A stretch of 33,630 nucleotides of DNA, from the NCBI GenBank assembly GCA_013824615.1, contig PNOC01000039.1, forward strand, positions 1 through 33,630, in the 5' to 3' direction. Shown in pieces: positions 1 to 33,630 of the stretch. The translations under genes were made by a program, and so were the position numbers. The DNA is from Thermodesulfovibrio sp. (GTDB lineage: Bacteria; Nitrospirota; Thermodesulfovibrionia; Thermodesulfovibrionales; UBA6898). Under the pieces are notes generated by a model, which was given only the letters and a program-made list of their open reading frames with translations, did not search any database and was not told where the DNA came from. How positions within the stretch are numbered: the stretch's first letter is position 1; each line of letters starts with the position of its first letter.

Positions 1-984
1 CGCAAACACCCCTTCTGGGAGTTTTCCGAGCGCATTCTTTTTCTGGCCCGGCGTGGTTCGAGGGCGGTCGGAAGGATCGCGGGCATAATAGATCGCCGTA
101 ATAATGAGACCCATAACGAAAAGATGGGTATCTGGGGATTCTTCGAATCTGCTGATGATCAGGAGGCTGCTGCTGCCCTCTTTTCTGCCGTGGAGGCGTG
201 GGGCCGGCAGAAAGGGATGACCTTCCTCAGAGGCCCTCTCAGCCCGTCGATGAATTATGAGACAGGGCTGCTCATCGATGGCTTCAATTATCCGCCTGCT
301 GTGGGTATGATGTATAACCCGCCGTATTACCTGAGGCTGATCGAAGCGTGCGGTCTCATCAAAGAGAAGGACCTGCTGGCCTTCCTGCTGGATGGCGAGT
401 ACCGGCTGCCCGACTGGATGGAACGGCTCGCTGAACGGACTGCTCAAAAAAAAGGTGTCCGTATCAGGCACGTTGACCCGAAGAGAATGGATGCCGAGTT
501 CGACCTGATCAGGCAGATCTATAATGACTCCTGGTCCGGCAACTGGGGTTTTGTCCCCCTGACTGTTAATGAGATGCGGGACATCCAAAAAAGTGTGAAG
601 CCCTTTGCAGACCCGGGCCTGGTATTCTTCATGTATTATAATGATGAACCTGCGGCGGTCTGTGTCATCTTCCCTGACGTCAACCCTTTGCTGAAATGCC
701 TTAACGGTCGTATCAGCCCGCTCGGCCTGCTCAAGGCGCTCATCCATTGGCGAAAGATCAAGGGCCTGCGGCTGCTGATGTTCGGGATCAAGGAGAAGTA
801 CCGACAACTGGGGCTTCCCATGCTGGCCTTCCACCACATCTATGAGGTTGCGAGGAAACAAAAGAAATATCAGAATCTGGAGATGGGCTGGACCCTTGAG
901 GACAACGAGTCGATCAACTCCTTGATCGAAGAAGCCGGCGCAAAAAGATACAAGAAATATCGCCTCTTCAGAAAATCTTTATAA
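1..984 (+). CDS. YghO-like GNAT-fold protein, 5' end outside window
   Basis: The reading frame is open from the first base, so the gene begins upstream; the first internal ATG is at 124, but the residues before it (for example HPFWEFSERILFLARR and VGRIAGIIDRRNN) belong to the same protein. This N-terminal pattern, followed by GFFES, FLRGPLSPSMNYETGLLIDGF and a second acetyltransferase-like half (residues near NDSWSGNWGFVPLT), is typical of a family of about 370-residue GNAT-like proteins related to E. coli YghO. No substrate is established for the family. The C-terminus (EEAGAKRYKKYRLFRK) looks complete. It sits 230 bp upstream of a lipoprotein gene and the lipid synthase operon, separated by a repeat element, so a functional link is only suggestive. 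I am confident of the gene and its truncation, less so of any enzymatic role. Confidence 0.85.
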   Translation, partial: RKHPFWEFSERILFLARRGSRAVGRIAGIIDRRNNETHNEKMGIWGFFESADDQEAAAALFSAVEAWGRQKGMTFLRGPLSPSMNYETGLLIDGFNYPPAVGMMYNPPYYLRLIEACGLIKEKDLLAFLLDGEYRLPDWMERLAERTAQKKGVRIRHVDPKRMDAEFDLIRQIYNDSWSGNWGFVPLTVNEMRDIQKSVKPFADPGLVFFMYYNDEPAAVCVIFPDVNPLLKCLNGRISPLGLLKALIHWRKIKGLRLLMFGIKEKYRQLGLPMLAFHHIYEVARKQKKYQNLEMGWTLEDNESINSLIEEAGAKRYKKYRLFRKSL

Positions 985-1013
985 TCTACTCCGGATTACC
1001 CGCCCGGAATATT

Positions 1014-1160
1014 AGCAGGCCGTTGAGAAAGCGTTCCTAAAGCCTTAGTTGTCATTCCCGCGCAGGCGGGAATCCATTATTATCAAGAAAACTTGGATCC
1101 CCGTCTTCACGGGGATGACAACCGTTCTTGTAGTAATGTAGTTTTTCAACAGCCTGTTAG
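1014..1160. repeat. MITE-like element, copy 1 (147 bp)
   Basis: The element is bounded by imperfect inverted repeats: left end AGCAGGCCGTTGAGAAA at 1014-1030, right end TTTTTCAACAGCCTGTTAG at 1142-1160. Between them are two palindromes: ATTCCCGC/GCGGGAAT at 1054-1073 and ATCCCCGT/ACGGGGAT at 1097-1116. A second element with the same ends, the same two-hairpin layout and nearly the same length (148 bp) lies at 30180-30327. It encodes no transposase, so it is a non-autonomous or REP-type dispersed element. Its right end lies 14 bp before the promoter of the next gene. Confidence 0.75.
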
Positions 1161-1173
1161 AATAAGCAGCGGG

Positions 1174-1202
1174 TTGACGTTGGCCGTTACCGCGGATAAA
1201 AT
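1174..1202 (+). promoter_or_regulatory. sigma70-type promoter of the 1215 lipoprotein gene
   Basis: TTGACG at 1174-1179, a 17-base spacer and TAAAAT at 1197-1202 form a near-consensus -35/-10 pair. Transcription should start near 1209, only about six bases before the ATG at 1215, so the mRNA would be nearly leaderless; no Shine-Dalgarno sequence is visible. It could also feed the downstream lipid synthase operon. Confidence 0.55.
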
Positions 1203-1214
1203 AGAAAATACCAA

Positions 1215-2060
1215 ATGAATATAAAAACAACTGAACGAATATATCGAGCCTGCATCCTTGCGGTGATGATAGTACTGGGTATGAGTGTGGCCGGCTGCTC
1301 CCACAAAGCAGCGAGGCTCTTCGCCCGGACGCAACCCGACGGCTGGAATGCCCAACCCATCTCGATCGTCTGCCGTTTTGCCCCCGATGCCGACCTGGAC
1401 CCCGCAACGCGAACTCCTGTTGGGGACGAGGGATATTATCTCTATATCCTGAACGAAGCTGCCGATTGGAACTACAGCGATGCATCGTCGCTTGTCTTTT
1501 CAATCTGGCAGCGTCCGTGGGCTCATAGCTGGCTGATCCTGGAAAGTCCCCGGGACCGCCTGGAATTTGGCCACACCGGAGACCTCGGGATAACGAAACC
1601 GCGCTTCCACGATGGCGTATATCAGAAAATCCGGGATGAGGATCCCAATCCTATCGCTTATTTGTGGCAGACGATGTCAGACGGCCAATTACAGATCGGC
1701 AAGCCGAATCGCCCCCCCACGTTTGTCTGGAGAATGCCGATTACCAAACGACGGCATCAGTTGATACATGACTATGTGATGCAGCGGAAGTATGACCAGT
1801 TCGGCGTGAGGACGAATAACTGCACCGATTTTGTGGCAGAGGCCGCGGCGCTGGCGGGCATTAACCTGATTCACCGCATGCGCCTAACCGTGCCGCAGGA
1901 AACAAAGGTTATGGGCAAGACGCTGCGTGTCTGGACGGATCCCCAATACCGCATATTGGAGTACAGCACGCCCGAGGTTCTGGATGCTGATCTGCGCCAG
2001 CTTGCCCGGTTAGGTATCGGGAGTGATGTCACTGAGTGGTACCTGTCATTGAAGTCGTGA
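1215..2060 (+). CDS. Lipoprotein with permuted papain-like (His...Cys) motif, paralogue 1
   Basis: A 281-residue protein with a signal peptide ending in the lipobox SVAGC (Cys28), so probably a lipoprotein. The conserved core PDGWNAQPISIVCRFAPDAD and VGDEGYYLYIL is followed by AHSWLILES and, near residue 200, NNCTDFVAEAAALAG. A histidine before a cysteine of this kind is the arrangement in circularly permuted NlpC/P60 or LRAT-like (papain-fold) enzymes, suggesting an amidase, peptidase or acyltransferase of the envelope; this is a motif-level inference. It is closely related along its length to the protein at 32084-32902. It precedes the megasynthase gene by 58 bp with no clear terminator, so co-transcription is possible. 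The ATG at 1215 is needed for a full-length signal peptide; the next Met (residue 18) would leave it too short. Confidence 0.8.
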   Translation: MNIKTTERIYRACILAVMIVLGMSVAGCSHKAARLFARTQPDGWNAQPISIVCRFAPDADLDPATRTPVGDEGYYLYILNEAADWNYSDASSLVFSIWQRPWAHSWLILESPRDRLEFGHTGDLGITKPRFHDGVYQKIRDEDPNPIAYLWQTMSDGQLQIGKPNRPPTFVWRMPITKRRHQLIHDYVMQRKYDQFGVRTNNCTDFVAEAAALAGINLIHRMRLTVPQETKVMGKTLRVWTDPQYRILEYSTPEVLDADLRQLARLGIGSDVTEWYLSLKS

Positions 2061-2118
2061 CGATCTCGCTGATACCTGGTGTATCGGAGGGGATTGATCC
2101 AATTGGCGCCTGTCTTTC

Positions 2119-5100
2119 ATGGGTGAACGTATGGCATTAAAGCAGAGGCCTGACATAACGAATGACGTAGTGCCCCAGAGAGAGACTGAGAAGAGGGCTG
2201 CTGTCCTCGGGTTCGTCTGGAGGCCTGAGGAGATCACCCCACCGGTGATCGGGATGGCCCGGCGAACAGGCAGCAGGGCTATCTTCGATCTTTCCATGAT
2301 GGGAGTTGAGGGGTTACGTTCTCTTTTATTAAAAGCGGATCCTTCCTGCCAGGTCAGGGATATCAGGATTTCTGCCGCTACCTTCCTTGATCCATCGTTG
2401 GGACAGCTGCTTCAGGAAACAGGGATCCGGGACATCTGGGTAGACTGCCTTCCCCCGTTTTTCCAGGGAGATCCTTTAACCTTTATACAGAGATTAAGGG
2501 AATTGTCAAAAGACTATCGTTGTTTCCCGATCATCGGAAGCCTGGATCTCCTTGCAGAGATTTTCAAGGACAGTTCCGGCATCGGGAGCATCGTGCTGAA
2601 AGGATGCGAGGCTGCCGGATTTGTGAGCAGTGAGACGACCCTGTCTCTCTACGCAGCTGCCAGAGAAATGCTGCATCCAGACCCGGAGGCTTTTGATATT
2701 TTCATATGGGGAGGGGTCTCCACTCCTGAGGCCTCAGCGGCATTCCTGACGACCGGGGCCAGGGGTATTGTCTTCGAGAGCGTCCATTGGCTGACCGACC
2801 TGGTGGCCATTGATGAGCTTCAGCGCCAAAGGCTCTCCAGCCTCCGTCTGGATTCTACTGATCTGGTTGGTCTGGATCTTCAGGTCCCCTGCCGCCTTTT
2901 CAACAAGGGCAACTCTCTTGCCTTCACGGAGATCAGGAAGTTCGAGGACACGCTCTGCGGCGCAGAGATTACCAGGGAAAGCCGTTGCTCTTTCGCAAGC
3001 CGTATACAGGACAGGAGCCTTCACCCTCTGGGGAGCCACTTCAGCAGGGACGAGGTAATACCTCTGGGGGTGGAAGCTGTCTTTGCTTCGTCTTTCGCTG
3101 CGCGCTTTGGGACTGCAACAGAGGAGGCCGTGAAGGCCTTCATGGACGAGATTCATAACGTATGCCTTCTGGCCGAGGTGAAAAAGAATTGCTTTCTGGA
3201 CAGTCCTGCAGCCGGAGAGATGGGAACCAGGTACCCCTTTATCCAGGGGGCCATGTCCTGGATTACCGATCTCCCGGAGTTTGCCTCAAGGGTGGCCGAT
3301 GCCGGCGGGCTGCCGACCATCGCCCTTGGCCTGATGGACGCCGAGACCCTTGACCAGAGGCTGGGACGCCTGCCGGAGATCATGGAGGGGCGCCCTTATG
3401 CAGTGAATGTCGTCTCGCTGGCAGAGAACCCTTTCAGGGAGACACAGCTTGCCTGGATAAAGAAACAGAGACCCCGTTTTGTTGTGATCGCAGGCGGTGA
3501 TCTCACCCCCATAAGAGAATTGATAGCATGCGGCATTGGCGTAATATATATCGCTCCGGATGAGGCCCTGTTGAGGCTCGCCCTTGAAGCGGGCGTGAGA
3601 TATGTGGTCTGCGAGGGGTATGAGGCCGGCGGCCACGTGGGGCAGCATAGCACCCTCACCTTTGCTCAAATGGTGCTGGATCTGAAGCAACGCACGCCAT
3701 CCCTGCTTCAGGGGTGTCGCGTGATCCTTGCAGGGGGAATCTTTAATCGGGAGACCGCCTTTATGGCTGCCATGCTCGGCGCGGACGCCATCCAGATGGG
3801 GACCGCCTACCTGGCCGCCCCCGAAATCGTTGAAACAGGAGCCCTGACAGCGCTCTATCAGCGACTGATTCTGAAAGCGCCTCCGGGGGGAACTGTTGTT
3901 TCAGGCCAGGACACCGGGCTTCGGGTGCGGTCCTTGCGGACCCCAAGAGTGGAGGCTATTTTAGCCCTGGAGAGGGAGTTTGCAGCAGGCCAGAAGGACG
4001 AGTCCTCCTTCCGTTTGAAAATGGAGGAGATGGCCGCGGGCAGTCTCTTTGCCGCGGCCCGGTGCATGGACCGGACAGACGGGGCAGTTCTGGATGAGAG
4101 TGACTGTCTGGAACGCGGGCAGTTCATGAGCGGAGCCTGCGCCGGATTCATCCATGATCTCCGGAAACTGCAGTCCTTTCATCTCGAACTGGCCGAAGGC
4201 CCTCTACTGCTGCATCAGCCGGTTGTGGGATTGATCAGGAAAACACTGGAACCTCCAATGCCCGGTGCCGGTGGACTGACGCGAGTCGCCCACAGCAGAG
4301 ACTATTGTGCAGCAAACTATGGTGCCAATAGATATAGCGAACGGATTGCCATCACCGGGATGAGCATACTCAATGCCCTGGGCAATAGTCCGGAGGAAGT
4401 CTGGGCTGCAAGCCTGGCCATGAAAAGCGGGATTACCCTGGTGCCTCCTTCACGCTGGGATCAGGTGCTTTTTTATGATTCCCGGCCGCATGTCCAGGAC
4501 AAGACCTACTGCAGGGTGGGAGCCTTCCTGGATTTTCAGGTCTCCCGTAATGAACTCGGGATTCCCCCCCATGATTTCCGGACCATGACCGAGGCGACAA
4601 AGCTTACCCTGTGGCTGGCGGACAGGGCCATCAAGGCCTCCGGTATCCTGGAGTCGGATATTCCGCGTGAAAGAATCGGCGTCCTCATCTCCCAGAACTC
4701 GGGAGAGGCGGCAGGGGCACTCAACGATACCATAATCAGGGCTCATGTTCATGATATTCTCGGCGCTGTCCAGAGGGCCGTGCACCTCACGCCGGACCAG
4801 CGGAGCGCCATCGAACGGGAGGTGAAGTCAGGGCGCATAGCACCCGACGATACGACACTCCTGGGCAGACTCAACTCGGCTGCGGCCGGTTTCATCTGCA
4901 ACCGGTACGGCTTTATGGGGCCAAGTTACTCGGTATCCGCAGCGTGTGCAACCTCATTGGTTGCACTGCACAGCGCCATCCAGATGGTCCGGACCGGCAT
5001 CCTCGATGCCGCCATTATCGGCGGGGGAGAAGAGACCCTCAACCAGATGCATTTTCTCGAATTCTCGGCCATTGGAGCACTCTTCGGTATAACCGGGAAG

Positions 5101-8100
5101 GAGCGACCCCCTCACGAAACCTCCCGCCCCTTCGACGCTGAAAGAGACGGGATGGTCCTCGGCGAAGGCGGAGGGATGATTGTCATCGAGCGGGAGAGCG
5201 TGGCCCGTGCCAGAGGGGCGCGCATTGATGCCGTTATTACCGGCATGGGGGCAAGCAATAATAATCTGGGCATGGTGGAGTCCTCCAGCGTCACCCAGGA
5301 AATGGCTATCCGTGCATCGTTCCAGGGGCTGCCCTATGGGCCTGAGGCAGTGGACCTGGTGGAATGCCATGCCACGAGCACACGGCAGGGAGACGTGGAG
5401 GAGATTCATGCACTGAAGACGTTTTTTAATTTCTCCAGGCGCACGGTGCTCACTTCATTCAAATCCCAGATCGGACATACGCTGGGTGCCTCAGGCATTA
5501 ACAGCCTCATTCGGGGAGTGACGGCAATGCAGGCGGGGGTCTTTCCTCCTACCCTTAATTATATGCAGCCGGATCCGGATATGGCGATGGAAGGCTCGGG
5601 TCTCCTCATCGCCCCTCAGCCGCTGGACTGGAAGGGAAGGGCAGGCCATCCAAGAAGGTTTCAGGTCAACGCCTTCGGGTTCGGAGGTTCCAACTATGTT
5701 GTGCAGGTGGAGCAGGCCATGGATGAGGCGGATACGGTCATGGTCTGCCCAAGTCAATCACTTGGTCAGCCACTTGAGCATTCACTGAATCAGTCACTGA
5801 ATCAGTCAATCCCTCAGCCGGAATTGTCAGTTCCGCCGCTTGCCTTTGTATTCCCTGGACAGGGTTCACACTATGCAGGAATGGGACGGGAGCTCTACGA
5901 GACTTTTCCTGTCATCAAAGAATGGATGGACCGGGCTGCAGCTTCAGCGGATTTCGACCTCCTTCACTTATTGTTCCACGACCAGGAGGAAAATCTTCAG
6001 AAGACACGATGGCAGCAGCCGGCCCTGTTTGTATTGGAGCACGCCATGGCCCGATATCTGATGACTCTTGGAATCCGTCCCGTGGCGATGGCAGGCCATA
6101 GCCTGGGCGAGCTGATCGCCTTGTGTCTGGCCGGTGTCTATTCCCCGGAGGACGGGTTTCGGATCGTGAACAAGAGGGCGCTCTGCATGGACAAGGCAGC
6201 TGCCATGAACGTGGAGCCCGGCGTTATGGCGGCCGTGGACGCCCCCCTGGATCTGCTGAAAGATATGATGCAGGGACGGGAGAATGTCCACATCGGCAAT
6301 ATCAATTCACCGAACCAGATTGTCCTCAGCGGCAGCACCGCGGCGGTCAGGGATCTTGGAAAGCAACTGAAAGAAATGGGTTACCGGGCCACCTTCCTGC
6401 GGGTCAGTATGGCCTTCCATTCTCCTGTCATGAAGGTCATTCATGACGAGCTCGAGGCATACGTTGCCGCTATTCCTTTTCATGCTCCGCAGATTCCTGT
6501 TATCTCGAACACGACCATGGCACCGTATCCATCAGATCCGCAGGAGATCAGGCGCATCCTCATGGCCCACCTGGAATCTACAGTCCACTGGATGCATAAT
6601 GTCCAGACTCTCTGGAATGTATACGGCGTCCGGCATTTTCTGGAGGTTGGCCCCGGTGATATATTAAGCAATCTCATCAGTGACACTCTTCCTGAGGCAA
6701 CCTGCATCCAGACCTGCATACCCGCAGCAGAGGGCATCACCTACAGGACTGCGCTTGCTCAGCTCTTTGCTCAAGGTCACCTGAAGGCTGACAGCGAACC
6801 GGGGGTTGTGTCCCTCTCTGCATGCGGTAAGTCTCCGGCATCTGGCTGCAACATACCGGACAGCAAGGCCTCTCCTGCTGCAAGGCCGGGGCAGCCGGAC
6901 CATATAGAAGCGCTTATACAGATCATCATGGAGACGACAGGCTTTAACAGGGATGAAATCAAGCCTGATATGGATCTCAGAAGGGACCTCTCGATTCGTT
7001 CCAGCCGTCTGCCGATAATCATGGATGCAGCGGAACGGCATTTCGGCATCACGATCGAACTGGAGGATTTCATAGGCCTCCGCACGGTGAGGGAGATTGC
7101 GGAGAAGATTTCCGGCATAGTTGCCGTGAAGGACGGAAAAGAGAGCTCGAACCAGCCGGGGCTGCAGCCTGCGTTTAGGGGAACTGAATCAGGCTTAATT
7201 CACGACCAAACCCTGAGGCCCTTGCAGGATGAGGCGGGTTTAAAGCGGCTTGTATTCAGGAGCGTTCCGCTGGAGTTGTCGGCATCTGCGCCAATAAAGC
7301 TCGGCCAGGGCGAGTCGGTGATTTTCTTCTCGCCTGATAGGGATAGTGCCGGGGATGACGATATTGTCAAAAATACAGAAAATATATTCCGCCAGGATTA
7401 CGGGATTGATACGATTCCAATGCTGTTCATGAAAATGGAAAATGACGGAAAAGCCGGCGAGGGAGGTCATGATATTTTTTCTGATGAAGGTTCTTACAAG
7501 GCGGCAGAGAAGATATCGGGCCTGACGTCCCTGGCGGGCATGGTTATAACCTTACCTGAAGGCTGGTCGAAAAAGTTAACAGGTGCAGCGGATGTTTCCC
7601 GGCTTTTGAGGTGGCTGTTGTTACCGTTAAAGGCCTTTCTCCGGTCACCTGCAAGGAAGTTCGTCCTGCTGGTGCATTCCAGGGAAGATGCCGAAGCTCA
7701 CGGTCGGCTGCTCGTCGAAGGCATGCTCGGACTTTTTCTGAGTGCTGCGCAGGAACACCCGTCGGTCCAGTTTCGGACACTGGAAATAGCGAGGGAAGCA
7801 GGTGGGGAAATCGGGAGAGCTGCCGACCTTCGCAGTGCAATCCGCAGCGCGCTTGACAGGGGATACCCTGTGGTGGAGATCATCCATCGTGATGGAAGGG
7901 TCTATACCTCGGAGGGTTACGTGGCCCACTCGGTCTTCGGAGATTCGGAAGGTCTGGTCCTTAGCCCTGGAGATGTCATAGTCATGTCCGGCGGCGCAAC
8001 CGGGATCAGCGCCCACCTGGCCCGCAGTCTGGCGCCTTTTGCGCCCAGACTGATTTTTCTGGGGAGGACCGCTCCCGATTCAGACGGCGCCAGGGCGTCG

Positions 8101-9708
8101 GAGATTACCCGGACCCTGGCTGATCTGCAGTCCTTGGGGATTGAGGCGACGTATCATGTCTGTGATGTGACCGACCCTGAAGCGGTCCAAAAGACCATGG
8201 CCGAAGTGGCAGGCCGATATGGCAGGATCGACGGGATTATTCACGGCGCCGGAATACTCAGGGACGGTCTCTTAAGCCAGATGACTCCCGATGATTTCTC
8301 CATGGTAACGGACGTCAAATTCCTTGGGGCCTGGAATCTGTTCTCTGCTGCGGAAGGGGCGGGTCTGAGATTTTTCGTGGGCCTTTCTTCTGCGGCTGCG
8401 ATTCAGGGAAATCCCGGCCAGGCCAACTATGCTGCGGCCAATCGGATGATGTCTGCGTTACTCAGAACCCTCCACCTGAAAAACAGCGTTATCAGGTTCA
8501 AGGCCCTGATGCTTCCCCCTGTCGAAGGGGCCGGCATGGCCGAGGACCCGGAGGTCCGGGAATTGCTGAAACAAAAGGGAGTGGCGTACATCCATGTGAA
8601 GGAGCTTGCAGGGCTTTTCTGCCGGGAGCTCTTTGTGGCCCCGGTTGCTGACGATTGGGTGATGTTTATGCGGAGACTTCCATCGGTGAGGACGACACTG
8701 TTGAATGATACAATCAGTCCTTCACTCAGTGGGGAACTCGATGGAGGCACGGTTTCCCTGAGCTCCTGTGACTTTCCCATGATTGATGGAATCTCTTGCC
8801 TGGATATCAGCCGGGAAGAACTCGAAGCCGTCAGAGCCTTCTCCCTTGAGAAAGATCTATGGATCGCGGACCACAGACCTTTCCAGTTCGTTAAGTATCC
8901 TCTGGTCTCAGCCTGTATGGTTCTTGAAACATTTATGGAGGCCGCCATGGTCCTGTATCCCTACCTTAAGGTGAGGGGGGTCCGTCAGGTGCGGCTTCTG
9001 GATATGATCCAGTGTCCTCCCGGAGTTCCGAGGCCTTCACGGATCTCCTGCCGCCGGGCCGGCAGCGGTCTTCGGGACGTATTATGCGAGGTTTCTCTTG
9101 CAACACAGGAGATCTCCCCTTCCGGGAGATTGACCGACCGCTTCACCCTGCATTGCAGCGGTCAGGTGATACTTGCCGGCGGGGATGTTATTAACGGATA
9201 TTCTGGGGAGGGACTCCCGGATTTTTCTCCTGTACGCGAAGAAGAACTGCGGACGGGGCCCATGCATCAGAAAATGGATCAGAAAAAAGTGCTTGCATGG
9301 TACAAAGACCGCAGCGGTCTCGAAGGCAGGTATCGCGTGATGGAGTCCCTTGACGGTGCAGGTCCGGGAGTAGTGCGGGGCCGCACCACCTACCGGGAGA
9401 CGCGTGACTTTGCAGCTCCGCAGGAGACCAGATACCAATACTCTCCCTATCTTTTGGAGGCCCTTTTGCAGTTGATCGGCTTTCAGGTCGCTGCAACAGA
9501 CCCCTCGGAGCGGCGATCGCTGATTCCCCTGGAGATAGGGGAGATGAGGTTTTTGCGAAAATGTCTCTCAGGGGAGCAGATAATCCTGGAGGCCCGTTTG
9601 AGGGCTCAAAATGACGAAAGTCTCTCCTGGGACGCCAGAGGCATTGACGGTCAGGGCCGTACCATCATGCAGCTTCATGGTATTCGGATGCACTGGGTTT
9701 CGGACTGA
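2119..9708 (+). CDS. Multidomain lipid/polyketide megasynthase: NMO-like x2, KS, AT, ACP, KR, DH-like
   Basis: A 2529-residue type I iterative-looking synthase. Domains in order: a degenerate nitronate monooxygenase-like TIM barrel (about 25-250, KGCEAAGF in place of the usual loop); a second, canonical one (about 368-600, CEGYEAGGHVG and LGADAIQMGTAYL), the family of the PfaD-type FMN enoyl reductase; ketosynthase (about 740-1200, Cys943 in SAACATS, His1084, His1120 in GHTLGASG); acyltransferase (about 1240-1520, Ser1328 in GHSLGE, His1434); carrier protein (about 1585-1655, Ser1628 in DLSIRSSRLP); ketoreductase (about 1950-2170, SGGATGIS, Ser2091, Tyr2104); and a hot-dog dehydratase-like C-terminus (His2252, Glu2447). 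No thioesterase or terminal reductase is seen. The layout recalls Pfa/Hgl-type secondary lipid synthases, with the enoyl reductase fused at the N-terminus. The product is unknown. ATG 2119 has only a distant GGAGGGG; ATG 2131 is an alternative. Confidence 0.93.
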   Translation: MGERMALKQRPDITNDVVPQRETEKRAAVLGFVWRPEEITPPVIGMARRTGSRAIFDLSMMGVEGLRSLLLKADPSCQVRDIRISAATFLDPSLGQLLQETGIRDIWVDCLPPFFQGDPLTFIQRLRELSKDYRCFPIIGSLDLLAEIFKDSSGIGSIVLKGCEAAGFVSSETTLSLYAAAREMLHPDPEAFDIFIWGGVSTPEASAAFLTTGARGIVFESVHWLTDLVAIDELQRQRLSSLRLDSTDLVGLDLQVPCRLFNKGNSLAFTEIRKFEDTLCGAEITRESRCSFASRIQDRSLHPLGSHFSRDEVIPLGVEAVFASSFAARFGTATEEAVKAFMDEIHNVCLLAEVKKNCFLDSPAAGEMGTRYPFIQGAMSWITDLPEFASRVADAGGLPTIALGLMDAETLDQRLGRLPEIMEGRPYAVNVVSLAENPFRETQLAWIKKQRPRFVVIAGGDLTPIRELIACGIGVIYIAPDEALLRLALEAGVRYVVCEGYEAGGHVGQHSTLTFAQMVLDLKQRTPSLLQGCRVILAGGIFNRETAFMAAMLGADAIQMGTAYLAAPEIVETGALTALYQRLILKAPPGGTVVSGQDTGLRVRSLRTPRVEAILALEREFAAGQKDESSFRLKMEEMAAGSLFAAARCMDRTDGAVLDESDCLERGQFMSGACAGFIHDLRKLQSFHLELAEGPLLLHQPVVGLIRKTLEPPMPGAGGLTRVAHSRDYCAANYGANRYSERIAITGMSILNALGNSPEEVWAASLAMKSGITLVPPSRWDQVLFYDSRPHVQDKTYCRVGAFLDFQVSRNELGIPPHDFRTMTEATKLTLWLADRAIKASGILESDIPRERIGVLISQNSGEAAGALNDTIIRAHVHDILGAVQRAVHLTPDQRSAIEREVKSGRIAPDDTTLLGRLNSAAAGFICNRYGFMGPSYSVSAACATSLVALHSAIQMVRTGILDAAIIGGGEETLNQMHFLEFSAIGALFGITGKERPPHETSRPFDAERDGMVLGEGGGMIVIERESVARARGARIDAVITGMGASNNNLGMVESSSVTQEMAIRASFQGLPYGPEAVDLVECHATSTRQGDVEEIHALKTFFNFSRRTVLTSFKSQIGHTLGASGINSLIRGVTAMQAGVFPPTLNYMQPDPDMAMEGSGLLIAPQPLDWKGRAGHPRRFQVNAFGFGGSNYVVQVEQAMDEADTVMVCPSQSLGQPLEHSLNQSLNQSIPQPELSVPPLAFVFPGQGSHYAGMGRELYETFPVIKEWMDRAAASADFDLLHLLFHDQEENLQKTRWQQPALFVLEHAMARYLMTLGIRPVAMAGHSLGELIALCLAGVYSPEDGFRIVNKRALCMDKAAAMNVEPGVMAAVDAPLDLLKDMMQGRENVHIGNINSPNQIVLSGSTAAVRDLGKQLKEMGYRATFLRVSMAFHSPVMKVIHDELEAYVAAIPFHAPQIPVISNTTMAPYPSDPQEIRRILMAHLESTVHWMHNVQTLWNVYGVRHFLEVGPGDILSNLISDTLPEATCIQTCIPAAEGITYRTALAQLFAQGHLKADSEPGVVSLSACGKSPASGCNIPDSKASPAARPGQPDHIEALIQIIMETTGFNRDEIKPDMDLRRDLSIRSSRLPIIMDAAERHFGITIELEDFIGLRTVREIAEKISGIVAVKDGKESSNQPGLQPAFRGTESGLIHDQTLRPLQDEAGLKRLVFRSVPLELSASAPIKLGQGESVIFFSPDRDSAGDDDIVKNTENIFRQDYGIDTIPMLFMKMENDGKAGEGGHDIFSDEGSYKAAEKISGLTSLAGMVITLPEGWSKKLTGAADVSRLLRWLLLPLKAFLRSPARKFVLLVHSREDAEAHGRLLVEGMLGLFLSAAQEHPSVQFRTLEIAREAGGEIGRAADLRSAIRSALDRGYPVVEIIHRDGRVYTSEGYVAHSVFGDSEGLVLSPGDVIVMSGGATGISAHLARSLAPFAPRLIFLGRTAPDSDGARASEITRTLADLQSLGIEATYHVCDVTDPEAVQKTMAEVAGRYGRIDGIIHGAGILRDGLLSQMTPDDFSMVTDVKFLGAWNLFSAAEGAGLRFFVGLSSAAAIQGNPGQANYAAANRMMSALLRTLHLKNSVIRFKALMLPPVEGAGMAEDPEVRELLKQKGVAYIHVKELAGLFCRELFVAPVADDWVMFMRRLPSVRTTLLNDTISPSLSGELDGGTVSLSSCDFPMIDGISCLDISREELEAVRAFSLEKDLWIADHRPFQFVKYPLVSACMVLETFMEAAMVLYPYLKVRGVRQVRLLDMIQCPPGVPRPSRISCRRAGSGLRDVLCEVSLATQEISPSGRLTDRFTLHCSGQVILAGGDVINGYSGEGLPDFSPVREEELRTGPMHQKMDQKKVLAWYKDRSGLEGRYRVMESLDGAGPGVVRGRTTYRETRDFAAPQETRYQYSPYLLEALLQLIGFQVAATDPSERRSLIPLEIGEMRFLRKCLSGEQIILEARLRAQNDESLSWDARGIDGQGRTIMQLHGIRMHWVSD

Positions 9709-9725
9709 GCCGGGGTGACAGGCAG

Positions 9726-10487
9726 ATGAGAGTGCCTCTGGCAGCGGATCGCGAAGAAATAACCGTCTGTACGATGAACCCTGTTTATCGAGGGGGACCG
9801 GTCTTCTATGCATCGTTTCCCTGCGGGCCATCTGTCGCGGAAAACCTCAAACATTGTCTCGCCTCCACCTTGTGGGATCACCTTATGGCGATGGAAACGC
9901 CTCTTTGGAAATGCAGTCAATTTTCGAACGGAGCAGCCTTGCCAATTCAGGTTGTCCGCGGTCTGCTTGGCAGGCCCCGGTTTCTGTTGGGAGAATATGA
10001 GGGGCCGTCTATCTCCTTCAGCGAGGGCGGAGGAAATCTCTGGGCTGCCCTTTGTGGAGATAAGTCTGCTATCGGCATCGATGTGGCAGGGTCAAATGAA
10101 TTTAAAAAAGAATACCCCTTCCACCGGGTCTTTCATCCGGAAGAGCTGCAACAGGCCTTGAGAATAACCGGCGAAAACCTGGAAGAGGCAGCTGCCCTGC
10201 TCTGGTCTGTCAAGGAAGCCGCTGTCAAGGCTCTCGGATCTGCATTTCATCTTGTGGATCCGCTGCAGATAATTGTCTATCCATATAAAGAGGAAGCCGG
10301 GGAGAAGGCAGACGGGGATGCGGGGTATTCCTTTTCAGTGGGCCTGTCGGGAAAGGCCCGTAAACGGCTTGAAAGCTTTTCCCTGGCTGCCGGAGCCCTT
10401 TCGGTCCGTTCTCTTCCCCAGAGGAAGGCGTGGCTTTCGATCGCCCTTTTGAGAGAAATCCGGCAGGCCATGAATAACCATGAATAA
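9726..10487 (+). CDS. Sfp-type 4'-phosphopantetheinyl transferase
   Basis: A 253-residue protein that should move phosphopantetheine from CoA to the carrier-protein serine of the upstream megasynthase. The family's two metal/CoA motifs are visible: IGIDVA (Asp119) and WSVKEAAVKALG (Trp160, Lys163, Glu164, Lys168), with a phenylalanine-rich RVFHPEE stretch between. Length is normal for Sfp/HetI-type enzymes, which activate polyketide and PUFA synthases, rather than the shorter AcpS type. It starts 17 bp after the megasynthase stop and overlaps the next gene by 8 bp, so it is surely in the same transcript. The role is firm; specificity for the neighbouring carrier domain is inferred from position. 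Confidence 0.9.
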   Translation: MRVPLAADREEITVCTMNPVYRGGPVFYASFPCGPSVAENLKHCLASTLWDHLMAMETPLWKCSQFSNGAALPIQVVRGLLGRPRFLLGEYEGPSISFSEGGGNLWAALCGDKSAIGIDVAGSNEFKKEYPFHRVFHPEELQQALRITGENLEEAAALLWSVKEAAVKALGSAFHLVDPLQIIVYPYKEEAGEKADGDAGYSFSVGLSGKARKRLESFSLAAGALSVRSLPQRKAWLSIALLREIRQAMNNHE

Positions 10488-11724
10488 GTCCATAAATCAA
10501 ACAACCAATAACCTTACCTGCAAATGCGTGCCGCGGTTGGACGGCGTGCCGGCTGCAGATCTGGCCCGGCTTTTCCCTGAGCCTTCTATTACTGCCCCGC
10601 TTCTTTCCCTTCTGCAGGAATCGGGTATTGACGGTTTTACCCTGCGGAGCATTGTCGTGTCAGACGGTGATACCCCTGTCCTCTTACTGCCGCTGTTTGA
10701 AACCCGGTTTGATCTGTCCGCCTTTGTGAAGGGATGGACCAGAAAATCTCTAAAAGTGGCAGGCCGTCTCCTCCCCTCGGTTTTCCAACCCCGCATTTTA
10801 TGCGTGGGGCTGCTGGTTGGGGAATGGAGTGAAATCGGGGTTGATCCTCACCTCGACGGGGCTACCCTCGATGAGGCCTGCACTATGGCCTTTGACGCCC
10901 TGCAGCAGCTTGCAGTCGAGCGCACTAGCGACCTCGTGTCGTTCTATAACTTTAATCATTTGGGCAAACTTCCCGCAGAAGTATTCAAAAAATTCAACCA
11001 GGTGGAATGCCAGTCCTGCGCGCGACTGCCGATAAATTTTAACAGCATGGAGGAATTTCTGGAACGCTTTTCAAAGGCCGCCAGAAAAGACCTGCGCCGC
11101 AAGATGCGAGCCGCCGGTGAAGTCCATGTTGTTCGAAGCCGCGATATTTCTCCTTTCCTGGACAGGATCTACACGCTGTATCTGGAAACAGTGGCACGGA
11201 GCCCCCTGGCGTTTGGCAGGCATAACCGTTTATTTTTTGAAAAAATATGCGCTTCTGTCGCGGGAGCCGAATACACGCTCTATTTCGTGCAGGAAGAACT
11301 CGTTGCCTTCAACCTCCTTGTCGTAAAACAGGAGGCGATGGTGGATAAATATTTCTGCATGGATTACGGGCCCGGACGTAAGTACAATCTGTATGTTTTG
11401 TCCTGGCTCGAAAATGTCCGCACCTGCATGGAGCAAAAGATCCCTCTCTATTACTCGGGCCAGGGCGCGGAGAAGACAAAAACGCATCTGGGTGCGACGT
11501 TAATCCCGAGCTATATTTTGTTCAGACACCGGTTGCCCCTGATTGACCGTTTCCTGACAGCGTGGCCCGGGGTTAACGGTAAGGTCCTCAGTCATCTCGG
11601 ATTCTGGCACAAGGATACCTCGCGCCCGTCTTCTGATATTCCGGTATCAGGTAACTTTCAAAAGCAACCCCCCTCAATCCCTGCTCCCACAATGGAGGGG
11701 TTTGAGCGAAAGGGAGATGCGTGA
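10480..11724 (+). CDS. BioF2/FemAB-like GNAT acyltransferase
   Basis: A 414-residue protein whose second half reads as the GNAT fold of the BioF2-like/FemAB group (LPINFNSMEEFLERFSKAAR, KDLRRKMRAAG, then AFNLLVVKQEAMVDKYFCMD and YYSGQGAEKTKTHLG). Family members transfer acyl or aminoacyl groups to amines. The N-terminal 170 residues (LLLPLFETRFDLSAF) look like the usual first GNAT-like half. It overlaps the phosphopantetheinyl transferase gene by 8 bp and the ABC ATPase gene by 4 bp, so it is translationally coupled into the lipid operon. Because the megasynthase shows no thioesterase, this enzyme is a reasonable candidate to release the chain from the carrier protein onto an acceptor; that is a hypothesis from context. 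Confidence 0.75.
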   Translation: MNKSINQTTNNLTCKCVPRLDGVPAADLARLFPEPSITAPLLSLLQESGIDGFTLRSIVVSDGDTPVLLLPLFETRFDLSAFVKGWTRKSLKVAGRLLPSVFQPRILCVGLLVGEWSEIGVDPHLDGATLDEACTMAFDALQQLAVERTSDLVSFYNFNHLGKLPAEVFKKFNQVECQSCARLPINFNSMEEFLERFSKAARKDLRRKMRAAGEVHVVRSRDISPFLDRIYTLYLETVARSPLAFGRHNRLFFEKICASVAGAEYTLYFVQEELVAFNLLVVKQEAMVDKYFCMDYGPGRKYNLYVLSWLENVRTCMEQKIPLYYSGQGAEKTKTHLGATLIPSYILFRHRLPLIDRFLTAWPGVNGKVLSHLGFWHKDTSRPSSDIPVSGNFQKQPPSIPAPTMEGFERKGDA

Positions 11725-12668
11725 CCAGAGAAACTGAATATGCAATCGAAGTCGACAGGCTGACGAAGCGTTACGGGGATTTTCCGGCGGTCAACGATAT
11801 ATCGTTCTCTGTCAGCAAGGGCGAGGTGTTTGCTTTTCTTGGCCCGAACGGCGCAGGCAAAACCTCGACGGTTGAGATAATCGAGACGATCCGCATGCCC
11901 ACATCCGGGAAAGTGACCCTGCTTGGCATGGACGTTACAAAGAAGAAGCACGAGATCGTCCACCGCATCGGCGTCCTCCCGCAGGCGTTCAGTTCGTTCG
12001 ACAGGATCACCGTCCGGGAGACGCTCCAGTACTACTCCAGGCTTTTCAGCGTGAAGACCGATCTCGACGGATTGATAGAGCTTGTGAACCTGGGGGACAA
12101 GACTAAAGAGCAGTATAAGAACCTCTCCGGCGGCCTGAAACAGCGCCTGGGAATAGCGATTGCCCTTGTGAACGATCCGGAGGTCGTGTTTCTCGACGAG
12201 CCGACGACAGGGCTCGACCCGCTTGCCCGGCACGAGGTATGGGAGGTCCTGCTCGGCCTCAAGAAGAAGGGGAAGACGGTATTTCTCACCACACACTATA
12301 TGGAAGAGGCAGAGCTTCTTGCGGACACGGTTGCCATAATCTCGAAGGGGAAGATAATCGCCATGGGTTCTCCCGGGGAACTCATCGAAGACAACGCGAA
12401 TTATCTGGCCCTCACGCTGAGGTCTGTCGATGAAAAGGTCCTTGAAATCGTCCAAAAGCTGGGTTTCGGGACGGTCCCTGATAAACATAAAAACATCAGG
12501 ATCAGGGTGGAGCAGACGTACGACGTCCAGAAGATACTGCAGGCCATAAAGGATGCCGGGGCCCGGTACCGGAGCCTCGACGTGCGCAGGCCTAATCTTG
12601 AAGAGGTCTTCCTGAAGCTCACCGGTGAGGCGCTCCGGGAGGAGCTGCCCGAAATGGAGGCAGAATGA
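11721..12668 (+). CDS. ABC-2-type transporter ATP-binding subunit
   Basis: A 315-residue ATPase of the DrrA/CcmA-like export group. Walker A GPNGAGKTS is at residues 41-49, the signature LSGGLKQR near 135, and Walker B with D-loop VVFLDEPTTGLDP near 155; the switch histidine lies in FLTTHYMEEAE. The C-terminal 80 residues are the extra domain typical of drug, lipid and polysaccharide exporters. The start is GTG 11721 (GTGA overlap with the upstream stop) behind the ribosome site AAGGGAGA. It overlaps the permease gene by 4 bp. Context suggests export of the lipid made by the preceding genes; the substrate is not shown by sequence. Confidence 0.93.
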   Translation: MTRETEYAIEVDRLTKRYGDFPAVNDISFSVSKGEVFAFLGPNGAGKTSTVEIIETIRMPTSGKVTLLGMDVTKKKHEIVHRIGVLPQAFSSFDRITVRETLQYYSRLFSVKTDLDGLIELVNLGDKTKEQYKNLSGGLKQRLGIAIALVNDPEVVFLDEPTTGLDPLARHEVWEVLLGLKKKGKTVFLTTHYMEEAELLADTVAIISKGKIIAMGSPGELIEDNANYLALTLRSVDEKVLEIVQKLGFGTVPDKHKNIRIRVEQTYDVQKILQAIKDAGARYRSLDVRRPNLEEVFLKLTGEALREELPEMEAE

Positions 12669-13780
12669 ACGTGCGCATCATCAGTGCAAACCTCGTGGTG
12701 AAGCTCCTGAGCTTCTACCGCGAGAAGACGACCATGTTCTTTACTTTTGCGTTTCCGATAATCCTGATTCTTGTCTTCGGCACAATCTTCATGAGCCAGG
12801 ACAGCATGGAATACCGCCTTAGCGTACAGGACCTTGACCAGACGAATTCCTCCGCAGAGTCGATCAAGACCCTCGCGAAAAAGGGGAAGTTCAAAATAAC
12901 CAGTGTCGACCCTGCTGTCGACGCCGTGCAGTACGTCAGAGACAGCAAGGTGAACCTTCTCCTCGTTGTTCCCAGAGGCTATGCTGCGTCCCTCATGCAG
13001 AGGATAATATTCAACGATTACAGTTCATCTGTCACCATCACCTATGTGTACGACCCCAGTTCCTCTTCGGTGCAGACAAAGATGCAGATCCTCAATGCTG
13101 CGCTGGCCGGGATAAACCAGGGGATGTCCGGGAGGGCTCCGTTTATCCGCTCGGCTGAGAAATCGATACTCACCAAGAAATACCGGTTTATCGAGTTCTT
13201 CGTGCCCGGCATCATCGCGATGTCAATTATGACGATGAGTCTTTTCGGTACCGTTGACTCGGATACGGAACTGCGGCAGAAGGGTGTCATCAGGAAGCTG
13301 TCCACCACGCCCATCACCCGTACTGACTGGATACTATCAAACGTCCTGTATCAATTCATACTCGCGGTCATATCCACCCTTGCCATGCTGCTGGTGAGCT
13401 ACGCTGTGTTTGATGTTAACCTGCATATTGATGCCTGGCTCCCGGTATTCATTCTGCTTGACGTGTTCGCGTTTGTCGGGACCGGGATGATACTCACCCG
13501 CTTCGTGAAGGAGGCGCAGAGCGCCGCCGCAGCCTCAAACGCTATCAGTTACCCGATGATGTTCCTCGCGGGAAGTTTTTTTCCGATAGAATTGATGCCG
13601 GGGTTGCTGCAGACAATCGCCAAAAAACTGCCCCTGTATTACGTAAACGAGGGGCTCCGTGCATCGATGGTATTTGAAGACAACATGGCCGCGTTGAGGT
13701 CTGCAGCTATTATAGGTGTTTATGCCGCCGTGGTCTTCATCCTGGGGATTATGGCCACGAAATGGGAAGAGAACCAGTGA
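12665..13780 (+). CDS. ABC-2-type transporter permease
   Basis: A 371-residue inner-membrane protein with the ABC-2 layout: one N-terminal membrane segment (near residues 20-40, MFFTFAFPIILILVFGTIF), a long extracytoplasmic domain (about 45-170), then five hydrophobic segments to the C-terminus, including the YPMMFLAGSFFPIELMPG hairpin typical of the family. It starts at an ATGA overlap with the ATPase gene and should form the exporter with it. The next gene overlaps its stop. Confidence in the family is high, in the substrate low. Confidence 0.92.
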   Translation: MNVRIISANLVVKLLSFYREKTTMFFTFAFPIILILVFGTIFMSQDSMEYRLSVQDLDQTNSSAESIKTLAKKGKFKITSVDPAVDAVQYVRDSKVNLLLVVPRGYAASLMQRIIFNDYSSSVTITYVYDPSSSSVQTKMQILNAALAGINQGMSGRAPFIRSAEKSILTKKYRFIEFFVPGIIAMSIMTMSLFGTVDSDTELRQKGVIRKLSTTPITRTDWILSNVLYQFILAVISTLAMLLVSYAVFDVNLHIDAWLPVFILLDVFAFVGTGMILTRFVKEAQSAAAASNAISYPMMFLAGSFFPIELMPGLLQTIAKKLPLYYVNEGLRASMVFEDNMAALRSAAIIGVYAAVVFILGIMATKWEENQ

Positions 13781-15570
13781 CCGTAACGCAGCCCCCTCGC
13801 GCCTTCAGGCAGATAACCCGCCGCCGCGCCCTGAGCGCCCTGCTTGCAGCAACACTCTCAGTCGTCATTGATTTTATGTTGAGATTCAGTGATTATCAGA
13901 CTTCGCTGAACCTGTTGCCGTCCGCTGGTGCCCTGAGGCTGCCGGTCACCCTCACGCTGGCCTTCCTGCAGGTTTTTGTTCTCTTGTATCTCGGCCTTCT
14001 CCTCCCGAGATTTCTCCGGGCGGCGGTCCTGCTCCTTTCTGTCCTGGTGGTCATCGTCCAATGCTCCTATTGGCTGACGTTATCCCAGTTCATGACCAGC
14101 ACCGACCTGCTTCTCGCCCTGACCGTCGGAGGAGAAAATCGGGCTGATGCCATCACGAGTTTCTTTCAGTTGCGCGTTTTTCTGTATGCTCTCCCCTATG
14201 TACTCGTTCTGTCTGCACTGGTGTTTGTCCCCCCCCGCATAAGCCCTCCCACCAGCACTCACGTAAGTGCTCTATCTGGCTTCCGCAAGACCCTGGCCCT
14301 CAGTCTGCTGCCGGTGCTCTACCTTCTCTTTTCCAGTTACGCCCTCTTCCTCTACGTGCCGGAACGCAGCTTTCACCTGAATCCCCTGACCTCACTTCTC
14401 CGTGCAACAGTCCACTACAAGCTTGAAAACCTGGGTGCATATCACGGGCTACGGGACGAACTGCCGCTGTTTCAGGCGCCCCAGCGTCCACGCGACAGCA
14501 TTATTTATGTTATCGATGAGTCAGTGCGCGGCAGCAATCTCAGTCTGAACGGGTATCCGCGCGACACGACTCCGTTTCTGCAATCTCTCGAAAAACGGGG
14601 GTGCCTCAAAAATTTAGGCATTTGTGTTGCGGCCGGTTCCTATTCCCATATCAGCAATGCCTATCTCATCAGCGGTCACCATACCTTTCCCGACGACGGT
14701 TTCCGGACCGACAGAAACCCGACCCTCTTTGATTACGCAAAGAGAATGGGCTACGAGACGCTTTACATTGACATCAATCACGGGTACCTGCCCAAGCTCA
14801 TGAAAGCGGCCGGGGATAGTCCCGTGAGGTCCCTGGACCAATGGATGAACGAGCAGTCTTTCGAGGAGCGCCATATTGATCTTGAAACCACGAAGGACCC
14901 GGGCATAGCCCGCTTTCTCAGCAGGCTTCTGAATGAAAGAGGCGGCTATTTCATTGTCGTCAACAAGAAGGGCCTGCATTTTCACTATCACTACAGATAC
15001 CCGGCCGATTCGGCCTCTGCGATATGGAGGCCGGTTATGGAAGCATCGGAACCCATTGACACCAGCGCTGCCGGACGTGAGAAGCTGGTAAATACGTATG
15101 ACAACGGCATCCGCTTTCAGGTGGATGAATTCTTCCGGGTATTTGTATCCGAGACAAAGAACCAGAACTATATCCTCCTCTATACATCGGACCACGGCCA
15201 GACCTTAGCAGAGCAGGGACAGGTCTATACCCATATGAAGCCCGACGCGGTGATCGTCGATGTCCCCGAATTCCTCGTGCTGGGAGAACGCTATGGCAGA
15301 AGAAATCTCCTGGCCGGGATTCCACCCGGTGTAAGGGTTTCCCATCTCAATAATTTCGCGACCCTTCTTGACCTGATGGCTGTGCCGATGTCCTTGCGGG
15401 TCCGTCCTTATGAAACATCGATCTTCTCTTTGGCCGGGGAGAACAGTAAGCGCTACTACATGACCGGTTCTCTTCATGGATCCGGTGATTACGTGGTGAG
15501 GGCGATACCCACCCCACCGGATGCGGGCTGGGGCGTTTCGAGACCTCCTTCACCTCAGCTTCAAAGATAA
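13777..15570 (+). CDS. EptA/CptA-like membrane phosphoethanolamine transferase-family protein
   Basis: A protein of about 597 residues with five N-terminal membrane segments (to about residue 190) and a periplasmic alkaline-phosphatase-fold domain. The family motif LSLNGYPRDTTPFL is clear, with metal ligands in VIDES (Glu248) and YTSDHGQTL (Asp472, His473). The nucleophile position, a threonine in EptA, reads AAGSYSHISNAYLISG here, so a serine (288 or 290) may replace it. Relatives move phosphoethanolamine or similar headgroups from phospholipid to lipid A or glycans. I chose GTG 13777 because it makes the same GTGA stop overlap as at 11721; ATG 13762 in the same frame is an alternative. As last gene of the operon it probably modifies the exported lipid or its carrier. 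Confidence 0.8.
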   Translation: MTVTQPPRAFRQITRRRALSALLAATLSVVIDFMLRFSDYQTSLNLLPSAGALRLPVTLTLAFLQVFVLLYLGLLLPRFLRAAVLLLSVLVVIVQCSYWLTLSQFMTSTDLLLALTVGGENRADAITSFFQLRVFLYALPYVLVLSALVFVPPRISPPTSTHVSALSGFRKTLALSLLPVLYLLFSSYALFLYVPERSFHLNPLTSLLRATVHYKLENLGAYHGLRDELPLFQAPQRPRDSIIYVIDESVRGSNLSLNGYPRDTTPFLQSLEKRGCLKNLGICVAAGSYSHISNAYLISGHHTFPDDGFRTDRNPTLFDYAKRMGYETLYIDINHGYLPKLMKAAGDSPVRSLDQWMNEQSFEERHIDLETTKDPGIARFLSRLLNERGGYFIVVNKKGLHFHYHYRYPADSASAIWRPVMEASEPIDTSAAGREKLVNTYDNGIRFQVDEFFRVFVSETKNQNYILLYTSDHGQTLAEQGQVYTHMKPDAVIVDVPEFLVLGERYGRRNLLAGIPPGVRVSHLNNFATLLDLMAVPMSLRVRPYETSIFSLAGENSKRYYMTGSLHGSGDYVVRAIPTPPDAGWGVSRPPSPQLQR

Positions 15571-15593
15571 ATGTAGTTTCCCTGGTGTAAAAT

Positions 15594-16187
15594 GTGAACA
15601 TGCCTGAAAAAGTCTTACTGAAGATCATAGCGGTTATTTTAAGCGTGCTTTGTACCGTCGTTATTTTAGAAAGCAGCGAGAGGGATGCAAGGTCCCACAG
15701 ACTTTCCGGGCCTCATGCCGATGCAACGCACCTGGAAAAGAAGATTCATACCATGATTAATAAGGAAAGAGCGAAAAAGGGTCTGCCCGCTCTAGTATGG
15801 GATGACAGCCTGCAGAGCATAGCCCGGACATACAGTCAGGATATGGTGCAGAGGAACTTCTTTTCTCACGTCGACCCCGATGGCAGAACTTTTTATGACA
15901 GATATAAAGCTGTCCGGTTCGAGTGTAGAATCCAGGTGCGCGACACTACCTGTCTGGGGGCAGAGAATATCGCACAGGACAATCTCTATAGTTCATCATT
16001 TTATAAGGACGGCAAAACTTTTTATAACAGCAATACAGAATATGAGATTGCGGAATCAGTCGTAAAAAGATGGATGAGCAGTAAGAGCCACAGGAAAAAT
16101 ATCCTGACGCCGTATTTCAAACGACAGGGAATCGGCGTTGCTCTGGCTGAGGACGGCAAAGTCTACGTAACAGAAAATTTTTGCTGA
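15594..16187 (+). CDS. Secreted CAP/SCP-domain protein
   Basis: A 197-residue protein with an N-terminal hydrophobic signal or anchor (LLKIIAVILSVLCTVVIL) followed by a CAP (SCP/PR1-like, PF00188) domain. Hallmarks: INKERAKKGLPALVWDDSLQ, ARTYSQDM, FFSHVDPDG (cavity His), GAENIAQ and WMSSKSHRKNILTPYF (second His). A VYVTENFC end is close to the usual WVQNF tail. Bacterial members are extracellular proteins of mostly unknown activity. Start GTG 15594 or ATG 15600, both with weak ribosome sites. It follows the lipid operon by 23 bp, so read-through is possible, but there is no sign of shared function. Confidence 0.88.
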   Translation: MNMPEKVLLKIIAVILSVLCTVVILESSERDARSHRLSGPHADATHLEKKIHTMINKERAKKGLPALVWDDSLQSIARTYSQDMVQRNFFSHVDPDGRTFYDRYKAVRFECRIQVRDTTCLGAENIAQDNLYSSSFYKDGKTFYNSNTEYEIAESVVKRWMSSKSHRKNILTPYFKRQGIGVALAEDGKVYVTENFC

Positions 16188-16277
16188 CAAATCGGCAATA
16201 GCTCTGCAGGGCAGCTCGCCCAGCTGAAAATGGCTGACGTCTCAACTTCTCAACGGAATTAGACTCATGAATAGTAA

Positions 16278-16307
16278 TTGGACAATTGCGTCTATCCATG
16301 GTAAATA
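16278..16307 (+). promoter_or_regulatory. Possible promoter of the small lipoprotein gene
   Basis: TTGGAC at 16278-16283 and TAAATA at 16302-16307 are 18 bases apart and lie 33 bases before the ATG at 16340. The match is modest. Confidence 0.3.
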
Positions 16308-16339
16308 ATAAGAGAATATACTACAAAGGAGGTGTCACA

Positions 16340-16522
16340 ATGACATTGATCAGGAAAGTGCTTTTGCTGGTTTGCGGTCTCATGCTGGCCTTCTCTCTGG
16401 CAGCATGCGAAAAGAAAGGTCCTCTGGAGAAGGCGGGGGAAAAGGTCGATAAAGCGATCGAGAAGGCCGGAGAAAAGGTAGAAAAAGCCGGTGACAAGGT
16501 GAAGGAAAAAACAGAGAAGTAG
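16340..16522 (+). CDS. Small lysine/glutamate-rich lipoprotein (60 aa)
   Basis: ATG 16340 is fixed by a strong ribosome site (AAAGGAGG, seven bases upstream). The product has a signal peptide ending in the lipobox SLAAC and a mature part of only about 37 residues made of repeated EKAGEKV/EKAGDKV units, which should form one charged amphipathic helix or coiled coil at the membrane. It resembles small envelope lipoproteins of the entericidin or Lpp size class, but I do not recognise a named family. A perfect 10-bp hairpin follows 50 bp after the stop. Confidence 0.82.
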   Translation: MTLIRKVLLLVCGLMLAFSLAACEKKGPLEKAGEKVDKAIEKAGEKVEKAGDKVKEKTEK

Positions 16523-16570
16523 CAATACCCACGGGGCACTCCGAAGGCTGTTTTTCGGAAAGGAACAATA

Positions 16571-16596
16571 GGGCACAGGAGCAATATCCTGTGCCC
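16571..16596 (+). terminator. Hairpin after small lipoprotein gene
   Basis: GGGCACAGGA (16571-16580) and TCCTGTGCCC (16587-16596) pair perfectly around a six-base loop, 48 bp after the stop codon. No T-run follows, so it may be a weak terminator or an mRNA 3'-end stabiliser. Confidence 0.5.
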
Positions 16597-16659
16597 TGTC
16601 TGCCGGCGGGCAGGCTTGCCCCGGAACATTGCGTTTCTCCTGCGTGTTTTTAAAGTAGT

Positions 16660-16687
16660 GTCATCCTCCGACTTGATCGGGGATCCA
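16660..16687. repeat. REP-like palindrome, solitary
   Basis: The reverse strand reads GGATCCCCG, an 8-10 base centre, then AGGATGACA. The same halves occur at 30141-30168, and a related version forms the second hairpin of the MITE-like element (1095-1118). Confidence 0.6.
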
Positions 16688-16990
16688 TGGTTTGGTGTTC
16701 GCTGTCCTTTGCAGCACCAAATTTCGCGTTTTACCCCAAACCCAGGCACCTTTCTCGATGCGCAAGCAAACAGATACCGCGCTTTTTTCCTGAACACGCG
16801 CGAATTCCGATTTGCTGAAACTGTTTCATTCCGTTCCTAATCCGCAAAATGAAGAGGTTTTCTCCGAAGAGAATTACTCACTATAATTGTGATTCACACG
16901 ACATCAGCTAAAAATTCATGTACACCTGCAAGCCAACACCTTCATTTGACTGCTATGATGAAAATTTCCGGAGGAAACCGTGATATAAGC

Positions 16991-17026
16991 GATATGGCAG
17001 GGAGATTTAAGCCTCCCTGCCATATC
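16991..17026 (-). terminator. 14-bp-stem hairpin downstream of the S74-chaperone gene
   Basis: GATATGGCAGGGAG (16991-17004) pairs perfectly with 17013-17026 around an eight-base loop. It lies 14 bp after the minus-strand stop codon, in the right place to terminate that gene. There is no strong T-run, so it may work as a transcript-end stabiliser or bidirectionally. Confidence 0.6.
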
Positions 17027-17039
17027 AGTCAAAACTATT

Positions 17040-18056
17040 CTATTTTGAAGCTATTGATCTGCCCGGCTGTTCCACAGACGCAAGCCGCTTTTCCATTGCA
17101 TCGAGAGCTTTCTCCAACTTCTCGATGCGTGTATCCTTTTCGGTAAGCGACTTTTCAAACCCCTTCTGCTGCTCCTTCATCGCCTCGATCAGCACCGGCA
17201 CCAGTTTGTCATAGGAAACAGCCTTATAGCCCTTGCTGTCAGTAAGAACCAGCTCGGGAAATACCTTCTCAACATCTTGGGCAATAAGACCAATCTGTCT
17301 GCCCTCCTTGAACCCTCTCCCTTTATACTCATCCGTCTTCAATATATAGCTCACTCCCTGAAGCTGCATAACCTTAATAAGAGAAGACGCAAGTGGATGT
17401 ATCTCCTTCTTGTAACGAACATCTGACGCGGCGGCAATATCAGCCATGATCAGCGTGCCATGGACCGTCAGCACAGCACTGGTGAAATCTCCGTAGACGA
17501 GGGGGAAAGGAGTCGAGGAATTGGCTATATAGAGCTTGCCATTTCCTTTCTCATTAGACCCGGCATCGATGCCAAGAAACACGTTGTTGCTGCCTGTGCT
17601 TGCATAGCCGGCACGCGCCCCGAGGAAGGTGTTGTTGGAGCCCGCGAGGTTGGTGAAACCGGCTTCCAGCCCGACAGAGGTGCTATAGTCGCCCAAATTG
17701 CTGTAGCCGGCATGTACTCCAAGAAAGGTGTTAAAGGAACCCGTGGTATCGTGACCGGCAGCATAGCCGAAGAAACTATTGCTGAAACCTGAGCCGTTCA
17801 TGTTCCCGGCCAGATTGCCGAAGGCGGAGTTCCAGTTGCCCGAAGTGGTCAACTGACCTGCCCCTGCCCCCACAAAGGTATTGTTTGTTCCAACAGCAAG
17901 GGGATTACTAAGGAGAAATTGATTGCCTGCCACATCCCCCAGAAAAGTATTCACCGTATCCCCACTAGCAGTAATGATAGGTGGCGCCGCCCAAGCAAGA
18001 CCCGAAACAATTAACAACAGTAAAACCAGCAGAGTTCCCGATACCTTTAGTCTCAT
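17040..18056 (-). CDS. Secreted S74-chaperone-domain protein with YadA-like head repeats
   Basis: A 338-residue protein with a Sec signal peptide (cleavage likely after GLAWA), then seven or eight repeats of the type NTFLGxxAG (about residues 35-175), the pattern of trimeric adhesin head repeats. From about residue 211 comes a peptidase S74 intramolecular chaperone domain: SDVRYKKEI (cleavage-site region), GRQIGLIAQDVEKVFPEL, YKAVSYDKLVPVLIEAM, then a C-terminal coiled coil. In phage tailspikes and endosialidases this domain helps the trimer fold and then cuts itself off. Here it sits on a bacterial surface or secreted protein with no phage genes nearby. The start at 18056 has the ribosome site GGGAGGT. 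It is probably monocistronic. Confidence 0.88.
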   Translation of the reverse strand: MRLKVSGTLLVLLLLIVSGLAWAAPPIITASGDTVNTFLGDVAGNQFLLSNPLAVGTNNTFVGAGAGQLTTSGNWNSAFGNLAGNMNGSGFSNSFFGYAAGHDTTGSFNTFLGVHAGYSNLGDYSTSVGLEAGFTNLAGSNNTFLGARAGYASTGSNNVFLGIDAGSNEKGNGKLYIANSSTPFPLVYGDFTSAVLTVHGTLIMADIAAASDVRYKKEIHPLASSLIKVMQLQGVSYILKTDEYKGRGFKEGRQIGLIAQDVEKVFPELVLTDSKGYKAVSYDKLVPVLIEAMKEQQKGFEKSLTEKDTRIEKLEKALDAMEKRLASVEQPGRSIASK

Positions 18057-18619
18057 AATTTACCTCCCTCGATTCATTTTGTCGGCAAAGAGTAGAACAG
18101 CAATAAATGATCACAAAAGTTTTTTTCATCCCCAGCATATTTCTGCATTTATTCTCAGTCTTAACCGGTGATCTTCCTTTTGCAAGAGACAGTCAAGTAT
18201 TTAATATACTCGCATGCTCTAAGTTTTGCCTGTCAATGCTTGACGAAACAGGAAAAGTTGACAGGTCTCGTTCTGCGCTATTGTGTTTAGAATAAAGGAA
18301 ATAACCCAAGAGCTTCCACTTGTACCCCGCATAATTTGCAAAGTACGGGAAATAACGAACAGATTTTATGAGTCGATCTGGTCAACCTGTGCTCCCTATA
18401 TGCGACAGACCAAGACATCAGCTGAACTTTTATGTGCACCTGCCATTAAACACTAGCGGCATGCAGTAACTTGTGCGGATTTTAAAAGAAATCTGATGTA
18501 TTGAACTCTGTCATTCAAGGCAGGTTTTATTATTGACAGTCTGCCGCACTTAAAGCCATCCTATTGCTGTGATTGTAGCCGTGCTTCACGGCTGGAAATG
18601 AAAGGCGGGGGAGGAAGCC
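18057..18619. other. Non-coding divergent gap
   Basis: This 563-bp gap separates divergent genes for two secreted proteins. I see no gene. It is AT-rich; TTGACA occurs at 18258-18263 and 18533-18538 but neither has a convincing -10 at the right distance. A small hairpin AGCCGTGCTTCACGGCT lies at about 18577-18593, just upstream of the next gene. Confidence 0.5.
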
Positions 18620-19213
18620 ATGTCTGGGAAAAAAATATTTTTGTACGTATGTTTTTTGGCGTTTGTCGTTATTGGGCCAGCCAATGCTGCACCTGGGGTG
18701 GAGGTAAGGGATGATCTGACCTTAGGTGGAAACGGAGGGATCGTTTTTCCTGATGGCACAACACAGACAACCGCATCCAGGCCTACCTGGGGCCAGAAGA
18801 TTCCTGGCGTGGCCCGGTGGCAGTTAGTTCTTGGTGGTGAAGCAGTACTTGACAAAGAGACAGGCTTGGTCTGGCAGAGACAGGCTGATGGAGTGGAAAG
18901 GACTTATAGCCAGGCTCTCGACTATTGCACGTTTGGAGGCTTAGCCGGACGGAGAGGTTTGCGGCTTCCAACAATAGAGGAGCTCTCTACGCTTATAGAT
19001 TACTCCATCCCCGGTCAAGGCCTTCCGTCTGATCATCTTTTTATTGGCAATTCTATTACGTCGTACTACTGGTCGTCTACGACCCACTCAGGCGATCCGC
19101 AATGTACTGACTGCGCCTGGGTCGTGCTCTTCGCCAATGGGAATCTCTTTTACAACAACAAGAGCAGCATTAGCACAGACTATGGACCTTTCGTCCGGTG
19201 CGTGCGAGGCTGA
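18620..19213 (+). CDS. Secreted DUF1566 (Lcl C-terminal-like) protein
   Basis: A 197-residue protein with a signal peptide (FLAFVVIGPANAAPG), a short segment LTLGGNGGIVFPDGTTQTT that is common at the start of surface proteins of this type, and a DUF1566 domain (about 75-197). The domain shows the expected LDKETGLVWQRQ, TYSQALDYC, GLRLPTIEELSTLID, SYYWSSTTH and GPFVRCVRG. DUF1566 is a C-type-lectin-like fold of unknown ligand found on secreted proteins and lipoproteins. The ribosome site GGGGGAGGAAGCC precedes the ATG. It is divergent from the S74-chaperone gene, so the two may be separate surface proteins of one locus. Confidence 0.87.
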   Translation: MSGKKIFLYVCFLAFVVIGPANAAPGVEVRDDLTLGGNGGIVFPDGTTQTTASRPTWGQKIPGVARWQLVLGGEAVLDKETGLVWQRQADGVERTYSQALDYCTFGGLAGRRGLRLPTIEELSTLIDYSIPGQGLPSDHLFIGNSITSYYWSSTTHSGDPQCTDCAWVVLFANGNLFYNNKSSISTDYGPFVRCVRG

Positions 19214-19540
19214 CAGTGGCACATTATTTAATATATTGAGTTTAGGCTAACGGTCCATAACATAAACATTATTATCCGGGAGTACTTACATTGTGAAGTC
19301 ATGCGACTGGAGGTGTTCTATTCGAAAAGAAACGATGTGTCTGTCGCAGTAATAATACTTTGAGACCTTCTGTGTGCAGGTGATATAAGCAGGCTTATCG
19401 CTAAAACATTTGTTTGTGGCTGGAATTGTCGTCGCCAGGTCTTTCCCAATGCGTTTATTTCCATTCATACTGTTAATAGAGTTTCAGCGTTTTGTAAAGT
19501 ATCGGTTGGTTGGTGCATCAACGGGATCGCGGCGGGAGCA
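19214..19540. other. Non-coding gap before mtfA
   Basis: I see no gene in this AT-rich stretch. Open frames in it have no ribosome site and do not read as protein. Confidence 0.5.
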
Positions 19541-19549
19541 TGTTATACT
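19541..19549 (+). promoter_or_regulatory. Extended -10 promoter of mtfA
   Basis: TGTTATACT is a good extended -10 (TG, one base, TATACT). No clear -35 is seen. Transcription would start near 19556, giving a very short leader that begins at the ribosome site AAAAGGAGGG before ATG 19570. Confidence 0.45.
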
Positions 19550-19569
19550 AGCCAAAAGGAGGGCATACC

Positions 19570-20370
19570 ATGTTCCACTGGCTCCGCGACCGTCGCCGCG
19601 CCGAGGTGCGGAAACGCCCGTTTCCCCCCGGGTGGGTGGCCTTCATGCATACGAACCTGCCCCATTACTGCCTGCTCGACGACCTTGAGCGGGCTGAACT
19701 CCATGCGACCATGCAGGTCTTTCTGCAGGAGAAGCACTGGGAAGGGTGTGGCGGCCTCGACCTCACCGACGAGATCCGCGTTACCATTGCGGCCCAGGCC
19801 TGCCTGCTGCAGCTGGGACTCCCCCATGACTACTATCGAAACGTAGAGTCGATCCTTGTTTACCCCTCAACCGTGGTGCCTCCCGAGTACCATCCGGGTG
19901 TATTCGAGACCGTGAGCGGCCCGATTGATGCCCCTGTCCCCGTTCTTGGCCAGGCCTTTGCCCAGGGTCCGGTGATCCTTGTCTGGGACGCCGTCCTTCA
20001 CGGAGCGCGCCACCCCGATCAGGGGCATAACGTGGTTTACCATGAGTTCGCCCACAAGCTCGACATGCTCGACGGTGCTGCCGACGGCACCCCGCTTATT
20101 GCCGACCGCGACCAGTTCGCCGAATGGGTGGCCGTCTGTTCCTATGAATTCCTGCGGCTGCGCAGCCTCGCTGAGAAGGGCCACAAAACCTTTCTTGACG
20201 CTTATGGCGCCACGAACGAGGCCGAGTTCTTCGCCGTGGCAACAGAGGAGTTCTTCGACCGTCCCCTTGCCCTCCAGAAGCACACGCCCGATCTCTACCG
20301 CGTCCTCAGTGCCTACTACCGCCAGGACCCGGCCGGCCGCGCGAACCGTACCTGCCCCGAAGAAGAGTGA
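19570..20370 (+). CDS. mtfA: MtfA-family zinc metallopeptidase (M90)
   Basis: A 266-residue cytosolic protein of the MtfA family. The zinc motif HEFAH is at residues 158-162 (in VVYHEFAHKLDMLDG) and the downstream glutamate ligand lies in EAEFFAVATEEFFDRP (about 217-230). Other family marks are LDLTDEIRVTIAAQACLLQLG and YRNVESILVYPS. In E. coli MtfA is an aminopeptidase that interacts with the Mlc repressor and affects glucose PTS expression; whether that role holds here is unknown. The strong ribosome site AAAAGGAGGG fixes ATG 19570. GC-rich codon use differs from the AT-rich gap before it. Confidence 0.92.
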   Translation: MFHWLRDRRRAEVRKRPFPPGWVAFMHTNLPHYCLLDDLERAELHATMQVFLQEKHWEGCGGLDLTDEIRVTIAAQACLLQLGLPHDYYRNVESILVYPSTVVPPEYHPGVFETVSGPIDAPVPVLGQAFAQGPVILVWDAVLHGARHPDQGHNVVYHEFAHKLDMLDGAADGTPLIADRDQFAEWVAVCSYEFLRLRSLAEKGHKTFLDAYGATNEAEFFAVATEEFFDRPLALQKHTPDLYRVLSAYYRQDPAGRANRTCPEEE

Positions 20371-20494
20371 GTGTGTCCCCTGCGAAGCCCAATAATATTG
20401 CGCGGTAAAGACTGAGAAGTCCGTCCTGCAATGCAGCAGGTGTGCGCGGCGTTCCCGGTGCCTCACGTAGAAATCGTGTTGAAATGATAATCGT

Positions 20495-20515
20495 CGCCAT
20501 TTTGACGCCATTTTG
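20495..20515. promoter_or_regulatory. Tandem CGCCATTTTG repeat, candidate antitoxin operator
   Basis: CGCCATTTTG occurs at 20495-20504 and again at 20506-20515, 11 bp apart (one helical turn). The second copy touches a possible extended -10 (TGCTAAACT, 20514-20522) just upstream of the antitoxin ribosome site. RHH antitoxins of this class bind short repeats and repress their own operon, so this is a plausible autoregulatory operator. Confidence 0.5.
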
Positions 20516-20542
20516 CTAAACTCAATCAAAGGAGACAACAGT

Positions 20543-20824
20543 ATGGCTATCACAAAAACAGAAGACAGAATCCCGGCGCGGATGCCCCACGAGGTTTATG
20601 AGCGCATAGCCGAGGCAGCCAAAACCGTCGGTGCAACGCTCAACCAGTTCATTGTTCAGTCGGCCCTCGAAAAGGCCAACGATATCATAGAACGGGAACG
20701 CACCATTCATCTCTCCACACGGGCGGCAAAAGCCGTCTTTGACCTTCTGGAAAACCCGCCTCAACCGACCATGCAATTGAAAAAGGCCCTTCAGCAGAGA
20801 AAAAAACTGTTGTGCTTAAAATAG
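20543..20824 (+). CDS. TacA-type (DUF1778) ribbon-helix-helix antitoxin
   Basis: A 93-residue protein. The N-terminal 60 residues (DRIPARMPHEVYERIAEAA, then VGATLNQFIVQSALEKA) are the DUF1778 ribbon-helix-helix DNA-binding domain; the tail (TRAAKAVFDLLENPPQPT) is the part that, in TacA relatives, wraps and blocks the acetyltransferase toxin. ATG 20543 is chosen for the ribosome site AAAGGAG eight bases upstream; an upstream TTG at 20513 is less likely. It overlaps the toxin gene by 13 bp, the usual antitoxin-first order. The tandem repeat just upstream is a candidate self-regulation site. Confidence 0.9.
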   Translation: MAITKTEDRIPARMPHEVYERIAEAAKTVGATLNQFIVQSALEKANDIIERERTIHLSTRAAKAVFDLLENPPQPTMQLKKALQQRKKLLCLK

Positions 20825-21318
20825 TTCCGCTTTCCCGTGAGCACGACCGCGCTGCCTTTGATTGTGGGGTTGCGGAGCTGAACGCCTTTCTTAAGGCCAC
20901 TGCCCGCCAGCGTGGAGAAAAAGGGCTCTCCCGCACGTTTGTCCTTGCTGACGGCGATGAGCCCGCTGTCATACTGGGATTCTTTACCCTTACTCTTTGT
21001 GAGCTTACAGCAGAACCTCTTCCTCCTGCTTACGCCGCGATGTATCCCGGCCACAACCTTCCCGCGGTGCGCCTCGCTCGCCTCGCGGTATCTATCCGGC
21101 ATCAGGGCCGGGGATACGGGACCCTTATGGTGGCAGAAGCGGTCAATCGGACCATTCTCATCGCTGATCAGGCCGGGAGCATAGGTCTGTTTGTGGATGC
21201 CAAAAACAACCGCGTCGAATACTTCTATAGGCGCTACGGTTTTGTCTCTCTGCCCGGCCAGTACAAAACCTTGTTCCTGCCTCTAAAAACACTCCGGGCT
21301 GCGATAAAGCCTCACTAG
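20812..21318 (+). CDS. TacT-type GNAT acetyltransferase toxin
   Basis: A 168-residue GNAT protein. IVPLSREHDRAAFDCGVAEL and LNAFLKATARQ are the standard opening of TacT/AtaT-type toxins, which acetylate the amino group of charged tRNAs and stop translation. The acetyl-CoA loop reads RHQGRGYGTLM, and the family end FYRRYGFVSLPG contains the conserved tyrosine. It starts at GTG 20812 inside the antitoxin gene. The target tRNA cannot be read from sequence. The protein appears full-length with its motifs intact, so the pair is probably functional. Confidence 0.9.
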   Translation: MLKIVPLSREHDRAAFDCGVAELNAFLKATARQRGEKGLSRTFVLADGDEPAVILGFFTLTLCELTAEPLPPAYAAMYPGHNLPAVRLARLAVSIRHQGRGYGTLMVAEAVNRTILIADQAGSIGLFVDAKNNRVEYFYRRYGFVSLPGQYKTLFLPLKTLRAAIKPH

Positions 21319-21610
21319 AACAGCTCTGTAATTGAAAGCTGATACGCAAAGTATAGCGGTGTTGCTGTCACCTGATAACCCGCACACTGTTCCATTGATT
21401 AATCTCGCAGATTGCCGGTTGAAATATGCATATGATTAATGCGAGAAAAAGAGGGCTCGAAGAGTGAAGAGAAGAGCATGTAGAGGAAGACTCAAGAATA
21501 AAGACCTACACCCCATTGGAGTCGTTTTTTCTGCACAACCAATCCTATCATGGCTACTGTTATGTTATCGCTTCTAGCAAGGCCCCCTTTTATCTCAACA
21601 CAATTCCAGT

Positions 21611-22729
21611 TTAGTGGCAGTCCGTACCTAGAGCGACATAGCTTGAGTTATACGCCCCCACACAGGTGAGGACACCTCCTGTATTGGATACCGACCCTCC
21701 ATCAAGCTGGCTGCTTCCTACCAATATTATGCCTCCGTTATTATTAGTAATTGTATTAGTAATTCCCCTAATCACTGAATGGTCAATCTTCACCGTCCCG
21801 GAGCCAAAGCTGTGGACGCCGTAACTATTATTCCCACCCGCAGCGATAGCCGTGACATTCATCATCGTAGGAGAGGAGAAGGAATTGTCAATGCCATAGC
21901 TATTATTTCCACCCGATGCCGTAGCCGTGACGTTGGTCATTATCGGCGCGGGGGAGTAGTAGTTGAAGACACCCGAGTTGCTACTAGTCCCCCCGGAAGC
22001 GGTAGCCGTGACATTGGTCATCGTAGGAGAGGAGGAGTTGTTGTAGACGCCGTAGTTATTACTTCCACCCGAAGCGGTAGCCGTCACATTCGTCATCATG
22101 GGTGCGGAGTTGTCATTAAAAACGCCGCTGTTACTAAGCCCCCCCGAAGCGGTAGCCGTAACGTTGGTCATCGTGGGCGCGGAGGAGTAGTTGTAGACGC
22201 CGTGTCTATAAATAGTCCCACCAGAACTGGACGCAGTTACGTGGATAATCGATGGCGACGCAGTTGAGTTCAGTATAGCTACAGTGCGACTACCTCCTGA
22301 ACCTATGTTCTCCACCGTGAGGAACCGAAGTCCGGCATTATCGGCACCTTTTACCGTTCCGGTGTTAGGAGGCGAAGCATTGGTACTTATAGCGGCGGTG
22401 AGCGTCGTCGCCTCTTCTCCCGACCCCTCGATTGAAACATGCGGCTTCATCTGAAGGCTATTTGCACCAAGGTTGTATGTCCCTGGACCAAGTTTGATCA
22501 GGTATCTGTTCGCGGCTGAGTTGTCCATGATGCCACTAAGCGTGTTCAACAGAGCAGTCCCGTTTGCTGTGTCAGTGTCTCCCGATTTTGTGCTTACGAC
22601 AATTATAGACCCAATGTCTGTATAATCCCCTCCGATGACAATGTTTGAACCGTATGCAGGTGTCATGACAAGTAACAGACCGATGCAAGCCGCAAGTCCG
22701 ATATTAAGTTGAATCCCCGCCCCTCTCAT
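21611..22729 (-). CDS. Secreted right-handed beta-helix repeat protein
   Basis: A 372-residue protein with a Sec signal peptide (GLLLVMTPAYGS), an N-terminal cap (YLIKLGPGTYNLG, SLQMKPHVSIEGSGEE) typical of pectin-lyase-like folds, then at least five tandem units of about 25 residues following the pattern GVYNxSSxPTMTNVTATASGG (about residues 165-310), and a short C-terminal part. Each unit should form one or more rungs of a parallel beta-helix. The serine/threonine/asparagine-rich repeats point to a surface or secreted binding protein; no catalytic residues are evident. ATG 22729 has the ribosome site AAAGGAGG. The final 70 residues (SSQLDGGSVSNTGGVLTC) resemble the ends of related secreted proteins. 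Confidence 0.85.
   Translation of the reverse strand: MRGAGIQLNIGLAACIGLLLVMTPAYGSNIVIGGDYTDIGSIIVVSTKSGDTDTANGTALLNTLSGIMDNSAANRYLIKLGPGTYNLGANSLQMKPHVSIEGSGEEATTLTAAISTNASPPNTGTVKGADNAGLRFLTVENIGSGGSRTVAILNSTASPSIIHVTASSSGGTIYRHGVYNYSSAPTMTNVTATASGGLSNSGVFNDNSAPMMTNVTATASGGSNNYGVYNNSSSPTMTNVTATASGGTSSNSGVFNYYSPAPIMTNVTATASGGNNSYGIDNSFSSPTMMNVTAIAAGGNNSYGVHSFGSGTVKIDHSVIRGITNTITNNNGGIILVGSSQLDGGSVSNTGGVLTCVGAYNSSYVALGTDCH
21800..22235 (-). repeat. 75-80 bp tandem repeats inside the beta-helix gene
   Basis: The plus-strand motif GCCGTGACATTGGTCATC and close variants recur at about 21849, 21924, 22004, 22080 and 22155. They encode the MTNVTATASGG units. Such repeats can gain or lose units by recombination or slippage. 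Confidence 0.75.
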
Positions 22730-23222
22730 TAAGTGCCTCCTTTTGAGTATGTTGTTTGCTCTGCTGTAAGTATATTCTTCAGAATTCCATTATGTAAACC
22801 GCAAAAGCGCTCACGCAGGCTAGGCCTGAGACAATAAAGACTCGGAGCTGGTATAGTCAATAGGAACTGGGTTCTTGGTTTACTGACGCGTCCTGAGCGC
22901 GGCGAACTCCGAGACATCATACTTAATCATCGCAATAGAACCTCCCAGGCCGTCCGTTGGCTGTGGCGGAGGACATTTCCGGGGACACCATACTCATTTG
23001 CTTTCGCTGCAACTCCGCAAATCCATCGCCAAAAGCTTAAGTGTTTGTTCCTGTGAGCAAATGACGCCGAGATGTCCACCTGATACTTCGCACCTAAGCA
23101 TGCATTTCAGAAATGCGGATATCCGGGTGAAACTTAGCGTCATGAATGAAGAATGAAGGCTTGACCCCGAGCCGCGTCGATGCGACCAAAACATTTATCA
23201 TTTCTAATCGACTCTGCTCGAC
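22730..23222. other. Non-coding gap with possible mobile-element relic
   Basis: I see no convincing gene. GAGACATCATACTTAAT at about 22910-22926 and GGGACACCATACTCATT at about 22981-22997 are related to each other and to the GGGGACACCATACTTAAT-type sequences found near IS200/REP-type transposases. This may be a decayed element at the edge of the AT-rich cassette. The open frame at 22994-23194 (minus) has no ribosome site and does not read as protein. Confidence 0.35.
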
Positions 23223-24014
23223 TTATTGCTTGTCAATGAGCTTTTTCCCAAGCAGAACCAATAGTCGCAAACTGTCTTCTATTGCACTGGCTATCTGCTC
23301 TTTGTAAAAACTATTATATACAGCTGTTGTGAAAGGGCCGGTCGCAATGCCAAATTTATCCATCCCGTAACAGCCGAAACCTTTTTTCGGAACTATTCTG
23401 CATTTTGTGCTTATCAATTCATATTTGCGCCAAAATCCTGACCAGTTTTTTGCTATTTCTTTGCCGCCAAATATGACAGGCCCTTTATCCACCCGGTCGA
23501 ATGTTTTTTCTGCAGCGTCTTTCAGCAATTTTCGCAGGACAGTAGAGTTCAGATCCATTTGCTCGCCTTTTGCGGCAATGAGTTGTTCAGACGACAGATT
23601 TATATTAGCGATTTCTCCGGTCGCATATATGTCAAAAGGGTCCCCAGAAGTATGGTAAATAGGTATGACATGCGGTGGCGCACTCATGTCCTGTATATGA
23701 TGGGCCAACCTGCCTGCATGTTCATATGTATCTCGCAGGTTGCACGCCGCTGATTCCACAATTTTGTTTATAAGTAGGTCAACTCTCTTTTGATTTGACC
23801 TATGAACACCCCACCGGGTCTTTCCAAGTCTATTCCCTGGATCAAAGAAGTGCCAATTAGATAATCGCTGGAAAGTGAAGATGTTATCTTCTTCTTTTGA
23901 GCCATATATGAATCGGACAGTTAATTTTTTATCTTGCTCTGATTGCAAAGGATATAATTCGCTATAAATCATCACAGCTTTTTTGGCTATCTCCGAATGT
24001 GCATTTGCTTCCAT
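23223..24014 (-). CDS. Zinc phospholipase C / S1-P1 nuclease-like protein without signal peptide
   Basis: A 263-residue, mostly helical protein. The segment EHAGRLAHHIQDMSAPPHV holds His105, Asp109 and His115 with the 4- and 6-residue spacing of the zinc ligands in bacterial zinc phospholipase C and S1/P1 nucleases. N-terminal His6 and NWHFFDP (His55, Asp58) add likely ligands. Unlike typical family members it has no signal peptide, so it probably acts inside the cell. It is the last gene of an AT-rich three-gene set, 90 bp after the KAP NTPase gene, with its own ribosome site (GGAGGG). It could cleave phospholipid or nucleic acid; sequence alone does not decide which. An effector role in defence is a hypothesis. 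Confidence 0.7.
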   Translation of the reverse strand: MEANAHSEIAKKAVMIYSELYPLQSEQDKKLTVRFIYGSKEEDNIFTFQRLSNWHFFDPGNRLGKTRWGVHRSNQKRVDLLINKIVESAACNLRDTYEHAGRLAHHIQDMSAPPHVIPIYHTSGDPFDIYATGEIANINLSSEQLIAAKGEQMDLNSTVLRKLLKDAAEKTFDRVDKGPVIFGGKEIAKNWSGFWRKYELISTKCRIVPKKGFGCYGMDKFGIATGPFTTAVYNSFYKEQIASAIEDSLRLLVLLGKKLIDKQ

Positions 24015-24104
24015 AATTACCCTCCTATATATGGTGCGGGGCTACCCATCTGTTCTGGCGGCTTAATTGAAATGCAGTAGTATCTCTGAATCTTTACTGC
24101 ACTA

Positions 24105-26249
24105 TTAAAAATCCTTGCCTTCAGAGGCATCTTTCAAATAGTATTTGTTCCCTGTGACAATACTTTTATATACGGCCTTTATATAGGGCGTTAGTTCTTT
24201 TCCGGATTCTAATTCGCTATTTGCCCTATCCTTAAGAACGTCATAATCAAGAATGTTTGCCAGATCCTCTTTCTTAATAGAGGAATAAGGTCCACCAGCA
24301 GAATCAGAGCCAGTGCGACCAATGATTTTAGCTGCAATTTCCACCCCTGCCACTTTTTGTAATAAACCCTCAAACAATTTCTTTGTTGCATCCTGGTTGA
24401 CTCTTTTTAGCATGAAAAAGACCTTACTGGCAAATACCGAGTCACTCAGATTACCAGCATCAAATGCTCGTACCGCAACCTGCGTCCAAATTTCCTTTGT
24501 TCTTAGATAATCGCCGTCATTTACCCACCTTTGTTCAACAGGTTTTGCTTCACCTTCTTTAATCTCGCCATACTGCTCCAAAAGAGTGCGCATAATTGTC
24601 CCTGAAATGGGTAAATACTCTTCTTTTTCACAAAGAGACATTACTATTCCGGTCTTGTCGTTAGCTTTACCGACGATGTCTTCTGTGAGCCAAATCAGGC
24701 TGCGGAAAGGTTCGAACTGGAAGAAGCCAAACGCTGCGGTTTCCTTTTCCTTCAAATAATCAGAAGACAACAGGACATTATAAAAATCGCGCAATAACGG
24801 CAGTCGTTGCTCCTCACTAATATTCTTGGAATTATATCGGAGAAGATCGAACAGTCTTTCTATGGAATCATTTGTAATCGCGTTCTGCAGGATTGCCTTT
24901 CGGTCAATCTTGCCCCCGATTAAGGAAATAACTTCCTTTTCAGAGAAATAATCGGTGGGAACTCTATAGTGTAGGGCAACATATAAACGATCTGGAGATG
25001 CAACACGCCCGTTCCTGTCATATTCGGTAGAGCCGAAGGCGAACTTTTCCTCGACTGTCAAAGGGAATAGTTCTTCAAGTATTTTACCGACAAGATATCG
25101 ATCTCGTTCCGGACACTTATCTATTGCAGTTTTTCTCTTGTCTTCGTACTTCTTGACTATTTCCTTTGGCTCAGTCATTTCTACTATGGTACTAAAGCCC
25201 CTGCCGACAAAAGCGGCTGGCTCGTCCTTGATTAGTGCGTAAACTTCGGGGGCCTTTATTGCAAGAATTGATAAACCATAAATGTCTGCAAAACACACCT
25301 CCCCATAGGTCTCTTTTATTGTCAGCCGGAGGTGATTAAATATTCGCCTCAATTCCCTAGGATTGCGAATTAAGTCTCGAGAATATTGCCAGTAAAGCGA
25401 GGCGAGTCTATCTTGGTCTTCCACATATCTATCAGTTAAATTGTGATCAGCAAGAGATGCCAGTTCCTGCATCGCCAGCTTATGCATATCAGCTTTCCCT
25501 ATAACCGGCAAAGGTACGCGCAACTGAATTACTTTATCTAAATATAGACTACCTTTGGCGATATTCCCCTTTTCTAAAGCAGAAGACAGATATTCGGGAT
25601 CAAAGGCTAAGATAAACGTAGTTCGGGGAAAATCGGCGACTGCCTTTACAAGCCGTATAACCTGAAAGGCTTCCTCGGGTGTTAATCTATCTATGTCGTC
25701 AATTATTACGACAATAGGCTTGCCCAGCGATAGCAGGGCCTCTCGGACTAAATTCTTCTTCTTTAATAAGTTCAGTTCTTTTAGCTTTCCAATTTCTTCC
25801 GATGCAGTGCCGACCGCAGATATGACTTCCTTGAGAATAGTTGCCCATGGTTCCGCACCTGGAATTAGTTTTAAGACAGTGAATAGTTTTGAATAGCTGA
25901 GAAGCTGTTTAGCAGCAGATTTTGTTTCTTCCGGCCTATCTGAAATATCAAGCTGTGCCGAAAAGTGCACAAGAAAATCTTGGACAAGGACTTCGGAGCT
26001 TCCAGCTAGCCAAGGATTGAACTCAACTATAATAGGGTTGTCTTCTTTGGCTTTAAGATATTTATTTATAAGATTAATTAGCGATGTTTTGCCATATCCC
26101 CACTCCCCTTCTAGTGAAATGGTAAGACAATCCTGTCCTTCCTTCAGAGCCACTATAGCAGCTAAACGCTCAGCGAATGATTCACGATTCAATAAATCAG
26201 GAGAGTCACTCGCTCCCGTTATGGGAGAATCATGATTGAAAGATGACAT
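24105..26249 (-). CDS. KAP-family P-loop NTPase
   Basis: A 714-residue protein of the KAP NTPase family (PF07693). Walker A GEWGYGKTS is at residues 48-56, the family motif VEFNPW at 75-80, Walker B VVIIDDIDRLT at 180-190, followed by EEAFQVIRLVKAVADFP and FILAFDPEYL. The family often has membrane helices between Walker A and B; here there is only a moderately hydrophobic stretch (about 120-148), so it may be soluble or peripherally bound. The C-terminal 400 residues are helical and not recognised. I chose ATG 26249 (ribosome site GAGG nine bases upstream) over the longer frame from 26276. It follows the zinc-ribbon gene by 29 bp. KAP NTPases occur in plasmids, phage-exclusion (PifA) and other conflict systems. 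Confidence 0.88.
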   Translation of the reverse strand: MSSFNHDSPITGASDSPDLLNRESFAERLAAIVALKEGQDCLTISLEGEWGYGKTSLINLINKYLKAKEDNPIIVEFNPWLAGSSEVLVQDFLVHFSAQLDISDRPEETKSAAKQLLSYSKLFTVLKLIPGAEPWATILKEVISAVGTASEEIGKLKELNLLKKKNLVREALLSLGKPIVVIIDDIDRLTPEEAFQVIRLVKAVADFPRTTFILAFDPEYLSSALEKGNIAKGSLYLDKVIQLRVPLPVIGKADMHKLAMQELASLADHNLTDRYVEDQDRLASLYWQYSRDLIRNPRELRRIFNHLRLTIKETYGEVCFADIYGLSILAIKAPEVYALIKDEPAAFVGRGFSTIVEMTEPKEIVKKYEDKRKTAIDKCPERDRYLVGKILEELFPLTVEEKFAFGSTEYDRNGRVASPDRLYVALHYRVPTDYFSEKEVISLIGGKIDRKAILQNAITNDSIERLFDLLRYNSKNISEEQRLPLLRDFYNVLLSSDYLKEKETAAFGFFQFEPFRSLIWLTEDIVGKANDKTGIVMSLCEKEEYLPISGTIMRTLLEQYGEIKEGEAKPVEQRWVNDGDYLRTKEIWTQVAVRAFDAGNLSDSVFASKVFFMLKRVNQDATKKLFEGLLQKVAGVEIAAKIIGRTGSDSAGGPYSSIKKEDLANILDYDVLKDRANSELESGKELTPYIKAVYKSIVTGNKYYLKDASEGKDF

Positions 26250-26278
26250 CAAGTTACCTCTGGAGCGTCTTCGCACAT

Positions 26279-27166
26279 TTAAATCTTATACAACCTCTTT
26301 GCTTCAAAGTGTTCAGCCAATCCCAATATTGTTTTATCAAAGAGATCAACGGAAGCATCAGCATTATGTACTGCAGCACTCAAGTCCGAATATATCTTCG
26401 AAAGCGATGGGAACCTGTCTTTAAAGTCTTTAGGCAACAGTTCCATGTAATTTTCCATTAACTTATCGGCTGAAAGGTCAGCATCAGAGGAAAGTTCCCG
26501 TGTGTATTGTTCAATAAAAGTCCTTAGAAAAAAGAGCCCAGCAAGGGTCTGCCCCGAATTGTGGGCGACGATTGCATCGGAAAAATACTTCTTCTGCGCT
26601 TTCGGAAGATCTTTCGGGACTTCAACGTGCTCTATCGTCGAACGCCCTTCAAGAACTAATTTTAAACCATCTCGACGAATCAAAAAGACTGTTGGAAGTC
26701 CCTTGCAGGACTGACATTCGTATTCAACGGCAAAAATCTGCTGCCATTTTCCATTTGCCCGGTGGTTTAGTGCAACATGATCTTTAGGTAAAGGATTAAA
26801 AGGTTCAATGCGGTCACAGGATTGATTAGAGCAGAAGGTTTTAATTGTCGGCAAAGAAATTACTAAATGATCAGGACTGCGGAGGTTGCTCATTCCAGTG
26901 GATTTCGGGCCGGATTCAAGAAACCATATCCACGAGAGAATATTAATGCACTGTCTTGTCTTTGCATGATCCTGTAATACAGCTGAAGGCGGCCCAGACG
27001 TTTTCAACATAATCGATGCAGGTGTCATTAATTTTTTTACATCTATTTCTACCTTTTGATAGAGATGTTTGTTTTCAAGCAATTGGCGGAATCCGGCAGA
27101 AATTAAGGGCGGTAAACCTTCCTGAACACTTGTAAGATACTTGGCAAAATCTTCGTGTGACCCCAT
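26279..27166 (-). CDS. Zinc-ribbon protein with DUF4145/HEPN-like C-terminus
   Basis: A 295-residue protein. Four cysteines, Cys112/Cys117 and Cys151/Cys154 (FCSNQSC and YECQSCKG), form a likely zinc ribbon. The C-terminal third (about 190-295) is helical: SGQTLAGLFFLRTFIEQYTRE, then PSLSKIYSDLSAAVHNAD with His267, the style of DUF4145 and other HEPN-related domains, many of which are nucleases or their inactive relatives. It is the first gene of the AT-rich cassette, 29 bp before the KAP NTPase gene. A perfect TATAAT lies almost against the ATG on the minus strand and no ribosome site is seen, so the start or leader is uncertain. I do not recognise a named family for the whole protein; a sensor or effector partner of the NTPase is inferred. 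Confidence 0.72.
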   Translation of the reverse strand: MGSHEDFAKYLTSVQEGLPPLISAGFRQLLENKHLYQKVEIDVKKLMTPASIMLKTSGPPSAVLQDHAKTRQCINILSWIWFLESGPKSTGMSNLRSPDHLVISLPTIKTFCSNQSCDRIEPFNPLPKDHVALNHRANGKWQQIFAVEYECQSCKGLPTVFLIRRDGLKLVLEGRSTIEHVEVPKDLPKAQKKYFSDAIVAHNSGQTLAGLFFLRTFIEQYTRELSSDADLSADKLMENYMELLPKDFKDRFPSLSKIYSDLSAAVHNADASVDLFDKTILGLAEHFEAKRLYKI

Positions 27167-27632
27167 GATTATAATGATAGCATAGTCATAGGGAAGAAAC
27201 AGCCGTACAACCCATTATGTGCGTCCTGCGGGAAAGTGATCGGGGCCAGACTTGCTTATTGATAGTTGAACTTTTTGCTGATTTTCGTTCGTACTTCTCA
27301 GAATGATCAAGATACCCGAAGGTGTTTAGTACTGTGAGAAACTGAACTCCTCTCACCCAAACCGTTCTGTGCGGATAATTCGGATGCCGCAAAAATAACC
27401 GAGCAGGGGAGGAACTATTGAGAATCCCCCGTGGGAGGCATCATCGCCTTCACTGCGTCATTGTGGTATGGTATAAATGTAGCCGGTCTCTCATTCTTGA
27501 CGACCCTGCCGTCTTCCCGCTATACTTCCCCATCGTGGTGTCTCCAATCCATTGCTAATAGATCTTAACTCTGAAGGATATAACCCATACTATCTGGTTA
27601 CAAACTTTTTGATTGCATCTGAAACCTGAAAA
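27167..27632. other. Non-coding gap, possible degenerate insertion sequence
   Basis: I see no gene here. The stretch 27363-27400 (GTGCGGATAATTCGGATGCC and following) looks like an insertion-sequence end, but no partner end or transposase remnant could be confirmed. It borders the right side of the AT-rich cassette. Confidence 0.3.
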
Positions 27633-28988
27633 ATGAAAATAAAACTTATCGCGCCGCGTGAACAGCGTGAAGACGCATTATCCAGCCCATTTAAACTGCA
27701 GAGGGTAAATCTCCCTCTCCTGGCAGCGCTTACTCCACCCGGCCATACGGTTACCCTGGTCGATGAGGCCTTTGCCCCTGATGATACTGATCAGGATGTG
27801 GATCTGGTGGGTATCACGGTCATGACTGATGTTGTGCCAAGGGCCTATGACATCGCTGATGCCTATCGCCGGAAGGGGGTGAAGGTGGTGATGGGGGGAA
27901 TACATCCCACGGTATTGCCTGAGGAAGCCTTAGGGCATGCAGACGCTGTCGTCGTGGGAGAAGCGGAAGGTATCTGGCCGCGGCTACTATCGGATGCCTC
28001 CTCGGGACAGATGCAAAGACTCTATCGGGCCGAAAAAATGACCGATCTTCAGGGCCTGCCGAAGCCGCGGCGTGATCTCTTTCCCGGAACCAAAGGGAAA
28101 AGCTATATCCCGGCCCCCGTCGGCGTCGAGACGTCCCGCGGATGCCCAAACGATTGCGAATTCTGCTCCATCAGCCGGACCCTGGGATCTCAATATCGGG
28201 TAAGACCGGTCCCGGAGGTTATTGCCGAGATAGAGGCTCTTGCTTCACCGTACATCTTCTTCGTCGATGACGCCCTTGCGCTGAACCGTACAGCGGCCAA
28301 AAAGCTTTTCACGGAAATGATACCGCTTAACCGATTATGGCTGGGGCAGGGGACGGTGTCTCTTGCTGAAGATCCGGAACTGCTCAAGCTGATGAAGCGC
28401 TCAGGCTGCCTGGGGCTCCTGATCGGCTTTGAATCAGTACAGAAAGCAGCACAGGATGAGGTAAGGAAAATAAAGAACCTCAGGATCGATTTTGATGAGG
28501 CCATGCGTCGTTTTCATGGCGAGGGTTTCGGCATACTCGGAGCTTTTGTGCTTGGCTTTGATCACGAAAACAGGGATGTCTTTGATCAGACCCTTGAGTT
28601 CATAATGAGGAGTTGTATAGATTGTGCCGAACTGAGAATCCTCACGCCGTATCCGGGCACCCGGTTATATGACCGTCTCTTGAGCGAAGGCAGATTGTTC
28701 GAGCCTGACTGGTGGCTCAGGGGATATCCTCCTGATACGCTTCTGTATCAACCCCGGGGCATGACGGCCGAAGAGCTCATCAACGGATTCGCCCGCCTGA
28801 ACAGAGAGGCCTATTCCTTCGGCGCCATAACAAAACGCTTCTTCGGCATGAGCCCGTGGAAGCGGGGGCTGCTCGGCTGCCAGGTATATGCCGGGATAAA
28901 TCTGGCTACCCGCAAACGTTATTTCGAAGGTCTGAAGAATCCGCAACCCTATGCAGGGACTTCGACTGCAAAAAGGGAAAAAGTTTAG
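27633..28988 (+). CDS. B12-binding-domain radical SAM enzyme
   Basis: A 451-residue class B-type radical SAM protein. The N-terminal half is a cobalamin-binding-like Rossmann domain (LIAPREQREDAL, LVDEAFAPDD, VGITVMTDVVPRAYDIADAYR, VVMGGIHPTVLPEEAL, DAVVVGEAEGIWP). The iron-sulphur cluster motif CPNDCEFC gives Cys171, Cys175 and Cys178, followed by FFVDDALALN, LGLLIGFES and ILTPYPGTRLYDRL. Relatives are methyltransferases or ring/chain-modifying enzymes, including hopanoid and lipid tailoring enzymes. It uses no DxHxxG base-off motif that I can see, as is common in this group. It is alone between non-coding stretches, so the substrate cannot be inferred from neighbours. Confidence 0.9.
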   Translation: MKIKLIAPREQREDALSSPFKLQRVNLPLLAALTPPGHTVTLVDEAFAPDDTDQDVDLVGITVMTDVVPRAYDIADAYRRKGVKVVMGGIHPTVLPEEALGHADAVVVGEAEGIWPRLLSDASSGQMQRLYRAEKMTDLQGLPKPRRDLFPGTKGKSYIPAPVGVETSRGCPNDCEFCSISRTLGSQYRVRPVPEVIAEIEALASPYIFFVDDALALNRTAAKKLFTEMIPLNRLWLGQGTVSLAEDPELLKLMKRSGCLGLLIGFESVQKAAQDEVRKIKNLRIDFDEAMRRFHGEGFGILGAFVLGFDHENRDVFDQTLEFIMRSCIDCAELRILTPYPGTRLYDRLLSEGRLFEPDWWLRGYPPDTLLYQPRGMTAEELINGFARLNREAYSFGAITKRFFGMSPWKRGLLGCQVYAGINLATRKRYFEGLKNPQPYAGTSTAKREKV

Positions 28989-29392
28989 TGTCTGATATAT
29001 CAGGAGACTCCTGATATATCAGAAGACAGCACGTTGCGCATTATCCCCCCCTCTTGTTCATTTCTCTGAATATTTTGTTATTTCAATGCGTTAGGAAAAC
29101 CGGTCTGTCCCCAATAGTCTTGGCACTCATTCTGCTATCCAAATATAGAAAAATATAGAAATGTCGGTTTTTGGACAATTTATCCAGAGGAATACGGTGG
29201 TGCATGGAGCTTACGTGAATACCGAAGGATAAAAAGGAAACAGTGGAGGAAAATATGATGAAATAAGGTATCTGAAACGCGAGGGGAACCTTCAAAAAAG
29301 AGAGCAGAGAGAGTTTCCTCAAAAGACTATGCAAAAAAGCCCGTATGCAACGGGAATCATTATTAATCTATAGCACTATTAAGGAGGATGAC
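28989..29392. other. Non-coding gap after the radical SAM gene
   Basis: I see no gene. It begins with the nested palindrome at 28991-29023. The rest is AT-rich; the minus-strand frame at 29083-29334 lacks a ribosome site and does not read as protein. Confidence 0.5.
28991..29023. terminator. Nested palindrome, probable transcript end
   Basis: A 16-base arm (28991-29006) pairs perfectly with 29008-29023 around one central base. Each arm contains the smaller palindrome CTGATATATCAG. It starts three bases after the radical SAM stop codon, so it may mark the transcript end, although no T-run follows; it could also be a protein-binding site. Confidence 0.45.
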
Positions 29393-29755
29393 ATGAGAAA
29401 CCTGATAAAGAATACAGCAATTTGGTCATTGCTTATTATCGCCGGTTTACTGACCGGGTGCGGCAGCGGTGACACGGAGCAATTTGTCAAGAACCAGGGT
29501 GATGTCCGCATAACCGTAACAAACAACCAAGGTGCGCCGTTGTCGGGAGTACAGGTTCAGGTAAGAACAGTTTCGGGGACAGGGACTTATGACAACGTCG
29601 GACTTACTGACGCCAATGGCCAGCTGACCTTCACGGGAGACGCGGGTAAAGATTACTTCTTTACATTCAGCAAGGCAGGACTCACGTCGCAGATCGATAT
29701 TCTGAGAACGCCGATATTGACCGCGACAGTAACCCTCAATGTAACCATGAATTAA
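29393..29755 (+). CDS. Small lipoprotein with Ig-like/carboxypeptidase-regulatory-like domain
   Basis: ATG 29393 is fixed by the ribosome site AAGGAGGATGAC; the frame extends further upstream but without one. The 120-residue product has a signal peptide with lipobox LLTGC and a single beta-sandwich domain: VRITVTNNQGAPLSGVQVQV, GLTDANGQLTFTG, KDYFFTFSKAGL. This is the pattern of bacterial Ig-like (Big_1) or carboxypeptidase-regulatory-like domains, which are structural or binding modules. It has no enzymatic residues. It is separated by 132 bp from the next small gene, so they may or may not share a transcript. Confidence 0.85.
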   Translation: MRNLIKNTAIWSLLIIAGLLTGCGSGDTEQFVKNQGDVRITVTNNQGAPLSGVQVQVRTVSGTGTYDNVGLTDANGQLTFTGDAGKDYFFTFSKAGLTSQIDILRTPILTATVTLNVTMN

Positions 29756-29887
29756 ATATAAGCGGTACAGTCAGTAGTGCTGATTAATTAGGCCTGATCT
29801 GCACGACGGGCCGCGCCACCGGGCCGCATCTGTTCTTTGGCGTTTGCTGGCATGGTGTACGAATCAATATAAAAGGAGGTGAATATC

Positions 29888-30058
29888 ATGGACTTGAAAT
29901 TGACCAATCTGGAGGCTGTCGCGGTCATGACCGCACTGCGGAATTACCAGAAGGAAGTAGAAAAAATGGGCGATGAAAAAGGTGTTCAGATCGAGAAGCA
30001 GACATTAAAGGGCCTTATCAGTAAACTGGAGTCAATGCCTGCGGGTGAAGTTCAGTAG
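29888..30058 (+). CDS. Small 56-residue hypothetical protein
   Basis: A short gene supported by a very strong ribosome site (AAAAGGAGGTGA, six bases before ATG 29888) and an in-frame TAG followed by a terminator-like hairpin. The product starts MDLKLTNLEAVAVMTALRNY and continues with a second helix rich in Lys and Glu (EKQTLKGLISKLESMPAG). It should be a cytosolic helical hairpin. I do not recognise the family. Confidence 0.75.
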   Translation: MDLKLTNLEAVAVMTALRNYQKEVEKMGDEKGVQIEKQTLKGLISKLESMPAGEVQ

Positions 30059-30072
30059 TCCGCGTGATGCCA

Positions 30073-30116
30073 GGGGTACCTGGTCCCGGACAGGTGCCCC
30101 GGTGTTTATTTAGTGT
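30073..30116 (+). terminator. Rho-independent-like terminator of the 56-residue gene
   Basis: GGGGTACCTG (30073-30082) pairs with CAGGTGCCCC (30091-30100), one G-T wobble, eight-base loop, followed by the moderately T-rich GGTGTTTATTTAG. Confidence 0.6.
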
Positions 30117-30140
30117 CTGTGTATAGACTCCCCAGGTTCT

Positions 30141-30168
30141 GGATCCCCGGGTCAAGCCCGAGGATGAC
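30141..30168. repeat. REP-like palindrome beside MITE copy 2
   Basis: GGATCCCCG...CGAGGATGAC, the same palindrome type as at 16660-16687, lies 12 bp outside the left end of the second MITE-like element. Confidence 0.6.
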
Positions 30169-30179
30169 AAACCTTACTT

Positions 30180-30327
30180 TAGCAGGCTGTTGAAAAAGAC
30201 AACAAATGTCTCTCAGGTTGTCATACTCGCGAAAGCGGGTATCCAAATGTCCCTGAAAACAATGGATTCCCGTCTGCACGGGAATGACGAAAACCCGGTC
30301 GCAAATAGTTTTTCAACAACCTGTTAG
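30180..30327. repeat. MITE-like element, copy 2 (148 bp)
   Basis: Inverted ends AGCAGGCTGTTGAAAAAG (from 30181) and TTTTTCAACAACCTGTTAG (30309-30327) frame two palindromes at 30223-30242 and 30266-30285 (ATTCCCGT/ACGGGAAT). Ends, layout and length match copy 1 at 1014-1160. No coding capacity. It fills most of the gap before the DsrC-like gene. Confidence 0.75.
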
Positions 30328-30387
30328 ACACAGACTCTATTTATGCGTATCAGTAGCGCTTCTAAAAAGCATAGCAGGAGGTGTTTA

Positions 30388-30732
30388 ATGGCTGTACTCG
30401 TATGTTCCGGAGTGAATATACAGATCGATGACGAGGGGTATCTTGAAAATCCGGATGACTGGAATGAAAAGGTGGCGTCTGCGCTGGCAGAGAAAGAAGG
30501 TGTTGATGAGCTGACCGAAGACCGGATGGAGATCATCAGGTTCCTGAGAGCCCATTACAGGAAATATAATTTCTTTCCCATCCTCAGTTCCATCTGCAAA
30601 AATATCCACCAACCCAGGGAATGTGTAAACGAAGAGTTCATGTCCCCGCTTATTGCCTGGAAAGTGGCGGGACTGCCGAAACCGAACAGGCAGGTCATAG
30701 GGTATCTCAGAGGAGAGGGAGGTGTTGTATGA
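30388..30732 (+). CDS. DsrC/TusE-family protein lacking the C-terminal cysteines
   Basis: A 114-residue protein of the DsrC/TusE/RspA family: IQIDDEGYLENPDDWNEKVA, LTEDRMEIIRFLRAHYRKY and AGLPKP are the usual blocks. In true DsrC, which carries sulphur to and from dissimilatory sulphite reductase, the C-terminal arm ends in conserved cysteines; here the arm reads WKVAGLPKPNRQVIGYLRG and has none. It is therefore more likely a regulatory-type (RspA-like) paralogue or one with another partner than a sulphur carrier. The other cysteines (in SSICKNIH and PRECVNEE) are not at the catalytic position. ATG 30388 has the ribosome site GGAGGTG; the longer frame from 30343 does not. Confidence 0.85.
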   Translation: MAVLVCSGVNIQIDDEGYLENPDDWNEKVASALAEKEGVDELTEDRMEIIRFLRAHYRKYNFFPILSSICKNIHQPRECVNEEFMSPLIAWKVAGLPKPNRQVIGYLRGEGGVV

Positions 30733-30765
30733 AGAGAGTAGCCATTCAGATCCGCCGATGAGAAT

Positions 30766-32037
30766 ATGAAAAAAGCAATTCAACCCAGTGCGGGCAGCGT
30801 TCCACCGCTTACCGAGCATAAGTCCTCCGCGGACAAGAAAACACGCGTGGTGCGCTTCGAGGTATCGCCCTCGACCATGATCCAACTCATTCTTGTCGTG
30901 GCCTGCTTGTGGTTGCTGGTCCGGCTTTGGCCGGTCCTTCTGGTTCTCGTCATCGCGCTTCTTATTGTGGGGACGATGAGTCCGGCTGTCAGCTGGATGG
31001 AGGCCCGGCGTGTCAGGCGCGGTCTTGCGATTGCCGTTATTTTCACCGCTCTCTTCGTCGCCATGTTTCTCGCCATGACGCTGACAATCCCGTCGTTGGT
31101 GGAGCAGGCCTCTGCTCTGGTCAGACAGGAGCCCGCGTTTCGGGCGCGTCTTTCGGATTATCTGGCGAGTTCAAATCTGACCGCGCCGCTTGCGGACTGG
31201 CTGCGGAATATCAAGTACGACGCCCTTGCAAGTGGCCTCAGCTCGGCTGCCTTCACCTTCTCTGTGCGCATCTTCGAGATCATCGCATATGGGGCAAGCG
31301 CCATCTTTCTCGCTCTCTACATCATGATAGACCGCGACCGGCTTCGGGGTTGGCTTTTTGCTGTTGTCCCCCGCTCGCACCATATTCGCCTTGCCCGCGT
31401 CATGATGAATCTGGAGACGATCGTCGGCGCTTACATGCGCGGGCAGCTGATCACGTGCTTTCTCATTGCGGCCTTTTCGTTCGTTCTCCTGGTGGCGTGC
31501 GGTGTGCCGTACGCGATGGCGCTTGCCGTGTTTGCGGGCGTTGCGGATATCCTGCCGTACATCGGTGCCTTCCTCTCGATAGGCCCGATGCTCCTGGCGG
31601 CTCTGGCGCGTGGCCCGGTTGTCGTGGCCCTTGTCCTTGTGCTCATGCTCGCGTACGAGGAATTCGAGAGCCGTGTTCTCGTCCCCCGCATTTATGGGCG
31701 GGCACTTCGCCTCCCGTCGTCTGTCGTACTTTTTGCACTCCTTGCGGGCGGGACGCTGATGGGGATTCTCGGGGCGCTTCTCGCGCTTCCGGTTGCTGCA
31801 GCGGTTATGATGCTTATTGAAGAGCTTCGCGTCGAGCTTCCGGGTCAGCAGGAACAGGACGCGGATGTGGAGCAGCGGGTAGAAGACGAGCGTGCGGAGG
31901 ACGAGTATGAGCGGCGCACAGATGGTACTCCTGCAGAACAGGCGGCTGCGATCGCCGTTGAGATGTCGGATGATCGGCGAAAGGGGGAAAATAGTCCGTC
32001 CGGGGGTGCGGACGTGTCAGGCTCTCTTGACTCGTAG
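30766..32037 (+). CDS. AI-2E (UPF0118/PerM)-family membrane transporter
   Basis: A 423-residue protein with about eight membrane segments. Family marks: paired N-terminal helices (IQLILVVACLWLLVRLWPVL), the central soluble part, LALYIMIDRDRLR, GAYMRGQLITCFLIAAFSF, GVADILPYIGAFLSIGP and YEEFESRVLVPRIYGRALRL. Members export autoinducer-2, sodium/protons or other small molecules; the substrate here is unknown. The C-terminal 70 residues after LIEELRVELPG are a highly charged, low-complexity tail (rich in Glu, Asp, Arg, Gln) that is not part of the family core. It follows the DsrC-like gene by 33 bp. Confidence 0.9.
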   Translation: MKKAIQPSAGSVPPLTEHKSSADKKTRVVRFEVSPSTMIQLILVVACLWLLVRLWPVLLVLVIALLIVGTMSPAVSWMEARRVRRGLAIAVIFTALFVAMFLAMTLTIPSLVEQASALVRQEPAFRARLSDYLASSNLTAPLADWLRNIKYDALASGLSSAAFTFSVRIFEIIAYGASAIFLALYIMIDRDRLRGWLFAVVPRSHHIRLARVMMNLETIVGAYMRGQLITCFLIAAFSFVLLVACGVPYAMALAVFAGVADILPYIGAFLSIGPMLLAALARGPVVVALVLVLMLAYEEFESRVLVPRIYGRALRLPSSVVLFALLAGGTLMGILGALLALPVAAAVMMLIEELRVELPGQQEQDADVEQRVEDERAEDEYERRTDGTPAEQAAAIAVEMSDDRRKGENSPSGGADVSGSLDS

Positions 32038-32083
32038 GAATCTCCGGAGTCAGCCCGTACTATAGGACAAAGCCCTGCCCGGC

Positions 32084-32902
32084 TCACTGCTTCAAGCCCA
32101 GATACCATTCGGTAACATCACTGCCTATTCCGAATTGGGCAAGATGGCGCAGGTCCAGCAGCAGCACGTCAGGTGTACTGAACTCCAGTATGCGGTATTT
32201 TGTGTCTGTCCAGACACGCAGCTTCCTGCCCAGTATTTCTGTTTCCTGCGGGATGGTGAGGCGGAGACGGCGGCTCAGGTTGATACCCGCCAGCGCTGCT
32301 GCGTCCGTCACCATATCGGCACAGTTGTTGTCCCTTAAACTGAACTGGTCATATGTCCGCTGCGTCACGTATTCATAGATCATCTGATGTCGTTGTTTGG
32401 TGATCGGCATGCGCCAGACGAACGTGGGGGTATGCTCATTTCTTTTGGCCTCCAACCGGCCGTCGTCCATCACCTCCCACAAATAAGCAATGGGATCGGG
32501 ATGATTATCACGAAACCTCTGGTATACCCCTTCCAGGTAATGCAGCTTGCCCAGCCCGAAGTTGCCGTTGTGGCCGTATTCAAGCCGGCTCTGCGGACTT
32601 TCCAGCATGATCCAGCTGTGTCCCCCCGGATTTTTTTTAAACGAGAAGGCAACGGACAGGGGAGTGCTGAAGTCCCTGTTGCCGGCGATATCAATCAGGA
32701 TGTAGAGATAATAACCCTCATCTCCCACCGGTGTTCGTGTTGCGGGATCAAGGTCGGCATCAGGGGCAAAGCGGCACGCAACCGATACCGGCTGGGCACT
32801 CCAGCCGTCGGGTTGCAGCGGCGCGTGGATCCGGGCCTGTTGGACGCAGCCGACGAGTCCGATAGCCGTTATCAATAGCAGGAGTCTGGTGAGAGCTGTC
32901 AT
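32084..32902 (-). CDS. Lipoprotein with permuted papain-like motif, paralogue 2
   Basis: A 272-residue protein closely related to the product of 1215-2060: it shares CRFAPDADLDPATRTPVGDE, then GYYLYIL, TFVWRMPITK and FGIGSDVTEWYLGLK. The His (GGHSWIMLES) and Cys (DNNCADMVTDAAALAG) of the permuted papain-like site are both kept. I chose ATG 32902, which gives a normal signal peptide with lipobox LVGC; the frame extends to a TTG at 32956 inside the neighbouring gene. The upstream minus-strand YihY-family gene ends 43 bp away, so they may be co-transcribed. It converges with the AI-2E transporter gene. Confidence 0.83.
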   Translation of the reverse strand: MTALTRLLLLITAIGLVGCVQQARIHAPLQPDGWSAQPVSVACRFAPDADLDPATRTPVGDEGYYLYILIDIAGNRDFSTPLSVAFSFKKNPGGHSWIMLESPQSRLEYGHNGNFGLGKLHYLEGVYQRFRDNHPDPIAYLWEVMDDGRLEAKRNEHTPTFVWRMPITKQRHQMIYEYVTQRTYDQFSLRDNNCADMVTDAAALAGINLSRRLRLTIPQETEILGRKLRVWTDTKYRILEFSTPDVLLLDLRHLAQFGIGSDVTEWYLGLKQ

Positions 32903-32945
32903 TGGGGACGAGCGGAACCCCCCGATAGCATGTTTTTCTTTGTCT

Positions 32946-33630
32946 TCATGTCTCAAAGCCTGACCGGTTTTCCTTCGTCACTTCGTCTTTATTGCGCTCC
33001 AGTTCTGCAATGACCTGGGCACCCAACAAAAGAATCAAGGCTACCGCCTCGACACTGAGTAGCGCCACCACTGCTGTTGCAAAGGACCCATAGATTAAAT
33101 TTACCATGGAAATGACCGAGTAGTACCAGACCAGAATGCGGCGGGTGATCTCCCATAAAACCGTTGCAGCCATCCCCCCGATCAGGGCGTGCCGAAACGT
33201 GATTTTTACATCAGGCATAACCAGATACAGGGACGTCAGCAGCAGCACCTCGCCCAATATCCCGAGTACATACAGCGCCGATACGGAAGTGCCTTCGAGA
33301 CTCAACCTCCAGCCGAAGATTACCAGCTGCCTGTTATCAAGTGTTTCTATTGCCCCCGTAATAAAGGAGACGAGCAGAATACCCAGACCCAATGCAAGGA
33401 TATATACATAGGGAATAACGGCCGAGATCATAAAGTGGCGGCGTTTTATTCTGACACGGTGAAAGAAGATTACGGACATGGCGTTTTCGAGCACGGTAAA
33501 GGCTATCGAGCTGAAAAACAGCATGACCAGGAATCCCACGATGCCGACCACATTGCGATGCACAAGAAATACCCGCACCTGATCAGTCAAGGTGGCCGCA
33601 TAGCCGGGGATGATCATCTCCAGGTACGTT
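32946..33630 (-). CDS. YihY-family (UPF0761) inner-membrane protein, 5' end outside window
   Basis: The frame is open to the right edge of the window, so the N-terminal part is missing; the visible Met at 33617 is internal. The 228 visible residues contain about five hydrophobic segments and family signatures: FTVLENAMSVIFFHR, LYLVMPDVKITFRHALIGG, ITRRILVWYYSV, MVNLIYGSFATAVV and LLLGAQVIAELERN. YihY (once called RNase BN in error) is a membrane protein of unsettled function in the envelope. It precedes the second permuted-papain lipoprotein gene on the same strand. Confidence 0.88.
   Translation of the reverse strand, partial: TYLEMIIPGYAATLTDQVRVFLVHRNVVGIVGFLVMLFFSSIAFTVLENAMSVIFFHRVRIKRRHFMISAVIPYVYILALGLGILLVSFITGAIETLDNRQLVIFGWRLSLEGTSVSALYVLGILGEVLLLTSLYLVMPDVKITFRHALIGGMAATVLWEITRRILVWYYSVISMVNLIYGSFATAVVALLSVEAVALILLLGAQVIAELERNKDEVTKENRSGFET

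Follow-up and report, generated by a model that had tools for sequence, protein, structure and literature searches.

A horizontally mobile gene cluster from Thermodesulfovibrio sp. as a candidate pathway for an envelope lipid, with an Ars-type synthase and a ceramide-synthase-like N-acyltransferase

The window analysed here, a stretch of 33,630 nucleotides from a Thermodesulfovibrio sp. contig, carries a run of plus-strand genes (A to F, Table 1) in which a sequence-only reading had seen a six-gene operon for lipid assembly and export. All six ORFs are present where it placed them, and Pfam and NCBIfam scans uphold its domain calls. The tight junctions it described were found for most of the run, with a 17-bp gap between A and B and overlaps of 8 nt (B/C), 4 nt (C/D) and 4 nt (D/E), but the last overlap, between the permease and the EptA-like gene, is 19 nt in the window and not 4-8 nt as had been claimed; this 19-nt overlap also exists in five other loci (L007, L008, L009, L013 and L038). 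While the genes are real and coupled, the borders had been drawn too narrowly, as g1, g2 and P also belong to the conserved set, which comprises about nine genes (g1, g2, A to F and P). P sits 12 kb downstream of F in the window with other genes between them, whereas in the majority of the other cluster loci it comes directly after F or E. The genes at 15594-27166 were rejected as cluster members because they are missing behind F in most cluster loci; among them, only a TacA-like/GNAT pair (20513-21318) recurs, in the same-genus locus L007. An Rfam scan of the window gave no match.

Table 1. Positions of the cluster genes and of the g2 paralogue in the window.
Gene	Assignment	Coordinates	Strand	Basis or remark
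g1	YghO/bCerS-family N-acyltransferase	1..984	+	YghO homology; 5' end lost at contig start
g2	predicted lipoprotein, 281 aa	1215..2060	+	lipobox ..AGC28
A	type I synthase	2119..9708	+	2529 aa
B	Sfp-type phosphopantetheinyl transferase (PPTase)	9726..10487	+	PF01648 E 1.5e-10; WSVKEA and GIDVA motifs
C	putative FemAB-like/GNAT-fold acyltransferase	10480..11724	+	PF13480 and PF04339 matches
D	ABC exporter ATPase, DrrA/NodI type	11721..12668 (GTG start)	+	TIGR01188
E	ABC-2 permease	12665..13780	+	PF12698 E 2.9e-32
F	membrane-bound EptA/MCR-like transferase	13762..15570	+	PF00884, MCR-1 alignment
P	B12-binding radical-SAM enzyme (HpnJ/BchE/AprD4-like)	27633..28988	+	PF04055 + PF02310
g2b	g2 paralogue (~60% identity)	32084..32956	-	

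The sequence-only reading had tied its operon to a gene order that is conserved elsewhere, and the same order indeed recurs in ten other genomes at about 50-86% protein identity, or eleven genomes counting the window. These belong to the Nitrospirota, the Verrucomicrobiota and the Deltaproteobacteria/Thermodesulfobacteriota, and the intermixing of phyla in the cluster tree shows it to have spread horizontally. The block is under purifying selection (dN/dS of about 0.07-0.4 per gene), and its being kept in other phyla under such selection places the six-gene arrangement far beyond chance. In the open-licence PMC literature, no account of this cluster was found.

The synthase A has the domain order NMO-like (degenerate), NMO/FabK ER, KS, AT, ACP, KR and DH according to Pfam and NCBIfam, the DH being of the PS-DH type, and no thioesterase is present. 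Five full-length orthologues are 69-74% identical, and in all of them the catalytic residues C943/H1084/H1120, S1328/H1434, S1628 or S1629, Y2104, H2252/E2447 and H506 are invariant, as are all motifs of the reductive cycle. The sequence-only reading had named synthases of PUFAs and heterocyst glycolipids as relatives, but the nearest one found is the Ars ('Type P') fatty acid synthase. A does share related KS, AT and KR domains and a PfaD-like ER with the Pfa (PUFA) and hgl synthases, and matches TIGR02813 at E 9.9e-129, below the cut-off. However, unlike these systems it is one polypeptide with an N-terminal ER and a C-terminal PS-DH. A Pfa synthase has a KS-CLF, a FabA-like DH pair and tandem ACPs, none of which apply to A, where the domain scan gave one KS and one ACP, with no CLF, second KS or tandem ACPs. 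The hgl synthase, in turn, is defined by an HglC-type KS-CLF-AT and separate subunits (PMC3098273), unlike the single fused protein without a CLF seen here. As such, domain content rules out either assignment.

This closest relative found for A corresponds to the alkylresorcinol synthase ArsA together with the DH portion of ArsD. In Azotobacter vinelandii and Beijerinckia indica, the Ars cluster (ArsABCD), a 'Type P' secondary lipid synthase, has an NMO-NMO-KS-AT-ACP-KR megasynthase resembling A. The alignment of A with ArsA is colinear (27% identity over 1536 aligned columns), the ER(NMO)-KS-AT-ACP-KR order is common to A and Beijerinckia ArsA, and the DH of A matches that of Methylosinus ArsD at E 1e-4. 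Conversely, DH and PPTase are fused in the partner ArsD of the Ars system, whereas here the DH is fused to A and the PPTase is free-standing; A carries one ACP instead of two, and the usual His is missing from its first NMO domain, unlike Ars. A repeat origin for the N-terminal half of A was rejected, since its two NMO halves, compared profile against profile, matched only weakly and in part. Beijerinckia ArsA likewise has two NMO stretches. Could the locus then be an Ars cluster proper, producing phenolic lipids? The combination of an ArsA-like synthase, a PPTase and an ABC exporter does recall Beijerinckia and Methylosinus, where such an exporter also lies near the Ars genes. However, in place of type III PKSs the cluster has two GNAT acyltransferases, an EptA-like enzyme, a B12-radical-SAM enzyme and a lipoprotein, and no type III PKS (ArsB/ArsC) was found among the scanned window genes or among those conserved at other loci, which makes this already disfavoured reading exceedingly improbable.

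For the acyltransferase C, a FemAB-like/GNAT fold is suggested by a weak Pfam match (PF13480, 24.7 bits against a cut-off of 22; PF04339, 24.7 against 27). Its orthologues in other cluster genomes are 65-78% identical, and its AlphaFold model has a pLDDT of 35. F is a member of the sulfatase/phosphoethanolamine-transferase superfamily that aligns to MCR-1 over its full length (E 1.4e-21) with the metal-ligand positions kept, while its scores against the EptA and MCR families are far below the family cut-offs. The CGTSTAYS of MCR reads CVAAGSYS in F, so that the position of the Thr nucleophile is changed to Gly-Ser and the neighbouring Ser is conserved. The F gene is absent in L011 and L012 and a remnant in L010. 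The set of synthesis, activation, transfer, export and head-group steps outlined by the sequence-only reading is coherent, with the restriction that the last of these is not obligatory: most cluster genomes have its gene, but in three or more it is lost or reduced to a remnant.

No Pfam, NCBIfam or PDB match was found for g2. Across 396 Nitrospirota genomes it is present in all six that carry the cluster and in one of the 390 others, this exception being an incomplete genome (hypergeometric p ~1.4e-12, not corrected for phylogeny). Its invariant His104 and Cys203 occur in an order that would fit an NlpC/LRAT-like permuted papain-like fold; given a weak AlphaFold model (pLDDT 62), for which neither Foldseek nor VIA-align returned a credible match, and the lack of a match in the PDB, this is to be taken as a reading of the motif only. 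In the same-genus genome G003 (L046), the paralogue g2b also lies next to P. P itself matches PF04055 (E 1e-14) and PF02310 (E 1e-13), and its CPNDCEFC fits the CxxxCxxC cluster motif. Orthologues at 74-88% identity were found in eight of the ten cluster genomes searched, and additionally in G737. The best PDB sequence matches of P are of the AprD4 and CysS types; a Tes-like (tetraether/diabolic-acid) role was rejected, as no Tes was among these matches.

The exporter ATPase D matches TIGR01188 at E 1.3e-81, below the family cut-off, and an exporter of the DrrA/NodI type could serve a secreted specialised metabolite, such as a lipid antibiotic or a siderophore-like compound, instead of a structural lipid. 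The patchy, horizontal distribution of the cluster is typical of secondary metabolism. Yet, we regard this as distinctly unlikely, considering that the conserved set lacks an NRPS, a thioesterase and any component for export across the outer membrane, that its bCerS-like and EptA-like enzymes suggest membrane lipids, and that g2 is a predicted lipoprotein.

The most telling pointer to the kind of product is the ceramide-synthase-like g1, which the sequence-only reading had missed. Its 324 remaining aa are 33.6% identical to E. coli YghO, and a full-length orthologue (386 aa in L038) is 30% identical to YghO/bCerS over 371 aa (E 5e-63); yghO is a homologue of Caulobacter CC_1154 (PMC9386255). 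In L038, L041, L044, L045 and L058, g1 lies directly upstream of g2 with a 4-nt overlap. The canonical ceramide pathway (Spt, bCerS and CerR) contains a homologue of g1, but its locus, unlike this cluster, lacks a dedicated megasynthase, exporter, EptA-like or radical-SAM gene. The host has such an SPT-CerR-bCerS locus on another contig, while the cluster itself has no SPT or CerR. Only in L009 are spt and cerR adjacent to the cluster; in G404, SPT and CerR lie about 3 kb behind it, and the stretch read there showed no bCerS belonging to them. Neither in G403 nor in G404 was a bCerS seen next to SPT, gaps that may be assembly limits. At E<=1e-60, SPT had no match in G405, and all that G408 gave was a 43% match that is possibly another alpha-oxoamine synthase. 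SPT is near-universal across the host's order, so its presence in the host says little, and its co-occurrence was dropped as proof of a sphingolipid product. Furthermore, in Nitrospirota cluster genomes SPT already has a bCerS next to it, and g1 groups in a clade apart from these SPT-linked bCerS (in a tree read without sequence L047_g1), which suggests that the substrate of g1 may differ.

Taken as a whole, the locus, which moves horizontally, probably directs the biosynthesis of an envelope lipid whose fatty chain is built by A, put on an amine and exported; each chemical step, and the product as an envelope lipid or sphingolipid, we infer from the genes. B would activate the ACP of A. This iterative type I synthase of the Ars kind, equipped with KS, malonyl-type AT, KR, DH and FMN-type ER in one polypeptide, would use that ACP to assemble an acyl chain that is long and for the most part saturated. 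For ArsA, a direct transfer of acyl-ACP to ArsB/ArsC has been reported (PMC6274091), and alkylresorcinols end up as membrane components (PMC4824345). As A has no thioesterase, its chain is probably likewise handed directly to an acceptor enzyme. This would be g1, a GNAT-fold member of the bacterial ceramide synthase family, or C, or both, transferring the chain to an amine, for which a sphingoid base is the best candidate since the host has SPT and CerR. D/E would carry the lipid to the periplasmic side, where a phospho-head group could be attached by F in genomes that still have this gene. P may act on an unactivated carbon of the chain, by methylation or some other modification, and g2 would be an envelope lipoprotein.

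A narrower form of this explanation is that the product is a true sphingolipid, with A supplying either the N-acyl chain via g1 or the starter chain of SPT, and very-long-chain or modified ceramides arising alongside the housekeeping ones. A precedent for a type I PKS feeding sphingolipids is PfSgaAB of Pseudomonas fluorescens MYb115 (PMC12134224), an iterative synthase that we liken to A by description; there, the gene next to the PKS encodes an SPT, SgaB, whereas here SPT and CerR are encoded elsewhere, the cluster itself holding a bCerS-like enzyme. The bCerS-like nature of g1, the ceramide locus of the host, and the SPT and CerR beside the cluster in G404 fit as well, but the cluster is without SPT, none was found in G405 and that of G408 is doubtful, and g1 falls outside the SPT-linked clade. 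We therefore hold a true sphingolipid to be possible, though doubtful. Somewhat less credible still, and in our view unlikely, is a product of C that has no sphingoid base, either an N-acyl amino acid or another aminolipid, where g1 and C would add two chains or serve different amines. That C is always linked and that G405 and G408 carry the cluster without a clear SPT would agree with this, but it leaves a bCerS-family enzyme at the head of the operon unexplained, and the set has no amino-acid-activating or PLP enzyme.

Returning to the envelope-lipid cluster, it is quite possible, if short of probable, that it makes a new lipid class, in which an Ars-type synthase is combined with a ceramide-synthase-like N-acyltransferase, a flippase, an EptA-like enzyme and a B12-radical-SAM enzyme as an interphylum module. 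Should the envelope-lipid reading be right, 'secondary lipid' synthases of type I would be joined with ceramide synthesis in bacteria, two pathways usually treated separately. Bacterial ceramide synthesis requires a translocation step across the inner membrane (PMC11087976), as expected from the localisation in Caulobacter of Spt and bCerS to the cytoplasm and CerR to the periplasm; D/E could supply this step, and would be candidates for the flippase of a sphingolipid-type lipid. Uncultured bacteria of groundwater and sediment would have a pathway to a special envelope lipid that is both portable and self-contained, and the cluster would be a candidate source of unassigned lipids in anoxic environments.

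All six ORFs of the sequence-only reading were found in place in the window, contig C39 of its 3.6-Mb genome assembly: a type I megasynthase (A), a phosphopantetheinyl transferase (B), a FemAB-like/GNAT acyltransferase (C), an ABC ATPase and ABC-2 permease (D, E) and an EptA-like transferase (F). The 17-bp gap and overlaps of 8, 4 and 4 nt stand, while the last overlap is 19 nt and not within the claimed 4-8 nt. As this E/F overlap recurs in L007, L008, L009, L013 and L038, it suggests translational coupling instead of an accident. The six-gene border itself was too narrow, since locus comparison adds an N-acyltransferase (g1) and a lipoprotein gene (g2) upstream, and a B12-binding radical-SAM gene (P) downstream. 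In five loci (L038, L041, L044, L045, L058) g1 and g2 overlap by 4 nt and g2 then runs into A; in the window, g1 is truncated by the contig start, and 230 bp with palindromic repeat-like sequence (GTCATTCCCGCGCAGGCGGGAATCC) separate the two. Contig C90 of the same genome (L056) probably abuts the window, because it carries part of the g1 N-terminal end. Also on C90 is another B12 radical-SAM gene, with relatives of the sensor histidine kinase of contig C14 behind it.

Features of the window and of compared loci
Locus	Positions	Strand	Feature
Window	1-984		g1, 5' end cut
Window	985-1214		palindromic repeat-like sequence
Window	1215-2060		g2
Window	2119-9708		A
Window	7186-7951		A residues 1690-1945 (ACP-KR interval)
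Window	13762-15570		F
Window	20513-21318		TacA-like antitoxin (PF08681), then GNAT protein
Window	23223-24014		uncharacterised
Window	24105-26276	-	KAP-family NTPase; PADLOC PifA model, E 9.6e-76
Window	26279-27166		uncharacterised
Window	27633-28988		P
Window	32084-32956	-	g2 paralogue, ~60% identity
L046 (same genus)	16886-17731		g2 paralogue, adjoining radical-SAM gene
L007 (G003, same genus)	15125-15900		TacA-like/GNAT pair, between F and P
L010 (G405)	13281-13553		F remnant, C-terminal 80-90 residues, between E and P
L056 (C90)	2-91		part of g1 N-terminal end
L056 (C90)	208-1509		another B12 radical-SAM gene, 37% identity with P, divergent from g1
L009 (G404)	7552-12718		FabF-type ketosynthase, PAP2, SPT and CerR genes
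L083	586-1824		FabF-type ketosynthase

P lies directly behind F or E in L010, L011, L013, L038/L039 and L083, 2 kb from the cluster in L007, and behind 12 kb of other genes in the window. These include a probable TacAT-type toxin-antitoxin pair and, with its two neighbours, a KAP NTPase, possibly phage-exclusion genes. Orthologues of P (74-88% identity) occur in 8 of the 10 cluster genomes searched, and also in G737. F was recovered from seven of these ten, being missing from G296 (L011) and G107, and found no match in the G737 stretch read; the remnant in G405 marks where the EptA-like gene was deleted. The predicted lipoprotein g2, with invariant H104 and C203 and no recognisable fold, is present in all six Nitrospirota cluster genomes versus 1 of 390 others (p ~1.4e-12, phylogeny ignored), the sole exception being an incomplete same-genus genome where g1 was also seen. 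Its position shifts from 5' of A in most loci to between B and C in L010 and behind F in L008. Three g2-like copies were observed in G307, two on L041 and one on L042.

A pattern scan with C as query found seven loci, in Nitrospirae, Thermodesulfovibrionales, Limisphaerales, Thermodesulfobacteriota, Deltaproteobacteria and Geobacteraceae MAGs, with identical gene content and order around C within contig reach (protein identity 49-86%). Genome searches added G241, G307 and G737, giving 11 cluster genomes, window included; conservation of gene order, proposed earlier as a check, held in the C-containing loci, G241 and G307. The cluster is rare (6/396 Nitrospirota genomes; 2/395 in the phylum of G404). 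In the C-D-E tree, G241 and G307, from the window's own order, group with Geobacteraceae and a deltaproteobacterium (node supports 0.97-1.0, plus one weak node), and one Thermodesulfobacteriota genome adjoins the window's group, at 79.3% identity to the window versus 78.7% for the same-genus genome. Because the tree mixes phyla, and this copy is as close as the same-genus one, the cluster has moved by horizontal transfer. Between the window and same-genus copies dN/dS was ~0.07-0.4 in all eight genes tested, and they are therefore under purifying selection.

A comprises two NMO-type regions, KS, AT, ACP, KR and DH. A FabK-like motif (EGYEAGGH) marks its second NMO region; in the first, KGCEAAGF stands in its place, without the His. 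None of the catalytic residues varies among five full-length orthologues, so the reductive cycle is complete. The AT carries the AFH motif, usual for malonyl, and among solved structures the KS and AT find their matches in modular PKSs and FabF/FabD. The ~255-residue ACP-KR interval gave no Pfam domain and no KR match in profile comparison. Of the plasmid-borne proteins, type I PKSs of Methylosinus and Beijerinckia matched best over the full domain order. Next to them lie type III PKS-like genes and one gene that combines DH and PPTase domains, a setting that identifies these loci as the alkylresorcinol (Ars)/Type P cluster, listed for Beijerinckia indica by Shulse and Allen (PMC3098273). A aligns colinearly with ArsA (27% identity) and carries a DH that matches the ArsD one; A thus corresponds to ArsA plus the ArsD DH, and B to the ArsD PPTase. 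ArsA-bound acyl chains are handed directly to ArsB/ArsC (PMC6274091); this cluster has no type III PKS among the window genes scanned or in the conserved set, and it has two GNAT-type acyltransferases.

One of these, g1, shows full-length homology to E. coli YghO, the listed counterpart of Caulobacter CC_1154, the acyltransferase of dihydroceramide synthesis (PMC9386255). On contig C14 of the window's own genome a second g1-family copy is linked to a CerR-like epimerase and to SPT (NF047600, 583 bits, under its cut-off, 640), and other Nitrospirota cluster genomes share this three-gene SPT/CerR/bCerS locus. In G404, ~3 kb separates the cluster from SPT and CerR behind it, and the stretch read showed no accompanying bCerS. 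Since no clear SPT match came from G405 and the one in G408 is doubtful, and since the window's order commonly has SPT regardless of the cluster, a tie to sphingolipid synthesis is plausible, not established, and a sphingolipid product is a tentative proposal. Both Thermodesulfobacteriota loci hold a FabF-type ketosynthase gene downstream of the cluster.

Beyond the gene content, conservation, motifs and transfer observed, the chemistry is read from protein families. B would activate A, which would synthesise the chain, and g1 and/or C would transfer it directly onto an amine; an N-acyl amino acid or other aminolipid as product is a similarly tentative, slightly less favoured reading. D/E, a DrrA/NodI-like exporter, would export the lipid. 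F, which can be aligned with MCR-1 over its whole length (E 1.4e-21) and keeps the metal-ligand positions, with Gly at the catalytic Thr position followed by a conserved Ser, would optionally add a head group. P, in the class of HpnJ/BchE/AprD4-like radical-SAM enzymes with scores far under every family cut-off, may modify the tail, and g2 would be the envelope lipoprotein of the set. We consider this model of synthesis, direct transfer, export, optional head group and tail modification fairly probable as a whole. PKS-derived sphingolipids are its closest conceptual precedent (PMC12134224). Every part except g2 belongs to a known superfamily; judged by the domain and gene content compared, the set as a whole matches none of the Ars, Pfa, hgl, SgaAB and canonical ceramide clusters, and is a variant of secondary-lipid synthases, new as a combination.

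Follow-up and report, generated by a model that had tools for sequence, protein, structure and literature searches.

The DNA analyzed here (the window) is an entire contig of 33,630 bases from a genome of 3.6 Mb in 96 contigs (G000); its relatives and their loci are designated by G and L numbers. Our analysis identified two related lipoprotein genes, A and B, together with the following genes.

1-984, forward strand: CerS2, the 3' part of a gene for a putative GNAT-type N-acyltransferase of the bacterial ceramide synthase kind (Acetyltransf_6), its 5' end missing at the contig edge.
1215-2060, forward strand: lipoprotein A, 281 amino acids (confirmed ORF), with lipid site Cys28, His104 (1524-1526), Glu117 (1563-1565), Tyr193 (1791-1793) and Cys203 (1821-1823).
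2119-9708, forward strand: type I FAS/PKS of 2529 amino acids with the domain order NMO (enoyl reductase-like)-KS-AT-ACP-KR-DH (Pfam).
9726-10487, forward strand: 4'-phosphopantetheinyl transferase (PPTase; Pfam ACPS).
10480-11724, forward strand: FemAB/GNAT-like acyltransferase (Pfam).
11721-12668, forward strand: ABC exporter ATPase, DrrA/NodI-like (Pfam, NCBIfam).
12665-13780, forward strand: ABC-2 permease (Pfam).
13762-15570, forward strand: homologue of EptA-like phosphoethanolamine transferases (Pfam, NCBIfam).
27633-28988, forward strand: B12-binding radical SAM protein (rSAM), a cluster member (Pfam; synteny).
32084-32902, reverse strand: lipoprotein B, 272 amino acids (confirmed ORF), with Cys19, His95 (32618-32620), Glu108 (32579-32581), Tyr184 (32351-32353) and Cys194 (32321-32323).

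Among the NCBIfam matches listed for the FAS/PKS (25 of 143 families) are PfaA-like ones, all below cut-off, and the DrrA and NodI scores among the matches listed for the exporter ATPase are likewise below the NCBIfam cut-offs. The EptA-like protein consists of five hydrophobic segments (hydropathy script) followed by a Sulfatase domain; it scores far below the cut-off of each of the 19 NCBIfam families that it matches, and we assign no particular activity to it. The FemAB/GNAT-like protein has neither an NCBIfam nor a PDB sequence match.

A tblastn search with the window genes gave the order CerS2-A-PKS-PPTase-Fem-ABC-ABC-EptA-TacAT-rSAM in the sister genome G003, followed by B, convergent on rSAM. 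This synteny implies that the lipid operon beside A and the YihY neighbourhood of B, which a preliminary description of this DNA had taken for different contexts, are the two ends of one region. The contexts differ only in appearance: A and B stand at two ends of one cluster, in the same order in G003, and the lipid context claimed for A is supported by the cluster genes. In the window, about 12 kb with TacAT and other genes separate the EptA-like gene from the rSAM gene, and the G003 counterpart of this stretch measures about 2 kb, with TacA/TacT present (L053). The rSAM gene adjoins B in G003 and stands after the exporter genes in L009; in the window, three genes intervene between rSAM and B, encoding a carboxypeptidase-regulatory-like, a DsrC-like and an AI-2E family protein.

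Some further features of the window were observed. The stretch 15594-27166 encodes CAP, an S74 chaperone, Lcl_C, an M90 peptidase, the TacA/TacT toxin-antitoxin pair, a KAP NTPase and others, and the DsrC-like protein between the rSAM gene and B lies at 30343-30732. A short inverted-repeat element (GTCATTCCCGC..GCGGGAATCCA) has copies at 1051-1076 and 30220-30288, with 3 matches at up to 3 mismatches versus 0 expected by shuffling. One of the copies lies in the gap between CerS2 and A; at this place in L029 and L030 the stop codon of one gene overlaps the start codon of the next.

The preliminary description had also reported proteins encoded at 1215-2060 and 32084-32902, on opposite strands and about 30 kb apart, sharing long identical blocks and a His and Cys (His104 and Cys203 in A, His95 and Cys194 in B), and all of this is correct. 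A and B are identical at 160 of 265 residues (60%; BLASTP E 8e-127, far beyond chance), and a search of the whole G000 genome gave a copy number of two, with no third copy at E<=0.001. The longest block identical in A and B comprises 27 residues, CRFAPDADLDPATRTPVGDEGYYLYIL, and is encoded with silent differences in 12 of its 27 codons; taken over the whole alignment, 62 of the 162 residues identical in A and B are encoded by differing codons. These silent differences indicate that the identity of the blocks comes from selection, not from recency. Both proteins carry signal peptides of the lipoprotein type (SVAG/C at Cys28 in A, LVG/C at Cys19 in B), and the lipid-site Cys is invariant in 25 of 25 family members. 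It should be noted that six of the 25 have Lys or Arg at position -1 of the lipid Cys, a poor fit to the lipobox, and that the lipoproteins of L010, L012, L014, L021, L024 and L029 have an RWLAGxAx[KR]C signal region; the anchoring of the members with Lys or Arg before the lipid Cys may differ.

The 60% identity and the long identical blocks had suggested a recent duplication of an envelope enzyme into unrelated contexts, an explanation that we now consider hardly credible. NG86 dN/dS values were 0.278/0.966 for A against B in the window, 0.110/0.814 for A against the A orthologue of the sister species, and 0.152/0.827 for B against the B orthologue, and the low ratios on the A and B lines show purifying selection. 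Orthologues of both copies are present in G003 (A 81-82% identity, B 75%), and a look at copy number among relatives, which the preliminary description had proposed, thus gives two in G000 and both orthologues in G003. In a tree of the lipoproteins with incomplete bootstrap convergence and 12 of 22 inner branches open, B groups in one clade with its G003 orthologue and the Syntrophaceae gene L020 (support 100/98). The tree and the conservation counts comprise 25 of the 27 lipoprotein genes, L019 (undetermined bases) and the G001 fragments being left out, and the second copy of L029 was taken as 511-1314, cut at both ends and with undetermined bases at its 3' end. A and B are old paralogues with a dS of about 1; this value, the separate clades and the presence of both orthologues in the sister species rule out a recent duplication, and the membership of A and B in one cluster speaks against unrelated contexts. 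As a separate observation, the lipoprotein genes of L029 form a tandem pair (511-2299) separated by a 3' fragment of the CerS2 gene, as if the CerS2 end and the lipoprotein had been duplicated locally.

To define the gene neighbourhoods, window genes were compared by tblastn with the loci of 27 lipoprotein genes. CerS2 is the preceding recognized gene for 16 of the 27 (window A, L007, L008, L010, L011, L012, L014, L017, L018, L019, L021, L022, L024, the first L029 copy, L030 and G001), and in L029 and L030 the lipoprotein start codon overlaps the CerS2 stop. Seven lie elsewhere in the cluster (window B, L005, L009, L013, L016, L020 and the second L029 copy); two form the L023 tandem pair beside SPT-CerS-CerR-PAP2, with no PKS within the L023 stretch; and two have no cluster gene in the stretch examined (L015 and L033, the latter a 5.8-kb contig). 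Among 28 chosen genomes, CerS2 at >=65% identity was found in 17 of 20 lipoprotein-positive genomes versus none of eight negatives. For this survey the query was taken from G241, itself among the 17 positives, G319 was left out, and G308 and G311 were represented by the apparently identical genomes G295 and G107. G309 has CerS homologues of only 28-30% identity and G323 only one of 41%; in G316 none reaches E<=1e-10, though its lipoprotein is accompanied by PKS and exporter genes. The EptA-like gene is present in four of six lipoprotein-positive genomes versus one of 289 others, the lone case being a contig-edge fragment in a genome with 8% contamination, and it partly serves as a cluster marker. 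We also observed genes for B12-binding radical SAM proteins with DUF4070 near SPT/CerS genes in distant genomes (L023 12942-14510 and L024 907-2418).

Several lines of evidence link these neighbourhoods to sphingolipids. The CerS2 fragment at 1-984 has 72% identity to its full-length L030 orthologue, which in turn has 33% identity over 97% cover to a protein encoded on a Roseomonas marmotae plasmid and occupying the cerS place of a sphingolipid cluster; by this homology, the gene at 1-984 probably belongs to the CerS family. The Roseomonas neighbours encode an acyl carrier protein, a class I/II aminotransferase, a diacylglycerol-kinase family protein, a CDP-alcohol transferase, two LptF/LptG permeases, a nucleotidyl- and a cytidylyltransferase, a fatty acyl-AMP ligase and an NAD-dependent epimerase. 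Both this gene content and the order around the gene are those of the Caulobacter cluster, as described in passages of PMC11324152, which includes LptF2, LptG2, CerS and two nucleotidyltransferases. An aminotransferase-GNAT-epimerase arrangement was also found on a Streptomyces plasmid.

In L014, L022 and L024, CerR- and SPT-like genes are located immediately upstream of the CerS2-lipoprotein-PKS block; a first CerS-like gene (40-43%) intervenes in L014 and L024 and is absent in L022. The best PDB matches of the L022 SPT-like protein are solved serine palmitoyltransferases (E 9e-123). G000 itself has adjacent CerR-, SPT- and CerS-like genes on another contig (C14, 48589-51800; L113), where a 41% CerS2 homologue adjoins SPT, and the CerR/SPT/CerS-like trio is contiguous as well in the lipoprotein-positive Nitrospirota G003, G306, G107 and G295. 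SPT-like matches at E<=1e-40 occur in 281 of 295 genomes of the phylum sample, including lower-identity ones around 43-46% that we take to be related amino-oxo-synthases. SPT was rejected as a cluster marker, SPT-like genes being general in the phylum sample. The wide spread of SPT-like genes and the CerR/SPT/CerS trios suggest that ceramide synthesis is common in the order. Since the L023 lipoproteins stand with ceramide genes and without a PKS, the evidence points to the ceramide pathway as what the lipoprotein contexts have in common; G316, with PKS and exporter genes beside its lipoprotein and no CerS homologue at E<=1e-10, counts against it. Judged by its gene content, the cluster looks as if it makes and exports unusual sphingolipids.

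The cluster is patchy in its distribution, which takes in Nitrospirota, deltaproteobacterial lineages, Verrucomicrobiota and Lentisphaerota, and the lipoprotein family is rare, being found in six of 295 genomes of the phylum sample and in two of 395 genomes sampled from the phylum of G312, both already in our set. We compared RpoB and lipoprotein identities for 10 relatives of 12 genomes tried (G314 gave no match and G000 is the reference), taking as the RpoB frame the longest open stretch per locus, in some cases cut at the locus edge. Percent identities to G000, RpoB first and lipoprotein (against A) second, are as follows.

G003: 90/80
G308: 78/79
G309: 56/79
G310: 55/75
G312: 63/74
G316: 55/69
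G317: 55/70
G318: 55/62
G320: 59/63 (lipoprotein 74% to B)
G323: 50/60 (first L023 copy)

The lipoprotein is less conserved than RpoB within the genus and more conserved between phyla. This excess between phyla indicates that the cluster moves horizontally, vertical descent not explaining it; by this measure of protein identity, we regard the cluster as spreading horizontally.

We next turn to what the family itself resembles. Neither A nor B has a significant Pfam, NCBIfam or PHROG match, and A, the one searched against the PDB, has no sequence match there. B weakly resembles Phage_lipoprotein (E 0.034, signal region only) and phrog_7090 (E 0.2). A phage or mobile origin of A was rejected, since tblastn against phage and plasmid records gave nothing at E<=0.01. 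One of 21 members scanned at E<=10 gave a weak match to Amidase_6 (E 0.037), which is presumably a papain-like clan family. The same 21 members gave no Pfam match to Peptidase_C92 (PF05708; E<=10, HMMER filters on), Lnb_N/DUF4105 (PF13387) or LRAT (PF04970), and none of the three was matched in the G000 genome; PF13387, PF05708 and PF04970 were sought in 61, 148 and 148 genomes, respectively. For profile comparison, alignments were made from 20 Lnb_N stretches and from eight C92 sequences out of 15 C92 matches listed. The hhalign comparison with C92 was not significant (P 0.04-0.12, probability about 1%), with the catalytic Tyr/Tyr-Asp and Cys in register, and that with Lnb_N gave a probability of 0.2%, only the stretch around the GHxxx motif being aligned.

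These results bear on the explanation that A and B are Lnb-like lipoprotein N-acyltransferases adding a third acyl chain to lipoproteins. The His...Cys order, a GH[ST]-x-x-x-[LI]-like motif as in Lnb_N, and the lack of any Lnb_N match in G000 would fit such a role; however, the absent Pfam match and the hhalign result rule out membership in Lnb_N, and a patchy spread with a secondary lipid cluster is unlike that of a housekeeping step. We therefore regard this role as very improbable.

Structure prediction was more informative for B than for A. The A model (21 sequences) was weak (pLDDT 58.8), and the model of mature B (25 sequences) reached a pLDDT of 78.6 and a pTM of 0.79; the underlying alignments, A2 (21 members) and A3 (25 members), overlap largely, and the two models are not independent. 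Foldseek alone gave a significant fold match for neither model. VIA-align was run on the Foldseek candidates, which means that families absent from the candidate list are not excluded. With the B model (894 chains aligned), the top entry was TseH (6v98, Z 10.5 over 138 residues), followed by the B. cereus C92 enzyme BcPPNE (3kw0, Z 7.6 over 125 residues), PPPDE1 (3ebq, Z 6.9 over 120 residues) and Aichivirus 2A (7zv6, Z 5.7 over 97 residues; 7zv1, the same protein, Z 5.6), and the next entry was unrelated (Z 2.2). Of the 595 chains aligned with the A model, TseH (6v98, Z 8.7) alone reached Z>=2. VIA-align warns that a Z under 8 may reflect merely a common arrangement, so that of the B-model matches only TseH stands clear. 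All five B-model entries with Z>=5 (6v98, 3kw0, 3ebq, 7zv6 and 7zv1) form one fold class, the Aichivirus 2A proteins (7zv6, 7zv1) being, as we assume, permuted papain-like. The folds of 6v98, 3kw0 and 3ebq are classed as permuted papain-like in passages of PMC3142127 and PMC12994826. The predicted A/B domain is thus permuted papain-like, of the NlpC/P60, LRAT/C92 type, a reading of the models that is well supported. The core of this fold is a beta sheet, with the His ahead of the helix that carries the Cys.

Conservation agrees with a Cys-His enzyme site, which A and B are likely to hold. In A numbering, all 25 members keep His104, Glu117 and Cys203, and 23 keep Tyr193; a GD motif (Gly70 in 25 of 25, Asp71 in 24 of 25) lies just ahead of strand 75-80 in the A model, and a GD motif on strand 1 is reported for the permuted group (PMC10318531). 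The catalytic set of permuted enzymes joins a Cys and a His to a Tyr and a polar residue, which is Glu64 in BcPPNE (PMC3142127), and the order His, third polar residue, Tyr, Cys found here is that of permuted NlpC/P60 proteins; the putative roles of Glu117 and Tyr193 are assigned by position and order, without a residue-level structural alignment. The permuted papain-like site with a His...Cys order that the preliminary description had proposed is supported by the VIA-align fold and by conservation: the B model, compared with permuted folds as had been suggested there, is closest to TseH, BcPPNE and PPPDE1, and at the level of the fold the prediction does not speak against a meeting of the His and Cys.

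The superfamily of the predicted fold, the lipoprotein signal and the weak Amidase_6 match of one of 21 members would also be expected of peptidoglycan or peptide hydrolases like canonical NlpC/P60 enzymes, merely carried along with the lipid cluster. We consider this distinctly unlikely, since the fold matches are permuted members, of which YiiX, BcPPNE and PPPDE1 have a hydrophobic pocket, with a fatty acid observed in that of YiiX (PMC3142127), 25 of 27 lipoprotein genes are located beside lipid genes, and the family is rare (six of 295 genomes). Permuted NlpC/P60 enzymes have lipids as ligands or substrates (PMC3142127, PMC12994826), and acyl groups of lipids or lipoproteins are the substrates of published permuted members (PMC12994826, PMC3142127, PMC10318531). 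Together with the sphingolipid context, this makes A and B probable lipid-remodelling enzymes of the cell envelope, and the envelope enzyme of the preliminary description remains probable from lipoprotein signals, predicted fold and lipid context.

Our preferred reading, which we hold with somewhat more confidence than doubt, is that A and B remodel an exported, PKS-derived sphingolipid, as acyltransferases working through a Cys thioester or as lipases. What the analysis shows is homology, conservation, a predicted fold, synteny, horizontal transfer and purifying selection; we infer the localisation, substrate, reaction and order of steps as follows. The cytoplasmic PKS/FAS would make a special acyl chain, which CerS2 would attach to the serine palmitoyltransferase product, the spt-, cerR- and first cerS-like genes being supplied from elsewhere in G000. 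The ABC exporter would carry the ceramide across the inner membrane and the EptA-like protein would add a head group. From their tethers in the periplasm or outer membrane, A and B would then transfer or hydrolyse an acyl chain of the exported sphingolipid, with Cys203, primed by His104 and Glu117 and with Tyr193 at the carbonyl, forming the acyl-thioester. It should be noted that TseH was inactive in a mass-spectrometry assay and active only in a fluorescence assay (PMC12994826), which counts against this proposal. So do the non-significant Foldseek and profile results, the poor lipobox of six members, the L015 and L033 stretches without cluster genes, the low-identity or missing CerS matches of G309, G323 and G316, and the fact that SPT does not track the family.

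Whether the outcome would be transfer or hydrolysis separates this reading from one in which A and B are lipid hydrolases (a ceramide N-deacylase or a lysolipid-forming phospholipase) that turn over or recycle the cluster lipid and are not building acyltransferases. Tox-Act1, and TseH in one of two kinds of assay, act as phospholipases (PMC12994826), and the C92 protein 3kw0 is described as a lipid amidase (PMC10318531). LRAT and Lnb relatives, in contrast, are acyltransferases (PMC12994826), and the coupling with biosynthetic genes is tight: the overlap of lipoprotein start and CerS2 stop in L029 and L030 favours a biosynthetic step. Recycling hydrolases are thus a serious possibility, though clearly the less probable one.

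Remodelling of an exported sphingolipid by A and B can be compared with several known systems. TseH (6v98) is the best structural match of both models and has a permuted core, and its clade (DUF6695) has been grouped with Tox-Act1, DUF4105, YiiX and LRAT (PMC12994826); it is likened to A and B by fold only: it has 9-10% identity to them and, unlike these lipoproteins encoded in a biosynthetic cluster, serves as a secreted antibacterial effector. The YaeF/YiiX-like C92 enzyme BcPPNE (3kw0, Z 7.6) shares the pattern of GD, His, Glu, Tyr-Asp and Cys, whereas the family has no Pfam C92 match and a different gene context. Lnb/DUF4105 is a permuted NlpC/P60 acyltransferase (PMC12994826) with a similar GHxxx[LI] motif, but its profile similarity to the A/B family is not significant.

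At the level of the cluster, SgaAB of Pseudomonas fluorescens MYb115 similarly combines a PKS with an alpha-oxoamine synthase to give sphingoid lipids (PMC12134224). That system is described as two genes (PMC12134224), whereas here CerS2, an exporter, an EptA-like gene and the lipoproteins are added and SPT is located outside the window. The phosphosphingolipid cluster of Caulobacter and Rhodobacteria (CC_1152-CC_1168) likewise has SPT, CerR, CerS, head-group and transport genes (PMC11324152); it differs in its LptC2/F2/G2, a proposed flippase, and its kinase route (PMC11324152), the window having an ABC-2 exporter, an EptA-like gene and a PKS instead, and a papain-like lipoprotein is not named in the cluster as described in passages of PMC11324152. 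Pfa-like secondary lipid synthases share KS-AT-ACP-KR with a PPTase and a sporadic distribution by HGT (PMC3098273), but the window PKS has an enoyl reductase-like domain fused in front and a DH behind, a type not met in the portions of PMC3098273 consulted. Among the titles, abstract starts and passages listed from an open-licence library, none joined such lipoproteins with sphingolipid genes.

A more far-reaching interpretation, which we put forward tentatively and think rather unlikely to hold in full, is that A and B would be the first known periplasmic sphingolipid acyltransferases with a permuted papain fold, each with its own stage or membrane in a horizontally spreading pathway by which anaerobic Gram-negatives would make, export and finish a PKS-derived phospho-sphingolipid. 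They might, for instance, add or exchange an acyl chain of the exported ceramide, and the ABC-2 pair would be a dedicated sphingolipid exporter.

The cluster bears on a gap in the biology of bacterial sphingolipids, namely their crossing of the inner membrane and their modification on its far side. Passages of PMC11087976 report that no flippase or transporter has been identified, and LptC2/F2/G2 and CC_1166 are transport candidates proposed in PMC11324152. With its exporter, candidate head-group transferase and lipid-type cysteine enzyme, all next to ceramide genes, the cluster provides further named candidates for each missing step. In addition, the cluster defines a conserved lipoprotein family of known predicted fold that has no significant Pfam or NCBIfam match and is undescribed in the parts of the open-licence literature searched, and it suggests that uncultured bacteria of several phyla carry out sphingolipid chemistry.
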